DNA of 64,000 nucleotides from Oscillospiraceae bacterium (lineage in GTDB: Bacteria > Bacillota > Clostridia > Oscillospirales > Ruminococcaceae). How positions within the stretch are numbered: the stretch's first letter is position 1; every line of letters starts with the position of its first letter. The position numbers were made by a program, and so were the translations under genes. The stretch is from positions 23,109-87,108 of the forward strand of contig WRLK01000004.1 of assembly GCA_009777635.1 (NCBI GenBank), read 5' to 3'. Below, piece after piece: positions 1-64,000 of this stretch. The notes below the pieces were generated by a model that was not told the DNA's origin, did not search any database, and saw only the letters and a list, made by a program, of their open reading frames with translations.

Positions 1-2946
1 CGCCTTTATCAGGCCGTTTATATCCTCCGGCAAGGCATTGGCGTTTACATCACAATCCTGAACCTCGCCGTCAAGCCTTACGCGCGCCCTGCCTCCATCA
101 AGCGGCAGGAATCCCTCGTTTTGGCTGCTTAAAAAGTCTTTTTCATTTTTAAACAGCGTGAATTTATCCTTATACGGCGCCGAGGAATACGGGCAGAACA
201 CTTCGCAGTTACCGCATTCGTTGCACATATAATCAACGTGTATGATTTGCGGCCGCCCGTTTAGCATGATGGCGACATTCGCGCGGTTCGGGCAAACATC
301 GGCGCAGTTTTCGCAGATAGTCTTGCATTCAAGGCAGCGCTTTGGCTCTGTCGTATCGCACGAATTCGGGAACAGGATTCCGCGTTTTACTAAGGAAGCC
401 TCTTTTTCCTGGTTAAGGTTTAAGCTTTCGTACTTGTCAAAACCGGCGCCGGAAACAGCGCTCGCCGCCTTTGCGGCGTCGGCGACCGCCTCGACCACCG
501 TGGCAGGTCCGCGCATGGCGTCTCCGATCACATATACGCCGGAAATGCTTGTCTCAAGCGTTTTATCGCTGACAAGGGCTTTGCCTTTCGCGTCCGTCTT
601 AATGTTGTTGCCTGCATAAAACTGTGTATCGACAAGCTCTCCAATCGCGGCGATGACGGTATCCGCCAAAACCTCCGCCGTTTCATCTGTCTCGACAGGC
701 TTCCTGCGCCCGGATTCATCCGGCTTTGAAAGAACCATCTTCACGCAATGAAGCACGCCGTCCTTTAATCCAACGGGCGACAGCAGCCCGCAAAATTCCA
801 CGCCGTCATCGAGCGCAAGCTGAAGCTCCTCCTCGTCCGCGGGCATATTGCGTTTGTCGCGGCGGTACACGATTGATACCTTTTCAACGCCGTGTACCCG
901 CTTCGCGGCGCGCGCCGCATCCATGGCGGTGTTGCCGCCGCCGACTATAACGACGTTTTTGCCTAGCCTTACGCTTTTTGGCGAGGTTTTAAACTCTTCT
1001 AAAAACTCAAGGACATTTTTCGCCTCGCCGTATTTTAACGGAAGCCGCTGCGGTTTCCACGCGCCTGTCGCCAAAATTATGGCCGCAAACCCCTCGCCTT
1101 TCAATTCCTCAATGGATTTTATCTCCCTGCCGGTCACAATCTCGACGCCGAGCGCTTTCATCAGCGCGATATCTTTCTCAATCGCCTCGTCGCCGATCCT
1201 GAACCCGGGGATGACATGCCGTACAATTCCGCCCAACGTATCGCGTTTTTCAAAGATGGTTACCTGAAATCCCTTTTTTTGCAAGAAGTACGCGGCTGAA
1301 ATCCCCGCCGCCCCGCCTCCAACTACGGCTATTTTTCCGGCTTTAGATTCGGGCTTTTTAATCTCGAATAACAGCGCGTCATACGCTTTCTCGGCGGTTT
1401 CAAGCTTCACCGCGCGGATATGCACCGATTCCTCATAAAAAACGCGCGTGCATTTGTCCATACAGCGGTGGGCGCAGATGGTTCCCGTTATAAACGGCAG
1501 CGGGTTGCGCTCGGTGATAACGCGCAGGCCCTCGAGATATTTCCCTTCTCCGGCAAGGCGCAGGTACGCCGGAATATCCTGCCCGATAGGGCATCCGTCG
1601 CGGCACGGAGCCTCAAAGCAATCCATGAGCGGAACCTTGCTTTTCATCTTGCGCTCAGGCGCCGGTTTGATCGCCTTTTTGTAATATTTATCGCCTTTCA
1701 CACTGCTGACAAGTATTTCTACTTTACCGATGTCAACCCCGGTAAAATCCTTATATTCATGCGCATATAGCTCCTGTGCCATCTGGGCGATGCGGTCATA
1801 TCCTCCGGGCTTTAGCAGCGTCGTCGCAATAGTCACGGGCCAAATCCCGGCGTCTATGATTTTGCCGATGTTGTAAATATCCGCGCCGCCCGAGTACGAA
1901 ATACGCAGCTTGCCGCCGAACGCTTTTGACAAAAGGTTAGCTACGGACATGGAAAGCGGGTACAGCGAGCGGCCGGACATGTACATCTCCCCGGAGGGCA
2001 GCTCATCGTTCATCACCTTGACCGGGAACGTATTTGTGAGCTTCACGCCGAACACAAGCCCGTTTGAGTCCGCAAGTCCCATCAGCCGCTTTAGCATCGG
2101 AACGGCGTCTTCAAACTGCAGATCGGCTTTAAAGTGGTGGTCGTCGAAAGCCACGTAGTCAAAGCCAAGGCTGTCAAGTAAATCGCGGGCGTATTTGTAG
2201 TCGAGCAGCGTCGGGTTGCATTTGATGAAAGTATTCAGCCTTTTCTCGGTGATAAGGTACGTTGCGATGCGCTCGATCTCGTCGGGAGGACATCCGTGCA
2301 GCGTTGAAAGCGTAATGGAATGCGACGCCTTAGAGCTGATGCCGTCTATATACGCATCGTCGATATTCTTAAATTTGCCCGTGTTGTTTTTCGCCCATCT
2401 CACACACTCTTTCCAGATGGCGGCGCCTCCCGCTTCCTTCATACCCTCGATATAGTCGTCTATTTTCTTGAGCTTGATGCCCTCCAAATCGTAGCCGACG
2501 CTCATGTTGAACACGAAACCGTTGGGATTGCCAAAGCCAAACTCGCGGCTTAAAAGCTTCAGCGCGAACCAGCCCTTTATGTATTCCTCCAGCGCCTGCG
2601 GAACGTACAGCTCCGTAGACCACTCGCAGTTGTAGCATTCGTCCGCCGCCGTGATACACGGCTTTGCGACGGGCAAATCCTCACCGTCGAGCTTTTGCAC
2701 GGTTTTCAGCTCGAAGAACCGGCTTCCCGCGACGTAGCTTGCGATGATATTCTGGGCAAGCTGGGTGTGCGGCCCCGCCGCCGGCCCGAATGGGGTTTCA
2801 AGTTTTTCGTTAAATATCGAAAGCTCTTTATCGCCTTTCGAAAACCATAATTTCCGCACGCCGAATATCGTTTTATGTTCCTTGTATTCTGTCAAGACCC
2901 AGTCCATCAGTTCACCAAATGGAATCTGGCGCATGATATCGCTCAT
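1..2946 (-). CDS. ygfK: Putative selenate reductase subunit YgfK-like FAD/NAD(P) oxidoreductase with C-terminal Fe-S cysteines (partial, runs off left edge)
   Basis: Minus-strand frame from ATG at 2946 (MSDIMRQIPFGELMDWVLTEYK) preceded by a GGAGG-type RBS; Cys-rich end (MCNECGNCEVFCPYSS) near the left edge; next to ssnA. Frame spot-checked at both ends only. Confidence 0.85.
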   Translation of the reverse strand, partial: MSDIMRQIPFGELMDWVLTEYKEHKTIFGVRKLWFSKGDKELSIFNEKLETPFGPAAGPHTQLAQNIIASYVAGSRFFELKTVQKLDGEDLPVAKPCITAADECYNCEWSTELYVPQALEEYIKGWFALKLLSREFGFGNPNGFVFNMSVGYDLEGIKLKKIDDYIEGMKEAGGAAIWKECVRWAKNNTGKFKNIDDAYIDGISSKASHSITLSTLHGCPPDEIERIATYLITEKRLNTFIKCNPTLLDYKYARDLLDSLGFDYVAFDDHHFKADLQFEDAVPMLKRLMGLADSNGLVFGVKLTNTFPVKVMNDELPSGEMYMSGRSLYPLSMSVANLLSKAFGGKLRISYSGGADIYNIGKIIDAGIWPVTIATTLLKPGGYDRIAQMAQELYAHEYKDFTGVDIGKVEILVSSVKGDKYYKKAIKPAPERKMKSKVPLMDCFEAPCRDGCPIGQDIPAYLRLAGEGKYLEGLRVITERNPLPFITGTICAHRCMDKCTRVFYEESVHIRAVKLETAEKAYDALLFEIKKPESKAGKIAVVGGGAAGISAAYFLQKKGFQVTIFEKRDTLGGIVRHVIPGFRIGDEAIEKDIALMKALGVEIVTGREIKSIEELKGEGFAAIILATGAWKPQRLPLKYGEAKNVLEFLEEFKTSPKSVRLGKNVVIVGGGNTAMDAARAAKRVHGVEKVSIVYRRDKRNMPADEEELQLALDDGVEFCGLLSPVGLKDGVLHCVKMVLSKPDESGRRKPVETDETAEVLADTVIAAIGELVDTQFYAGNNIKTDAKGKALVSDKTLETSISGVYVIGDAMRGPATVVEAVADAAKAASAVSGAGFDKYESLNLNQEKEASLVKRGILFPNSCDTTEPKRCLECKTICENCADVCPNRANVAIMLNGRPQIIHVDYMCNECGNCEVFCPYSSAPYKDKFTLFKNEKDFLSSQNEGFLPLDGGRARVRLDGEVQDCDVNANALPEDINGLIKA

Positions 2947-2986
2947 ATTCTCCTCCTATGTGTATAATTTAAATATTATAATACAA

Positions 2987-4318
2987 TTAGTTGTTAATTC
3001 TGTTCCATAGATTTTTCGCAAGCTCACGGCATTTCGCAAGGATTTTTTCTTCATCGACGCCTATGAGTTCACGGTTTTCCATTTTTACCTCGCCATTAAT
3101 GATTGTGGTGACGATTTGCCGCCCCGTCATGCCGAACAGCGTGTGCCCGTTCGAGTTATCGGCAGTCAGCGGCGTCAGCGGCGTATAATCCGAAACTATG
3201 ACGTCGGCAAAGGCGCCCGCTTCAAGTACCCCGAGCGGCGCTTCAAAAGAACGTCCCGCAATCTCCGCGTTGTTTTGAAACAGCATCTGCGGCACTTCGC
3301 CCCACGCGGCGCCGGGGTCGCACAGATTGTGCTTGTGCAAGCAGTTTGCCGCTTTCATGGATTCATACATATCGTTTGTGTATCCGTCCGTTCCAAGCCC
3401 GAGCAGAATACCGCGCCTCATCATCTCCATGCATGGCGGGCAGCCGACGGCGTTGCCCATATTGGATTCGGGATTATGTACAACCATTGTATTTTCGTGC
3501 CTTATAAGCTCCATCTCGGCGCCGTTCACATGGATGCAGTGCCCAAGCACAGTCTTTTCGCCTAGGATACCGTTGTCGAAAAGCCGGAACACCACGCGCT
3601 TGCCGTATTTTTTAAGGCTGTCGTAAACGTCGTCCATGCCCTCGGCCACATGGATGTGAAAGCCGGTCCCCTCCGGCGTGTGCTCGCGGGCAAGGGCCAT
3701 CGTATCGTCCGAGATGGTAAACGACGCGTGAAGCCCCATCATAGCGCCGAGCATGCCGGTTTTATCCGAACGCGCGTGCTTTATGAATCTTGCGTTTTCC
3801 ATCACGGCTTCCTCAGCCTGTAACGCGCCTCCCCTGTCGGAAACCTCAAAGCAAAGGCTAGTGCGGACCCCGGTTTCGCAGGCTGCGTCCGCGATGGAAA
3901 ACAGGCTGTCTTTTATGTGCCCGAAGCTCGCGTGGTGGTCAAAAACAGTCGTCACGCCGTTTTTAATGCAGTCAAGGTATGTCGCGAGAGCCGAATATTT
4001 TGTATCCTCAAGCGTCAGGTTGCGGTCGATCGTCCACCACATTCCGTCTAATATTTCAGCGAAATTCCTGGGGTTGTGCCCTTTAATCGAAATACCCCTT
4101 GCAAACGCGCTGTAAATGTGATTGTGCGCGTTAATCAGCCCCGGCATGATCATTCCGCCGGAAGCATCGATGAACCGAGCTTTTGGATATTTGGCTTTTA
4201 GCGCTTTGGTCTCCCCTACCTCTATGATTTTCGTCCCGTCAATCGCTGCGGCGCCGTCTTCTATGAGCCTGTTGTTTTTGCCCCTTGTCAGCAGCCTGCC
4301 GTTTCCAACCAACAGCAT
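2987..4318 (-). CDS. ssnA: Putative aminohydrolase SsnA (amidohydrolase family)
   Basis: 443 aa; GLINAHNHIYSAFARG metal-binding motif; adjacency to ygfK. Confidence 0.88.
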   Translation of the reverse strand: MLLVGNGRLLTRGKNNRLIEDGAAAIDGTKIIEVGETKALKAKYPKARFIDASGGMIMPGLINAHNHIYSAFARGISIKGHNPRNFAEILDGMWWTIDRNLTLEDTKYSALATYLDCIKNGVTTVFDHHASFGHIKDSLFSIADAACETGVRTSLCFEVSDRGGALQAEEAVMENARFIKHARSDKTGMLGAMMGLHASFTISDDTMALAREHTPEGTGFHIHVAEGMDDVYDSLKKYGKRVVFRLFDNGILGEKTVLGHCIHVNGAEMELIRHENTMVVHNPESNMGNAVGCPPCMEMMRRGILLGLGTDGYTNDMYESMKAANCLHKHNLCDPGAAWGEVPQMLFQNNAEIAGRSFEAPLGVLEAGAFADVIVSDYTPLTPLTADNSNGHTLFGMTGRQIVTTIINGEVKMENRELIGVDEEKILAKCRELAKNLWNRINN

Positions 4319-4352
4319 TGTCGTATCCTCCTTTTATATACAAATATTAAAC

Positions 4353-4390
4353 AAAAACAGGCTGAATACATTTAAGTATCCAGCCCGTGT
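4353..4390 (-). terminator. Rho-independent terminator downstream of pyk
   Basis: Reverse complement GGCTGGATACTTAAATGTATTCAGCC followed by TGTTTTTG. Confidence 0.65.
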
Positions 4391-4485
4391 GCGCAACACT
4401 TCCTTACAGCTTATAATTATTATAATATTTTTTATTACAAATTCAATTTACAAATTAAACAATTAATTTTATCACCGTTTGTTTA

Positions 4486-6246
4486 TTATTTCCCGTTAAT
4501 TCTTCCCGCGCCCTGGACGAAGCCGTGTTCCGCGTCAATGGATGCAAAAACCCCGCTTTTAAGGATTTTACACGCCTCCTTCGCACCGACGATAACGGGG
4601 ATGTCAAGCGCCGCGCCCACAATCGCGGCGTGGGAGTTTGTCCCGGGCTTCTCCGCGATGATACCGGACGCCTTTTTGATGATTGCCATAAACTCATTCG
4701 ACGTCTCTTTTACAACAAGGATATCCCCATCTTCAAACCTGAATCCCGATTCTTCAATGCTTTCAACGACCTGAATCCTGCCGTGAGCGACTCCGTTTCC
4801 GATACCGACGCCTTTTATCATGATATTTCCCGCGATATGCACCTTTAAAAGGTTTGTCGTACCGGATATTTTAAGCGGTATGCCCGTTGAGATGACGACA
4901 AGGTCGCCATTTTTGACGCAGCCTACGTCCTGAGCCGCGTTAACGGCGTCCTCGAGCAGGTTGTTAAGCTCGTCCTCCTCTTTAATCCTTGCCGGCACAA
5001 CCCCCCATGAAAGCGCCAATTGCCTGTATGTGTATTCGCTGGGAGTACAGCCGATGATCGGGATATCCGGACGGTATTTGCTGATATTGCGAGCCGCTCT
5101 TCCCGACATCGAAACCGTGATGATGCTTGACGCGCCAAGGTCGTATGCCGTTGTGCACGCGGCATGGCTGATTGCGTTTGTCACATTGTCGTTTTCAAGA
5201 TCATAGCGGGAGCCTTCAAAGCGTCTGCGGTAGTTGATATCGTTTTCCGCACGCACCGCAATTTTCGCCATAACTTTTAGCGCCCTCACGGGATAAAGCC
5301 CGGCCGCTGTCTCCCCCGACAGCATGATAGCGCTTGTACCGTCGTAAACCGCGTTAGCCACATCGGTCGCCTCCGCTCTTGTAGGCCGCGGGTTTTTCAC
5401 CATGCTTTCAAGCATTTGCGTCGCTGTGACGACCATTTTGCCACTCTGATACGCCTTTTTAATCAGTTCCTTTTGAATTCCCGGTAAAAACTCGAAGTCG
5501 ATTTCGACGCCCATATCGCCGCGCGCGACCATAATCCCGTCGGATACCCTTAATATCTCATCAATATTTTCAACACCCTTGGCATTTTCTATTTTTGATA
5601 TAATCAGGATATTATCGCCGCCGTTTTCGTGCAGTACCCCCCTTATATCCAAAACGTCCTCGGCCGACTGGACGAAAGAAGCCGCGATAAAATCGAAGCC
5701 TTGCTCGATGCCGAATATGATGTCGGATCTATCGCGTTCGCTCAGATACTCCATGGACAACTCAGTCCCGGGAACGTTCACGCCTTTTTTATTTGAAATA
5801 TCCCCATCATTTATAATATCGCAATGGATATCGTTGCCGTCCACCCTATTTACACGAAGCTCGATCAATCCGTCGTCAAGTAGGATTTTTGTACCGATCT
5901 TTACATCCTGCGGCAATTTGGGATAACTGATCGAAGCCCTTGAGGCATCGCCTAAAATTTCATCGGTCGTGAGCGTAAATATCCCGCCCGCCTCCATTGC
6001 AGCGCGCCCCCCGGCAAAGTCTCCAAGCCTGATTTCAGGTCCTTTGGTGTCAAGCAGCGCCGCAACGGGTATTTTTTTTTGCTCACGCAGCTCCTTTAAA
6101 ATTGCAAGTGTTTTTCCGTGGCTTTCGTGCGTACCGTGAGAAAAATTAAACCGGGCGACATTCATTCCCGCGTCAATTAACTCCCCTATTACCTCGCTTG
6201 TCTGCGAAACAAGCCCCAGCGTACATATAATTTTTGTTTTTCTCAT
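4486..6246 (-). CDS. pyk: Pyruvate kinase with C-terminal PEP-utilising mobile domain
   Basis: 586 aa; MRKTKIICTLG, MVARGDMGVEI, ATQMLESM motifs; C-terminal GTNSHAAIVGAALDIPVIVGA. Confidence 0.95.
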   Translation of the reverse strand: MRKTKIICTLGLVSQTSEVIGELIDAGMNVARFNFSHGTHESHGKTLAILKELREQKKIPVAALLDTKGPEIRLGDFAGGRAAMEAGGIFTLTTDEILGDASRASISYPKLPQDVKIGTKILLDDGLIELRVNRVDGNDIHCDIINDGDISNKKGVNVPGTELSMEYLSERDRSDIIFGIEQGFDFIAASFVQSAEDVLDIRGVLHENGGDNILIISKIENAKGVENIDEILRVSDGIMVARGDMGVEIDFEFLPGIQKELIKKAYQSGKMVVTATQMLESMVKNPRPTRAEATDVANAVYDGTSAIMLSGETAAGLYPVRALKVMAKIAVRAENDINYRRRFEGSRYDLENDNVTNAISHAACTTAYDLGASSIITVSMSGRAARNISKYRPDIPIIGCTPSEYTYRQLALSWGVVPARIKEEDELNNLLEDAVNAAQDVGCVKNGDLVVISTGIPLKISGTTNLLKVHIAGNIMIKGVGIGNGVAHGRIQVVESIEESGFRFEDGDILVVKETSNEFMAIIKKASGIIAEKPGTNSHAAIVGAALDIPVIVGAKEACKILKSGVFASIDAEHGFVQGAGRINGK

Positions 6247-6274
6247 TTCACACCTTCCTTTCGCTTATATAATT

Positions 6275-6302
6275 ATTGTAACATATTATCTTTTTATTTC
6301 AA
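6275..6302 (-). promoter_or_regulatory. SigA-type promoter of pyk
   Basis: TTGAAA - 16 nt - TACAAT on the minus strand just upstream of pyk. Confidence 0.55.
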
Positions 6303-6447
6303 ATATTCTTTTTAAAAATATCTCTCATTATGTCATATCGCCTAAAAACCCTCCTAAAATATTGCTTCCAGATATATGTATTCTTTTATAATGCCTTATA
6401 AAAATCATGTTTTACAGCGCTTTTGATTTTTTGTTGATAAAAAGTCC

Positions 6448-6474
6448 TAAAGTTTTTACCGGTTTGCTCGATAA
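6448..6474 (+). promoter_or_regulatory. Candidate SigD/FliA-type flagellin promoter
   Basis: TAAA - 15 nt - CTCGATAA, close to the TAAA-N15-GCCGATAA consensus, upstream of the flagellin gene. Confidence 0.6.
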
Positions 6475-6588
6475 CATTAGCAGAGGCAAACAGGGAGCCC
6501 TAAAACTCCCGGCCGAGGTGAGAGGATTCACCTTAGAAAAAAAACATATAGCCCTAAACGCAGGGCACATAACAAGGAGGAAATAATA

Positions 6589-7854
6589 ATGATTATCCAA
6601 CACAACATTCCAGCCATGAACTCACACAGGCAGCTTTCAATCAACAATGCATCGACCTCGAAGAACCTTGAGAAATTATCATCCGGATTCAGAATCAACC
6701 GCGCGGGCGACGACGCCGCCGGGCTTGCGATTTCCGAGAAAATGCGCGGGCAAATCCGCGGCCTTGCGATGGCTACACAGAACGCGCAAAACGGCATATC
6801 GCTAATCCAAACCGCCGAGGGCGGACTCAACGAAACCCATGCGATTCTTCAAAGGATGCGCGAGCTTGCGGTACAATCAGCAAACGGCACGTATCACGAC
6901 GAAGTTGACCGCGATAACATCGAAAAGGAAGTCGCAGCGCTAAAATCCGAGATTGACCGCATATCCTCCAGCACGAACTACAACGGAATCCAGCTCCTCA
7001 ACGGCACGCTTGGCGGCCTCTCCGGCGACACGGCAACAGGCACATTTGGCGGAACAGCTTTAAGCGCAATCTTACCCTTAGTTGGCAATGGTCTTCAAAT
7101 TGATAACACCGTTTTGGCTAATGAACTCGCAGGCTCGGACGCTACGGTTACAATCTCCACCATTATAAATGATAGCGTCGCTATCACAAACGTGCAAATC
7201 GGCGACAAATCCTACACGACAAGGGTTGAGGAAAACGGAGGCTGGGACGAGGGCACACTGTACGACGCAAACGGCGTAAGCATAGGCGTTATCTCGCTCG
7301 GAACACTAGGCGGCGCAGCTTCAGGCAGCAGCGTAGTCTCAGGCTTAAGACTTAATGAAGACGGCACCGGGCTTTCCACCGGCTCTGCTGCTGATGGGCC
7401 GGTATTAGCCGAAGGCGCAATGTATGCAGACGGCAGCAATAAGCTCATTTTCCAAATCGGAGCGAATGGTTCGGCGGATCAAAGAGTCGGCCTGAATGTA
7501 TCCAATATGAGTGCCGGTATGATTGGTATTCCCGGTCAAGGCATGGTCAACAACATAAGTGTCGCGACCAGCGAAGATGCGAAAAACGCCATCAAAGTTC
7601 TCACAGCCGCGACAAATCAGATATCCGGCACACGCGCGGACCTCGGCGCATTGCAGAACCGCCTTGAGCACACAATCAACAACTTAGGCGTAACACGCGA
7701 GAACCTCCAGAACGCCGAAGCCTCAATCCGTGACGTAGACATGGCGAAAGAAATGATGGAGTTCACGAAGAACAACATCCTCGTCCAGGCGTCGCAGGCG
7801 ATGCTCGCACAGTCAAACCAGCTCCCGCAGGGCGTACTGCAGCTCCTCAGATAA
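6589..7854 (+). CDS. hag: Flagellin
   Basis: 421 aa; conserved N-terminus (MIIQHNIPAMNSHRQL...LSSGFRINRAGDDAAGLAISEKMRGQIRGL) and C-terminus (NILVQASQAMLAQSNQLPQGVLQLL); RBS AAGGAGG. Confidence 0.96.
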   Translation: MIIQHNIPAMNSHRQLSINNASTSKNLEKLSSGFRINRAGDDAAGLAISEKMRGQIRGLAMATQNAQNGISLIQTAEGGLNETHAILQRMRELAVQSANGTYHDEVDRDNIEKEVAALKSEIDRISSSTNYNGIQLLNGTLGGLSGDTATGTFGGTALSAILPLVGNGLQIDNTVLANELAGSDATVTISTIINDSVAITNVQIGDKSYTTRVEENGGWDEGTLYDANGVSIGVISLGTLGGAASGSSVVSGLRLNEDGTGLSTGSAADGPVLAEGAMYADGSNKLIFQIGANGSADQRVGLNVSNMSAGMIGIPGQGMVNNISVATSEDAKNAIKVLTAATNQISGTRADLGALQNRLEHTINNLGVTRENLQNAEASIRDVDMAKEMMEFTKNNILVQASQAMLAQSNQLPQGVLQLLR

Positions 7855-7891
7855 AATTATCAAACTACTCTTTAACCGGCAAACGAAAAGT

Positions 7892-7923
7892 AACAGGGCG
7901 GCGCCAGAAGGCGCCGCCCTGTT
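7892..7923 (+). terminator. Stem-loop terminator after flagellin
   Basis: AACAGGGCGGCGCC AGAA GGCGCCGCCCTGTT. Confidence 0.7.
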
Positions 7924-7947
7924 CGGTTTACATTAGGGGTGTCAGCT

Positions 7948-8373
7948 TTAATAAATATCCTCGCGGCAAAGCAGCTTAATCCCTTGCCCGTTAAGCGCGG
8001 CGATGCCCTTGTCCGGGTCCTCAACACGCATAATCACAAACGCCTGGTCATCCGAGCGGCTGATAAACGCATACATGTACTCAATGCTAATCCCCGCATC
8101 CGACATGATTTTTACCACCTTCGCGAACGCCCCGGGCTTGTCTTCGATACCGACTGCGATTACATCCGTCAGTGAGACCGTAATCTTGTTCTCCTTCAGC
8201 GCCAAAAGCGCTTCTTCAGGCTTATCCACGATCAGCCTCAATATGCCGAAATCGCTTGTATCCGCGATAGACAGCGCGCGGATATCCACGTTTGCGTCAC
8301 CGATAATACCTGTAATTTCAGCCATTCTTCCGATTTTATTTTCCACAAAAACAGATAATTGCTTTATGACCAT
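7948..8373 (-). CDS. ACT domain protein (tandem ACT)
   Basis: 141 aa; MVIKQLSVFVENKIGRMAEITGIIGDANVDIRALSIAD... two ACT-like repeats; next to paaK. Confidence 0.85.
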   Translation of the reverse strand: MVIKQLSVFVENKIGRMAEITGIIGDANVDIRALSIADTSDFGILRLIVDKPEEALLALKENKITVSLTDVIAVGIEDKPGAFAKVVKIMSDAGISIEYMYAFISRSDDQAFVIMRVEDPDKGIAALNGQGIKLLCREDIY

Positions 8374-8387
8374 ACCCGTGCCCTCCT

Positions 8388-9689
8388 TTAAATTTTACGG
8401 TTGTCTACGATTCGTTTTGCCTTGCCCTCACTTCGCGGGATTGCTTTCGGCTCGACAAGCTTAACCTCCGCCGCAAGTCCCAGCGTCGACAAGAGCGCTG
8501 ATTTCATTTTTTTCTCGGTTTTTTCGATAAACCTAACCGAGTCCGAGAACATTTCAGGCGTCATCTCCACCTGGACCTCAAGCGTATCGAGGTTTCCCTG
8601 CCGCTCAATCACGAGCTGGTAATTGGGCGCTGCGAGATTTAATTCAAGCAGCACGCTTTCGATCTGCGACGGGAACACGTTGATCCCGCGAATAATCAGC
8701 ATATCGTCGGTCCGCCCGCACGGCTTGCTCATTTTGATGAGCGTCCTGCCGCAGGAGCATTTATCACGCGAAAGCGTCGCTATATCCCTTGTGCGGTAAC
8801 GCAAAAGCGGCAGCGCCTCTTTCGTGATACACGTAAAGACAAGCTCGCCCTGTTCGCCGAGCGGCAATACCTCGCCCGTATCCGGGTTGATGATTTCAGG
8901 GATAAATTTATCCTCATTTATGTGCATACCGGTTTGTTCCGAGCACTCAAACGAAACGCCCGGCCCCATGATTTCCGAAAGACCGTAAATATCGTATGCC
9001 TTTATTCCAAGCATCCGCTCGATTTGAAGCCGCATTTCATTTGACCACGGCTCCGCTCCGAACATACCGGCTTTCAGCGAAATGTCGCCGGGGCTAAGGC
9101 CCATTTCCTGAATGGCCTCGGCGATATACATGGCGTAGGACGGCGTGCAGCAAAGGATGTTGGAACCGAAATCCCGCAAAATATCGATTTGCCGCTTTGT
9201 ATTCCCCGACGATACCGGAATGACGACGGCGCCCAGTTTTTCCGCGCCGTAATGCAGCCCGAGCCCACCGGTAAACAATCCATACCCATAAGATACATGG
9301 ATAAAATCCGACTTCGTCCCGCCTGCCGCAGTGATGGCCCTTGCAGCGTCGACGGCCCAGTCGTCTATATCCTTCGCGGTGTATCCTACGACCGTCATCT
9401 TTCCGGTAGTCCCGGACGACGCCTGAACGCGGACAAGCTGTTCCCTCGGGACCGCAAACAGCCCGTAAGGATACGTGTCGCGCAAATCTTGCTTATAGGT
9501 GAACGGCAGCTTCCTAAGGTCATCGACAGATGTAATGTCATTAGGCTTTACGCCTAATTCGTCGAGCTTATCCCGGTAAAATTTTACGTTTTCATAGCAG
9601 CGGCATACCGTGTCGTGCAGCCGCTGCGCTTGTAGCAGGCGCATTTTTTGGGCGCTCGCGCATTCAATTTGAGGTGAGAAATATTGCAA
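8388..9689 (-). CDS. paaK: Phenylacetate-CoA ligase family protein
   Basis: 433 aa; VQASSGTTGKMTVVGYT adenylation motif, YGLSEIMGPGV. Confidence 0.9.
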   Translation of the reverse strand: MQYFSPQIECASAQKMRLLQAQRLHDTVCRCYENVKFYRDKLDELGVKPNDITSVDDLRKLPFTYKQDLRDTYPYGLFAVPREQLVRVQASSGTTGKMTVVGYTAKDIDDWAVDAARAITAAGGTKSDFIHVSYGYGLFTGGLGLHYGAEKLGAVVIPVSSGNTKRQIDILRDFGSNILCCTPSYAMYIAEAIQEMGLSPGDISLKAGMFGAEPWSNEMRLQIERMLGIKAYDIYGLSEIMGPGVSFECSEQTGMHINEDKFIPEIINPDTGEVLPLGEQGELVFTCITKEALPLLRYRTRDIATLSRDKCSCGRTLIKMSKPCGRTDDMLIIRGINVFPSQIESVLLELNLAAPNYQLVIERQGNLDTLEVQVEMTPEMFSDSVRFIEKTEKKMKSALLSTLGLAAEVKLVEPKAIPRSEGKAKRIVDNRKI

Positions 9690-9702
9690 TTATACCAACC
9701 CC

Positions 9703-10278
9703 TTAAAGTACAAATCCTGATTCAAACGCTTTTATGTTCATCTCGCGGAATTTTTCCGGCACGGTTTCGCCGATTGCTTTTATCCAGTCATTCTTTTTAA
9801 ACTCAAGATGCTTTGCCAAAATACCGATGAGGACCACGTTTACGGATTTCGCGCTGCCCGCCTCTTTGGCAAGCTTCAGCGCGTCGACGGCAATCACGTC
9901 GATTGGCTTATCGCGAAGCTTTTCGATAATCCCCTCCGGATATTTCGCGGCCCCTATGATAACGGGCATAGGATTAATTTTTTGATCGTTTAGGATGATA
10001 AGCCCGCCTTTTTTAAGATACGGCAGATACCTTGCGGCCTCCAGCATCTCAAACGCGAGGATGACGTCGGCTTCGGCCACTTCCACCACAGGCGACGCGA
10101 CGGATTCCCCGTAACGCACATAAGACACAACGCTTCCGCCGCGCTGGCTCATCCCGTGTACCTCCGAAAGCTTCACGTCATACCCGCCGCTTTGGCAAAC
10201 CGACCCGATTAGCTTGCTGGCAAGCAGTGTACCCTGTCCGCCAACGCCGCAAATGATAATGTTTTTCGTCTCTTTCAT
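9703..10278 (-). CDS. iorB: Indolepyruvate:ferredoxin oxidoreductase beta subunit
   Basis: 191 aa; MKETKNIIICGVGGQGTLLASKLIG, HGMSQRGGSVVSYVRYG. Confidence 0.92.
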   Translation of the reverse strand: MKETKNIIICGVGGQGTLLASKLIGSVCQSGGYDVKLSEVHGMSQRGGSVVSYVRYGESVASPVVEVAEADVILAFEMLEAARYLPYLKKGGLIILNDQKINPMPVIIGAAKYPEGIIEKLRDKPIDVIAVDALKLAKEAGSAKSVNVVLIGILAKHLEFKKNDWIKAIGETVPEKFREMNIKAFESGFVL

Positions 10279-10284
10279 CGCGTT

Positions 10285-12012
10285 TTAAGCCCTCCCCTTA
10301 ATCGCTTGGAACCGGCACAGCCCCGTGCATTGACCGCAGCCAACGCATTGGTTTTCATCGATTACGGCTTTGCCGTCCGCCGAAATGATTGCGGGGCATC
10401 CGATCTGGAAGCAGACCTTGCAGAACGTACATGCCTCGGCGTCAACCATGAGCGAATCGCCCAATACGGTGTCCTTTAGCAAAACGCACGGGCGGCGCGC
10501 GATAACAACGGACGTCTCGCCGGACTCAACTTCCTCTTTAAGCGCCGCAAGCGTCGCGGAAAGATTGTTGGGGTCTACTACGCGCACCCTCGGCACTCCA
10601 ATCGATTTGCACAAAGCCACAAGGTCAAGAACAGGCGCCGCTTCTTTCTTTAAGGTTTTGCCTGTTGTGGGGTTATCCTGATGCCCTGTCATGCCGGTGG
10701 TCGCGTTGTCGGCGATGACCGTCACGAATCCCGCGCCGTTATAAACCGCGTTTATAAGCCCTGTAATACCGGAATGCGCAAACGTGGAGTCGCCGATGAC
10801 GCCGATTACCTTTTTGCCGTTTTCGCCCTCGGCTTTATGGAATCCATGCGCCGCCGAAACCGAGGCCCCCATGCAAATGCAGGTATCCATAGCGGAAAGC
10901 GGCGGGCCCGCACTGAGCGTGTAGCATCCGATATCGCCGGAGATTACGCATCCTGTCTTTTTGAGCGCCCAGAAAAGCCCGCGATGGGAGCATCCGGCGC
11001 ACATAACCGGCGGCCTAGCGGGAATCTCCTCCTGCAGGCTCATAATCTCCGGTTTTTTGTTTAATATCTTATCCGCGATCACATCCTGACGGATTTCCCC
11101 GCAGAACGAGAACAATTCCTTACCGATTACTTCAACGCCGTTTTTGCGGCAATGTGTTTCAATGACGTCGTCAAGCTCCTCAATAACGTAAAGCACATCG
11201 GCCTTTGACGCGAAATCCTTGATCAGCCGCACCGGCAACGGGTTTACCATGCCGAGCTTTAGGTAGCTTGCGTTTTCCCCGAGCGCCTCTTTCGCGTACT
11301 GGTACGCGACGCCCGATGTGATGACCCCGATTTTCGCATTGTTCATCTCAACGCGGTTGATGCCGCATGTTTCCGCCCATTCTGTAAGCTCCCGCATACG
11401 CTGCTCCACAAACTCGTGGCGCGGGCGCGCCGTGTTCGGCATCGCGACGAACTTCGGCATATTTTTTTTATATTCATTTTTAAATTCAATGCGTTCCGAT
11501 ATGTCGCAAAGCCCGCGCGAATGGGAAATACGGGTGCTAAGCCGGATAAACACGGGCGTATCAAATTTCTCGGACAGCTCAAACCCGAGCTTTGTAAAGC
11601 TTAAACACTCGCTTGAATCTGACGGCTCAAGCATGGGCGTCTTCGAGGTTTTCGCGTGGCCGCGGCTGTCCTGCTCGTTTTGCGACGAATGGATTCCCGG
11701 GTCGTCCGCGACGCAAACGACAAGCCCGCCGTTCACCCCCGTGTAAGCCGCCGTGTACAGCGGGTCGGACGCCACATTCAAGCCGACATGCTTCATGGCG
11801 GTGGCGGCACGCGCACCCGCAATCGACGCCCCAATCGCAACCTCCGCCGAGACCTTTTCGTTGGGCGACCACTCGGTGTAAATCTCGTCGTACAGCGCCG
11901 AATACTGTGTTATTTCCGTACTTGGCGTACCCGGATAGCTTGAAACCACCGTGACGCCCGCCTCGTAGAACCCCCGCGCAACGGCCTCATTGCCGAGCAA
12001 AAGCTTTTGCAT
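10285..12012 (-). CDS. iorA: Indolepyruvate:ferredoxin oxidoreductase alpha subunit
   Basis: 575 aa; GNEAVARGFYEAGVTVVSSYPGTPSTEI; C-terminal ferredoxin CTFCKVC...CVGCGQCTGLC. Confidence 0.94.
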   Translation of the reverse strand: MQKLLLGNEAVARGFYEAGVTVVSSYPGTPSTEITQYSALYDEIYTEWSPNEKVSAEVAIGASIAGARAATAMKHVGLNVASDPLYTAAYTGVNGGLVVCVADDPGIHSSQNEQDSRGHAKTSKTPMLEPSDSSECLSFTKLGFELSEKFDTPVFIRLSTRISHSRGLCDISERIEFKNEYKKNMPKFVAMPNTARPRHEFVEQRMRELTEWAETCGINRVEMNNAKIGVITSGVAYQYAKEALGENASYLKLGMVNPLPVRLIKDFASKADVLYVIEELDDVIETHCRKNGVEVIGKELFSFCGEIRQDVIADKILNKKPEIMSLQEEIPARPPVMCAGCSHRGLFWALKKTGCVISGDIGCYTLSAGPPLSAMDTCICMGASVSAAHGFHKAEGENGKKVIGVIGDSTFAHSGITGLINAVYNGAGFVTVIADNATTGMTGHQDNPTTGKTLKKEAAPVLDLVALCKSIGVPRVRVVDPNNLSATLAALKEEVESGETSVVIARRPCVLLKDTVLGDSLMVDAEACTFCKVCFQIGCPAIISADGKAVIDENQCVGCGQCTGLCRFQAIKGRA

Positions 12013-12052
12013 AACGTACTCCTTATTTATCCATTTTTTATTTTAAACCAAT

Positions 12053-13354
12053 CTATTTCCCGCGCAAATCAAGTATCCTGCGGGCCTTGCCCTCGAACCG
12101 CTCCAGCGATTTCGGCTCGACAAGCGTGACTTTCACGTCAAGCTGCAAAACGGAGCGAAGCTGTTCTTTTACATAATTCCGAAGCTGTTCAAGCTTGCGG
12201 TATTCGACAAGGTACGCGCCGTCAACGAGCTCCACCTTGACCTCAAGGCTGTCCATCAAGCCCTCGCGCCTTATGATAAGCTGGTAGTGGGCGCCGATTT
12301 CCGGGATGTTCATGAGCACGCTTTCGATCTGCGACGGGAACACGTTCACGCCCTTGATTATGAGCATATCGTCGCTGCGTCCCTTGACCTTATCCATGCG
12401 GACGTGAGTCCTGCCGCACTTGCAAACGTCGTAATCAAGCCGCGTGATGTCCTTTGTGCGGTACCGTATCATCGGCATGCCCTCTTTTGTAAGGGTCGTC
12501 ACGACAAGCTCGCCGTCTTCGCCTGCTTCTTTCGTCTCAAAGGTATCGCTGTCGATGATTTCCGGCAGGAAGTGGTCTTCTGAAAAATGCAAACCGCACC
12601 TGAACGCGCACTCGCCGGAAACCCCGGGGCCTCCGAGTTCCGAAAGGCCGTAGTTATCGGTTGAGAGGATGCCTATATTTTCCTCGATTTTCGCGCGCAT
12701 TTCCGGCGTGCAACCCTCACCTCCGAACAGCCCGACTCGAAGCTTCAGCTTATCGCGTATCCCCTGCTCGCGTGCGATCTCGCTTAAATATGTAGCGTAG
12801 CTTGGCGTCGAAATCAGAACCGTGACGCCGAAATCCTCCATCAGCATGAGCTGTCGCTGCGTGTTTCCGGCGCTTATGGGGACAATCGCCGCGCCCAGCT
12901 TTTCAAGTCCGTAATGCAGCCCCAGCGCCCCTGTAAAAAGCCCGTATCCAAACGAAATCTGGGCAATATCAGCGTCCGTTACGCCGACTGCTGCGCAAAA
13001 CCGCGCCACCTGATCTGCCCACGCCGAAAGGTCGTTTCTGGTATATCCCACGACAATGGGCTTTCCCGTCGTCCCGGAGGACGCGTGCGTCCTTACGATT
13101 TCCCGCATCGGCCTTGCGAACAGCGAAAACGGGTAGTTATCGCGCAAATCCTCCTTTGTTGTAAGGGGAAGGTACTTAACATCTGAAAGGCACTTGATTT
13201 TATCGGCGCTGATTTTTAACGCGCCGAATTTTTTATGATAAAACGGAACATGCTTGTCGGCGTAATCAACGATGTGGCGAAGCCGCTCAAGCTGGAGCCT
13301 TTCAAGCTCTTTGCGGGGCATGGTTTCTATATCTTTTTGCCAAAACACAGGCAT
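12053..13354 (-). CDS. paaK: Phenylacetate-CoA ligase family protein (second paralogue)
   Basis: 433 aa; THASSGTTGKPIVVGYT, NYGLSELGGPGV. Confidence 0.9.
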   Translation of the reverse strand: MPVFWQKDIETMPRKELERLQLERLRHIVDYADKHVPFYHKKFGALKISADKIKCLSDVKYLPLTTKEDLRDNYPFSLFARPMREIVRTHASSGTTGKPIVVGYTRNDLSAWADQVARFCAAVGVTDADIAQISFGYGLFTGALGLHYGLEKLGAAIVPISAGNTQRQLMLMEDFGVTVLISTPSYATYLSEIAREQGIRDKLKLRVGLFGGEGCTPEMRAKIEENIGILSTDNYGLSELGGPGVSGECAFRCGLHFSEDHFLPEIIDSDTFETKEAGEDGELVVTTLTKEGMPMIRYRTKDITRLDYDVCKCGRTHVRMDKVKGRSDDMLIIKGVNVFPSQIESVLMNIPEIGAHYQLIIRREGLMDSLEVKVELVDGAYLVEYRKLEQLRNYVKEQLRSVLQLDVKVTLVEPKSLERFEGKARRILDLRGK

Positions 13355-13446
13355 AACCTTCCTTACACATATTTTAATGATATATATAAAAACACGAAAT
13401 TATCATTTATTTTACATGAAAATCTAAGCACCGTCAAGCGGGACTG

Positions 13447-13475
13447 TTTACATTCGACAAAAAATCTTGTATAAT
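13447..13475 (+). promoter_or_regulatory. SigA-type promoter for uracil permease
   Basis: TTTACA - 17 nt - TATAAT upstream of the permease start. Confidence 0.6.
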
Positions 13476-13504
13476 AGTTGAAAATCAAAAGGGGTGTGAT
13501 TTGT

Positions 13505-14716
13505 ATGCGTCAAGAATTAACATCGGGGAAAAAGGTATTGCTCGGGTTTCAGCATTTGTTTGCGATGTTCGGCGCGACGGTGCTGGTTCCCGCATTAACC
13601 GGGTTTAACCCGTCGATCGCTTTAATATGCGCAGGGTTGGGTACGCTTATGTTTCATTTGGTTTCGAAGCATAAGGTGCCTGTTTTTTTGGGCTCCAGCT
13701 TTGCGTTTATCGCGGCCGTAGCGATTGTCGTCGCGGAAAAGGGGGTTCCTTACGCGCAGGGCGGCATCATCGCGGCGGGAATTATCTATCTTTTGCTTGC
13801 CGCCGCCGTTTACTTTGTGGGGGTTGAGCGTGTGCGCTCATTTTTCCCGCCTGTCGTTACAGGGCCGGTTATTGTCGTAATCGGTGTAACCTTAGCGCCT
13901 GTCGGCATTTCCATGTCGTCGCAAAACTGGTGGATTGCGCTGATCGTGCTTATGACGGTTATTATCGTATCCATCTTTGCAAAGAATTTTTTCAAGCTTG
14001 TACCGATTTTGATCGGCCTTGTTGCCGGGTATATCGCGTCGCTTATCTTTGATGCTTTGGCGCATACGGGCGAGCCGCTCGTGAATTTATCGCTTATCAG
14101 CGACGCTAGCTGGTTTATATCGCCGAGCGCCTTTACGATGCCGGCATTTGACCTGCATGCAATTCTTATGATTGCGCCTATTGCGTTCGTCACGTTTATG
14201 GAACATATCGGCGATATAACCACAAACGGCTCTGTTGTGGGCAAAGACTTCTTCAAGGACCCGGGGCTTCACCGCACGCTCATCGGCGACGGCCTTGCGA
14301 CGTCCCTCGCCGGCTTGATAGGCGGCCCCGCAAATACGACATACTCCGAGAACACGGGCGTTTTGGCCGTTACAAAGGTCTATGACACCGGCGTGATCAA
14401 GCTCGCGGCATGCTTTGCCATCGCAATGGGGCTCATGGGGAAAATGGGCGCGATCCTCTTAGGGATTCCCGACGCCGTAAAAGGCGGGATGAGTATTATC
14501 CTTTTCGGCATGATAGCGGCGGTCGGAATACGCACACTTGCGGACGCAAAGCTTGATTTCACGCGCAGCCGGAACCTTATTATCATCGCGCTGATACTTG
14601 TTTTCGGGCTCGGGCTTGCAAGCGGCATAACCATCGGGAACTTCACTATATCCGGCCTGTTTGTTGCCGTTTTGGTGGGTGTTTTTGCAAATAAGATTTT
14701 ACCCCAAAACGTATAA
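13505..14716 (+). CDS. uraA: Uracil/xanthine permease family (UraA-like)
   Basis: GKKVLLGFQHLFAMFGATVLVPALTGFNPSIAL; RBS AAGGGGTG before ATG at 13505 (track ORF starts at 13478). Confidence 0.92.
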   Translation: MRQELTSGKKVLLGFQHLFAMFGATVLVPALTGFNPSIALICAGLGTLMFHLVSKHKVPVFLGSSFAFIAAVAIVVAEKGVPYAQGGIIAAGIIYLLLAAAVYFVGVERVRSFFPPVVTGPVIVVIGVTLAPVGISMSSQNWWIALIVLMTVIIVSIFAKNFFKLVPILIGLVAGYIASLIFDALAHTGEPLVNLSLISDASWFISPSAFTMPAFDLHAILMIAPIAFVTFMEHIGDITTNGSVVGKDFFKDPGLHRTLIGDGLATSLAGLIGGPANTTYSENTGVLAVTKVYDTGVIKLAACFAIAMGLMGKMGAILLGIPDAVKGGMSIILFGMIAAVGIRTLADAKLDFTRSRNLIIIALILVFGLGLASGITIGNFTISGLFVAVLVGVFANKILPQNV

Positions 14717-14735
14717 AACGCAAAGTTCGGCGAAC

Positions 14736-14763
14736 CCTCATTATATCTAATGATATAATGAGG
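14736..14763. repeat. Perfect 12-bp inverted repeat (CCTCATTATATC-TAAT-GATATAATGAGG)
   Basis: Read directly; between uraA and a small membrane ORF. Confidence 0.8.
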
Positions 14764-14770
14764 TGTGGCG

Positions 14771-14863
14771 ATGAATAAATTTCTGTATATCACGCTGTTT
14801 GTCATGATAATCGCGTATCTTGTATCCTGCGGGGCGGCGGTGTTTGCGGCATTCCCGACATAA
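14771..14863 (+). CDS. Possible 30-aa single-TM small protein
   Basis: MNKFLYITLFVMIIAYLVSCGAAVFAAFPT*, GAGGTG upstream; too short for confident calling. Confidence 0.35.
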   Translation: MNKFLYITLFVMIIAYLVSCGAAVFAAFPT

Positions 14864-14867
14864 AGAC

Positions 14868-14887
14868 AGCGGGCGCGAAGCGCCCGC
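14868..14887. terminator. GC-rich hairpin (GCGGGCGC-GAA-GCGCCCGC)
   Basis: Inverted repeat read directly; no long T tract on the plus strand. Confidence 0.4.
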
Positions 14888-14937
14888 TTACAACTTGCTC
14901 TGCAAGTTGATTTTATGTTATACTTAGTAAAACAATC

Positions 14938-15105
14938 TAAGAACCCATCTTCAATAACGAGAAGTGCCGACGCAACAATGCGATTATTTCGCAGTGTTAG
15001 GCAAATTTTTGAAGTAATGCTTTGTGCATTGCAAGAAAATTTAACGACGTAATGCGGAAAAATCGTTGTTGAGGTGGTGCGTCGAGTATTGAAGACGGGT
15101 TCTAA
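14938..15105. mobile_element. MITE-like imperfect palindrome (copy A)
   Basis: Terminal inverted repeats AGAACCCATCTTCAATA / TATTGAAGACGGGTTCT, TAA on both flanks; interior AGGCAAATTTTTG...TTTAACGACGTAATG resembles copy B. Confidence 0.65.
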
Positions 15106-15124
15106 ACAAAAGGAAGTGCAAAAT

Positions 15125-15508
15125 ATGCAAAGAACTATTGTTACTACAGACAAAGCGCCCGGAGCAATCGGGCCTTATTCCCAGGCCGTCGGCTGCGGCA
15201 ATATGATTTTCACAAGCGGCCAGCTTCCGATTGACATGGCGACAGGCAAGCTTGAAACGGCGGACGTCAAAAAAGCCGCCAAACATTCGCTTGACAACCT
15301 AAAAGCTATCCTCGAAGCGGCCGGAAGCTCAATGGAAAATATTGTAAAAACCACCGTTTTCCTCACTGATATGAACGATTTTGCGGCAGTCAACGAGGTG
15401 TACGCGACATATTTTGACGCGCCCCCTCCCGCAAGAAGCTGTGTCGCCATGGTTGCGCTCCCTAATGGCGCGAAAGTCGAAATCGAAGCTATCGCAATGG
15501 GTGGCTGA
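15125..15508 (+). CDS. ridA: RidA family (reactive intermediate/imine deaminase)
   Basis: MQRTIVTTDKAPGAIGPYSQAVGCGNMIFTSGQ...; AAAGGAAG RBS before ATG 15125. Confidence 0.93.
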   Translation: MQRTIVTTDKAPGAIGPYSQAVGCGNMIFTSGQLPIDMATGKLETADVKKAAKHSLDNLKAILEAAGSSMENIVKTTVFLTDMNDFAAVNEVYATYFDAPPPARSCVAMVALPNGAKVEIEAIAMGG

Positions 15509-15510
15509 CT

Positions 15511-16734
15511 ATGGGAAAGATTAAAATGACAACTCCCTTGGTAGAGCTTGACGGCGACGAAATGACCAGGATTATCTGGGCGATGATAAAGGAGAAACTG
15601 TTATCTCCGTATATAGAGTTAAATACAGAGTATTATGACTTAGGACTGATGCAACGCGACGAGACCGACGACGAGATTACAATCCAATCCGCGAACGCAA
15701 TCAGGAAGTATGGCGTCGGTGTAAAGTGCGCTACCATTACGGCAAACAAGCAGCGCATGGAAGAGTACAAGCTTAAAAAAATGTGGAAAAGCCCGAACGC
15801 GACAATCAGAGGGATACTTGACGGGACGGTATTGCGCACGCCGATTGTCATAAGCTGCATCAAGCCCGCGGTGCGGACATGGGAAAAGCCGATTACGATC
15901 GCGCGTCACGCATTCGGCGACGTGTATGGCGCAACCGAAATCCGCGTTCCGGGGGCGGGTACGGCGTCTATGTCGTTTAAGCCTGAAGCAGGTTCCCCCG
16001 AGAATCGTGTCATACACGAATTTAAAGGCGCGGGCGTGCTTCAGGGCCAGTTCAACACGGACGAATCCATCCGCTCTTTCGCGCATGTATGCTTTAAATA
16101 CGCCCTTGAAACAAAACAGGACTTGTGGTTTTCCACCAAGGATACCATTTCAAAGCAGTATGACCAGACATTCAAGCTGATTTACCATGAGATATATGAA
16201 ACCACTTACAAATCAGACTTTGAGAAAGCAGGCATCGAATATTTCTATACGTTGATCGACGACGCCGTCGCGCGCGTAATCCGGTCAAGCGGCGGGTTCT
16301 TGTGGGCGTGTAAGAATTACGACGGCGACGTGATGAGCGACATGGTCTCCACGGCGTTCGGATCGCTTGCAATGATGACGTCGGTGCTGTTAAGCCCGGA
16401 CGGCTGCTATGAATACGAAGCCGCCCACGGCACGGTAACACAGCATTACTACCGGCACCTTAAAGGCGAGGAAACCTCCACAAACCCGATGGCGACCATC
16501 TTCGCGTGGAGCGGCGCGCTTCATAAGCGCGGCGAGCTTGACGGGAACGACGTGCTGTGTAAATTTGCGAAGTCACTGGAAACGGCCTGTCTTACAACCC
16601 TTGAAGGCGGCGTCATGACAAAGGACTTAGCGGCCCTCTGCGAAGGGATTACACCGAAAATCGTAACCACCGCCGGGATTATCGACGCAATCAAGCTGAC
16701 GCTTGATGAGATAATAGACCTGTCCGAGAACTAG
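15511..16734 (+). CDS. icd: Isocitrate dehydrogenase (NADP-dependent, eukaryote-like type)
   Basis: 407 aa; MTTPLVELDGDEMTRIIWAMIKEKL, NPMATIFAWSGAL. Confidence 0.95.
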   Translation: MGKIKMTTPLVELDGDEMTRIIWAMIKEKLLSPYIELNTEYYDLGLMQRDETDDEITIQSANAIRKYGVGVKCATITANKQRMEEYKLKKMWKSPNATIRGILDGTVLRTPIVISCIKPAVRTWEKPITIARHAFGDVYGATEIRVPGAGTASMSFKPEAGSPENRVIHEFKGAGVLQGQFNTDESIRSFAHVCFKYALETKQDLWFSTKDTISKQYDQTFKLIYHEIYETTYKSDFEKAGIEYFYTLIDDAVARVIRSSGGFLWACKNYDGDVMSDMVSTAFGSLAMMTSVLLSPDGCYEYEAAHGTVTQHYYRHLKGEETSTNPMATIFAWSGALHKRGELDGNDVLCKFAKSLETACLTTLEGGVMTKDLAALCEGITPKIVTTAGIIDAIKLTLDEIIDLSEN

Positions 16735-16894
16735 GGCGTGTTCCCACTATCCGAAATGTTCAGGTTTTGAGCAGATTTTGTGCCAGTCTAGGCAAAAATT
16801 TGCAGGAATACTGGGCGTATTTCAAGAATTTTTAACGACGAATGGCGCAAAATCTGCCAAAAAATGGGCGTTGAGCGGTAGTGGGAACACGCCC
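16734..16894. mobile_element. MITE-like imperfect palindrome (copy B, 161 bp)
   Basis: TA|GGGCGTGTTCCCACTA ... TAGTGGGAACACGCCC|TA. Confidence 0.72.
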
Positions 16895-17037
16895 TAAAAC
16901 ACACATCTATGATTATATAGTTGAGAGATGAACTTTACTCTAAGTAAACCACGTTTGCCCTGTCGTCTAAGGAGTGGCTCTTGATTCCATGGGCTAAATG
17001 CATATGATGGTAATTTGTTGAGGAGGGTTGAGGGGGA

Positions 17038-17790
17038 ATGAAAAAGACTACATGTGACATAGACTATGGGAATCAGCATATTCCTTTATCTGTGCGAAAA
17101 TATGAACAAAAATATGTACAAGAATGCGGCGGATGGGACATAGGATTACCACACATCAGCTACGCCAATGTTGAGGTAGAGGTGGCAAGGTTTTACTACT
17201 CTTTTATAAATTTGGTTGGTGCGAAATATATTCTTGAAACAGGTACAAACACGGGTTATTCAACGGCTATGATTGCAGCGGCGCTTTCAATTAAGGATCC
17301 AGATGGGGTTCTCTATACAATTGACATTAACAATATCCCTAAAATATTTGAAAATGAAGATTTTACAAATGTGAGGTTTCTTATCGGTAATTCTATAACA
17401 GTATCTATCCCTGATAATGTGCAGTTTGATATTTTAATAATAGATTCCGATCACAGTTATTCAACCGTTATGAGAGAACTTATAAGATTTGAACCGTTGT
17501 TAAAGACAGGCGGGTATATATTAATGCATGATACTCATTATTTTGATGGCGTTGGATTGGCGGTAAGTCAATTGTGTGACAATCCAAGATTTGAAAAAAT
17601 AACGCTGGAAGCTCCCAGGTATCATCCTAACGGCCGTTGTACAGGCGTGTCGATTATACGAAAAAACAACGAAGGAATCCCTCTTTTGTTTTTTGACGAC
17701 GAGTACGCGGCTGTCAATGTATACGAGGATGAAACGGCAACAGGCATACAGGAATCATATATAAACAAGAGAAGACAAAGGAGATTATAG
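17038..17790 (+). CDS. Class I SAM-dependent methyltransferase
   Basis: 250 aa; ILETGTNTGYSTAMIA (motif I), FDILIIDSDHSYSTVMRELIRFEPLLKTGGYILMHDTHYFDG. Confidence 0.8.
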   Translation: MKKTTCDIDYGNQHIPLSVRKYEQKYVQECGGWDIGLPHISYANVEVEVARFYYSFINLVGAKYILETGTNTGYSTAMIAAALSIKDPDGVLYTIDINNIPKIFENEDFTNVRFLIGNSITVSIPDNVQFDILIIDSDHSYSTVMRELIRFEPLLKTGGYILMHDTHYFDGVGLAVSQLCDNPRFEKITLEAPRYHPNGRCTGVSIIRKNNEGIPLLFFDDEYAAVNVYEDETATGIQESYINKRRQRRL

Positions 17791-17817
17791 TGCGAACAAT
17801 TTAGCGGGTTTCCGTAT

Positions 17818-17833
17818 TAGGGTCTGTTCACAT
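17818..17833. mobile_element. Solo MITE terminus (copy D)
   Basis: TA|GGGTCTGTTCACAT, matching the end of copy C; no opposite end seen. Confidence 0.45.
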
Positions 17834-17870
17834 GAGACCACATACTTCACTTCTCGGGCAGGTCTAATAA

Positions 17871-17897
17871 TAAAAGGGCAGCAAGCTGCCCTTTTAT
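17871..17897. terminator. Bidirectional terminator
   Basis: TAAAAGGGCAGCAAGCTGCCCTTTTA. Confidence 0.75.
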
Positions 17898-17899
17898 CA

Positions 17900-18319
17900 T
17901 CAACTCGTATAATCCTCTATCAGCCTTACAAGCTCCTCATAATCCTTCACATGTATCCCCTGCTGCATTTGCGTGCGGTCAAAATCCGGCAGGTATTTCA
18001 CAAGAACGTCCAAGACCAGTTCAGGCTCCTCGCTTTCCGCCGGGAACACCGCGATACGACCGTCATATTCCCTTAACATGTATTGATACGGCTTATCATC
18101 GCCGGATTCCCGCTGCGTCCCCCTTGTCTGCCGCGGAACCTCGCGTTCCACGCCGCTTATATTCTCGGCAGCGGGCGACACTGTTTCAGGTATCGCGGGC
18201 AGGCCGGTTAAAACAAACGCGGCCGCCGATACGATCGCAAGAGCCGCACCCGTATAAAAAAGCCGTCTGTCAAACAAAGGCACCCACTCCAAAATTACTT
18301 TTACGTTTATGTTTGACAA
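17900..18319 (-). CDS. Membrane-anchored protein with BofC C-terminal-like domain
   Basis: 139 aa; N-terminal TM, then YMLREYDGRIAVFPAESEEPELVLDVLVKYLPDFDRTQMQQGIHVKDYEELVRLIEDYTS. Confidence 0.65.
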   Translation of the reverse strand: MSNINVKVILEWVPLFDRRLFYTGAALAIVSAAAFVLTGLPAIPETVSPAAENISGVEREVPRQTRGTQRESGDDKPYQYMLREYDGRIAVFPAESEEPELVLDVLVKYLPDFDRTQMQQGIHVKDYEELVRLIEDYTS

Positions 18320-18483
18320 AAATATCCTGCAATATACGATAATATATGAATTCTGTCTTAATTTTGCCCAAAATATTTTAAAGTTTATTCGTTAAATTTA
18401 AAAAATTTATGTTATAATATTAGATGCTTTAAGATTACAGATCATTTTTCTTTATATAACCTTCATGGAAAGGGGAAGCCAAG

Positions 18484-20781
18484 ATGAACGAAACGGCTCC
18501 GAAACGTCCAAGCGGCGGAAGACTTGCGGGCGGCATGCTGTTATGGATGTTCGGGTTTATCGGGCGGTTTATCGCGACGTTCGTCATGATCGGCATCATC
18601 ACCGGATGCATTGTCGCGTCGGTATTAACGGTATACATCCTGCATTATATCGAAGCCGACGAGGAAATCAATCTGGATGATTATACGCTCGGATACACAT
18701 CCATCGTGTATTATTACGACTCCGACGGGAATCCCCAGGAGCTCCAGCGCATGTACAATCCCGACAGCAACCGTATTTGGGTAGATTACAACCAGATTAC
18801 GAAACACACAAAAGACGCGGTCGTGGCGATTGAAGACAAGCGGTTCTGGAGCCATGAGGGCGTTGACTGGCGGCGGACGTTCGGCGCGTTCGTAGATATG
18901 TTCATGCCGCTTGAGCACACCATCGCGGGCGGCGGATCGACCATTACGCAGCAGCTTATAAAAAACATAACAAACGACAAGGATGTGCGTATCGACCGGA
19001 AGGTACGCGAGATTTTCCGCGCTATGAACCTTTCAAAACGTTACACCCACGAGCAAATCCTTGAAGCTTACTTAAACGTCGTGCCCTTCGGCAACGGCAC
19101 AAACGGCATAGAAGCCGCGGCAAACAGCTATTTCGGGAAAAGCGCGATCGAGCTCTCCCTTGCAGAAAGCACCGCGATCGTCGGAATTACTCAGTACCCG
19201 ACGCGCTACAACCCGTTTATAAACCCCGATCAGAACAGGAGGCGCCAGCTTCATGTCCTCGACGAAATGCTCGCTCAGGAGCTGATTACACAGCGTGAAT
19301 ACGATCAGGCGCGAAGCGAAAGGCTTGACTTTAAAACTGTTGAAAACGCCCAGAGAAGCGACGAGGTCTGGAGCTTTTTCACAGACTTTGTCGTAAACGA
19401 GGTAATAGCGGATTTGCGCGAGAAATACAACGATCCGACAATCGGGGCCGCCACGAAGCGCTTTTATGAGGGCGGCTACCGCGTCTACACGACGGTAGAC
19501 ATGGAGATTCAAGACTGGCTTGACGAAATTTTCCAAAACACCGATTTGTTCCCGCCCGTTTTAAATGCGGAATATCCGCAATCCACAACCGTAATTACCG
19601 ACATAAACGGGCGCATTGTCGCAATGCAGGGCGGGATTGGCGCAAAAGAAAATTCTCGCGTATTCAACCGCGCCACCGACTCGAAGCGCCAGCCCGGCTC
19701 ATCCATAAAACCGATTGCAACGTATACCCTCGCGATCGAGGACAACCGCGTCACATGGTCAACCATGATTGAGGATTCCCCCATCAACATCGCGGACCCC
19801 GGTGCGCCGCCGCGTATGTGGCCCGTAAACTTTTACGGGCGGTATGACGGCAATATCACGATTGACAGGGCGCTTTATTTTTCCGTCAACACCGTTGCGG
19901 TAAAAGTCATGAACGTCGTCACGCCGGAAAGGGCGTTCGATTTCCTGAAAAACGACCTCGGTATGCACAGCCTGATCGAAAAAGAAGTGATCTCAAGCGG
20001 TCCAAACGCGGGAACGCACAGCGACGTCAGCATTGCCCCAATGGCGCTGGGCGCACTCACCTACGGCATAACCCCGCTTGAAATAGCGGGAGCCTACCAG
20101 ATTTTCGCAAACGGCGGCAACTTTACGAAGCCATATGCATACGACCGCGTGGAGGATTCAAGCGGCAGGATCATACTCGAGCCGGAAAAAACTCCGCGCC
20201 GTGTGATCTCCGAGGATACCTCCGTCGTGATGAACAAGCTGCTTCAGCGCGTAACGTCGGTCGGCACGGGTACCGATGCGGCTAGGAACATGTCCGGCAT
20301 CATGCCGACAGCCGGCAAAACCGGAACGACCGACAATGACGTCGACCAGTGGTTTGTAGGCGTAACGCCGTACTATGTGTGCCAGGTCTGGCTCGGATAC
20401 GACATCCCGATCGAAATGAAGATTAACATCAACACGGGCACGCGCCAGCCTGTAATAAACACAATCCGTTACGGCCCATACCCTCCGCCTATATTGTGGA
20501 ACACCATCATGAGGCCCATCAGCGAAAAACAGGAGTACAAGGAATTTTTAGATTCCGACAATGTGGTATCCATGACATACTGCGGCGTTTCCGGCAACCT
20601 TGCGACAGGCTCGTGCCCAAGCGCAGGCACGGGCTGGTACAAAAAAGACCGCATACCGCCCTCGTGCTCCGGCAGCCACGGCCCGCCCCCCGGCGCAGAT
20701 GACGGCGACGGCGAGAATGGAGGCGGCGGCAACGACGGACCACCGTCCGCTACACCGCGGCCCGCAACCTCGGAGGAATAG
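18484..20781 (+). CDS. Class A penicillin-binding protein (PBP1A-type transglycosylase/transpeptidase)
   Basis: 765 aa; EDKRFWSHEGVDWRRTFGA, GGSTITQQLIKN, RQPGSSIKPI, TAGKTGTT. Confidence 0.93.
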   Translation: MNETAPKRPSGGRLAGGMLLWMFGFIGRFIATFVMIGIITGCIVASVLTVYILHYIEADEEINLDDYTLGYTSIVYYYDSDGNPQELQRMYNPDSNRIWVDYNQITKHTKDAVVAIEDKRFWSHEGVDWRRTFGAFVDMFMPLEHTIAGGGSTITQQLIKNITNDKDVRIDRKVREIFRAMNLSKRYTHEQILEAYLNVVPFGNGTNGIEAAANSYFGKSAIELSLAESTAIVGITQYPTRYNPFINPDQNRRRQLHVLDEMLAQELITQREYDQARSERLDFKTVENAQRSDEVWSFFTDFVVNEVIADLREKYNDPTIGAATKRFYEGGYRVYTTVDMEIQDWLDEIFQNTDLFPPVLNAEYPQSTTVITDINGRIVAMQGGIGAKENSRVFNRATDSKRQPGSSIKPIATYTLAIEDNRVTWSTMIEDSPINIADPGAPPRMWPVNFYGRYDGNITIDRALYFSVNTVAVKVMNVVTPERAFDFLKNDLGMHSLIEKEVISSGPNAGTHSDVSIAPMALGALTYGITPLEIAGAYQIFANGGNFTKPYAYDRVEDSSGRIILEPEKTPRRVISEDTSVVMNKLLQRVTSVGTGTDAARNMSGIMPTAGKTGTTDNDVDQWFVGVTPYYVCQVWLGYDIPIEMKININTGTRQPVINTIRYGPYPPPILWNTIMRPISEKQEYKEFLDSDNVVSMTYCGVSGNLATGSCPSAGTGWYKKDRIPPSCSGSHGPPPGADDGDGENGGGGNDGPPSATPRPATSEE

Positions 20782-20871
20782 TCAGGCTGAGCCTTAACTC
20801 GCGACGCGCTCCAAGCTTTTTAGCGTTCACCCTTGCAGAAATTCCCGCGAATGGGTTTTTCAAAGACTAAC

Positions 20872-20900
20872 AGCGCCCGGCCTGATGCCGGGCGCTGCTT
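20872..20900. terminator. Stem-loop terminator between convergent genes
   Basis: AGCGCCCGGC CTGAT GCCGGGCGCT GCTTTC. Confidence 0.65.
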
Positions 20901-20913
20901 TCATATCAGCTTA

Positions 20914-21279
20914 TCAACGAAAAGTATACCCGCAGCTCGCGAGCAAATCAATGCCTTTCCAATAGTCATATGATTTTATGAAGACATAATCCGTGTTATA
21001 TGTAGATACTACAAATATGCTGATATCTGCATCCGATAAAATTTCTGCAATCTTAGCGATCACGCCGACGGCTCCAAACTCTAGCATACCCGCTATTTTA
21101 AATGCATTCCATCCGGCTTCTATAGCGATTGCATTTTCCGGCACAAAACCCGACTCGCACACCAGCGAAATTTCCTCATCAGTTTTTGACAGGAACACAA
21201 ATTCCTTGCTAAAATCCACGCTGTTTATATTTTGGATTTTGCATACGGTAAAATCCATATCCAGCTTTTTAAGCTCCAT
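20914..21279 (-). CDS. ACT domain-containing protein
   Basis: MELKKLDMDFTVCKIQNIN...GFVPENAIAIEAGWNAFKIAGMLEFGAVGVIAKIAEILSDADISIFVVSTYNTDYVFIKS; start at 21279. The longer track ORF (to 21711) is the wrong frame through rpoD. Confidence 0.8.
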   Translation of the reverse strand: MELKKLDMDFTVCKIQNINSVDFSKEFVFLSKTDEEISLVCESGFVPENAIAIEAGWNAFKIAGMLEFGAVGVIAKIAEILSDADISIFVVSTYNTDYVFIKSYDYWKGIDLLASCGYTFR

Positions 21280-21298
21280 CGCGCACCGTCCCGTCGTA

Positions 21299-22387
21299 TT
21301 ATTCAAGGAAATCCTTGAGCTTTTTCGAGCGGCTCGGATGCCGCAGCTTGCGAAGCGCCTTTGCCTCGATCTGGCGGATGCGTTCGCGTGTGACCGAAAA
21401 CTCCTTGCCGACTTCTTCGAGCGTGCGGCTGCGGCCGTCCTCCAACCCGAAGCGCAGGCGGAGCACCTTCTCCTCGCGGTCTGTAAGCGTTGCCAAAACG
21501 TCGCCGAGCTGTTCGCGCAAAAGCGTGTGCGACGCGGCCTCCGCCGGAGCGGGGGCGTCGTCGTCCGGAATAAAATCGCCAAGATGGCTGTCTTCCTCTT
21601 CGCCAATCGGCGTCTCAAGTGAAACCGGTTCCTGCGAAATGCGCATGATCTCGCGCACTTTTTCAACCGGCATATCGATTTCAATACTGATTTCCTCGGC
21701 GGTCGGCTCATGCCCGTTCTTGTGGAGAAGCTGGCTTGAAATCTTTTTCACCTTGTTTATCGTCTCAACCATGTGCACCGGTATGCGGATCGTCCTTGCC
21801 TGATCGGCAATCGCCCGCGTGATGGCCTGCCGAATCCACCATGTAGCGTAGGTTGAAAATTTAAAGCCTTTTGTGTGGTCGAATTTTTCAACAGCCTTAA
21901 TCAAGCCGAGGTTCCCCTCCTGGATTAAATCCAGGAACTGCATACCTCTGCCGACATACCGCTTCGCTATGCTCACGACAAGCCGCAGATTTGCCTCCGA
22001 CAGCCGTTTGCGCGCGTAAACGTCTCCCTCGTCCATACGGGTTGCAAGCTCAATCTCCTCCTCCGGGGAGAGAAGCGGGACCCGCCCGATTTCTTTTAGG
22101 TACACCTTTACGGGATCGTCGATGCTGATACCCTCGGCGGACAGCGCGACCTCCAAATCCTCGTTCGAGGACATAGGCGTTACAAGGTCGGCGTTTGTGC
22201 CCGCAAGATTTTCGATTACGTCGATGTGCAAAGCCTCAAGGGTATCATAGAGCTTGTCAATCTGCTCCATGTCAAATTCGAGCTCTTCTAAAACATCGTT
22301 GATTTCCTTTGTCGTAAGCTTGCCCTTTAGCTTGCCGTGTTCGACAAGCTCGTTAATGAGCCGTTGTTTCTTTTCTTGTATAGACAA
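21299..22387 (-). CDS. rpoD: RNA polymerase primary sigma factor RpoD/SigA
   Basis: [57 protein letters not shown]; likely TTG start at 22387 with AGGAG RBS (track ORF starts at 22465). Confidence 0.96.
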
Positions 22388-22424
22388 ATTTTTACTCCTC
22401 CTAAAACAGACGTCCGCTATGTAT

Positions 22425-24179
22425 TTATTTTTGCTGTTTTTTGTTATCCAAAAGGTATTTCGCAAGCTCCTCGGTTGTCATATTTTTTAATTCCTCCTGG
22501 GATTTTTTATCCCTTTGCCGCTTCACCGCCTGTGCGAATTCCTCCGCCTGCTTAGGCTCAAAGTGTAAATCGCGGTTTTTCGCGAGCAAGCCCGTGAGCT
22601 TCGCAACCTGCCCGTTTGTGAGCGCCTGCGATAAATAGATTATCTCAAAAGGCTGTCCAAACCTCATTTTTTCCGATATCGCCGTATATATCCCACGGTT
22701 GTCTTCATCGACAAAGTCATCGGGCGAAATTATTTTTCCGACCCTGTCGAATGTATCAGGATTTTTCATCAGCATAACGAGCAGCCGGTCCTCGGCAACA
22801 AGCCCCTCAAGCTGTTTGTCCCGCGGTTTTACACGGCTTCCAGCATTATCCTGTGCATAGACATGCAAATTATGTGCTCCTTTTTTGCGCAAACCGGCAT
22901 TTTTCTTTTTTCTAAGCGCTTCTACCGTCGAAATGATGCTTTTTTTGTCAATATCGAGCTCCCGCGCTGTTCCTGTGATGTAAACCCCGCGCTCGATTTC
23001 GTTTTCGACGCCTGCAATAAGCTTGCAGAAATCGTTTAAAAACGCGACCGCGCCCTCGGATACCGTGATATCATGGATTTTCTTAAGCTTCGTGATTTCA
23101 AAGTCCATCGCGCTTTTCCCGGATTGCAGCAGCATCTCAAAGCGCTCGCGCCCGAATTTTTGTATAAACTCGTCGGGGTCCTTTGCGTCTTTCATCTCAA
23201 GCACGCCAACCGCGACGTCAAGCTTCGAGAACAGGTTGATTGCCCGTTTTGTCGCCGCCTGTCCCGCGCCGTCGCTGTCATACGCGATCACGACGCGCTT
23301 TGCGTACTGGCTTACAAGTCGCGACTGCTCCTCCGTCAGGGAGGTGCCGAGCGTTGCGACGGCGTTTGTAAACCCCGCCTGATGCATCGAAATCACGTCC
23401 ATATACCCTTCCCCAAGGATTAAAAGGCCAGTCTTCGTGGATTTCGCAAAACTCAGCGCGAACAGGTTCCTGCTTTTTTTAAACACGGGTGTATCCGGCG
23501 AGTTTAAATACTTCGGCCCTTTTTCGCCCATGCTTCTCCCGCCGAAGCCAATCACGTTGCCGCGCAGATCGATTATGGGGAACATAACGCGCCCACGAAA
23601 CTGATCGTAATAACCGCCGCCTTTGCCTTTCCTGACGACGCACGCCGCCTCCATCTCAAAGGGGCTGTAGCCTTTTTCGCGAAGGTGCAAGAACAGCGAA
23701 TCCCACGAATCAGGAGAGAACCCAAGCCCAAACGTGCGAATCGTCTTCATTTTAAGCCCGCGCCCCATAAGGTACGAAAACGCGTCTTTTCCGGCGCCGG
23801 AGTTTAAGCATGCATGGTAAAACCGCGCGGTTTCGCGGTTCAGCTCCAGAATACGCATTTTAAGGCGCGCCGCCTTATCGTTCTTTGCGTCCTCGGGCAT
23901 TTTAAGCCCCGCCTTGCCCGCTAAAAATTTTAGCGCCTCTATGTAATCTAAGTTTTCAATGTTGCGTATAAATGTAATGACATCGCCGCCGTTGCCGCAG
24001 CCGAAGCAGTAGTAGCTCTGGCTGTCGGGATATACCGTGAACGACGCCGTTTTCTCGGAATGAAACGGGCACAGCCCGGAAAGATGGCGGCCCTTACGCT
24101 TCAAGCTCACATAGGACGAGATGATTTGCTCAATATCCGCCGCGTATTTTAATTCTTCGATAAAGCTGTCGGGAATCAA
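22425..24179 (-). CDS. dnaG: DNA primase
   Basis: 584 aa; [34 protein letters not shown] zinc finger; likely TTG start. Confidence 0.96.
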
Positions 24180-24192
24180 GCAAACCCTCCGT

Positions 24193-25191
24193 TCAATATA
24201 TATTCCACGCTTGCGGCAGGAATATTTTTTCGTAAAGCGAAACGCAGTACCGGTCGCTCATGCCGGATATATAGTCGCAGGCGGCCCTGTGGACGTCGGT
24301 CTTCTCAAGTATCTCGCAGTATTCCGCGGGCAGCTTGTCCGGGTTTTTGGTGAAGTAATTATAAAGCTGCTCCACGACGCCCTTAGCCCTGCCCTCCTCG
24401 CGTTTTGCGACGGGGTTCGTGTACACCTCTGCGAACATGAAGGCTTTAAGCTTATCAAAAAGATTCTGGTGATGCCTGTCCATTTTTACGTTATCTTGAG
24501 AGTTTTCAACAAGCGACGTTATAAACGCCGAAATCCGCTCGGATTTTGTACGTCCTAACTCATGCCGTATCTCAAACGGCAGGTCGTCGTCGCATAACAC
24601 GCCGGCCCTTATCGCGTCCTCGATGTCATGGTTCATATACGCAATCTTATCGGCGTAGCGCACGGCGCGGCCCTCAAAGGTCGCGGCCTCTTCCCCGCTT
24701 GAATGGCATAGGATTCCGTTTTTGACCTCCCATGTGAGGTTAAGGCCACGCCCGTTGTTTTCGAGGGTTTCCACAACGCGCACACTCTGTACGCTGTGGC
24801 GGTACCCGTGCGGACAGATTTTGTCGAGCACTTCCTCGCCCGCGTGCCCGAACGGCGTGTGCCCAAGGTCATGCCCGAGCGCAATGGCTTCGGTCAAATC
24901 CTCGTTGAGCATAAGCGCGCGCGCGATTGTCCTTGCAATCTGGCACACCTCAAGGGTATGCGTAAGCCTTGTGCGGTAATGGTCGCCCTCCGGCGATAAA
25001 AACACCTGCGTTTTGTTCATGAGCCTTCTAAAGCTTTTCGAGTGCGTAATCCTGTCGCGGTCGCGCTGGTACTCCGTGCGGATATCACACGGCGGAACAA
25101 AACGCTCCCGGCCTTTTGTTTCGGCCGAAAGCGCGGCGTTAGGGCTTAAATATTGCTTTTCCATCTGCTGTGTTCTTTCGCGGATTCGCAT
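24193..25191 (-). CDS. dgt: Deoxyguanosinetriphosphate triphosphohydrolase-like HD protein
   Basis: DRDRITHSKSFRRLMNKTQVF, RTRLTHTLEVCQIARTIARAL, LGHDLGHTPFGHAGE. Confidence 0.93.
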   Translation of the reverse strand: MRIRERTQQMEKQYLSPNAALSAETKGRERFVPPCDIRTEYQRDRDRITHSKSFRRLMNKTQVFLSPEGDHYRTRLTHTLEVCQIARTIARALMLNEDLTEAIALGHDLGHTPFGHAGEEVLDKICPHGYRHSVQSVRVVETLENNGRGLNLTWEVKNGILCHSSGEEAATFEGRAVRYADKIAYMNHDIEDAIRAGVLCDDDLPFEIRHELGRTKSERISAFITSLVENSQDNVKMDRHHQNLFDKLKAFMFAEVYTNPVAKREEGRAKGVVEQLYNYFTKNPDKLPAEYCEILEKTDVHRAACDYISGMSDRYCVSLYEKIFLPQAWNIY

Positions 25192-25275
25192 CGGCACACT
25201 CCCCGGGTATATGTTCTAATATATTATACTCCTTAAAAAACAAAATTCCTGCTTTAAAAACTATAAATTTCCTGT

Positions 25276-25305
25276 CAAAAATCTGCGGCGCGCTTTTCGC
25301 GCGCC
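25276..25305 (-). terminator. Terminator after abrB-like gene
   Basis: Minus strand CGGCGCGCGAAAAGCGCGCCGCAGATTTTT. Confidence 0.65.
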
Positions 25306-25313
25306 GGGCATTG

Positions 25314-25589
25314 CTATTTTGCGATATCGCTAATACAGCTTTTACAGATATTTTTGCCCTTAAACTCTGAATTACCTTCATCGCTGCCGCAAAAAATGCA
25401 GCTTGGCTCATGCTTCATAAGTATGATTTGATTTTCTTTTACGAAAATCTCCATAGGAGCGCGTTCGTCGATATTCAAAGTAAGCCTAAGCTCCTTGGGA
25501 ATCACAATCCGTCCTAACTCGTCAATTTTCCTTACAATCCCCGTAGATTTCACCTTTTTATATTCCCCTTTCAATTCAGAAACTGTCAA
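25314..25589 (-). CDS. AbrB/SpoVT family transition-state regulator with C-terminal CxxC pairs
   Basis: KSTGIVRKIDELGRIVIPKELRLTLNIDERAPMEIFVKENQIILMKHEPSCIFCGS...CKSC. Confidence 0.9.
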   Translation of the reverse strand: MTVSELKGEYKKVKSTGIVRKIDELGRIVIPKELRLTLNIDERAPMEIFVKENQIILMKHEPSCIFCGSDEGNSEFKGKNICKSCISDIAK

Positions 25590-25607
25590 ATAATGGTTAT
25601 TTTAGAC

Positions 25608-25636
25608 ATTATAGCTCATATTTCGTAAGATGTCAA
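25608..25636 (-). promoter_or_regulatory. SigA-type promoter of abrB-like gene
   Basis: TTGACA - 17 nt - TATAAT on the minus strand. Confidence 0.75.
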
Positions 25637-25654
25637 TCGAATATGTCTTAAAAG

Positions 25655-25683
25655 TTGAATAACTTATAAAAAGGGTATATACT
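25655..25683 (+). promoter_or_regulatory. SigA-type promoter of murD
   Basis: TTGAAT - 17 nt - TATACT. Confidence 0.6.
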
Positions 25684-25721
25684 ATAATTTGGAACGTAAC
25701 TTTTACATGGGAGGGCTTTTG

Positions 25722-27113
25722 TTGCAATCGGCCGCTTTACAATTTTTTAACGGCATGCGCGGCAAAAAGATCGCGCTGATGGGCATTGGCGTCACAAACA
25801 CGGACCTCATAAAGCTGCTTCATGAAAAGGGCGCCATAGTCACGGCCTGTGACCGCCGCGGGCGCGAGGAGCTGCTTCCGGCCATACTGGAGCTTGAAAC
25901 CCTCGGTATTTCGTTAAAGCTTGGCGAAGCTTATTTTGACGACCTTGACGCCGATATTATTTTCAGAACCCCCGGTATGAATTTTAATTTGCCGAAGCTT
26001 TTAGCGTTTAAATCGAAAGGCGGCGTCGTGACAAGCGAGATGGAGGTCTTTTTCGACGTTTGCCCATGCCCGGTTATCGCGGTGACAGGCAGCGACGGCA
26101 AGACCACTACCACGACGCTGATTGCGAAAATCCTAGAGGAAGAGGGCAAAACCGTACATCTCGGAGGCAACATCGGAAAGGCGCTTCTGCCCCGCGTTTT
26201 CGAAATGAGAGAGACCGACGTCGCTGTGGTGGAGCTTTCGAGCTTCCAGCTTATTTCAATGCGCAGCTCCCCGAAAACTGCGGTCGTCACGAATATTACG
26301 CCAAACCATCTTGACGTCCACCGCGACATGCTTGAATACATTCACGCGAAAAAAAATATTTTCATACACCAAAATGCGTTTTCACGCACTGTTTTAGGTT
26401 TTGACAACGACATTACGGTAAGCTTCGCCCCCGAGGTACGCGGCGAATGCATGATGTTTTCGCTAGAGCGTGAGATGGAACACGGCGCATGGCTCGACCC
26501 CTCCGGCTCCATCTTATTCGGCAACCGCGGCGAATCCACATTTATTATGAACGCGTCGGACATCCGGCTGCCCGGCAGGCATAATATTTCAAACTACTTA
26601 GCCGCAATCTGCGCGGTATGGGGGCAGGCCGACGCGAAAACCATCCGCAAGGTGGCTAAGGAATTCTCGGGCGTCCCCCACAGGATTGAATTTATCCGCG
26701 AGCTTGACGGCGTAAAATGGTACAACGACAGCATTGCGACAACGCCAACCCGCGCCGTCGCGGGGATTCGTTCATTTGGACGAAGGATTATCCTGATTGC
26801 GGGGGGATACGATAAAAAAATCCCGTATGAGCCGCTAGCCCCGGACATCATAAGACATGTAAAGCTTCTTATCTTGACGGGAGAGACGGGACCTAAAATC
26901 GAGGCCGCGGTTCTCTCGCACCCCGATTATAACGGAATCACACCCGGGATCGTAAATGCCGGGGATCTTGAAAGCGCCGTTAAAATCGCGCGGAAAGCCG
27001 CCTGTGAAGATGACGTCGTGTCGCTTTCGCCTGCCAGCGCAAGCTTTGATAAGTACAAAAACTTTGAAGCGCGCGGCCACCATTTTAAAGAGCTTGTAAA
27101 CGCGCTGGACTAA
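25722..27113 (+). CDS. murD: UDP-N-acetylmuramoylalanine--D-glutamate ligase
   Basis: VIAVTGSDGKTTTTTLIAKIL, WYNDSIATTPTRAVAGIRSF, LIAGGYDKKIPYEPL; likely TTG start after GGGAGGG (alternative starts at 25689/25707). Confidence 0.94.
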   Translation: MQSAALQFFNGMRGKKIALMGIGVTNTDLIKLLHEKGAIVTACDRRGREELLPAILELETLGISLKLGEAYFDDLDADIIFRTPGMNFNLPKLLAFKSKGGVVTSEMEVFFDVCPCPVIAVTGSDGKTTTTTLIAKILEEEGKTVHLGGNIGKALLPRVFEMRETDVAVVELSSFQLISMRSSPKTAVVTNITPNHLDVHRDMLEYIHAKKNIFIHQNAFSRTVLGFDNDITVSFAPEVRGECMMFSLEREMEHGAWLDPSGSILFGNRGESTFIMNASDIRLPGRHNISNYLAAICAVWGQADAKTIRKVAKEFSGVPHRIEFIRELDGVKWYNDSIATTPTRAVAGIRSFGRRIILIAGGYDKKIPYEPLAPDIIRHVKLLILTGETGPKIEAAVLSHPDYNGITPGIVNAGDLESAVKIARKAACEDDVVSLSPASASFDKYKNFEARGHHFKELVNALD

Positions 27114-27147
27114 AAAATATGACTTGCAAAAGAAAAGTAGGTACCAT

Positions 27148-28188
27148 ATGAACACAAAAGAATTGCTGCTTAAATTTTCCGCGTTGACCGGAGTTTCCGG
27201 CGCGGATACCGAGGCCGTAAAATACGCGCGCGAAATGCTGTCCAGGCTTGGCAAGGTACAGGTCTCTCCGCTTGGCAGCGTGATTTGCGCTATCCGTGAG
27301 CCGCCTTTAGGCAAACCGCATATCATGCTTGACGCGCACATAGACGAAACCGGTATGGTTGTCACGTTTATCGAGGACAGTGGGTTTCTCCGCGTCGGCG
27401 CATACGGCGGCGTCGACAGGCGCGTGCTTTTGTCGTCGCCCGTCATAGCGCATACGGCAAACGGCCCGGTAAACGGCGTTGTATGCTCAATCCCGCCGCA
27501 TTTGAGCAAAGAAAACGATAAAAACAAAACAATTGACGAAATCTATATCGACATCGGCGCAAGTTCCAAGAAAGAAGCGGAAAAGCTTGTAAAGCCCGGC
27601 GACTACGTCACGCTGAAGTCAAACCCGGCGGAGCTTTTAAACGGAATCGTAAGCGGTAAAGCGCTAGACGACCGGGCGGGATGCGTTGTAATCCTGAAAA
27701 CGCTTGCATTGCTCGGCGAAGATTTACCGGACTGCGGGCTTACAGCCGTTTTCTCGTCGATGGAGGAAGTCGGCGGCGGGGGCGCAAAAACCGCCGCGTA
27801 TGACGTAAACCCAACCCATGCCGCAGTAGTCGACATGAGCTTTGCTTACACGCCGGACTCCGAGCGAAAGGATTGCGGCGAGCTTAAAAAAGGCCCGATG
27901 ATCGGGTTTTCACCGGTTTTAGACAACGGCATGTCAAATATGCTGTGCCGTCTCGCCGAAAAAAACGGCATACCGTTCCAAGCGGAGGTCATGGGCGGTA
28001 AAACCGGCACAAACGCCGATTGGATCGCAACCTCGCGGGCCGGCGTCAAGACTGCGCTGTTGTCCGTCCCGCTAAAATATATGCACACGCCGGTTGAGTC
28101 GGTCGCCATAGACGACGTTGAGAATACGGCAAAGCTTTTAGCCGCGTTCGTTAAAGAGCTTGCGCAGGAGGTCCCCTGTAATGAGTGA
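27148..28188 (+). CDS. M42 family metallopeptidase
   Basis: MLDAHIDETGMVV, GKALDDRAGCVVIL, FSSMEEVGGGGA. Confidence 0.9.
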   Translation: MNTKELLLKFSALTGVSGADTEAVKYAREMLSRLGKVQVSPLGSVICAIREPPLGKPHIMLDAHIDETGMVVTFIEDSGFLRVGAYGGVDRRVLLSSPVIAHTANGPVNGVVCSIPPHLSKENDKNKTIDEIYIDIGASSKKEAEKLVKPGDYVTLKSNPAELLNGIVSGKALDDRAGCVVILKTLALLGEDLPDCGLTAVFSSMEEVGGGGAKTAAYDVNPTHAAVVDMSFAYTPDSERKDCGELKKGPMIGFSPVLDNGMSNMLCRLAEKNGIPFQAEVMGGKTGTNADWIATSRAGVKTALLSVPLKYMHTPVESVAIDDVENTAKLLAAFVKELAQEVPCNE

Positions 28189-29212
28189 CGCGTTAAAAAT
28201 CTTAGAAAAACTATCCATGATTCCCGGGGCGTCGGGGGACGAAGTCCGCGTGCGCGATGAAATCATATTGCAGATAGGTGATTCCTGCAAGCTTACCGTT
28301 GATGCACTCGGCAACCTTATTTGCGATTACAAAGGCAAAAAACGCGCCAAGAACAAGGTTATGTTCTGCGCCCATATGGATGAAGTCGGGTTTATCGTCA
28401 CCGGCGTTGAAGACAGCGGACTGCTGCGTTTTGTAAGCGTCGGCGGGATAGACGACCGCGTCGTACCCGGAAAATCCGTCATCATCGGGGAGCGCCGCGT
28501 ATACGGCGTTATCGGCGCGAAAGCGACCCATCACTTAAAAGAAAAGGAAAAGACCGAGCCTGTTCCTTTGGACAAGCTTTATATCGACATCGGCGCAAAG
28601 GATAAAGACGACGCGCTCAACTTTGTAAAGCCGGGCGACTGTGCCGTGTTTTACGCTGAGTTTACCGAACTTTATAAAAACAAGATTATGGGGCGCGCGT
28701 TTGACGACCGAGCCGGATGCGCGCTGCTTATTTCGATGATACAAAAAAAGCCGGAATACGACTGCGTTTTCGTTTTCACCACACAGGAGGAGACCGGCTG
28801 CTCCGGCGCGATGGCAGCGGGCTACTTTGTAAACCCCGACGTCTCCGTTGTAGTTGAAGCGACTACAGCCAGCGACATCGCGGGTGTTGATGCGGGCATG
28901 ACCGTGTGTAAGCTTGGCGAAGGCGCCGCCGTTTCGTTTATGGACAAGGGCGCCGTCTACGACGCGGAGCTTTACCGTCTTGCGCTAAAAGTCGCGGAGG
29001 AAAACAAAATCCCGTGCCAAACGAAATCCGGCGTATTCGGCGGAAATGACGCGCGCTCTCTTCAGACGGCGCGTGACGGCACGCGGATACTGGCCCTAAG
29101 CTTGCCGTGCCGGTATCTTCACACGGGCAATTGCGTCCTTGACAAATCCGACGTCAAAAACACGGAAAAACTGCTTGACAAGCTCTTGTTAGAATTGTGC
29201 GGCAATCTGTAA
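28181..29212 (+). CDS. M42 family metallopeptidase (second paralogue)
   Basis: MFCAHMDEVGFIVTG, GRAFDDRAGCALLISM, FTTQEETGCSGA; overlaps upstream gene by 8 nt. Confidence 0.9.
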   Translation: MSDALKILEKLSMIPGASGDEVRVRDEIILQIGDSCKLTVDALGNLICDYKGKKRAKNKVMFCAHMDEVGFIVTGVEDSGLLRFVSVGGIDDRVVPGKSVIIGERRVYGVIGAKATHHLKEKEKTEPVPLDKLYIDIGAKDKDDALNFVKPGDCAVFYAEFTELYKNKIMGRAFDDRAGCALLISMIQKKPEYDCVFVFTTQEETGCSGAMAAGYFVNPDVSVVVEATTASDIAGVDAGMTVCKLGEGAAVSFMDKGAVYDAELYRLALKVAEENKIPCQTKSGVFGGNDARSLQTARDGTRILALSLPCRYLHTGNCVLDKSDVKNTEKLLDKLLLELCGNL

Positions 29213-29243
29213 GGCGATTTAACTTTACGCTTTGAGGTATAAA

Positions 29244-30503
29244 ATGAAACAGCCTTTTTTTAACTTTAGCGACAGGATTCTGGCGCTTTCATACGAGGCC
29301 GGCGGTATTTGCCGCGGGCCGTTTTCGGAGATTGAGGAAACAGCGGCCTTTAACGCTTGCAAGGTGCTTTCGGCGTTCCAGAAACACAGGGTCGGCGAAT
29401 CGCACTTTACCGGTACGACCGGCTATGGCTACGGCGATCGGGGGCGCGACACGCTTGACGCTGTTTTCGCGTCGGTTTTCGGCGCCGAGGACGCGCTTGT
29501 CCGCCACCAGTTCGTCTCCGGCACCAACGCCATTACAACCGCACTGTTCGGCGTTTTGCGCCCCGGCGACAGAATGGTTTCCGTTTCAGGCACGCCATAC
29601 GACACGCTTCACGCCGTACTCGGGCTTCGAGGCAAAAACTACGGCTCGCTAAAGGATTTCGGCATACAATACGAGGAGCTCCCGCTACGCAAGGACGGCA
29701 AGGTGGATCTTGAAAAAATCCCGGAAGCGGTAAAAGGCGCAAAGATCGCGTATTTACAGCGTTCCCGCGGGTATTCGCTGAGACCGTCCATCACGGTCGG
29801 CGAAATCGAAAGGATTTCTAAAATCATCAGGACCGCCGATAAAAACGTTATCTTTATGGTTGATAATTGTTACGGTGAATTTGTCGAAAAGCGAGAGCCA
29901 ACAGGCGCCGGCGCCGACCTGATTATCGGTTCGCTCATAAAGAATCCGGGCGGCGGCATTGCCCGGACGGGCGGATACATAGCGGGCCGCGCGGATTTGA
30001 TCGAGCTTTGCGCGCACCGCATGACAAGCCCCGGCGCGGGACGCGACGTCGGCTGTTCGCTGGATGAGACAAAAAACATGTACATGGGGCTTTTTTTAGC
30101 GCCCGAAGTCACGGCGGCGGCCCTGAAAACAGCCGTATACGCCGCCGCGGTATTTTCAAAAATGGGGTATCGCGTCCTTCCGGCGGCTCACGAATACCGC
30201 ACCGACGTCATACAGGCCGTGGTGCTTAAAAGCGAGGAAAGGCTTCTCGCTTTTTGCAGGGGAATCCAGCGCGGCGCGCCGGTTGATTCGTTCGTGACGC
30301 CGCAGGCGTGGGATATGCCCGGTTACGAAGACCGCGTCGTCATGGCGGCGGGCGCGTTTCATATGGGCGCATCGATTGAGCTGTCGGCGGACGGTCCCGT
30401 GCGCGAGCCATACGCCGCATGGATGCAAGGCGGACTGACCGCCGCCACAGGCAGGCTGGGGGTACTGCTAGCCGCGCAGGAGCTTGATTCATGCACGGAC
30501 TGA
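29244..30503 (+). CDS. Methionine gamma-lyase / aluminum-resistance-like PLP protein (YnbB type)
   Basis: GTTGYGYGDRGRDTLDAVFASVFGAEDALVRHQFVSGTNAI; GSLIKNPGGGIARTGGYIAG. Confidence 0.85.
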   Translation: MKQPFFNFSDRILALSYEAGGICRGPFSEIEETAAFNACKVLSAFQKHRVGESHFTGTTGYGYGDRGRDTLDAVFASVFGAEDALVRHQFVSGTNAITTALFGVLRPGDRMVSVSGTPYDTLHAVLGLRGKNYGSLKDFGIQYEELPLRKDGKVDLEKIPEAVKGAKIAYLQRSRGYSLRPSITVGEIERISKIIRTADKNVIFMVDNCYGEFVEKREPTGAGADLIIGSLIKNPGGGIARTGGYIAGRADLIELCAHRMTSPGAGRDVGCSLDETKNMYMGLFLAPEVTAAALKTAVYAAAVFSKMGYRVLPAAHEYRTDVIQAVVLKSEERLLAFCRGIQRGAPVDSFVTPQAWDMPGYEDRVVMAAGAFHMGASIELSADGPVREPYAAWMQGGLTAATGRLGVLLAAQELDSCTD

Positions 30504-30528
30504 CTTTACGCCGGTCAACGATAAAGCG

Positions 30529-30583
30529 CCGCATAAAAACAATCGAGGCAATTCTTTTGCCCCGATTGTTGCTTTTTGTTTCC
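30529..30583 (+). terminator. Terminator between convergent genes
   Basis: AAACAATCGAGGCAATTCTTTTGCCCCGATTGTTGCTTTTTGTTT. Confidence 0.75.
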
Positions 30584-30593
30584 TTTAATATAT

Positions 30594-32684
30594 TTATATA
30601 ACGCTGAAAAGTATATCCGCGTAATTCGGCAGCGGCCAATGCTTTCTTGCCACGAACGTTTCGAGCTCATCCACGATAAACCGCAGCTCCGACATAGCGC
30701 TATACACCTTATCGCGGTAAAACTTTGCGTGGACAAGGATATCGGCCTCTTCCTTAGCCTCAAGGACCGCGCTTTCAAGCACAGTCAGCCGCCTTAACAG
30801 GCATGCGGACAGCTTTGCGATATTCTTAAGTAAGTACTCCTCAAGCGAAGCGTCATACTCCCCGCACGCTTTCTTTTGCCCCAGCAGCCTCGTCAAATCA
30901 TTTTGGTAGTCCACGCAGGCCGGGATGATGATCCCCTTGACCATGTCCACCATTGTGAGCGCTTCAATATGAATCGTTTTGCAGTAGCCCTCCATGAGGA
31001 TATCATGCCGCGAATGTATCTCCGACTCGATGAAAACGTTATGTTTCGTAAACAGCTCGATGCTTTTTTCCGATATAAATTCCGGAAGCGCGTCAACCGT
31101 GGTTTTTAGATTTGACAGTCCGCGCCTCTCGGCCTCCGCAACCCATTCATCGGAGTAATTGTTTCCGTTAAAAACGATCCTCTTGTGCTTTTTGAACGTA
31201 TTTTTTATAAGCGCCGCCAAATCCCCGCTAAAGTCGCCGGACTTCTCTAAAAGATCCGCGAATTGTCCTAAGATTTCAGCAATCGCCGTATTAAGGACGA
31301 TATTGGGCCCTGCGACGGAAAACGCCGAGCCGAGCATACGGAACTCAAATTTGTTGCCTGTAAACGCGAACGGCGATGTGCGGTTGCGGTCGGTCGTGTC
31401 TTTCGTGAAATGCGGCAGCACCGTTACGCCGATTTCCATTATTTCTCTTTCCTTGCCCTGATAATCGGCGCTGCTTTCAAGCGACTCCAATATCTCCGCG
31501 AGCTCCTCGCCTATAAAGATTGATACTATGGCGGGCGGCGCTTCGTTTGCACCGAGCCTGTGGTCGTTTCCGGCGCTTGCCGCCGATACCCTGAGCAAGT
31601 CCTGATACTCGTCCACCGCTTTTATGACCGCGACTAGAAACAATAAGAACTGCGCGTCCTCATGCGGGGTCTGGCCCGGCTCCAGCAGGTTGACGCCCGT
31701 ATCGGTGCTGATAGACCAGTTGTTGTGCTTTCCGCTGCCGTTGACGCCGGCGAAAGGCTTCTCGTGAAGCAGACAGGTAAGCCCGTGACGGTCCGCGATC
31801 GTTTTCATCATCTCCATAGTAAGCTGGTTATGGTCGGTCGCGATATTCGTCGTCGCGTAAATCGGCGCAAGCTCGTGCTGTGCCGGGGCGACTTCATTGT
31901 GTTTTGTTTTTGCGTAAACTCCAAGCTTCCAGAGTTCTTCATCGAGCTCCTTCATGAAATCCGATACCCTCGGCTTTATGCTGCCGAAGTATTGGTCCTC
32001 GAGCTCCTGCCCCTTGGGCGGACGGGCGCCGAACAAGGTTCTTCCGGTATATACCAAGTCCGGCCTTTTCAGGAACATCTCTTTATCGACGAGAAAATAT
32101 TCCTGCTCCGGGCCGACTTGCGCCACAACGCGCTGTGAGGCCGTGTCGCCGAAAAGCCTGAGGATTCGTATCGCCTGTTTGTCGATGGCCTCCATTGAGC
32201 GGAGAAGCGGGGTTTTCTTGTCAAGCGCCTCGCCGCTGTAGGAGCAAAAGGCGGTCGGGATACACAAGGTTCCGTCCTTGATAAACGCGTAGGAGGTCGT
32301 GTCCCAGACCGTGTATCCCCTTGCCTCAAAAGTCGCGCGCAAACCGCCTGACGGGAAGCTCGACGCATCGGGCTCGCCCCTCACAAGCGATTTGCCCGAA
32401 AACGCCATAATACCGCAGCCATCTCCGCATGGCTCAATAAAGCTGTCATGCTTTTCGGCCGTAGTCCCGGTCATGGGCTGGAACCAATGCGTGAAGTGGG
32501 TAGCGCCTTTTTCCACCGCCCAGTCCTTCATGGCGGCGGCGACTACATTTGCTACATCAAGCTCCAGATGCATACCCTGAAGCATAGTTTTTTTGAGCGC
32601 CCTGTAGATATCCTTGGGCAGTTTTTCCCGCATTACGGCGTCGTTAAAAACCATGCTTCCAAATAGATCGTGTATTTTTTTCAT
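30594..32684 (-). CDS. glnN: Glutamine synthetase type III
   Basis: [56 protein letters not shown] at 32684 after AAGGAGG (track ORF starts at 32774). Confidence 0.93.
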
Positions 32685-32871
32685 TTTTATATCCTCCTTA
32701 AAAAGTATCGCGCGCACTCCGCCGCCGGCTCCGGTGACAGAGCGCACGCCATTGTGCACCAAAATTATAGTCAAATTAACTTAAAAACTGCCCTGTCCTT
32801 GCGGTCTTCTTTCCATCGGGCCGCGTAATCTGTTAACGATAAAATGAAAAGAAACGCCTGCAACCCATAAA

Positions 32872-32903
32872 AAGCGCTGTGGACAAATGTCCACAGCGCC
32901 CTT
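32872..32903 (-). terminator. Terminator after gatB
   Basis: Minus strand GCGCTGTGGACATTTGTCCACAGCGCTTTTT. Confidence 0.8.
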
Positions 32904-32924
32904 GCTGTTTACACATATATATTA

Positions 32925-34364
32925 CTACAAATTAGCCTGGTTGTCAAGTGTTTCTTTCAAAGTTTTCCTCAACATGCCCGGGTCTCCCGTTCCATTCAGC
33001 ATCTTCATCGACTGCCCCATCAAAAAGCCGAAGGCTCTGTCTTTCCCCGCGCGGTAGTCCGAGACGGCGCCCGGGTTATCGTTTAGAACCTTAGCCACCG
33101 CGTTATGGATGGCCCCGCTGTCGCTGACCATTATCAGTCCCTTTTCGGCGATATACGCTTCAGGGTCGACGTCGCCGGTAAATACCGCTTCAACCGTTTC
33201 CTTGTAGGCGTTGCGGTTTATTTTCCCGCTTAAAACAAGTGAGACAAGATTGGCAAGCTTTCCCGGGTCCGGCGATAATTCTTCCGGCGGAGTATTTGTG
33301 CCGTTCATCAGCCGCATAATCTCGCCCGTAATCAAATGAGCAGATTCCAACGGCTCCCCGCTGCGCTTTAAAACGTCCTCAAACAAATCGGAGATGTTCT
33401 TATGGCCGGTAAGAACGGCCGCGTCAAACTCCGTCAGACCGTAATCCCGGATATACCTTTCCCGTTTCTGATTCGCAAGCTCCGGCAAAGTCTCACGGAT
33501 ACGCGCAAGCCACTCATCGTCGATTTCGATCGGCAGCAGATCGGGCTCGGGAAAATAACGGTAATCCTGCGCGTTTTCTTTTGAGCGCATGCCGTATGAT
33601 TCGCCCTTGTCGTCGTCCCAGCGGCGCGTCTCCTGTACAATTTTCCCGCCTTTTTCCAAAACCTCGATCTGTCGTGAGGCTTCATATTCGATCGCGCGGC
33701 TGATGGCTTTAAATGAGTTTAAGTTTTTCATTTCGGTGCGAACGCCCATCTCCCCGCCCACAGGCCTCACCGACAGGTTGACGTCGGCGCGAAGCGAGCC
33801 CTCCTGCATTTTGCAGTCGCACACGCCGAGATAAAGCAGCGTTTCGCGCAGCTGCTCAAGGTAGCTGAGCGCCTCTGTACCGCTTTTAAAATCCGGCTGC
33901 GATACAATCTCCAAAAGCGGGACGCCGCAGCGGTTAAAATCCATATGCGTAGTGCCGCTTTGCGGGTCGTGGAGCAGCTTGCCGGCGTCTTCCTCCATGT
34001 GTATCTCGCGTATCCCGATGCGCTTTTTATGCCCGCCGCTTTCGATCTCCATAAACCCGTCGCGGCAGATTGGCGCGTATAATTGCGATACCTGATATGC
34101 TTTGGGCAAATCGGGGTAGAAGTAATTCTTGCGGTCGAATTTGCATTTTTGTGTGATCGTGCAGTTTAAGACAAGCCCCGCCCGCATGGCGTATTCCACG
34201 ACGGCGCGGTTCAGCCTCGGCAAGGTACCCGGCATACCTGAGCAAACCGGGCAGACATGGGTGTTCGGCTTACCTCCGAAATCGGTGGTGCAGCCGCAGA
34301 ATATTTTCGATTTTGTCGAGAGCTCCGCGTGGACCTCAAGGCCTATGACGGTTTCCCATTTCAC
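32925..34364 (-). CDS. gatB: Asp-tRNA(Asn)/Glu-tRNA(Gln) amidotransferase subunit B
   Basis: MKWETVIGLEVHAELSTKSKIFCGC; EEDAGKLLHD. Confidence 0.96.
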   Translation of the reverse strand: MKWETVIGLEVHAELSTKSKIFCGCTTDFGGKPNTHVCPVCSGMPGTLPRLNRAVVEYAMRAGLVLNCTITQKCKFDRKNYFYPDLPKAYQVSQLYAPICRDGFMEIESGGHKKRIGIREIHMEEDAGKLLHDPQSGTTHMDFNRCGVPLLEIVSQPDFKSGTEALSYLEQLRETLLYLGVCDCKMQEGSLRADVNLSVRPVGGEMGVRTEMKNLNSFKAISRAIEYEASRQIEVLEKGGKIVQETRRWDDDKGESYGMRSKENAQDYRYFPEPDLLPIEIDDEWLARIRETLPELANQKRERYIRDYGLTEFDAAVLTGHKNISDLFEDVLKRSGEPLESAHLITGEIMRLMNGTNTPPEELSPDPGKLANLVSLVLSGKINRNAYKETVEAVFTGDVDPEAYIAEKGLIMVSDSGAIHNAVAKVLNDNPGAVSDYRAGKDRAFGFLMGQSMKMLNGTGDPGMLRKTLKETLDNQANL

Positions 34365-35822
34365 TTAAGCCGCACCTCCCGGCCTTTTTGTGTGGTGGTC
34401 CGTACGGCGCTGGTAAACACGTGCGGCGCCTATGAGCTTTTCTTCCGCAAACGCGTCCCCGATAAGCTGAAAGCCGACGGGAAGCCCCTGCCCGTCAAAC
34501 CCGCAGGGAAGAGAAACCGCCGGAAGCCCCGCGAGATTTACAGACACCGTATAAATATCGCCCATATACATTTTCATCGGGTCGTCTATATTTTCCCCTA
34601 GCTTATACGCCGTTGTCGGCGCAACGGGCGAGAGGATCATGTCAAAGCGCTCAAATAGCCCGCTGTAGGCGTCTTTGATGAGCGCGCGAATCTGCAAAGC
34701 CTTTTTGTAGTAGGCGTCGTAATATCCCGACGAAAGCACGAACGAGCCCAGCATGATTCTCCGCTTTACCTCCAGCCCGAAGCCCTCGCTTCGCGACAGA
34801 CGGTAGACCTCTGAAAGCGTGTTTGCCTTATCGCTCCTGTAGCCGTACTTCAGCCCGTCGTACCGCGAAAGGTTTGACGACGCCTCGGCGCAGGCGATGA
34901 TATAATACGCGGGGACCATATACTCCATCAGCGGCATGTCAAATTCCTCAACAGACGCGCCCGCCTCCTCAAACTCTTTTGCCGCCGCTAAAACGGCGCG
35001 TTTCACGTCCTCGTCAATACCGTCCGCAAAATAATTTCGCGGCAGGCCAATTTTAACGCCGTCAAGCCTTTCAAAGCGCGCGCCGCTAAAATCAAACGGG
35101 TTATTAATGACGCAGGTGCTGTCCTGATCGTCCGGCCCGGAGATGACCGACAATAAGGCGGCGCAGTCGTCTATATTATTTCCGATTGGACCGATCTGGT
35201 CGAGTGACGACGCGTATGCAATCAATCCGTACCGCGATACGGCGCCGTATGTCGGCTTGACGCCGGTAACACCGCAAAACGCGCAGGGCTGGCGTATACT
35301 TCCGCCCGTATCGGAGCCTATCGACAACGGTATCTCTCTTGCGGCAGCCGCCGCGGCGCTGCCGCCCGACGAGCCTCCGGCTACGCGCGACACATCCCAC
35401 GGATTGCGCACAGGCCCGAAAGCGCCCGTCTCGCTGGAGCCGCCCATCGCAAACTCGTCCATATTAAGCTTTCCGATGACGATCATACCCGCCCGCTCAA
35501 GCTTATCGACGATTGTCGCGTTAAATACCGGATTGTACCCGTCAAGCATTTTTGACGCGCAGGTAGTAGCCGTCCCCGCCGTGGATATGTTATCCTTAAT
35601 CGCGATCGGCACGCCTGTAAGCGGCGTCGGTTTGCCGCCGCCGACAAGCTGCTGTACGGCTTTCGCGCGGGCCATGGCTCTCTCTTTGCCGAGGGAAATA
35701 AATGCGTTTAACTGACCGTCGGTTCTTTCAACAGCGCCGATATAAGCGCTCACCGCTTCGGTGGCGCTAAGCTTCCCGGCCCTGATGGCGCTTGATAATT
35801 CAAGCGCGCTCAACTCAAGCAT
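34365..35822 (-). CDS. gatA: Asp-tRNA(Asn)/Glu-tRNA(Gln) amidotransferase subunit A
   Basis: Amidase signature VAGGSSGGSAAAAAAREIPLSIGSDTGGSIRQPCAFCG; likely start [13 protein letters not shown] at 35822. Confidence 0.95.
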   Translation of the reverse strand: MLELSALELSSAIRAGKLSATEAVSAYIGAVERTDGQLNAFISLGKERAMARAKAVQQLVGGGKPTPLTGVPIAIKDNISTAGTATTCASKMLDGYNPVFNATIVDKLERAGMIVIGKLNMDEFAMGGSSETGAFGPVRNPWDVSRVAGGSSGGSAAAAAAREIPLSIGSDTGGSIRQPCAFCGVTGVKPTYGAVSRYGLIAYASSLDQIGPIGNNIDDCAALLSVISGPDDQDSTCVINNPFDFSGARFERLDGVKIGLPRNYFADGIDEDVKRAVLAAAKEFEEAGASVEEFDMPLMEYMVPAYYIIACAEASSNLSRYDGLKYGYRSDKANTLSEVYRLSRSEGFGLEVKRRIMLGSFVLSSGYYDAYYKKALQIRALIKDAYSGLFERFDMILSPVAPTTAYKLGENIDDPMKMYMGDIYTVSVNLAGLPAVSLPCGFDGQGLPVGFQLIGDAFAEEKLIGAARVYQRRTDHHTKRPGGAA

Positions 35823-37189
35823 CGCAAAAACTCCTCCGCCTGTTCTATCGCCGCCATAACGGCGCGCCCTGCCGGGCCTCCGGGTATGCTTCTTGCCTGA
35901 AGGCACGCTTCAATTGAAATCGCCTCATAGATTGTTTCGTCAAAAACATCCGATATACTCTTGTATTCTTCAATCGACAGGTCGCCCAGCGGCTTATTCC
36001 TGTCTATCGCCAAGCGGACAAGCCTGCCTGTGATTTCGTGGGCGTCTCTGAAAGCAACGCCTTTTCCGACCAGCCAGTCGGCCGCGTCGGTGGCGTTAGT
36101 ATACCCGCCGAGAGCACTTTTGTACATATTGTCTTTATGAAAGTTCATACTTTTGATCATCCCGGTGAACACGCCAAGGCATGCGTGCGCCGTATCAGCG
36201 GCGTCGAATACGGCCTCCTTGTCCTCCTGAAGGTCCTTGTTGTAAGCAAGGGGCAAGCCCTTCATCATGGTGAGAAGCGTTATCAGGCCGCCGTAAACGC
36301 GCCCTGTCTTTCCCCTTATGAGCTCAGCCATATCCGGGTTCTTTTTCTGTGGCATGATTGAGGAGCCTGTCGCGTAAGCGTCGGAGACTTCAGCAAAGCC
36401 GAAAGCGTCGCTGGACCATAAAATAATCTCCTCGCAAAAGCGGCTTAAATGCATCATGACGATTGAAAGGCATGAAACAAATTCTATACAAAAATCCCTG
36501 TCTGAAACGGCGTCAAGGCTGTTTCCGGTAATCTCTTTAAACTCTAAAGCTTCCCTTACAAATTCCCTGTCTATGGGATAAACGGTCGCCGCAAGGGCCC
36601 CGGAGCCCAGCGGCATGACGTCTGTCCTTTCGCGGCAATCGTGAAGCCTTTCAAAGTCGCGCCGAAACATCTGGAAATATGCCATAAGATGATGCGCAAG
36701 CGTTACGGGCTGTGCCTTTTGCAAATGCGTAAACCCCGGCATTATGGTGTCGGCGTGCTGTTTTGCAAGCAAAAGCAATTCTTTTAGCAAGCCAAGGATT
36801 CGCGCGTTTATCTCGTCGATCTCATCCTTTACATACATCCGCATATCGAGAGCGACTTGGTCGTTCCTGCTCCTGCCGGTATGCAGCCGCCTTCCGGCTT
36901 CGCCTATGCGTAAGGTAAGCTCGGCCTCGACAAACGAATGTATATCCTCGGCAGTGCTGTCGACCGCTAAATCCCCGCTTTCAACGTCTTTTAAAATATC
37001 CATGAGCGCTTTGACAATCGCTTTCGCGTCTTTCTCAGGTATGATACCTTGTCTGCCAAGCATCTCGGCGTGAACCATGCTGCCGGTTATGTCCTGTTTT
37101 ATGAGCCTTTGATCGAACGAAATTGACGAGTGAAAATGGCTTGCCTGTTTGTCCGTCTGTCCGGTAAAACGTCCGCCCCACAATTTCAT
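35810..37189 (-). CDS. argH: Argininosuccinate lyase
   Basis: [55 protein letters not shown]. Confidence 0.96.
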
Positions 37190-38412
37190 TTATCGCTTAA
37201 CTCCTTTTCGAGATGCTTTTTCATCAGGGCCCTCACGGTCATCGGAAGCCCCAGCAGGTTGATAAACCCTTCCGCGTCCTTGTGGTCGTAAAGGTCTCCG
37301 GTCGTGAAGCTTGAAAGCTCCTTATCGTGCAATGAATACGGCGACGCGCTTCCGGCCGGTATGATATTGCCCTTATAAAGCTTTAGGCGCACACGCCCGC
37401 AAACGACCTCCTGGGTCTTGTCGATAAAGGCCGACAACGCCTCTCTTAAAGGAGTAAACCACTCGCCTGTATAGATAAGCTCGGCAAGCTCATGTCCTAC
37501 GACGGCCTTAAACGCCTCGGTCTGCCTGTCGATGCAAAGGCTTTCCAATTCCTTGTGCGCCGCGTAAAGAATCGTTCCGCCGGGCGTTTCATATACCCCG
37601 CGGGATTTCATTCCGACGACCCTGTTTTCCACTATATCAACAACGCCGACGCCGTTTCTGCCTCCTATCTCGTTTAGCGCCTCAATCAACCTGATGGGCG
37701 GCAGAAAATCACCGTTCAGCTTCACCGGGATACCGTTTTCGAAATCCAGCTCAATATATTCCGGTTTATCGGGCGCGTCCTCAGGCGGAACGGACATTTG
37801 CAGCAAATGCCTGTAATTCGGCTCCATCGAGGGGTCCTCAAGCTCTAACCCCTCATGGCTCAGATGCCATAGGTTTTGGTCGCGGCTGTAGCTTTGCTCC
37901 TTAGCCATAGGAACCTCAAACCCGCGCTGTCTGAGATAATCCATCGCGTCCTCGCGTGATTTTATTTCCCAAATCCTCCACGGCGCGATAATCTTAAGCC
38001 ACGGAGCCAACGCCTTTATCGTCAGCTCAAAGCGTATCTGGTCGTTGCCCTTGCCGGTCGCCCCGTGGCAAATCGCACCGGCGCCCTCTAAAAGCGCGAC
38101 GTCGACAAATTTCTTTGCGATCAAAGGCCGCGCTATAGAGGTTCCGAGAAGGTATTTGCTCTCATAGACGGCGTTTGCTTTTAGCATAGGATAAACATAG
38201 CCGGTTATAAACTCTTCTCTTGCGTCTATAACGGTCACCTTATCCGCGCCAATTTTGATCGCTTTATCCTCTAGTTCTTTATAATCGGAACAATAACCCA
38301 CGTCAACGCAGCAGGCGATGATTTCACAATCCTTATAGTTTTCCCTTAGCCACGGTATGATCACCGTTGTGTCCAGCCCTCCGGAATAAGCCAATACAAT
38401 TTTATTATTCAT
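37186..38412 (-). CDS. argG: Argininosuccinate synthase
   Basis: [44 protein letters not shown] overlap with argH. Confidence 0.96.
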
Positions 38413-38428
38413 TTCTAAAGCCACCCTT

Positions 38429-38716
38429 TCATTCGACCGTTTTAGGAGCAATGAACATTTCATCGCTTAAGTCCGGCGCGTTTTTCAAAATCAGCTCCCG
38501 GTCGAAGGAGGCGTGCACCTCATCCTCCCTAAAAGCGTTCGCGTTGTCAAACGGATGGCTGCGTTCCGGCACATTTTCCGTGTCAAGCTCCCCGAGGCGT
38601 TCCATGCCGCTAAGGATTTCCCTTAAGTCCCCTTTTAAGCGGCGTTTCTCATCATCGACAAGCGTAAGGCAGGATAAATCCTCTAAATATGCAATCAGGC
38701 CGTCGTCGATCGTCAC
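38429..38716 (-). CDS. gatC: Asp-tRNA(Asn)/Glu-tRNA(Gln) amidotransferase subunit C
   Basis: 95 aa GatC-like: [43 protein letters not shown]. Confidence 0.8.
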
Positions 38717-38813
38717 TATACATTTCCCCTTTTAGTCCAGTATTTTTATAAAAGCACTCCTTTCATTTTATCATCCCCATATCGTCAAGTAAATACAAAT
38801 TTTTCAAAATGCT

Positions 38814-39359
38814 TTATGCGCTCATATCGCCGTTAGGCGGTTTCGGCAAGCTCACGTCATTAACGCCCAAAACTCCGGCCGGCCCCGACAGGCTCACTTC
38901 ACCGTCGCCTCGGGTCCAATTCACTCTAAAAGCGTTTCCGCCCATATGAACGGCCGTTTCATTATGAAGCACTTTCTGCAGCATCATCGCGGCTGTTCCT
39001 GCCACACAGGCTGCCTCCAGCGTAAACGGAATCTCACCCTCACCGCGCTGCCAAAGCCGCGCCTTTACGCTTTCCTTATCAAGAACCTCTATAAATACGA
39101 TGCTTGCGCCTTTCGGGAAAAGCACATAATTCCCAAGGGCATAGCCAAGCGACGGCACGTCAACCGCATCCACATCGTCGACAAATACGGCGCCGTGCGG
39201 CGTGCCAAAAGACATGGCCGTGACCTTGTGCCATTCGCCTTTTACGTTGAACGGCCTGTTGATGCAGCGGGTCGGGGGAGGCTCGTTTATAACCGGGACA
39301 AGGACAGGCGCCGTGATCGGCTTGCCCAATGAAACTGTTACGTTGTTGTTTGTTTTCAT
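38814..39359 (-). CDS. DapF-like protein corresponding to one half of diaminopimelate epimerase, catalytic ACGTG motif not conserved
   Basis: 181 aa; MSFGTPHGAVFVDDVD...LFPKGASIVFIEVLDKESVKARLWQRGEGE aligns by eye with the C-terminal half of the DapF domain in this window; good RBS (AAGGAGG). Confidence 0.7.
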   Translation of the reverse strand: MKTNNNVTVSLGKPITAPVLVPVINEPPPTRCINRPFNVKGEWHKVTAMSFGTPHGAVFVDDVDAVDVPSLGYALGNYVLFPKGASIVFIEVLDKESVKARLWQRGEGEIPFTLEAACVAGTAAMMLQKVLHNETAVHMGGNAFRVNWTRGDGEVSLSGPAGVLGVNDVSLPKPPNGDMSA

Positions 39360-39389
39360 GTTTTTTTCCTCCTTAAATCACATAAATCG

Positions 39390-40721
39390 TTAGACAACTC
39401 CTTGCTGAAGCATCGCTTCAGCAACTTTCCGAAAGCCCGCGATATTGGCGCCCGCGACAAGATTTCCTTTCATGCCGTAGCGCTCCGCAGCCATAGAACA
39501 TTCGGTATATATATCGTGCATAATGCTCCTAAGCCTGCAATCGACTTCTTCAAACGCCCATGACATCCTTGAACTGTTTTGAGCCATTTCCAGCGCGGAA
39601 ACCGCCACTCCCCCCGCGTTTGCGGCTTTGCCGGGCGCGAAAAACACGCCGTTGTCCTGTAAATAATGCGTCGCTTCCAAATCCGTCGACATATTTGAGC
39701 CTTCGGCTACAGCCATACAGCCGTTCTTTACCAGCAGCTCGGCCCCGTTTTTTAGAAGCTCGTTTTGTGTGGCGCACGGAAGCGCAATATTGCAGGGGAC
39801 AGACCATACGAGCCCGTTTTCGACGTATTCCGCGGTTTTTTTGACCTTTAGATATTCGCTGATCCGTCCTCTTTGCACTTCTTTAATTTGCTTCACCGCA
39901 TCTAAATCTATACCGTCACCGTCGTATATATAGCCGTTCGAGTCGCTCATCGTAACGACCTTTGCGCCAAGCTTTACAGCCTTTTCAGCGGCGTAGATCG
40001 CGACGTTGCCGCTGCCGGAAATTACAACCGTCTTATCCTCGAACGTCGTATTTTTCGCGGCCAGCATATTTTCCATCATATAAACAAGCCCATAGCCCGT
40101 AGCTTCGGTGCGCACCAAAGACCCGCCGTATGTCAGGCTCTTACCGGTAAACGCCCCCTCATATTGCCCGGTCAGGCGTTTATACTGCCCGTACATAAAC
40201 CCGACCTCACGGCCCCCCACGCCGATGTCTCCGGCGGGGATATCCTGGTCGGCCCCTATATGCCGGTATAGCTCGTCGATAAAGCTCTGGCAGAACGCCA
40301 TGACTTCGCGGTCGGACTTGCCTTTTGAATCAAAATCCGACCCGCCCTTGCCGCCGCCTATTGGCAGTCCGGTTAATGAATTCTTGAAAATTTGCTCAAA
40401 AGCCAAAAATTTTATAATGCTCAAATTCACGCTCGGATGAAACCGCAGCCCGCCTTTATACGGGCCGATGGCGCTGCTGAACTGAACCCTGTAACCCCGG
40501 TTGATCCTTACTTTCCCCGAGTCGTCAACCCACGGCACCCTGAACATGACCTGTCTTTCCGGTTCGATCATGCGCTCTAATATCCCGGCCTTTTCGTACT
40601 TCGGATGTTCATCTAAAAAAGGCGTAAGCGAGGGAATTATTTCAGTCATAGCCTGATGGAATTCCGGCTCGTTCGGGTTTTTCTTTTTTGAATCATCTAA
40701 AATCCTCATTGCATAAGACAT
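39390..40721 (-). CDS. gdhA: Glutamate dehydrogenase
   Basis: VRINRGYRVQFSSAIGPYKGGLRFHPSVNLSIIKFLAFEQIFKNSLTGLPIGGGKGGSDFD; start 40721 with AAGGGAG RBS (track ORF starts at 40763). Confidence 0.96.
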   Translation of the reverse strand: MSYAMRILDDSKKKNPNEPEFHQAMTEIIPSLTPFLDEHPKYEKAGILERMIEPERQVMFRVPWVDDSGKVRINRGYRVQFSSAIGPYKGGLRFHPSVNLSIIKFLAFEQIFKNSLTGLPIGGGKGGSDFDSKGKSDREVMAFCQSFIDELYRHIGADQDIPAGDIGVGGREVGFMYGQYKRLTGQYEGAFTGKSLTYGGSLVRTEATGYGLVYMMENMLAAKNTTFEDKTVVISGSGNVAIYAAEKAVKLGAKVVTMSDSNGYIYDGDGIDLDAVKQIKEVQRGRISEYLKVKKTAEYVENGLVWSVPCNIALPCATQNELLKNGAELLVKNGCMAVAEGSNMSTDLEATHYLQDNGVFFAPGKAANAGGVAVSALEMAQNSSRMSWAFEEVDCRLRSIMHDIYTECSMAAERYGMKGNLVAGANIAGFRKVAEAMLQQGVV

Positions 40722-40741
40722 ATTAACCACTCCCTTAAAAG

Positions 40742-40796
40742 GAACAAAGGCGTTTATCGACAACTGATAAATCAGCTGTCGATAAACGCCTTTGTT
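40742..40796 (-). promoter_or_regulatory. gdhA leader hairpin (attenuator-like)
   Basis: Minus strand AACAAAGGCGTTTATCGACA-GCTGATTTATCAGT-TGTCGATAAACGCCTTTGTT followed by CCTTTT, directly downstream of a TTGACA-17-TATACT promoter. Confidence 0.7.
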
Positions 40797-40856
40797 TACC
40801 GGATATTAGTATAGCATGAAACCCGATAACTGTCAACTATCAATTTTTATTTTTTG

Positions 40857-40886
40857 CCGCTGTTAGCTTTATGTGAACAGGCCCTA
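40857..40886. mobile_element. Solo MITE terminus (copy E)
   Basis: Reverse complement TAGGGCCTGTTCACATAAAGCTAACAGC matches the first 28 nt of copy C at 25 positions. Confidence 0.55.
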
Positions 40887-42065
40887 ATCAAGCGCGGTTT
40901 TAAATCTCCGCATGGCTTCCGATATATTTTCACAGCTTCCAAAAGCGGTCAGCCTGAAGAACCCCTCGCCGTTTGACCCGAAGCCTGAACCGGGGGTTCC
41001 TGCGACATTCGCCCTTTCTAGAAGAAAATCGAAAAACTCCCACGAGAGCATATTATCGGGGCATTTGAGCCAGATATACGGAGAATTCCGCCCGCCTGCA
41101 AACCATATCCCAAGCTCTGTAAGTGCGTCGGCGATTATCCGCGCGTTTTCAAGGTAATATGCAATATCCCTTTTGATTTGCGACAGTCCCTCGCCTGTAA
41201 ATACGGCCTCGGCCCCGCGCTGGACGATATACGGCACACCGTTGAATTTTGTGCTTTGCCGCCTAAGCCAAAGCTTGTTAAGAGACGCGCCGCCGCGCTC
41301 AAGCTCACGCGGCACGACGGTATATCCGCATCTTGTGCCGGTAAAGCCCGCCGTCTTTGAAAGGGAACAAAATTCAACCGCACACTTTTTGGCGCCGTCT
41401 ATCTGATATATGCTCGACGGCAGTCCGCCGTCCTGAATAAACGCTTCATACGCGCCGTCAAAGAGGATTACGGCGTCGTTTTCCAAGGCATACTTCACCC
41501 ACTGCGAAAGCTGTTCTTTATTATACACGGCCCCTGTCGGATTATTGGGCGAACACAGGTATATGATATTCGCTTTTGTACCGGCGTTTGGCATCGGCAG
41601 GAAACAATTCTCCAGATTTCCGTCCATATACTCGATCCTGCGCCCCGCCATGATATTTGTATCCACATAGACAGGGTAAACCGGATCGGGAATCAAAACC
41701 GTGTTGTCCTCAGAAAAAATATCAAGGATATTGCCAAGGTCGCTTTTCGCGCCGTCGCTTATGAACACCTCGTCATCACTGAGCCGAACGCCCTTACCGG
41801 CATAATAGCCGCATACGGCCTGTCTTAAAAACAGATAGCCCTCGTAATCACCGTAGCCGTGGAAAGTATCGGCGGCTCCCATTTCCAAAACGGCTTTGCT
41901 CATAGCGGCAACAATCTTTGGCGCAAGCGGGATGGTTACATCGCCGACGCCAAGGCTTATAATTTCGTTGTTTGGGTTTTGCGCTTTATATTCCCGTATT
42001 TTTTGAGATACTTTGGCAAACAAATAGCTTTCCTTTAAATCGAAATAATTTTTATTGATATTCAT
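40884..42065 (-). CDS. dapL: LL-diaminopimelate aminotransferase
   Basis: 393 aa; MNINKNYFDLKESYLFAKVSQKIREYKAQNPNNEIISLGVGDVTIPLAP; YLCSPNNPTGAVY; SLSKTAGFTGTRCGYTVVP. Confidence 0.92.
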   Translation of the reverse strand: MNINKNYFDLKESYLFAKVSQKIREYKAQNPNNEIISLGVGDVTIPLAPKIVAAMSKAVLEMGAADTFHGYGDYEGYLFLRQAVCGYYAGKGVRLSDDEVFISDGAKSDLGNILDIFSEDNTVLIPDPVYPVYVDTNIMAGRRIEYMDGNLENCFLPMPNAGTKANIIYLCSPNNPTGAVYNKEQLSQWVKYALENDAVILFDGAYEAFIQDGGLPSSIYQIDGAKKCAVEFCSLSKTAGFTGTRCGYTVVPRELERGGASLNKLWLRRQSTKFNGVPYIVQRGAEAVFTGEGLSQIKRDIAYYLENARIIADALTELGIWFAGGRNSPYIWLKCPDNMLSWEFFDFLLERANVAGTPGSGFGSNGEGFFRLTAFGSCENISEAMRRFKTALD

Positions 42066-42868
42066 ATAGCCGCTTCCTTTCCGCGCCCGCTGGGCGGCCG
42101 CATGCTTATGCCGTTACCTAGCAGATAATCCTTGAGCTCCCGCACCGTGTAGTTTAGACTTAACCTCGGCGAATACAGCATACTGCTGATGATTGCCGCC
42201 TGTGCCTGTGTAACGGTGAACAGCTCTTTCAAATGCTCGGGCTTTCCCGCCCCGCCCGACGCTATCAGCGGGACCGACAGGCTTTTCTCCGCCAGCTTCA
42301 TCAGCGCAAGGTCGTACCCTGACAGCGCGCCGTCGTTGTCGATACTGTTAAGGCATATTTCCCCGGCGCCCAGCTCCTGCCCGCGCCGTATCCACTCGGC
42401 CGCGTCCATGCCTGTCGCAAGCCTCGCCCCGTCGATGTACACTTCATATCCGCTGGGCATCTTTCCCGTCCGTTTTACCTGCGTTGACAGCACGACACAT
42501 TGAGAGCCGAAAGCTTTGGCCCCCTCCGATATGATTTCAGGGTTCCTCACCGCCATTGAATCGACGCTGATTTTTTCGGCTCCCGCCTTCAGCGCCTCAT
42601 ACATATCGCCGAGGCTTTTGATTCCGCCGCCGACGGTAAAGGGTATGAATACTCGGCGGGCCACCTTTTTGACCGTCTCTATGTCGATGGCGCGCTTTTC
42701 GGCGCTTGCCGTGATGTCGTAGAAAATAAGCTCGTCGATTTGGGCGTCATACATCGTTTCGGCAAGCTCTTCGGCGGGCGCGACGTCTATGTTGTCCTGA
42801 AACCCCACCGCCTTAGTCACCCTGCCGTTTACAATATCAAAGCATGCGATCAGCCGTTTTGTCAGCAT
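42062..42868 (-). CDS. hisF: HisF-like cyclase (imidazole glycerol phosphate synthase subunit)
   Basis: LIACFDIVNGRVTK, FIPFTVGGGIKSLGD, GAGEICLNSIDNDGALSGYD, LIASGGAGKPEH. Confidence 0.85.
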   Translation of the reverse strand: MLTKRLIACFDIVNGRVTKAVGFQDNIDVAPAEELAETMYDAQIDELIFYDITASAEKRAIDIETVKKVARRVFIPFTVGGGIKSLGDMYEALKAGAEKISVDSMAVRNPEIISEGAKAFGSQCVVLSTQVKRTGKMPSGYEVYIDGARLATGMDAAEWIRRGQELGAGEICLNSIDNDGALSGYDLALMKLAEKSLSVPLIASGGAGKPEHLKELFTVTQAQAAIISSMLYSPRLSLNYTVRELKDYLLGNGISMRPPSGRGKEAAI

Positions 42869-43476
42869 TAAGAGCCGCCTCCTTTAAGGGCAAGGAATCC
42901 GCCAAACAGCGAAAGCCCCGCCTCCCCGCTCTTTTCGGCGTGAAACTGCGCGCCGTAGATGTTATCCCGGTTGACGGCGGCGGTAAACGCCCCGTCATAT
43001 TCAGCCTCTCCCCACAAATCCGACATGTCTTTAGGCTTCGCGTGATAGGAATTTACAAAGTAAAAGAAGTCGTCCTTTGCGTTGCAAGGGGCGTCTTTTA
43101 CAAACCGCACCTTGTTCCATCCAATCTGCGGCACCCTGACCCTTGACGCGTCGAATCTTACCACTTGACCTTTGAGCCATCCGAGGCAATCGGCGTTATC
43201 CTCCTCGCTTCTCTCAAAAAGAACCTGCAAGCCGACGCAAATGCCGAGAAACAAAGCTTTCCCGTTTAACACGGCTTCTTCAAGCACAGGTATCATATCC
43301 ATTTCACGCAGAGACTTCATCGTCGCCCCGGCGCTTCCGACGCCCGGCAGGATAATGTGCGTCGCGCCGTCTAAATCCCGCGGACAACGCGCGAAGACAG
43401 TCTCATACCCGAGGCGCCGGGCAGCGTGGCCGACGCTCGTGGCGTTACCGGCCTTGTAGTCGATTATAGCAATCAT
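42868..43476 (-). CDS. hisH: Imidazole glycerol phosphate synthase glutaminase subunit HisH
   Basis: [54 protein letters not shown]. Confidence 0.9.
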
Positions 43477-45083
43477 AACGAGACCTTCCGCCGAGCTAAA
43501 GCGGCATTTAACAGTCCTGTAAACAACGGATGCGGCTTATTGGGGCGGCTTTTAAACTCAGGATGGAACTGAACGCCGACGAAAAAGCTGTGTCCCGGAA
43601 GCTCGACCGCCTCGACAAGGCCGCCGTCCGGCGATGTACCACAGATAACAAGGCCTTTTTCCGTAAGCCGTTCGCGATAATCATTGTTAAATTCAAACCG
43701 GTGGCGGTGTCTCTCGCTTATTTCGTCCACGTCATATAAACGTCTTAATAGCGAGCCTTTTGCGATTCTGCACGGGTATGCGCCAAGACGCATAGTGCCG
43801 CCGCTGCCTACCATACCAGCTTGACCGGGCATTATGTCGATTACGCGATGGGGCGAGTTTTCCTGAAACTCGCCGGAGTGGGCGCCCTCGAGACCGCAGA
43901 CATGGCGGGCAAATTCAATCACCGCTATTTGCATGCCAAGGCAAATCCCCAAAAACGGTATGTCGTTTTTCCTTGCGACACGGCATGCGGCGATTTTCCC
44001 CTCGATGCCCCTATCGCCAAAGCCTCCGGGGATAATCATACCGTCAATCCCGCTCAATACTTCGCCGGCGTTGCCGCCTGTTATGGCTTCGCTGTCAATC
44101 CAGCTTATTTTTACTTTTGAGGATGTTTCATAGCCTGCGTGGTTTAAGCTCTCCATAATGGAAAGATACGCGTCATGAAGCTTTACATATTTCCCGACGA
44201 TGGCGATGTTGACTTCCTTTTTCCTTGCTGCGATCTTTTTCGTCATTACCCGCCATTCTTTCAGATCGGGCTTCGGCGTTTTAAGCTTAAGCTCGCGGCA
44301 AACCACCTTATCAAGGCCGTTTTGATGCAGCATAAGCGGCGCTTCGTACAAACACGGAAGGGTCATGTTCTCGATGACGCAGTCAGGCTTTACGTTGCAG
44401 AAAAGCGCAATCTTATCCTTGATGCCGTCGCTTATCGGCTCGTCGGCCCGCGCAATTATGATTGTCGGCGAAATGCCCATGGACCGCAGCTCCTTTACCG
44501 AATGCTGCGTGGGCTTTGACTTATGCTCACCCGAGCATTTAAGATACGGAATCAGCGTCACATGGATAAACAGGCAATCCTTTTTGCTTTTCTCGATCGA
44601 TATCTGGCGGATAGCCTCCAAAAACGGCTGGCTCTCGATGTCGCCGGTCGTACCTCCGATCTCGGTAATCAACACGTCGGCGCCGCTGTTTTCGGCCCCC
44701 GAGTAGATAAACGCCTTGATCTCCTGCGTTACATGGGGGATCACCTGAACCGTTCCCCCGAGATAGCCGCCCGCGCGTTCGCGCTGAAGCACACTGGAGT
44801 ACACCTTACCCGACGTAAGGTTTGAGAGCTTTGTCAGGTTTTCGTCAATAAACCGCTCGTAGTGCCCTAAGTCAAGGTCTGTTTCCGCGCCGTCGTCCGT
44901 GACGAACACCTCCCCGTGCTGGAACGGGCTCATGGTGCCGGGATCGATGTTCATATACGGGTCGAGCTTCTGCGCCGCGACTTTAAGCCCCCGCTGCTTG
45001 AGAAGCCTGCCTAAGCTCGCGGCGGTGATGCCTTTGCCGAGCCCCGATACAACTCCGCCCGTCACAAAAATATATTTCGTCAT
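43473..45083 (-). CDS. pyrG: CTP synthase
   Basis: [78 protein letters not shown]. Confidence 0.97.
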
Positions 45084-45143
45084 TATCGCTCCCCCCGATT
45101 AAATATTAGACCTCTTGCGAAAAAAATTGGCGATGCAATCTCT

Positions 45144-46646
45144 TCATTCCCACTCCACCGTCGCCGGAGGTTTTGAGGTAATATCATAGACAACGCGGCT
45201 GACCGCAGGTATCTCGCTTGTGATCCGCGACGATATGCGCCCTAAGACGCTGTTCGGCAGCGCAGCGTATTCGCATGTCATAAAATCGCCCGTCGTGACC
45301 GCGCGGACCGCGATAACGTAATCATATGTCCTGAAGTCACCTTTGACGCCGACAGAACGCGTGTCTGTCAGCACCGCGAAATATTGGTCCGGCTTTCGCT
45401 TCATCCTGCCGATTTCCTCGCGGAGCACAGCGTCGGCACTGCGCAGGATATCCAGCTTTTCGCCGGTAACCTCTCCCATTACGCGGATTGCAAGCCCCGG
45501 ACCCGGAAACGGCTGGCGGTTTACAAGTGATTTCGGAAGCCCCAGCTTCTTCCCGAGTGCGCGCACCTCATCCTTAAAGAGCCCTGCCAGCGGCTCGATG
45601 ACGCCGTCAAACGCAAGTATTTCCGGCAGCCCGCCCACATTGTGATGGCTTTTTATGGTGGCGCCGTGTCCTCCTCCGGACTCGACAATATCGGGATAGA
45701 TAGTCCCTTGCGCCAAAAAGGGCACGTCCCCGAGCTTTGCGGCTTCCTCCTCAAAAACGCGGATGAACGCTTCGCCGATTATCTTCCGCTTTGCTTCAGG
45801 ATCGGCAATACCTTTTAGCTTGGCAAGAAACCGCCTTTCCGCGTTCACGCGTATAAACCTTAGCTTCCGCTTTGAAAACACGCGCTCTATCTCATCGCCC
45901 TCACCCTGCCTCATGAAGCCGTGGTCGACAAAAATGCAGACGAGCTGCCCCGGTATGGCCTTTGACAGCAGAGCGGCGCATACCGACGAATCAACCCCGC
46001 CTGAAAGGGCAAGCAGCACGTTTTTGTCGCGGGCTTTCTCTTGTATGTCCGCGACTTGGGTATCTATGTAATCGTCGAGCCTGTAATCCTTCGCCGCGCC
46101 GCAGACGTTATGCAAAAAGCTTTCTATGATCCCGCGCCCACCCTCCGTATGCTTGCTTTCGGGGTGAAACTGCACGCCGTAAAGCTTCCTGCCTTTATCC
46201 TCGCAGGCCGCGATGCAAGAGCCGGTGCGCGCCGTCGCCGCAAAGCCGTCAGGCAGCCGCGTCACGGCGTCCATGTGGCTCATCAAGGCTAAAAACGGCT
46301 TTTGAGCGGAATCCTCGGGCGTCACTAAAACGCGCCCGTATTCTCCCGCCGCGCCGGGTGAGACTTCGCCGCCCAGCATATGGCACATCATCTGCATCCC
46401 GTAGCAAATACCAAGAATAGGGATGCCAAGCGCAAAGAGTTTTGAATCGCACCGCGGCGAGCCTGGAAGATACACGCTGTTCGGCCCGCCTGTCATGATG
46501 ATACCGGTCGGCGCTATCCTTCGGATTTCGTCGGCCGTGATATTGCCCGGCTTGATTTCCGAATACACCGACAGGCTCCTGACCATACCGGCGATCAATT
46601 CCTTATACTGGCCGCCGAAATCCAATACCAATATGGTTCCGCTCAT
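45144..46646 (-). CDS. guaA: GMP synthase (glutamine-hydrolysing)
   Basis: ILVLDFGGQYKELIAGMVR; GICYGMQMMCHMLGG; LALSGGVDSSVCAALLSKAI. Confidence 0.96.
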   Translation of the reverse strand: MSGTILVLDFGGQYKELIAGMVRSLSVYSEIKPGNITADEIRRIAPTGIIMTGGPNSVYLPGSPRCDSKLFALGIPILGICYGMQMMCHMLGGEVSPGAAGEYGRVLVTPEDSAQKPFLALMSHMDAVTRLPDGFAATARTGSCIAACEDKGRKLYGVQFHPESKHTEGGRGIIESFLHNVCGAAKDYRLDDYIDTQVADIQEKARDKNVLLALSGGVDSSVCAALLSKAIPGQLVCIFVDHGFMRQGEGDEIERVFSKRKLRFIRVNAERRFLAKLKGIADPEAKRKIIGEAFIRVFEEEAAKLGDVPFLAQGTIYPDIVESGGGHGATIKSHHNVGGLPEILAFDGVIEPLAGLFKDEVRALGKKLGLPKSLVNRQPFPGPGLAIRVMGEVTGEKLDILRSADAVLREEIGRMKRKPDQYFAVLTDTRSVGVKGDFRTYDYVIAVRAVTTGDFMTCEYAALPNSVLGRISSRITSEIPAVSRVVYDITSKPPATVEWE

Positions 46647-49600
46647 ATCTCAACGACGCCTTCATAGACCTTTTTGCACTCGCCCGTCATAAAGACGGCC
46701 TCATCGGTATACCTGACGATCAGGTGTCCGCCGAGAAGCTGCACCTTGACGTCCTCGCCCTTGCCGCAATGCCCGTTTAAAACGGCGGCAACGACCGCGG
46801 CGCAGGAGCCGGTGCCGCAAGCGCGGGTCTCGCCGCTGCCGCGTTCCCATACGCGCATCTTCAAATGCTTTCGGTCAACGACCTCCACAAACTCGGCGTT
46901 TACCCTGTCGGGGAACAGCGGGCTGTATTCAAACAGCGGCCCGACACCTTTGACGTCGAATTTGTCCACGCTATCGACAAAAACTACGGCGTGCGGGTTG
47001 CCCATAGAAACGCATGTGATATCGTATTGAACGCCGCCTATCGTCACAGTCCTTGCGGTCACGCTGTCGCCCTCGAGGTCCACGGGGATCTTCCCGGGCC
47101 TAAGCTCGGCGGGCCCCATGTTCACCTTAACGGACATAACTTTCCCATTTTGCGTTGACAAGTGCATTTCCTTTACACCGCTTTTTGTTTCGATCATCAT
47201 ATGCCGTTTTGGCACCATTTTGTTGTCATAAAGATATTTCGCCACGCATCGGATGGCGTTTCCGCACATATTGCCCTCAGAGCCGTCGAGATTGAACATC
47301 CTCATTCTGGCATCGGAGATTTCCGAGCGCAGAATCAGCACCACGCCGTCGCCGCCCACGCCCGTATGCCGGTCTGCCAGAAACACTGACAGCGATTCGG
47401 GCGAATTTATTTCAAGGTCAAAGCAGTTGATGTAGATATAGTCGTTGCCGCAGCTTTGCATTTTCGTGAAGGGAAGCTGTATCCGGCTGTCCCTTAGGTT
47501 ATTGATGTCCACAAGCTCGGTATTGATCTCGCTGTATCCCGAAAGCAGGCTGTCCGCAAGGGCGTTTGCCGTATCTATGGACGTTAGGCACGGGATACCG
47601 AGAGTGCAGGCCTTCCTCCGGATTCTGACGCCGTCGAAAGCAGGGTCCCTGCCCTTTTCGGAGGTGCAGATGACGTAGTTCACCTTACCGCTTGCCAAAA
47701 GCGTTTCGGTATTGCTGTCCTTGCATTCGCGGATTTTTTCAACTGTCTGTACATTAAAGCCCTTCCCCTCAAGGAACCGTGCGGTTCCGTGCGTCGCGTA
47801 CAGTGAAAATCCGCATTGCGTCAGCTTTTTCGCGATCTCGGCGATCTCCGCCTTGTCGCCGTCCCGAACGGTAATCAATACGCCGCCATGCTTTTTCATC
47901 GAATATCCCGCCGCGATAAGGCCCTTATAAAGCGCCTCCTCAATGTTCTTTCCGATTCCCAGCACTTCACCCGTGGATTTCATTTCAGGCCCTAAATGGG
48001 TATCAACCCCCGTCAGCTTCTCAAATGAGAAGACAGGGACCTTGACCGCGTAATAGGGAGGTATTTTCGCAACGCCCGAGGAATACCCGAGTTCTAAAAG
48101 CGTTTTGCCGACGCTTAGCTTAGTGGCAAGCTCGCACATCGGAATGCCGGTAATCTTGCTGATATACGGAACGGTTCTCGACGCGCGCGGATTGACCTCG
48201 ATGACATAGATATCGTTTTCATATAGTACATACTGGATGTTTACAAGTCCCTTTACGTCTAAGGCCATGCAAAGGCTTTTGGTTACCTCAAAAATCTTCT
48301 CGGCAAGCTCGTCGTCCGTGTGGATCGCCGGATACGCCGCGATACTGTCGCCCGAATGAACGCCGGTGCGCTCGACATGCTCCATAATACCGGGGATCAG
48401 TATGTCACAACCGTCGCAAATTGCGTCGACCTCAATCTCGCGGCCCTCAAGGTATTTGTCGATCAGCACCGGGTTTTCCTGTTCCTGGCGCATGATTATC
48501 TCGATGTATTCGCTGATGTCCTCCGGCGAAAACGCGATGACCATGTTCTGTCCGCCCAGCACATATGACGGGCGCATCAGTACCGGGTAGCCGAGCTTTT
48601 CAGCGGCCGAAAGGGCCTCGGCTTCGCTCATGACTCCGAATCCTTTCGGGCGCTTGATGTTAAGCCTTTCCAGCAGCGTGTCAAACCGCTCCCTGTCCTC
48701 GCAAATATCGATGCTGTCGGCACAGGTCCCAATGATGTTCACACCGCGCTCATGCAGCTTTTTCGTCAGCTTGATGGCCGTGCCGCCGCCAAATGCCACG
48801 ATAACGCCCACCGGCTGCTCGATCTCAATAACGCTCATCACGTCGTCGATACATAACGGCTCGAAGTACAGCCTGTCGGCCGTATCAAAGTCCGTTGACA
48901 CCGTTTCAGGGTTATTGTTTATAACAACGACCTCATAACCCATTTCTTTTAGCGTCCACACGCAATGAACGCAGGCGTAGTCGAACTCTATGCCCTGCCC
49001 GATCCGTATCGGGCCGCTTCCCAAAACGACGACTCTTTGTTTTTCGCTTTTCTGGATGAACGGAAGCGCCTCGTTTTCCGCCCCGTTTATGGTGGAATAA
49101 AAGTATGGGGTCTTCGCTTCAAATTCCGCCGCACAGGTATCGACCATCTTATAAGCCAACCGACAACTGTTCGCGGACGGTTGACGGCTTGCTATATTCT
49201 CAAGCCCGTGTAAAAACCAGCGATCCACTTTTGTTGTCATGTAAATATCATCTATCGCGATTCCGCGCTTGATCGCTTCGTACAGCACAAACAGCCGCTC
49301 GTCGGTCACGGTATCGAGAAGCGAGCGTATCTCATCGTCGGTTTTAAGCGACACGCGCGGATGGTCAAGATGATAAAGGCCAAGCTCCGCGCCTCGCACC
49401 GCCTTTAAAAGCGCATCCTCAAACGTATCGGCTATCGCCATGACCTCGCCTGTCGCTTTCATTTGCGTTCCCAGCGCTTTATTTGCGTAAACAAATTTAT
49501 CAAACGGCCACTTTGGGAACTTCACAGCCACATAGTCGAGCACCGGCTCAAAAGCGGCGTAGGTAGTACCCGTGACGGCGTTTGTTATCTCGTCAAGGGT

Positions 49601-50587
49601 GTAGCCGATGGCAATCTTGGTAGCCACCTTTGCAATGGGGTAGCCCGTCGCCTTGCTGGCAAGCGCTGACGAGCGCGACACGCGCGGATTGACCTCGATA
49701 ACGGCATATTCAAAGCTGTCGGGGTGCAGGGCAAGCTGGACGTTGCAACCGCCCTCGACGCCCAGCGCCCTGATGATATCCAAGGAAGCCGAGCGCAGCA
49801 TCTGGTACTCCCTGTCGGCCAAGGTGACTGCGGGCGCTATGACGATGCTGTCCCCCGTATGCACGCCTACAGGGTCGAAGTTTTCCATTGAGCAGACGAT
49901 GATTGCGTTGTCGGCGCGGTCGCGCATGACTTCAAATTCGATCTCTTTCCAGCCGGCGATGGATTTCTCAATCAATATCTGGCCTATTGGCGACAATTGG
50001 ATGCCGCCGCCTGCGATCTTGCGCAAATCGGCTTCGTCGGCGGCAATACCGCCGCCCGCGCCTCCCAGAGTGAACGCCGGGCGTATGATTACCGGATACC
50101 CGATCTTATCTGCAAATTCGACCGCCGTTTCAACGTCGGTGGCTATGACCGACGGAACGCACGGCTGCCCGATTGAGAGCATGGTTTCCTTAAAGATTTG
50201 CCTGTCCTCAGCTTTGTCGATCGTCTTTGGCGAGGAGCCCAAAAGCCGCACGCCCATCTTCTCTAAAAAGCCTTCCTTGGCAAGCTGCATACAACGCGTC
50301 AAGCCGGTCTGCCCGCCTAAGCTCGACAAAATACTGTCGGGGCGCTCCTTCTCAATGATGCGTTTAATCGTTGTCAGCGTCAGCGGCTCAATATAGATTT
50401 TATCGGCAATGTTTTCGTCGGTCATAATTGTCGCGGGATTGGAATTGACAAGCACAATCTCAATATTGTCTTCGCGAAGAACGCGGCATGCCTGTGTACC
50501 TGCGTAGTCAAACTCCGCCGCTTGTCCTATGACAATCGGCCCGGAGCCGATAACCATTACTTTCTTGATATTCCTATCAAGTGGCAT
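46643..50587 (-). CDS. carB-dapF: Carbamoyl-phosphate synthase large subunit fused to C-terminal diaminopimelate epimerase
   Basis: Single uninterrupted frame: CarB (KKVMVIGSGPIVIGQAAEFDYAGTQACRVLRE ... MGS-like domain) then FTKMQSCGNDYIYINC...NLDGSEGNMCGNAIRC...GETRACGTGSCAAV (DapF with both Cys). Start at 50587 after GAGGAG (track ORF starts at 50596). Confidence 0.93.
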   Translation of the reverse strand: MPLDRNIKKVMVIGSGPIVIGQAAEFDYAGTQACRVLREDNIEIVLVNSNPATIMTDENIADKIYIEPLTLTTIKRIIEKERPDSILSSLGGQTGLTRCMQLAKEGFLEKMGVRLLGSSPKTIDKAEDRQIFKETMLSIGQPCVPSVIATDVETAVEFADKIGYPVIIRPAFTLGGAGGGIAADEADLRKIAGGGIQLSPIGQILIEKSIAGWKEIEFEVMRDRADNAIIVCSMENFDPVGVHTGDSIVIAPAVTLADREYQMLRSASLDIIRALGVEGGCNVQLALHPDSFEYAVIEVNPRVSRSSALASKATGYPIAKVATKIAIGYTLDEITNAVTGTTYAAFEPVLDYVAVKFPKWPFDKFVYANKALGTQMKATGEVMAIADTFEDALLKAVRGAELGLYHLDHPRVSLKTDDEIRSLLDTVTDERLFVLYEAIKRGIAIDDIYMTTKVDRWFLHGLENIASRQPSANSCRLAYKMVDTCAAEFEAKTPYFYSTINGAENEALPFIQKSEKQRVVVLGSGPIRIGQGIEFDYACVHCVWTLKEMGYEVVVINNNPETVSTDFDTADRLYFEPLCIDDVMSVIEIEQPVGVIVAFGGGTAIKLTKKLHERGVNIIGTCADSIDICEDRERFDTLLERLNIKRPKGFGVMSEAEALSAAEKLGYPVLMRPSYVLGGQNMVIAFSPEDISEYIEIIMRQEQENPVLIDKYLEGREIEVDAICDGCDILIPGIMEHVERTGVHSGDSIAAYPAIHTDDELAEKIFEVTKSLCMALDVKGLVNIQYVLYENDIYVIEVNPRASRTVPYISKITGIPMCELATKLSVGKTLLELGYSSGVAKIPPYYAVKVPVFSFEKLTGVDTHLGPEMKSTGEVLGIGKNIEEALYKGLIAAGYSMKKHGGVLITVRDGDKAEIAEIAKKLTQCGFSLYATHGTARFLEGKGFNVQTVEKIRECKDSNTETLLASGKVNYVICTSEKGRDPAFDGVRIRRKACTLGIPCLTSIDTANALADSLLSGYSEINTELVDINNLRDSRIQLPFTKMQSCGNDYIYINCFDLEINSPESLSVFLADRHTGVGGDGVVLILRSEISDARMRMFNLDGSEGNMCGNAIRCVAKYLYDNKMVPKRHMMIETKSGVKEMHLSTQNGKVMSVKVNMGPAELRPGKIPVDLEGDSVTARTVTIGGVQYDITCVSMGNPHAVVFVDSVDKFDVKGVGPLFEYSPLFPDRVNAEFVEVVDRKHLKMRVWERGSGETRACGTGSCAAVVAAVLNGHCGKGEDVKVQLLGGHLIVRYTDEAVFMTGECKKVYEGVVEI

Positions 50588-50602
50588 ATACTTCACTCCT
50601 CA

Positions 50603-50763
50603 GGGTCTGTTGACATAAAGCTAACAGCCCATATTTTCGGCGGGTTTTGCACCTTCCTGCGTCATCGTCGGTCGGAATACAAAAAGTATTCCTCCGTCCT
50701 CTTCCTTGAAATACACGAAAACCCACTCGAAAATCTGTGCATTCCATTTATGTCAACAGACCC
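50603..50763. mobile_element. MITE-like imperfect palindrome (copy C, 161 bp) between carA and carB
   Basis: GGGTCTGTTGACATAAA ... TTTATGTCAACAGACCC; right flank TA, left flank CA. Confidence 0.72.
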
Positions 50764-50775
50764 TAGAAAATTTCT

Positions 50776-51828
50776 TTATCGGGCCGCCGCCGCTTTAATG
50801 TTTTTTACAAACCGGTCGTACAGAAACACCGTGTCAAGCGGACCGCTGCGCGCCTCGGGATGAAACTGCACGGAAAAAGAGCCGCCGTAGTCAAGCCCTT
50901 CGCATGTGCCGTCGTTTACGTTCATAAAGGAGCTGTCGTCGGCGACCACCGCGTAACCGTGGTTCTGGCTTGTAATATATATGCGTCCCGTCTGTAAATC
51001 CTTGACCGGCTGGTTCGCCCCCCGGTGGCCGAATTTGAGCTTTTTAGTCTTGTATCCTTTTGCCCGCGCTAACAATTGATGCCCGAGGCATGTGCCGAAA
51101 ATCGGCACCCCTGCCTTTATCAGCTCGCGGATCTCCTCAACGATTCCGTCGTTCGCGGGGTCCGCGGGATCGCCGGGGCCGTTCGACAGCATAATTCCGT
51201 GAGGTTTTGTTTTTAAAATTTCATCGGCAGGCGTGTCGTGCGGGAAGCTTAATACTTCACAATCCCGCGCTTTAAGCGCCTCAGATATAGCGCGCTTTGC
51301 GCCGAAATCCATCATCGCCACGCGAAATGAGCCGTCGCTTAGCTTCTCAACCGCACTTGATGAAACGGCGGCGACGGAGCCCTTGACGGAATAGCCCCTT
51401 ACTTCGTCAAGGTCGGCGTCCGTCGGTTGCGATACGGTGATTTTTCCGTTCATTACTCCATTTTCGCGAATCATTTTTGTAAGCGCGCGCGTATCGATAC
51501 CGCAAAGCCCGATAATACCGCGTTCTTTCAGGAAAGCGTCGAGGTCTGCCGTGCTTCTGAAGTTTGAGGGATGCTTGCACGGATGCTTTACGATGTACGC
51601 TTTCGCCGCAACGGACGAGCTTTCAAAATCAGATGGGATCACGCCGTAATTGCCGATGAGCGGGAAAGTCTGAAGGACTATCTGCCCGTAATGGCTTGGG
51701 TCGGTCAATGTTTCCAGGTAGCCGGTCATCCCGGTGGTAAAAACTATCTCCCCCGTGACGCCGCCATAAGCGCCGAATGGCACTCCCTCAAAGACCGTGC
51801 CGTTTTCAAGTATTAGGTATGCGGTCAT
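50776..51828 (-). CDS. carA: Carbamoyl-phosphate synthase small subunit
   Basis: MTAYLILENGTVFEGVPFGAYGGVTGEIVFTTGMTGYLETLTDPS; GTCLGHQLLA. Confidence 0.96.
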   Translation of the reverse strand: MTAYLILENGTVFEGVPFGAYGGVTGEIVFTTGMTGYLETLTDPSHYGQIVLQTFPLIGNYGVIPSDFESSSVAAKAYIVKHPCKHPSNFRSTADLDAFLKERGIIGLCGIDTRALTKMIRENGVMNGKITVSQPTDADLDEVRGYSVKGSVAAVSSSAVEKLSDGSFRVAMMDFGAKRAISEALKARDCEVLSFPHDTPADEILKTKPHGIMLSNGPGDPADPANDGIVEEIRELIKAGVPIFGTCLGHQLLARAKGYKTKKLKFGHRGANQPVKDLQTGRIYITSQNHGYAVVADDSSFMNVNDGTCEGLDYGGSFSVQFHPEARSGPLDTVFLYDRFVKNIKAAAAR

Positions 51829-51928
51829 TTTTTAAAGTACTCCTCTCAAAAACATCCTTTTCTCTCGCGCCGCTGGGCCGTCTCCGGCAAAACATGCTGT
51901 GCAGAAAGGCAACGCGCTTTCTGTAGCT

Positions 51929-52498
51929 TTAAGTCTCATAAGTTTTTAGTATCCCCTCGGCGACCTCCCTTTTCGTAAAACGCATATCCATCGCCTGTTT
52001 TTCGATAAAGCGGTGGGCTTCCTTTTCGCCCATATTCATATAGGATATCAACAGGCATTTCGCTCGGTCCACAATGCGTATATCCTCGATTTTTTGTTTC
52101 AGCTTTGCATTTTCGGCCTGAGCCCGCCGCAACCTACTTTGCGCAGCCCCTGCCAATTTCAGCGCCGACCAAAAAACGGCTTTGTTTACCGGCTTTGAGA
52201 TTGTCAGAACGCCGTCGTCCTCGCAAATGGCGGACACCGCGTCAAAGTATTCGCTCTTTACCACCAGTATGACTTGTAAAGCCCCATTTAAGGCGACTTG
52301 GCGGGAAAAGCTTTCCCCTGACTCGTCACGAAGCGGCGCGTTAATAATCATTAAATCGAAATCGCGTTCTAAAAGAAGCCTTCGCGCCTCGCCGCAGGAC
52401 CGTATGGCTGCGATTTGATGAAAGCCTGCCGCGTTTAGCAGCTCGGTAAGGGTCTCCGTCCCTTTTTCCGAACATGAGACAATCAGTACGCTGTCCAT
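51929..52498 (-). CDS. Response-regulator-like protein with C-terminal ANTAR RNA-binding domain
   Basis: 189 aa; C-terminus KIEDIRIVDRAKCLLISYMNMGEKEAHRFIEKQAMDMRFTKREVAEGIL is ANTAR-like; downstream of glnA. Confidence 0.88.
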   Translation of the reverse strand: MDSVLIVSCSEKGTETLTELLNAAGFHQIAAIRSCGEARRLLLERDFDLMIINAPLRDESGESFSRQVALNGALQVILVVKSEYFDAVSAICEDDGVLTISKPVNKAVFWSALKLAGAAQSRLRRAQAENAKLKQKIEDIRIVDRAKCLLISYMNMGEKEAHRFIEKQAMDMRFTKREVAEGILKTYET

Positions 52499-52527
52499 CC
52501 CATCGCCCCCTCCTATCAGCTGACATT

Positions 52528-52545
52528 TAGAAGCTGTTCACATAG
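52528..52545. mobile_element. Solo MITE terminus (copy F, weak)
   Basis: TA|GAAGCTGTTCACATAG versus TA|GGGTCTGTTCACATGAG (copy D). Confidence 0.3.
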
Positions 52546-52587
52546 CTCAAAACACCGTTACCGCGGCGATTTTCTCGCCATAATGGG

Positions 52588-53910
52588 TTAATAATTATGG
52601 AAGTAGCGTTCCTTATAAAAGGCTGTCTTATCTTTTGCCGCGTGAAAATCCGCGGCCTCGGCTTTTTTAATTGTAAGATACTTTAACATCAGCTCCCCGC
52701 CAATCACGGTTTTTATAAATTCGCTTGCTTCGGCAAGCCTGATTGCCGAATCCAAGCTGTCCGGCAGCGTCGCTAAGTCTTTTGTGACGCTTTTGTCCGC
52801 GGTGTATAAGTCGGCGTCAACAGCGGGCGGCAGAGCAAGACCGTTTTCGATCCCGTCAAGTCCCGCCGAAAGAATCAGGGCAAACGCGAGATAAGGGTTG
52901 AGCGACGGGTCGGGCGAGCGCAATTCAATCCTGACTTTTTCGCCGGACGCGGCTGGGATTCTTATGAGCTGCGAGCGGTTTTGGTGCGACCATGACACAT
53001 ATTTGGGAGCTTCATACGCGCCAAAGCGCTCGTATGAATTTGCAAGCGGATTGAGAAACAGCGTCATTTCAGGAGCTTTTGAGAGGATACCCGCCAAAAA
53101 GCTTTCCGCAGTATCCGAGTGCTCGCCGCTGTCCGCGTTTTTGAAAATGTTGCACCCTTTATGCGTGAGCGATAGGTTTACATGAAGGCCGTTTCCTGCC
53201 AAGTCCGGTATCGGCTTCGGCATAAACGACGCGAACAGGCCTCCGCGCGCGGCAATCGCCTTGACGACCGATTTGAACGTCAAAAAGTTATCGGCGCAGC
53301 TAAGGGCGTTTGAGAATCTGAAGTCTATCTCGTTTTGACCCGGACCGCGTTCATGGTGCGAAGTTTCCGGCATTATGCCCATTTCCTCAAGCGTCAGGCA
53401 TATTTCGCGGCGTATATCCTCGCCCTTGTCAAGGGGCGAGACGTCAAGATACCCGCCCTTGTCGAGCGTTATATCGGTCGCCTCGCCGTCGTCGCCGGTC
53501 TTAAACAGATAAAACTCGCATTCCGCGCCAACCTTGCAGGCGTAACCCATTTTTTCGTATCTTTCGGCTACTTGCCTTAACAGAAACCTGCCGTCATGCA
53601 AAAACACCGAGCCGTCCGGAGTCTTAATGTCGCAGTAAAAGCGCGCGACCCTGCCGGGCCCCGGCCTCCAGGGCAGCACCGAGAGCGTGGCGGGGTCCGG
53701 GAACAGGAACAGGTCGGACGCTGTCACATCGCGAAAGCCGCGTATCGCGCCCGCGTCAAAGGACACCCCGCTTTCAAACGCGGACTGAAGCTCATCCGAC
53801 ATAATGGAAATATTCTTTTGAAATCCCAAAAGATCGCAAAAGCTAAGCCGTATAAACTTAACGTCATTCTCCCTTACGAATTCCAATACCTCGCTAGCGG
53901 TAGTGTTCAT
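52588..53910 (-). CDS. glnA: Glutamine synthetase type I
   Basis: 440 aa; VKFIRLSFCDLLGFQKNISIM, GRVARFYCDIKTPDGS, NEIDFRF, GNGLHVNLSL. Confidence 0.95.
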   Translation of the reverse strand: MNTTASEVLEFVRENDVKFIRLSFCDLLGFQKNISIMSDELQSAFESGVSFDAGAIRGFRDVTASDLFLFPDPATLSVLPWRPGPGRVARFYCDIKTPDGSVFLHDGRFLLRQVAERYEKMGYACKVGAECEFYLFKTGDDGEATDITLDKGGYLDVSPLDKGEDIRREICLTLEEMGIMPETSHHERGPGQNEIDFRFSNALSCADNFLTFKSVVKAIAARGGLFASFMPKPIPDLAGNGLHVNLSLTHKGCNIFKNADSGEHSDTAESFLAGILSKAPEMTLFLNPLANSYERFGAYEAPKYVSWSHQNRSQLIRIPAASGEKVRIELRSPDPSLNPYLAFALILSAGLDGIENGLALPPAVDADLYTADKSVTKDLATLPDSLDSAIRLAEASEFIKTVIGGELMLKYLTIKKAEAADFHAAKDKTAFYKERYFHNY

Positions 53911-53924
53911 GCGGATTTCTCCTC

Positions 53925-55742
53925 CTATTCTACGGTCACGCTTTTTGCCAGATTGCGCGGCTTATCTATGTCAAGACCCTTGTTTGCCGCCACATAATAG
54001 CTCAATAGCTGCATAACTATCACGGACAGCGACGGCGAAAGCAATTCGGGAACCTCCGGCAAGCCGATACAAGATATTATACCATCAGGATGGACGTCCT
54101 GACAAGAACCAATCATAAGCACCTTGGCTCCGCGGCTTGCCACCTGCTCTATGTTGCTCATAATCTTCCCGCGCAACCTCCCGCAGCCCGATATCGCAAC
54201 GACCAGGGTATTCTCCTCCACAAGCGCGATTGCGCCGTGTTTCAGCTCGCCGCCCGCATACGCCTCCGAGTGCACGTAGGATATCTCCTTGAGCTTGAGG
54301 GAGCCCTCAAGCGCGATTGCGTAATCGATATTTCTGCCGATAAAAAAAATATTTTTATATCCGACGCATGTTGACGCGTATTTCTGGATTGAATCGACAT
54401 TCTTTAGAACCTGCGCCGCCTTATCGGGCAGGGCCGCAATTTCCGCCAGCAGCTCCTGCTCAGATTCGCGCGAAATCCTGCTAAGCTTTGCGGCAAACCT
54501 GACCGCCAGTATATACAAAAGCACAAGCTGCGCCGAAAATGCTTTTGTCGTCGCAACTGCGATCTCCGGCCCCGCCGCCGTAAACAGGCAGGAGTCCGAT
54601 TCCTTTGCGATTGTGCTTCCCACAACATTGACAATGGCAAGGGTTTTTGCGCCCTTTGCCTTCGCTTCCCGCATGGCCGCGATCGTATCGGCGGTCTCGC
54701 CGGACTGGCTAATTAAAATAACAAGCGTTTTCTCATCGACAACGGCGTCCTTATACCTGAATTCGCTTGCAAGCTCCACTTCGACGGAAATCCTGCAAAT
54801 CCGCTCGAATACATATCTTGCCACAACGCCCGCGTTATACGCCGAGCCGCAGGCCGTGATTACGAGCTTATCAATACTTGTGACGTCAATGCTTTCGATC
54901 GGCTCTTTGTTGTCTCCCTTAATAGATTGCACAGTATCTCTTAGCACCCTTGGCTGCTCCATGATTTCCTTGAGCATGAAATGCTCATACCCGCCCTTTT
55001 CGGCGCTGTCGACGCTCCATGTCACGGTTTCAAGCGTCTTTTGGACAGGTTCCTTATCCATATTAAAAAACCGCACCCCGTCCTTTGTGAGTGCCGCGAT
55101 TTCATTGTCGCTTAAGTAATAAACCTTGTTTGTGTATTTAAGTACGGCAGGCACGTCGGACGCGATAAACTGCCCGTGTTCGCAAACACCGATAATCAGG
55201 GGATTGTCTTTCTTGACGGCGATAAGCGTATCGGGATCGTCAGCGCACATGATTCCGAGAGCGAAGGAGCCTTCCAGCGCCCTTGTCACCCGTATGACGG
55301 TATCGAGCAAATCGTCGCCCCGATATTTTTGTGCGTAGTATTCGGCAAGCTGCGCTATCGCCTCACTGTCGGTCTTAGAGGAAAACTCTATCCCCTTTGG
55401 CACAAGCCGCTCTTTTATATCCTTATAGTTTTCAATGATGCCGTTGTGGACGACGGCGATTTTATTCCGGCTTCCCAAATGGGGATGGGAGTTTTCGTCC
55501 GACGGCTCCCCGTGTGTCGCCCAGCGTGTATGACCGATGCCCATACGGCTTTTGAGCGGCTGATCCTTTAGCCTTTCCTCAAGCGCCGCAAGACGGCCCT
55601 TTTGCTTGACTACGCCGAAGCCGTCCTCTACGCAAACCGCGATCCCCGCCGAATCGTACCCGCGGTATTCAAGTTTTTTCAGTCCTTCGATAATGATGGG
55701 GACAGCGTTTTCCTCTCCCACATAGCCGATAATTCCGCACAT
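53925..55742 (-). CDS. glmS: Glutamine--fructose-6-phosphate aminotransferase (isomerising)
   Basis: MCGIIGYVGEENAVPIIIEGLKKLEYRGYDSAGIAV; MGIGHTRWATHGEPSDENSHPH. Confidence 0.97.
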   Translation of the reverse strand: MCGIIGYVGEENAVPIIIEGLKKLEYRGYDSAGIAVCVEDGFGVVKQKGRLAALEERLKDQPLKSRMGIGHTRWATHGEPSDENSHPHLGSRNKIAVVHNGIIENYKDIKERLVPKGIEFSSKTDSEAIAQLAEYYAQKYRGDDLLDTVIRVTRALEGSFALGIMCADDPDTLIAVKKDNPLIIGVCEHGQFIASDVPAVLKYTNKVYYLSDNEIAALTKDGVRFFNMDKEPVQKTLETVTWSVDSAEKGGYEHFMLKEIMEQPRVLRDTVQSIKGDNKEPIESIDVTSIDKLVITACGSAYNAGVVARYVFERICRISVEVELASEFRYKDAVVDEKTLVILISQSGETADTIAAMREAKAKGAKTLAIVNVVGSTIAKESDSCLFTAAGPEIAVATTKAFSAQLVLLYILAVRFAAKLSRISRESEQELLAEIAALPDKAAQVLKNVDSIQKYASTCVGYKNIFFIGRNIDYAIALEGSLKLKEISYVHSEAYAGGELKHGAIALVEENTLVVAISGCGRLRGKIMSNIEQVASRGAKVLMIGSCQDVHPDGIISCIGLPEVPELLSPSLSVIVMQLLSYYVAANKGLDIDKPRNLAKSVTVE

Positions 55743-55763
55743 AATCACAATGCCTCCTGTCGT

Positions 55764-56486
55764 TTAGTTCGCTGTATACAATTGCTTATACGGGTTTCTC
55801 GCGTTCGGCCTTAAAAGCATAAACCTGTCTTTCATAATTTTCCGGACGTCAATGCCGAAGTATCCGGCGAATTTTGTGATGTACGGCTCAATTTCGCTCA
55901 AATCACCGGCGACCGCCGCCGTCACCTGCGCCGGTAAGTTAACGAGCTCCTTTTCCGTCCTGATGTAGATCGTTCCGCCGTGCATGCCGGTTCCCGTGAA
56001 GTTTCCCACGGGTACGTCCTTTGAGCCGATGCCAAGCACCACAATCAGGCCGCCTGCAAGATATTCGCCCAAAAAGCTGCCCACCTCGCCGCCTATGATG
56101 ATTACCGGCTTTTTATCCTTGTATTCCTTCATATGTATCCCGGTCCTGTAGCCGGCGTTTCCCTTTACATAGATATTCCCGCCGCGCATGGCGTAGCCCA
56201 GCGCGTCGCCCGCGCTGCCGTCTATGATAATTTCCCCGTCGTTCATCGTGTCGCCGACGGCGTCCTGCGCGTTGCCGTTGACCCTGATTACCGCCCCGTC
56301 AAGATAAGCGCCAAGTGCGTTGCCGGGCGTGCCGTTTATGGTAATTGTTTTGCCTTTCGCGCCGCTTCCGATAAACCTCTGGCCGTAACAATCGTCTATA
56401 CCGACGTCGCCTTTGGCTAACCTCACGCGCTCGTTTAACTCTTTGAAGCCAAGATTTGCAGCCGATATGTTCACCTTAACCATCAC
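55764..56486 (-). CDS. Glutamate synthase GXGXG domain subunit (GltB3-type)
   Basis: 240 aa; GDALGYAMRGGNIYVKGNAGYRTGIHMKEYKDKKPVIIIGGEVGSFLGEYLAGGLIVVLG. Confidence 0.9.
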   Translation of the reverse strand: MMVKVNISAANLGFKELNERVRLAKGDVGIDDCYGQRFIGSGAKGKTITINGTPGNALGAYLDGAVIRVNGNAQDAVGDTMNDGEIIIDGSAGDALGYAMRGGNIYVKGNAGYRTGIHMKEYKDKKPVIIIGGEVGSFLGEYLAGGLIVVLGIGSKDVPVGNFTGTGMHGGTIYIRTEKELVNLPAQVTAAVAGDLSEIEPYITKFAGYFGIDVRKIMKDRFMLLRPNARNPYKQLYTAN

Positions 56487-57751
56487 TCCAATACGATGTA
56501 CTCATCCCGCCCCGCCCCGACGGACACGTATTTTATCGGGCAGCCTACGGCGTCCTCAATAAAGCGGATATACCTTATCGCCGCGTCAGGCAATTCATCC
56601 GGCTTGCGGCATTTCGATATATCCGTCTTAAATCCGTCTAAGTATTCATAAACGGGCTTTGCCCTTAAAAGCCTGTCGCCAAAAGGAAAGCGATCGGTTT
56701 TCACCCCGTCTGTCTCATACTCGACACAGACGGGAATTTTGTCCATATAGGAAAGCACGTCCAGTTTCGTCAGCGCGAGCTCATCCGCCCCCTGAACCTG
56801 TATACCGTACCGGCTTGCCGGAACGTCAAATCCGCCGACGCGCCGCTTCCTGCCGGTGGCGGCGCCGTACTCCGATCCGGCTTCACGCAGCTCATCGGCT
56901 TTTGCTCCAAACATTTCCACGGTAAACGGCCCTTCGCCCACGCAGCTTGAATATGCTTTCATAACGCCGATCACGCGGTCAAGCTTCATTCCCGGTATCC
57001 CCGCGCCGCAAGTTGCGTAGGAAGCCAAAGTCTGCGATGACGTCGTGTACGGATAAATGCCGTATTCGATGTCCCTGAGCGCTCCGAGCTGCGCCTCAAA
57101 GAGAATGTCTTTCCCTGACAAAACAGCTTTAGAAAGGTATTCCGACGTGTCGGCGATATACGGGCAAAGCCGCTTGCCGTATTCATGAAGCCAGCGCATC
57201 GTATCCGTTAATTCGGCTTTTCCGCCGTAGCCCGTAAGGGTGAGATTTTTCCATTCAATTATATCGGAAAGCTTTTGTTTCAGCGTCCTAAAATCAAGCA
57301 GATCGCCCATGCGCAGGCCCTTTTTGAGATACTTGTCGCCGTATACCGGCGCGATTCCGCGCCTGGTGGAGCCATACCGCTTATCGCTGAGGCGCTCCTC
57401 CTCCAGGATATCCTGTGTTTTGTGGTAAGGCATACAGATAAAGGCTTTGTCGCTTATTTTCAGATTCTCAGGCGTAACTTTTACGCCTTTTTCCCAAAGC
57501 GTATCGATTTCGCCGCACAGATGCTCCAAATCGACGACCATGCCGCAGCCCATGACATTTACGACGCCGTCGCGCAAAATTCCTGACGGCATCAGGTTTA
57601 AGATAAACTTCCCCCTGTCGTTGATGACCGTATGCCCCGCGTTGTTGCCGCCCTGATACCGGCAGATTACGCCGTACCCCTCCGACAGCAGGTCGACCAT
57701 GCGGCCTTTGCCCTCATCTCCCCAGTTTATGCCGACTATCGCTGTAAGCAT
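56483..57751 (-). CDS. purA: Adenylosuccinate synthetase
   Basis: MLTAIVGINWGDEGKGRMVDLLSEGYGVICRYQGGNNAGHTV. Confidence 0.95.
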   Translation of the reverse strand: MLTAIVGINWGDEGKGRMVDLLSEGYGVICRYQGGNNAGHTVINDRGKFILNLMPSGILRDGVVNVMGCGMVVDLEHLCGEIDTLWEKGVKVTPENLKISDKAFICMPYHKTQDILEEERLSDKRYGSTRRGIAPVYGDKYLKKGLRMGDLLDFRTLKQKLSDIIEWKNLTLTGYGGKAELTDTMRWLHEYGKRLCPYIADTSEYLSKAVLSGKDILFEAQLGALRDIEYGIYPYTTSSQTLASYATCGAGIPGMKLDRVIGVMKAYSSCVGEGPFTVEMFGAKADELREAGSEYGAATGRKRRVGGFDVPASRYGIQVQGADELALTKLDVLSYMDKIPVCVEYETDGVKTDRFPFGDRLLRAKPVYEYLDGFKTDISKCRKPDELPDAAIRYIRFIEDAVGCPIKYVSVGAGRDEYIVLE

Positions 57752-57766
57752 ATCACATTTGCCTCC

Positions 57767-59194
57767 TCACACCGTTATCGTGACGTTTACGCCCAACAGA
57801 CCGCGGTTTGCGTCAAGAACCGTTTTTATCTTCGCGAGAAATTCCTCCGTCTGCTCCTTTGCCATGCCCGTGAACTTATCGGCGCTGAGTATATCTTCCA
57901 TTTCCGGTTCGGTCAAATCAAACGCCTTATCGTTTAGAATGCGGGCGATCAAATCGTTTTCCCCGCCGTCCTGTTTGATTTTCCCCGCCGCCGCCTGCGA
58001 ATGCACGCGTATCCTTTCATGTAGCGCCTGCCTATCTCCGCCTTTTTTGACGCAGTGCATCAATATGTTTTCAGTCGCCATGAACGGCAGCTCATCGTCC
58101 AGATGTTTTTGGATTATTTTGGGGTAAACGGTGAGCCCGCCCGCTACATTAATCACAAGCGACAGTATCGCGTCGGTTGCAAGGAATGCTTCAGGAATCG
58201 ATATGCGCCTGTTCGCCGAGTCGTCAAGCGTCCGCTCAAGCCACTGGGCGCTTGCCGTGAGCGCCGGATTGAGCGCGTTCACCGTCACATACCGGGCAAG
58301 GGATGCGATGCGTTCGCTTCGCATGGGGTTGCGCTTATACGCCATCGCGCTTGAGCCTATCTGCCCTGCTTCAAAGGGCTCGTCGACTTCTTTTAGGTGC
58401 GACAGCAGCCGTATGTCGTTTGAAAACTTATACGCGCTCTGCGCGATGCCCGACAGCACCGAAAGCGTGTAGTAATCGGATTTACGCGTATATGTCTGGC
58501 CGCTTGCGGCGTATATCCCTGAAAACCCCATTTTACCGGCAATTTTGCGTTCAAGCTCCCGCACCTTTTCATGGTCGCCGTCAAACAGCGAAAGAAAGCT
58601 CGCGCCTGTTCCGGTCGTACCCTTGCAGCCGAGCAGCTTCAGGTTCCCTATAACAAACTCAAGCTGTTCGAGGTCCATCAGCAAATCCTGAATCCATAAC
58701 GCGGCGCGTTTTCCGGCCGTCGTGGGCTGCGCCGCCTGAAAGTGGGTATACGCAAGGCAGGGCAGCGCTTTATGCTTATCCGCGAAATCATACAGCTTTG
58801 AAAGCGCGTTTACCAAAAGCTTTTTTATGTGCAGCAGCGCCTCGCGCTGCAAAATGATGTCGGTGTTGTCGCCCACATAGCATGATGTCGCGCCAAGGTG
58901 TATGACCGGCTTTGCAAGCGGGCATTGCACTCCAAACGCGAGGATGTGCGCCATGACGTCGTGGCGCGTTTCAGCTTCAAACCGCGCCGCATCTTTATAG
59001 TTTATGTCGTGTATATGCGCTTTCATCTCGTTTATCTGATCTTCGCTTATCACAAGGCCGAGCTCCTTTTGGCTTTCGGCGAGCGCGACCCACAGCTTGC
59101 GCCATGTGGAAAACTTGTTGTCGTCGGAGAAAATCATCTGCATCTCCGCGCTGGAATAGCGCTTGCACAGGGGGTTTTCATATCGGTCGGTCAT
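57767..59194 (-). CDS. purB: Adenylosuccinate lyase
   Basis: VIHLGATSCYVGDNTD; GSSAMAYKRNPMRSERI. Confidence 0.95.
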   Translation of the reverse strand: MTDRYENPLCKRYSSAEMQMIFSDDNKFSTWRKLWVALAESQKELGLVISEDQINEMKAHIHDINYKDAARFEAETRHDVMAHILAFGVQCPLAKPVIHLGATSCYVGDNTDIILQREALLHIKKLLVNALSKLYDFADKHKALPCLAYTHFQAAQPTTAGKRAALWIQDLLMDLEQLEFVIGNLKLLGCKGTTGTGASFLSLFDGDHEKVRELERKIAGKMGFSGIYAASGQTYTRKSDYYTLSVLSGIAQSAYKFSNDIRLLSHLKEVDEPFEAGQIGSSAMAYKRNPMRSERIASLARYVTVNALNPALTASAQWLERTLDDSANRRISIPEAFLATDAILSLVINVAGGLTVYPKIIQKHLDDELPFMATENILMHCVKKGGDRQALHERIRVHSQAAAGKIKQDGGENDLIARILNDKAFDLTEPEMEDILSADKFTGMAKEQTEEFLAKIKTVLDANRGLLGVNVTITV

Positions 59195-59214
59195 TTTTTG
59201 TCCTCCTAAAGGGT

Positions 59215-60720
59215 TTATTCGCCGGCGTGTTTAACGCCGAGTATCTGAAGTTCCTTCTCGTTTAAGCCCACGCCTCTCAGCATTGCGCGGTTGCCCTTTA
59301 AACTTTCTATCGAGTTAATCCCCATGCCGCCCATCATTTCTTTTAATTCATGTCTCCATGCGTTCATCAGGTTTACAAGCCGCTTGTATCCAATTTCCGG
59401 ATTCATCCGCTTTACAAGCTCCGGCACCTGCGTTGCGATGCCCCAATTGCATTTGCCGCCATGACAGCTTCTGCAAAGGTGGCAGCCAAGCGCCAGAAGC
59501 GCCGCCGTCGCTATATACACGCAGTCCGCGCCTAAAGCGACCGCTTTTACGATATCGGCGCTCGAGCGGATACTTCCGCCGACGACGATTGAAACATTGC
59601 CGCGGATACCCTCGTCCCGCAATCGCTGGTCGACGCTTGAAAGCGCAAGCTCAACCGGGATTCCGACATGGTCTCGTATGCGCGTGGGCGCCGCTCCCGT
59701 ACCGCCGCGAAAGCCGTCGATCGCGATGATGTCCGCACCGCTTCTGGCGATGCCGCTTGCAATCGCCGATATGTTGTGGACTGCCGCAATCTTTACAATG
59801 ACCGGCTTTGTATACCCCGTCGCTTCCTTCAGCGAATAGACGAGCTGCCGCAAATCCTCGATCGAGTAAATGTCGTGGTGCGGGGCGGGCGATATAGCGT
59901 CGCTGCCTTCCGGTATCATCCTGGTGCGCGAAACGTCCCCGACGATTTTAGCGCCCGGCAAATGGCCTCCGATACCGGGCTTCGCGCCCTGTCCCATCTT
60001 TATTTCAACAGCTGCGCCGCTGTTTAAGTACTGCGTATGGACTCCGAAACGCCCCGACGCCACTTGAACGACAGTATGCTTTCCGTATTTGTAAAAGTCC
60101 TCATGCAGTCCGCCTTCGCCGGTATTATAGAGGATGCCGAGCTCCTCGGCGGCGCGCGCCAAGCTCTCGTGCGCGTTATAGCTGATGGAGCCGTAGCTCA
60201 TTGCCGAAAACATCGCCGGCATCGACAGGAAGAGCTGCGGCGGAAGATTGTTTTTAATCCCGCCGTCTTTACCGCGCTCAATCAGCGTAGGCTTTGCGCC
60301 TAGGAATACCTTTGTTTCCATCGGCTCGCGCAGGGGGTCTATTGACGGATTTGTAACCTGCGAAGCGTTTAAGAGAAGCTTGTCGAAATACACGGGATAA
60401 TCTTCAGGGTTACCCATGCTTGAAAGCAGCACACCGCCGCTGCTTGCCTGACGGTAAAGCTCGTTTATGGTTTTGCCGCTCCAGTTTTTGTTCCCTTTAT
60501 ATGTATTGCCGCTTTTGACAATTTTAAGCGCCCTTGTCGGACACAAAGAAACGCACCGGTGACAGCACACGCATTTTGCGTCGTCGCATACTATCCTGTT
60601 TGCGCCGGCTAAGTATTCGTGCGCTTCATTCGCGCATTGGCGCTCACATGCGCGGCAGGCGATGCACCTGTCGGGATTCCTTACGACCTCATAGTCCGGA
60701 TACAAAAAATTCAAAGGCAT
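59215..60720 (-). CDS. Glutamate synthase central/FMN domain subunit with N-terminal ferredoxin domain (GltB2-type)
   Basis: CIACRACERQC...CVCCHRCVSLCP; GQGAKPGIGGHLPGAKIVGDVSRTR; IDGFRGGTGAAP. Confidence 0.93.
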   Translation of the reverse strand: MPLNFLYPDYEVVRNPDRCIACRACERQCANEAHEYLAGANRIVCDDAKCVCCHRCVSLCPTRALKIVKSGNTYKGNKNWSGKTINELYRQASSGGVLLSSMGNPEDYPVYFDKLLLNASQVTNPSIDPLREPMETKVFLGAKPTLIERGKDGGIKNNLPPQLFLSMPAMFSAMSYGSISYNAHESLARAAEELGILYNTGEGGLHEDFYKYGKHTVVQVASGRFGVHTQYLNSGAAVEIKMGQGAKPGIGGHLPGAKIVGDVSRTRMIPEGSDAISPAPHHDIYSIEDLRQLVYSLKEATGYTKPVIVKIAAVHNISAIASGIARSGADIIAIDGFRGGTGAAPTRIRDHVGIPVELALSSVDQRLRDEGIRGNVSIVVGGSIRSSADIVKAVALGADCVYIATAALLALGCHLCRSCHGGKCNWGIATQVPELVKRMNPEIGYKRLVNLMNAWRHELKEMMGGMGINSIESLKGNRAMLRGVGLNEKELQILGVKHAGE

Positions 60721-61811
60721 TCAGGTTCACCTCCGTTTAAGCGGACAATCACCGGCTGGCCGCCTTTAGGCGACCACACCGCGTCTAAATCCGGCTCAAT
60801 TATCCTGATGGCGGCCTCTTCGCTTGCGATATATACCGTATCGCCCTTTTCCCCGACCACCATGCTTCTGAGCTTCAGCCTGTCGTTTAGCGCCATAAGC
60901 CCGCCCTCAAAGCCGACCAGTATTGAAAACGGGCCGGTGATGAGCTGTTCTGCGAACATGATGCGCAGGTACTCGTGAAGTTGCCTTTCCTTAGGGGCCA
61001 TGCGTTCGATGGTTTGCCAGAACGGGGCGGCGATAACCGACGCTATCTCTGTAAAATCAAGGCCCTTTTTCCTGTGCAGGTAATCTATGATGTATGTGAT
61101 AACCTCAGTATCGGTTTGAAGCGTGCACTTATACCCGTACATTTCAATGGCGCGGCGGTTTGCGTCATAAGATGATATCTCGCCGTTATGTACCACCGAA
61201 TAATCAAGCAGCGCGAACGGATGCGCGCCGCCCCACCAGCCCGGCGTATTTGTCGGGTAACGCCCGTGGGCGGTAAAGCACCAGCCCTCGTATTCCTCAA
61301 GCCGGTAAAACCGCCCGACGTCCTCCGGGAACCCCACCGCCTTGAACACGCCCATGTTCTTGCCGCTTGAAAAGACATAAGCGCCGTCAATCGTTGTGTT
61401 TACGCGAAATACGCACCGCTCCGCAAAATCGCGCTCGTCAAGCTGGCTTTCGGCCAGCTTAGTGGGAAGCGGCGCGACAAAGTAACGCCATATCAGCGGC
61501 TCGTCGGTGATTTCTCTGATTTTCCGCGTCGGTATCTTAGACAGGTTTATGATATCGAAGTGCCTTTCTAAGAACTCCTCGCATTCTTTTTTTGCTAAAG
61601 CGGAATCGTAAAACATATGTAACGCGTAATAGTCCTTATATTCGGGATATATCCCATACGCCGAAAAACCCCCGCCAAGCCCGTTCGAGCGGTCGTGCAT
61701 CACGGAAATGGAGCGTATGATCGCATCCCCGCTCATTCTTACGCCCGATTTATTTATAATCCCCGATATGGCACATCCCGACGGAATCCTTATTTGACCC
61801 TCACGCCGCAT
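60711..61811 (-). CDS. Glutamate synthase glutamine amidotransferase domain subunit (GltB1-type)
   Basis: Class II GATase features (SGCAISGII, YYRLEEYEGWCFTAHGRYPTNTPGWWGGAHPFALLDYSVVHNGEISSYDANRR region); start 61811 with AGGAGG (track ORF starts at 61943). Confidence 0.88.
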   Translation of the reverse strand: MRREGQIRIPSGCAISGIINKSGVRMSGDAIIRSISVMHDRSNGLGGGFSAYGIYPEYKDYYALHMFYDSALAKKECEEFLERHFDIINLSKIPTRKIREITDEPLIWRYFVAPLPTKLAESQLDERDFAERCVFRVNTTIDGAYVFSSGKNMGVFKAVGFPEDVGRFYRLEEYEGWCFTAHGRYPTNTPGWWGGAHPFALLDYSVVHNGEISSYDANRRAIEMYGYKCTLQTDTEVITYIIDYLHRKKGLDFTEIASVIAAPFWQTIERMAPKERQLHEYLRIMFAEQLITGPFSILVGFEGGLMALNDRLKLRSMVVGEKGDTVYIASEEAAIRIIEPDLDAVWSPKGGQPVIVRLNGGEPECL

Positions 61812-61835
61812 AAACTCAGCCTCCTGAAAACCAAG

Positions 61836-61917
61836 CATATAAAGGCGTTCATCACATGATGTACGGGGCGGACAATCCTGCCGGCACCTGACACCATCTG
61901 ATGAACGCCTTTGTTCA
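61836..61917 (-). promoter_or_regulatory. gltB1 leader RNA hairpin (attenuator-like)
   Basis: Minus strand AACAAAGGCGTTCATCA-(41 nt)-TGATGAACGCCTTT after TTGACT-17-TATAAT promoter. Confidence 0.65.
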
Positions 61918-61963
61918 ACGATGATATTATACATGAATACCATCAGAAAGTCAATAAAAAATT

Positions 61964-62803
61964 CTAAACGCTCCCGGATTCATAGGAGAAGCCTTGTCCG
62001 TGCACATCCGATACGGTATCTGTAATCATAAACGCCTTTTCATCGTGCTTATTTACGATAGACAGCACCTGTTGATAATTCTTTTTATCAAGCGTAACCA
62101 TCAGCATCTGCATTTCATTGTTCTTATATGCCCCTATTATGGGTATAATTGTCACGCCGCGGCCTACGTCATGCAAAATATCATGCTTTATCAAATCGCT
62201 TCTGTCGCTTATGATATATACCATTTTTTTCTTGTTAATACCGTTTTCAATATAATTCATAGCAGCGGAGGTTATAAAAATAGAGCTGACCGCGTAAAAA
62301 AAGGCGTCCACGCTAAAAACGAAAAGGCATAAAATCACAACAATGCCGTCCGTAAAAAATAAACCTACCGAAGTGCTTACGTTAAAATATTTCTTTAATA
62401 TTAAAGGCGGTATGGAGGTTCCGCCGCTGGAGGCCTTGTTAAAATACAAAATAGAGACGGCCAGACCGAATATCACGCTGCCTACAACCATAGACAGCAT
62501 CGTATCGGAAACCAATGTTACCTGCGGCACAATGCCGATAAAAATTGGCAGCAGGACTGCTCCTATCACCGTATTTAAAAAGATTTCCTTCCCTAAAAAG
62601 ACTAAAGTGACGGCAAGCAATGCAAGGTTTCCGATAAGGATAACGGTCGAACGCTCTAATCCCAATAATCTTTCCAATATGATAGCAAGGCCGGTAAGCC
62701 CGCCGGCAGCTATATTATGCGGGGCGAAAAACATATTGACGCATACGCTAATCAGAATGATGGCCCCGGTAATATATAAAAGCTTCCTAATCATTTTAAT
62801 CAT
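61964..62803 (-). CDS. YitT family membrane protein
   Basis: MIKMIRKLLYITGAIILISVCVNMFFAPHNIAAGGLTGLAIIL; C-terminal DUF2179-like domain. Confidence 0.9.
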   Translation of the reverse strand: MIKMIRKLLYITGAIILISVCVNMFFAPHNIAAGGLTGLAIILERLLGLERSTVILIGNLALLAVTLVFLGKEIFLNTVIGAVLLPIFIGIVPQVTLVSDTMLSMVVGSVIFGLAVSILYFNKASSGGTSIPPLILKKYFNVSTSVGLFFTDGIVVILCLFVFSVDAFFYAVSSIFITSAAMNYIENGINKKKMVYIISDRSDLIKHDILHDVGRGVTIIPIIGAYKNNEMQMLMVTLDKKNYQQVLSIVNKHDEKAFMITDTVSDVHGQGFSYESGSV

Positions 62804-62964
62804 AAAAACCGCTCCCATATAATCTTTACATTATGGTGGCGGATTTTAAAATAATTATACAATAACGGGTTTAGCGGGCCTCACCCTACGTGACAGAAGC
62901 TCCTTTTCATGCCGGATTGACTTTTTATTCGTTTTTTGTTATCTTTAAAATATAAAACTCATAT

Positions 62965-62999
62965 GCGGCTATGGCGGAACTGGCAGACGCGCCAGACTT
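62965..62999 (+). pseudogene. Truncated tRNA-Leu (5' 35 nt only)
   Basis: GCGGCTATGGCGGAACTGGCAGACGCGCCAGACTT identical to the first 35 nt of tRNA-Leu at 63320. Confidence 0.85.
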
Positions 63000-63028
63000 C
63001 GTTGATGACACTTCGGTGGAGGATTAAG

Positions 63029-63253
63029 ATGACTGTTTATGAGCTTGGAAAAGAATTAAAGGCAATGTACGAAACTGCTCCTAATGGAGAGGCAACGCTA
63101 ATGATTAGGCTTTTTGGAATTAAATATGCTGATGTCATTAATAGCAATGACTATACAGCTGTTGAAATTGTAAAAGCATCTGGGATCAAAGATTCGTATC
63201 ATACAGAGGTAAGTAAAGGCATAAAGCTTGCTAGGTATGTTAAGCTTAAGTAA
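63029..63253 (+). CDS. Small HTH-like protein, probably from an accessory element
   Basis: MTVYELGKELKAMYETAPNGEATLMIRLFGIKYADVINSNDYTAVEIVKASGIKDSYHTEVSKGIKLARYVKLK; GGAGG RBS. Confidence 0.6.
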   Translation: MTVYELGKELKAMYETAPNGEATLMIRLFGIKYADVINSNDYTAVEIVKASGIKDSYHTEVSKGIKLARYVKLK

Positions 63254-63287
63254 GTATAAGGGTGTGCCAAGACAAAATTACAAAAGA

Positions 63288-63315
63288 AAAGCAAGTTTTT
63301 TACGCTTGCTTTTCC
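63288..63315 (+). terminator. Terminator-like hairpin between small ORF and tRNA-Leu
   Basis: AAAAGCAAGTTTTTTACGCTTGCTTTT. Confidence 0.65.
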
Positions 63316-63319
63316 ATAC

Positions 63320-63404
63320 GCGGCTATGGCGGAACTGGCAGACGCGCCAGACTTAGGATCTGGTTTCGTAAGAAGTGGAGGTTCAAGTCCTCTTAGCCGC
63401 ACCA
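63320..63404 (+). tRNA. tRNA-Leu, anticodon TAG, CCA encoded
   Basis: GCGGCTA acceptor pairs with TAGCCGC-A-CCA; anticodon arm CCAGA-CTTAGGA-TCTGG; T-arm GGTTCAAGTCC. Confidence 0.95.
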
Positions 63405-63407
63405 GTA

Positions 63408-63452
63408 TGAGTGTTTATATAGGATTTAAGAATTCTATATAGACACTTTTAC
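63408..63452 (+). terminator. Terminator downstream of tRNA-Leu
   Basis: AGTGTTTATATAG ... CTATATAGACACT TTTACATTT. Confidence 0.6.
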
Positions 63453-63535
63453 ATTTACCGTGTCTACATTGATATTTCCAAGAGTTGAGAATATCGGCGA
63501 GCAACTTAATCGCACTTACGTTTGGTGATATTTTG

Positions 63536-63564
63536 TTGTTTGTCATGATTATTTATAGTATAAT
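63536..63564 (+). promoter_or_regulatory. SigA-like promoter
   Basis: TTGTTT - 17 nt - TATAAT upstream of the 63596 ORF. Confidence 0.45.
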
Positions 63565-63595
63565 TGCTTTACATCAGCAAATAAAGGAGGACACT

Positions 63596-63877
63596 ATGAA
63601 AAACACCAATGCTTCTCCAATCATTTTTGGATGGGATTTCCAAATAAATGCTGCCATTATATTATTTCTAGAAAATATCAAAGAGGTAAAAAGCATTCGT
63701 GTTGAAGGAATGACTGAAGATATTGAAATTACTCTCAACAATGGGAGGAGCATCTACTCTCAGTCAAAGGCTGTGGAGCGAGAGAACGATTATACTAATG
63801 TTCTTAAAAAACTTAAGGAAGCTATCATAACCCTTGATGCAGCTTGTAAGCAAGTGAATTGCGAAAAGATTATTTAA
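63596..63877 (+). CDS. Short protein resembling the N-terminus of Cap4/DUF4297-type dsDNA nucleases; possibly a truncated remnant
   Basis: GWDFQINAAIILFLENIKEVKSIRVEGMTEDIEITLNNGRSIYSQSKAVE fits a PD-(D/E)xK-like E...D-I-E...QxK layout; RBS AAAGGAGG. Confidence 0.45.
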   Translation: MKNTNASPIIFGWDFQINAAIILFLENIKEVKSIRVEGMTEDIEITLNNGRSIYSQSKAVERENDYTNVLKKLKEAIITLDAACKQVNCEKII

Positions 63878-64000
63878 CGTGAGTTCGATGAAATCAATCA
63901 CAAATAATCGCATTGCAATCAGATCTGTCGATATTAAGCGATGGCTTGTTAGGCAAAAAAGAGTAAGCGACCAACCCTGAAACAAGATTAACTAGGAAAT

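Follow-up and report, generated by a model that had tools for sequence, protein, structure and literature searches.

The leaders of gdhA and gltB1 in the stretch of DNA analysed here (64,000 nucleotides in all, referred to as the window) carry a common RNA element, which, judging from its sequence, is quite probably a one-hexaloop ANTAR attenuator, dedicated to glutamate and glutamine genes and placed where the transcript begins. Its main feature is P1, a putative antiterminator hairpin made of the first 18 nt of the leader (UGAAC[AAAGGC]GUUCA), which was overlooked in the preliminary description of this DNA. What we computed are both structures of the element, their covariation, its position, its gene targets and its co-occurrence with ANTAR proteins.

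Both leaders begin at near-consensus promoters, each with a strong hairpin directly on its 3' side (Table 1). The TTGACA-17-TATACT promoter that had been described as directly preceding the gdhA hairpin was found at 40836-40808. The start codon of gdhA is the ATG at 40721, and the start of gltB1 at 61811 was picked for its place 3' of an AGGAGG within the leader. The same-strand run after gltB1 consists of gltB2, purB, purA, the gltB GXGXG subunit gene, glmS, glnA, the ANTAR gene, carA and carB-dapF, followed by guaA, pyrG, hisH, hisF and an aminotransferase gene that ends at 40884; the names rest on Pfam for part of these genes and on sequence knowledge and similarity for the others. The run from gltB1 to the aminotransferase gene appears to be one co-transcribed unit, a gltB operon with the ANTAR gene inside, and many of its genes have products that make or use glutamine. 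Next comes gdhA, under its separate promoter. The carB gene (46643-50596, minus strand) encodes a 1317-aa fusion in which the large chain of carbamoyl-phosphate synthase extends to about residue 1005 and a C-terminal diaminopimelate epimerase occupies residues ~1087-1310. A second, short DapF-like open reading frame (38814-39359, minus strand, 181 aa, PF01678 at 41.5 bits) is apparently an incomplete paralogue.

Table 1. Coordinates of the leader elements, promoters and genes discussed in the text
Feature	Position	Strand	Evidence or remark
gdhA P1, GUAAAC[AAAGGC]GUUUAU, putative ANTAR-binding antiterminator; hexaloop 40788-40793	40782..40799	-	nascent-prefix fold, covariation
gltB1 P1, UUGAAC[AAAGGC]GUUCAU; hexaloop 61907-61912	61901..61918	-	covariation, nascent-prefix fold
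gdhA leader, long terminator-like hairpin, 25 pairs, tail toward 40735	40743..40796	-	fold
gltB1 leader, long hairpin, weak U tract	61841..61912	-	fold, pair count
gdhA promoter, TTGACA-17-TATACT	40808..40836	-	consensus matches 11/12
gltB1 promoter, TTGACT-17-TATAAT	61926..61954	-	consensus matches 11/12
gdhA, glutamate dehydrogenase	39390..40721	-	PF00208 299 bits, PF02812 174.7 bits
gltB1, glutamate synthase class-II amidotransferase subunit	60711..61811	-	PF00310
glnA, glutamine synthetase	52588..53910	-	PF00120 355 bits; upstream neighbour of the ANTAR gene
ANTAR protein with pseudo-receiver, candidate reader of the element	51929..52498	-	PF03861 55.1 bits, PF00072 30.4 bits
Remaining same-strand run after the gltB1 leader	40884..60720	-	ORFs and Pfam

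The hairpins that the preliminary description had reported in the two leaders are real. The gdhA hairpin is near-perfect, with a minimum free energy of -40.5 kcal/mol compared with a mean of -8.6 for 200 dinucleotide shuffles (z = -13.4), and a simple terminator scan scored it as terminator-like. The extent of the gltB1 hairpin (-42.9 kcal/mol, z = -6.4) had been quoted too short: it is about 72 nt long, with 14 outer pairs, one G.G mismatch and then an inner stem, and the same scan gave no terminator call for it. On re-reading, both of the pair differences between the two stems (T-A/C-G and G-C/A-T) hold, and pairing is preserved at each. Across the elements, 13 of the 20 pairs of the long hairpin have changed in both strands, and pairing holds in 95.7% of the cells; controls with slid partners gave 38-54% and no shuffle reached the observed level.

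We infer that the long hairpin would act as a transcription terminator. Its tail is U-rich, with a median of 9 T in 12 positions across 169 elements, compared with 5-8 T in 12 in the own genome, where the hairpin may only pause the polymerase or act partly. These weaker own-genome U tracts, together with the gltB1 hairpin that received no terminator call, the position at the 5' end and the very high stability, would also suit a hairpin that mainly protects the mRNA as a 5' stem or serves as a pause site, at least in this genome. We regard that function as improbable, given the long U-rich tail directly 3' of the stem in the relatives; moreover, a protective stem alone leaves the conserved hexaloop and the compensated P1 stem unexplained. 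The inverted repeat could also be read as a DNA operator, bound by a transcription factor just past the promoter, and its mostly fixed place after the -10 box, conserved arm sequence and nitrogen regulon agree with such a role. In the own genome, however, 6 of the 20 pairs vary among the four full-length hairpins besides gdhA and every one of them varies to G-U, which keeps pairing in RNA and breaks the DNA palindrome. The gap between the arms ranges from ~0 to >60 nt, the distance to the promoter also varies (up to ~30 nt), and compensated changes occur in both structures, all of which make an operator very improbable.

In the long hairpin, the P1 loop together with the 3' strand of P1 serves as the 5' arm. 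We analysed P1 in 169 distinct elements, a set that leaves out the match in G605 (L306), which is without P1 and resembles an ordinary terminator. The P1 stem has 4-8 bp with a closing C-G pair and a hexaloop AANGGC. Its four core pairs are present in 169/169 elements, so that no element has a stem shorter than 3 bp. The closing C-G pair is likewise invariant (169/169), the adjacent pair is A-U or G-U, and in the hexaloop A1 is found in 168/169 elements and A2 and G4 in 169/169 each, with position 3 freely variable. At columns 3/16 all eight G-to-A changes (8/8) are paired with C-to-T (p = 7e-14); columns 4/15 show exchanges of A-T to G-C. Since the terminator does not include columns 1-6 and the covariance model treated them as unpaired, the P1 pairs constitute independent evidence. 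The window's own gdhA leader belongs to the compensated cases, with concerted changes in the 5' strand of P1, in the middle strand and in the 3' arm. As a side observation, a UAAAC/GUUUA (or GUUUG) variant of P1 is common to the gdhA leaders of three genera (L264, L273 and the window, 40782-40799), as if it were specific to gdhA; a similar variant also precedes argG (L278) and a PucR-type regulator gene (L279).

A consensus-like promoter accompanies 161 of the 169 elements, and P1 most often starts 6-9 nt past the -10 box, i.e., at about +1. In folding of nascent prefixes, P1 is within the minimum free energy structure of some prefix in every element (169/169) and typically persists as the prefix grows until ~15 nt before the element ends. 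The median energies of the two structures are -35 kcal/mol for the long hairpin and -4.3 kcal/mol for P1. Because columns 1-3 read NTG in most elements, the segment could also be taken for a leaderless leader peptide (ATG AAC AAA GGC GTT CAT) through which ribosomes would control attenuation. About 30 of the 169 elements, however, have a base other than T in column 2, in some cases with a matching change opposite in P1; stop codons occur there (TAG in L242 and L270), and P1 pairing accounts for the column pattern. We therefore give the peptide hardly any credence.

As a mechanism for the attenuator, we propose that the first 18 nt would fold into P1 while the leader emerges. If P1 is left unheld, the later 3' arm would capture its loop and 3' strand into the far stronger hairpin, which ends in the U-rich tract, and transcription would stop. 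Binding of an ANTAR protein to the P1 hexaloop through A1 and G4 would instead keep P1 in place and block the terminator, so that the glutamate and glutamine genes would be transcribed. The ANTAR protein from the same gene cluster probably holds the switch open. The signal would be nitrogen or glutamine status; as Asn stands in place of the acceptor Asp, it would be sensed by a route other than classical phosphorylation of the receiver.

To follow the element beyond the window, we combined a pattern search with covariance models. In the own genome it occupies five places, three of them beyond gdhA and gltB1: before a second gltB1-gltB2-purC operon, before a purC-purF operon, and before an operon for ferredoxin, NAD-oxidoreductase and ammonium transporter-PII. 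The second gltB1-gltB2 pair (L032 428-3835, own genome C15) is complete, is followed by purC and has its own copy of the leader, with a promoter that is unusually distant, ~30 nt upstream. The first covariance model, R1, was built without gdhA because MAFFT had misaligned the gdhA 3' arm in alignment A1. It located the element in 37/149 genomes of the family, almost always before gltB1, purC, purA, glnA, carA or pyrG. A second model, built from 34 elements, found it in 69/149 family genomes at E<=0.01 and, at E<=1e-4, in 78/295 sampled genomes of the order, 70/391 of the class (Clostridia) and 18/399 of the phylum. A pattern scan of named genomes gave at least 118 stretches in Ruminococcaceae, Oscillospiraceae and other Clostridia, including Clostridium methylpentosum, Merdimmobilis hominis and Pseudoflavonifractor phocaeensis. 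The stem is thus conserved in relatives, and the absence of conservation that would have spoken against the preliminary description did not arise.

Glutamine-making enzymes and glutamine amidotransferases dominate the target set. Of 206 elements, 143 precede gltB1 and 14 glnA, with smaller numbers before purA, purB, purC, carA, carB, pyrG and gdhA. Inspection by eye added full-length gltB (glutamate synthase), asnB (asparagine synthase), nadE (NAD synthetase), a PEP-synthase-like gene and a TAXI-type receptor, and weaker matches lie before glmS, guaA, purF, argG, gdhA in two other genera and the PucR-type regulator gene. This distribution of copies refutes a scattered palindromic repeat or mobile element, a reading suggested by the several copies per genome and now exceedingly improbable: at E<=1 the own genome contains just the five places and one weak match, and in many genera the copies recur at the equivalent point of the leader, upstream of the same genes and not at unrelated loci. 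Searches with a single arm, exact or with one mismatch, hit the genome at 50-odd places, most of which are not hairpins, and the two exact matches examined fall within coding sequence. Class-wide conservation, leader position, nitrogen genes and covarying pairs together support the earlier proposal that the two leaders share a cis-acting RNA that would work as an attenuator.

The preliminary description had also named the ANTAR protein encoded between the two leaders as a possible reader. Its ANTAR domain (PF03861) scores 55.1 bits against a Pfam cut-off of 27.3, which places it in the family. Three equivalents of the RNA-contact residues of EutV, Lys149, Glu160 and Met172, are kept, and two differ (Tyr164 to His, Arg168 to Glu). 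With Asn in place of the phospho-acceptor Asp, the receiver is not of the phospho-activated EutV type; this Asn is found in 25/27 members of the lineage and in 16/20 ANTAR proteins from element-positive genomes of the class. A subfamily defined by Asn53-x-Pro-Leu and His162 is present in 15/20 sampled genomes with the element compared with 2/20 without it. A few element-positive genomes (L362 and L368, from G606 and G586) have another type of ANTAR protein, in which the receiver Asp is retained. Across the class, 67/70 genomes with the element have an ANTAR gene compared with 129/321 without (Fisher 1.8e-19, uncorrected for phylogeny), and in the family the figures are 64/69 and 46/80 (also uncorrected for phylogeny). 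In 31 of the 45 genomes for which both positions were listed, no more than 20 kb separates the ANTAR gene from an element. No ANTAR match was obtained in five family and three class genomes that have the element, some of which are incomplete.

These few genomes, the unaided formation of P1 in nascent RNA and the two loops required in published ANTAR antitermination would be compatible with the same RNA switch being read by something other than an ANTAR protein, be it a small molecule, a different RNA-binding protein or transcription speed. We consider another reader unlikely in view of the A1/G4 hexaloop with the right closing pairs and of the co-occurrence, synteny and matching subfamily of the ANTAR proteins; for a small molecule, the conserved unpaired part amounts to six loop bases, which is small for a ligand pocket. 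Co-occurrence, synteny, the overlap of the A1/G4 hexaloop with the terminator and the ANTAR subfamily that tracks the element all favour the ANTAR protein as candidate reader, and we infer that it would bind P1.

Known ANTAR targets carry an A1/G4 hexaloop on a short stem overlapping a terminator, and EutV requires a specific sequence of the closing A-U and C-G pairs and two hexaloops at a set distance for antitermination (Ramesh et al., 2012, PMC3369931). The present element resembles the EutV/eut, NasR/nasF and AmiR/amiE leaders of that study in its short stem, six-nt A1/G4 loop and C-G/A-U closing pairs, and also in terminator overlap, nitrogen targets including glutamate synthase, and an ANTAR gene in the genome. 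By sequence its hairpin overlaps, and would exclude, a putative intrinsic terminator, more weakly so in the own genome. In contrast to the two hexaloops of those leaders, it has one, at ~+1, with no room for an upstream recruitment hairpin, and the dual-hairpin search model was not designed to detect such a one-loop element. We searched up- and downstream for a second A1/G4 hexaloop and found none conserved and no enrichment over other loop signatures; since P1 starts at ~+1, most leaders have no space upstream for one. The element thus does not have the two hairpins joined by a short linker that define the dual-hairpin motif and is ANTAR-like in the other respects tested, so we file it as a new ANTAR-leader variant and not as a member of that motif. 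Four loci (L200, L214, L220 and L286) have a second strong hairpin after the terminator, UUUCAGC[AUAGAU]GCUGAAA or a near variant, whose A1/G4 hexaloop is possibly a lineage-specific extra ANTAR loop.

That EutV antitermination requires two hexaloops, with only one conserved here, counts against our main reading. In structural work, the ANTAR dimer was found to engage hexaloops singly, and sites with a single hexaloop were allowed for, with both loops still required for eutP antitermination (PMC8934654). The single-hexaloop motif of that work shares with the present element the one loop as binding unit; unlike eutP, these leaders would represent attenuators that naturally work with one loop, a single hexaloop being enough for antitermination. 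An ANTAR gene in the clostridial GOGAT cluster, as seen here, has been described before and suggested to encode an ammonia-sensitive antiterminator, with C. acetobutylicum nitR and C. thermocellum Clo1313_2030 (regulation of glnA and GOGAT) as cases (PMC4676874). The role of the ANTAR protein in this cluster is therefore an earlier suggestion, and the RNA element itself is apparently new. Neither that paper nor the other literature searched (subscription journals and supplements lay outside the search) gave an account of this RNA or of its hexaloop, regulon or spread through the class. Rfam contains cis-regulatory families that are likewise leader RNAs before metabolic operons, and none matches the element above its gathering score; over the window, only a tRNA and an ssnA RNA did so, and at a permissive threshold only spurious microRNA or sRNA matches below the gathering score were added. 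The ssnA cis-regulatory RNA (RF03031, 53.7 bits) lies at 4372-4419 on the minus strand.

To our knowledge, little is understood of how many gut and rumen Clostridia control the assimilation of ammonia and the use of glutamine. More tentatively, we can envisage that one-hexaloop ANTAR attenuators at +1 govern a global glutamine regulon across Clostridia, in which the pseudo-receiver would respond directly, with no phosphorylation step, to a nitrogen metabolite or to a partner such as PII, and a single switch would coordinate most of the enzymes that make and use glutamine. The degenerate receiver hints at a different signalling route to the ANTAR domain. One hexaloop is structurally the binding unit of ANTAR proteins and yet two are needed for antitermination, a tension that natural one-loop leaders would make testable. 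If our reading is true, the element would provide a simple RNA handle and a candidate regulator for a regulon that spans the class.
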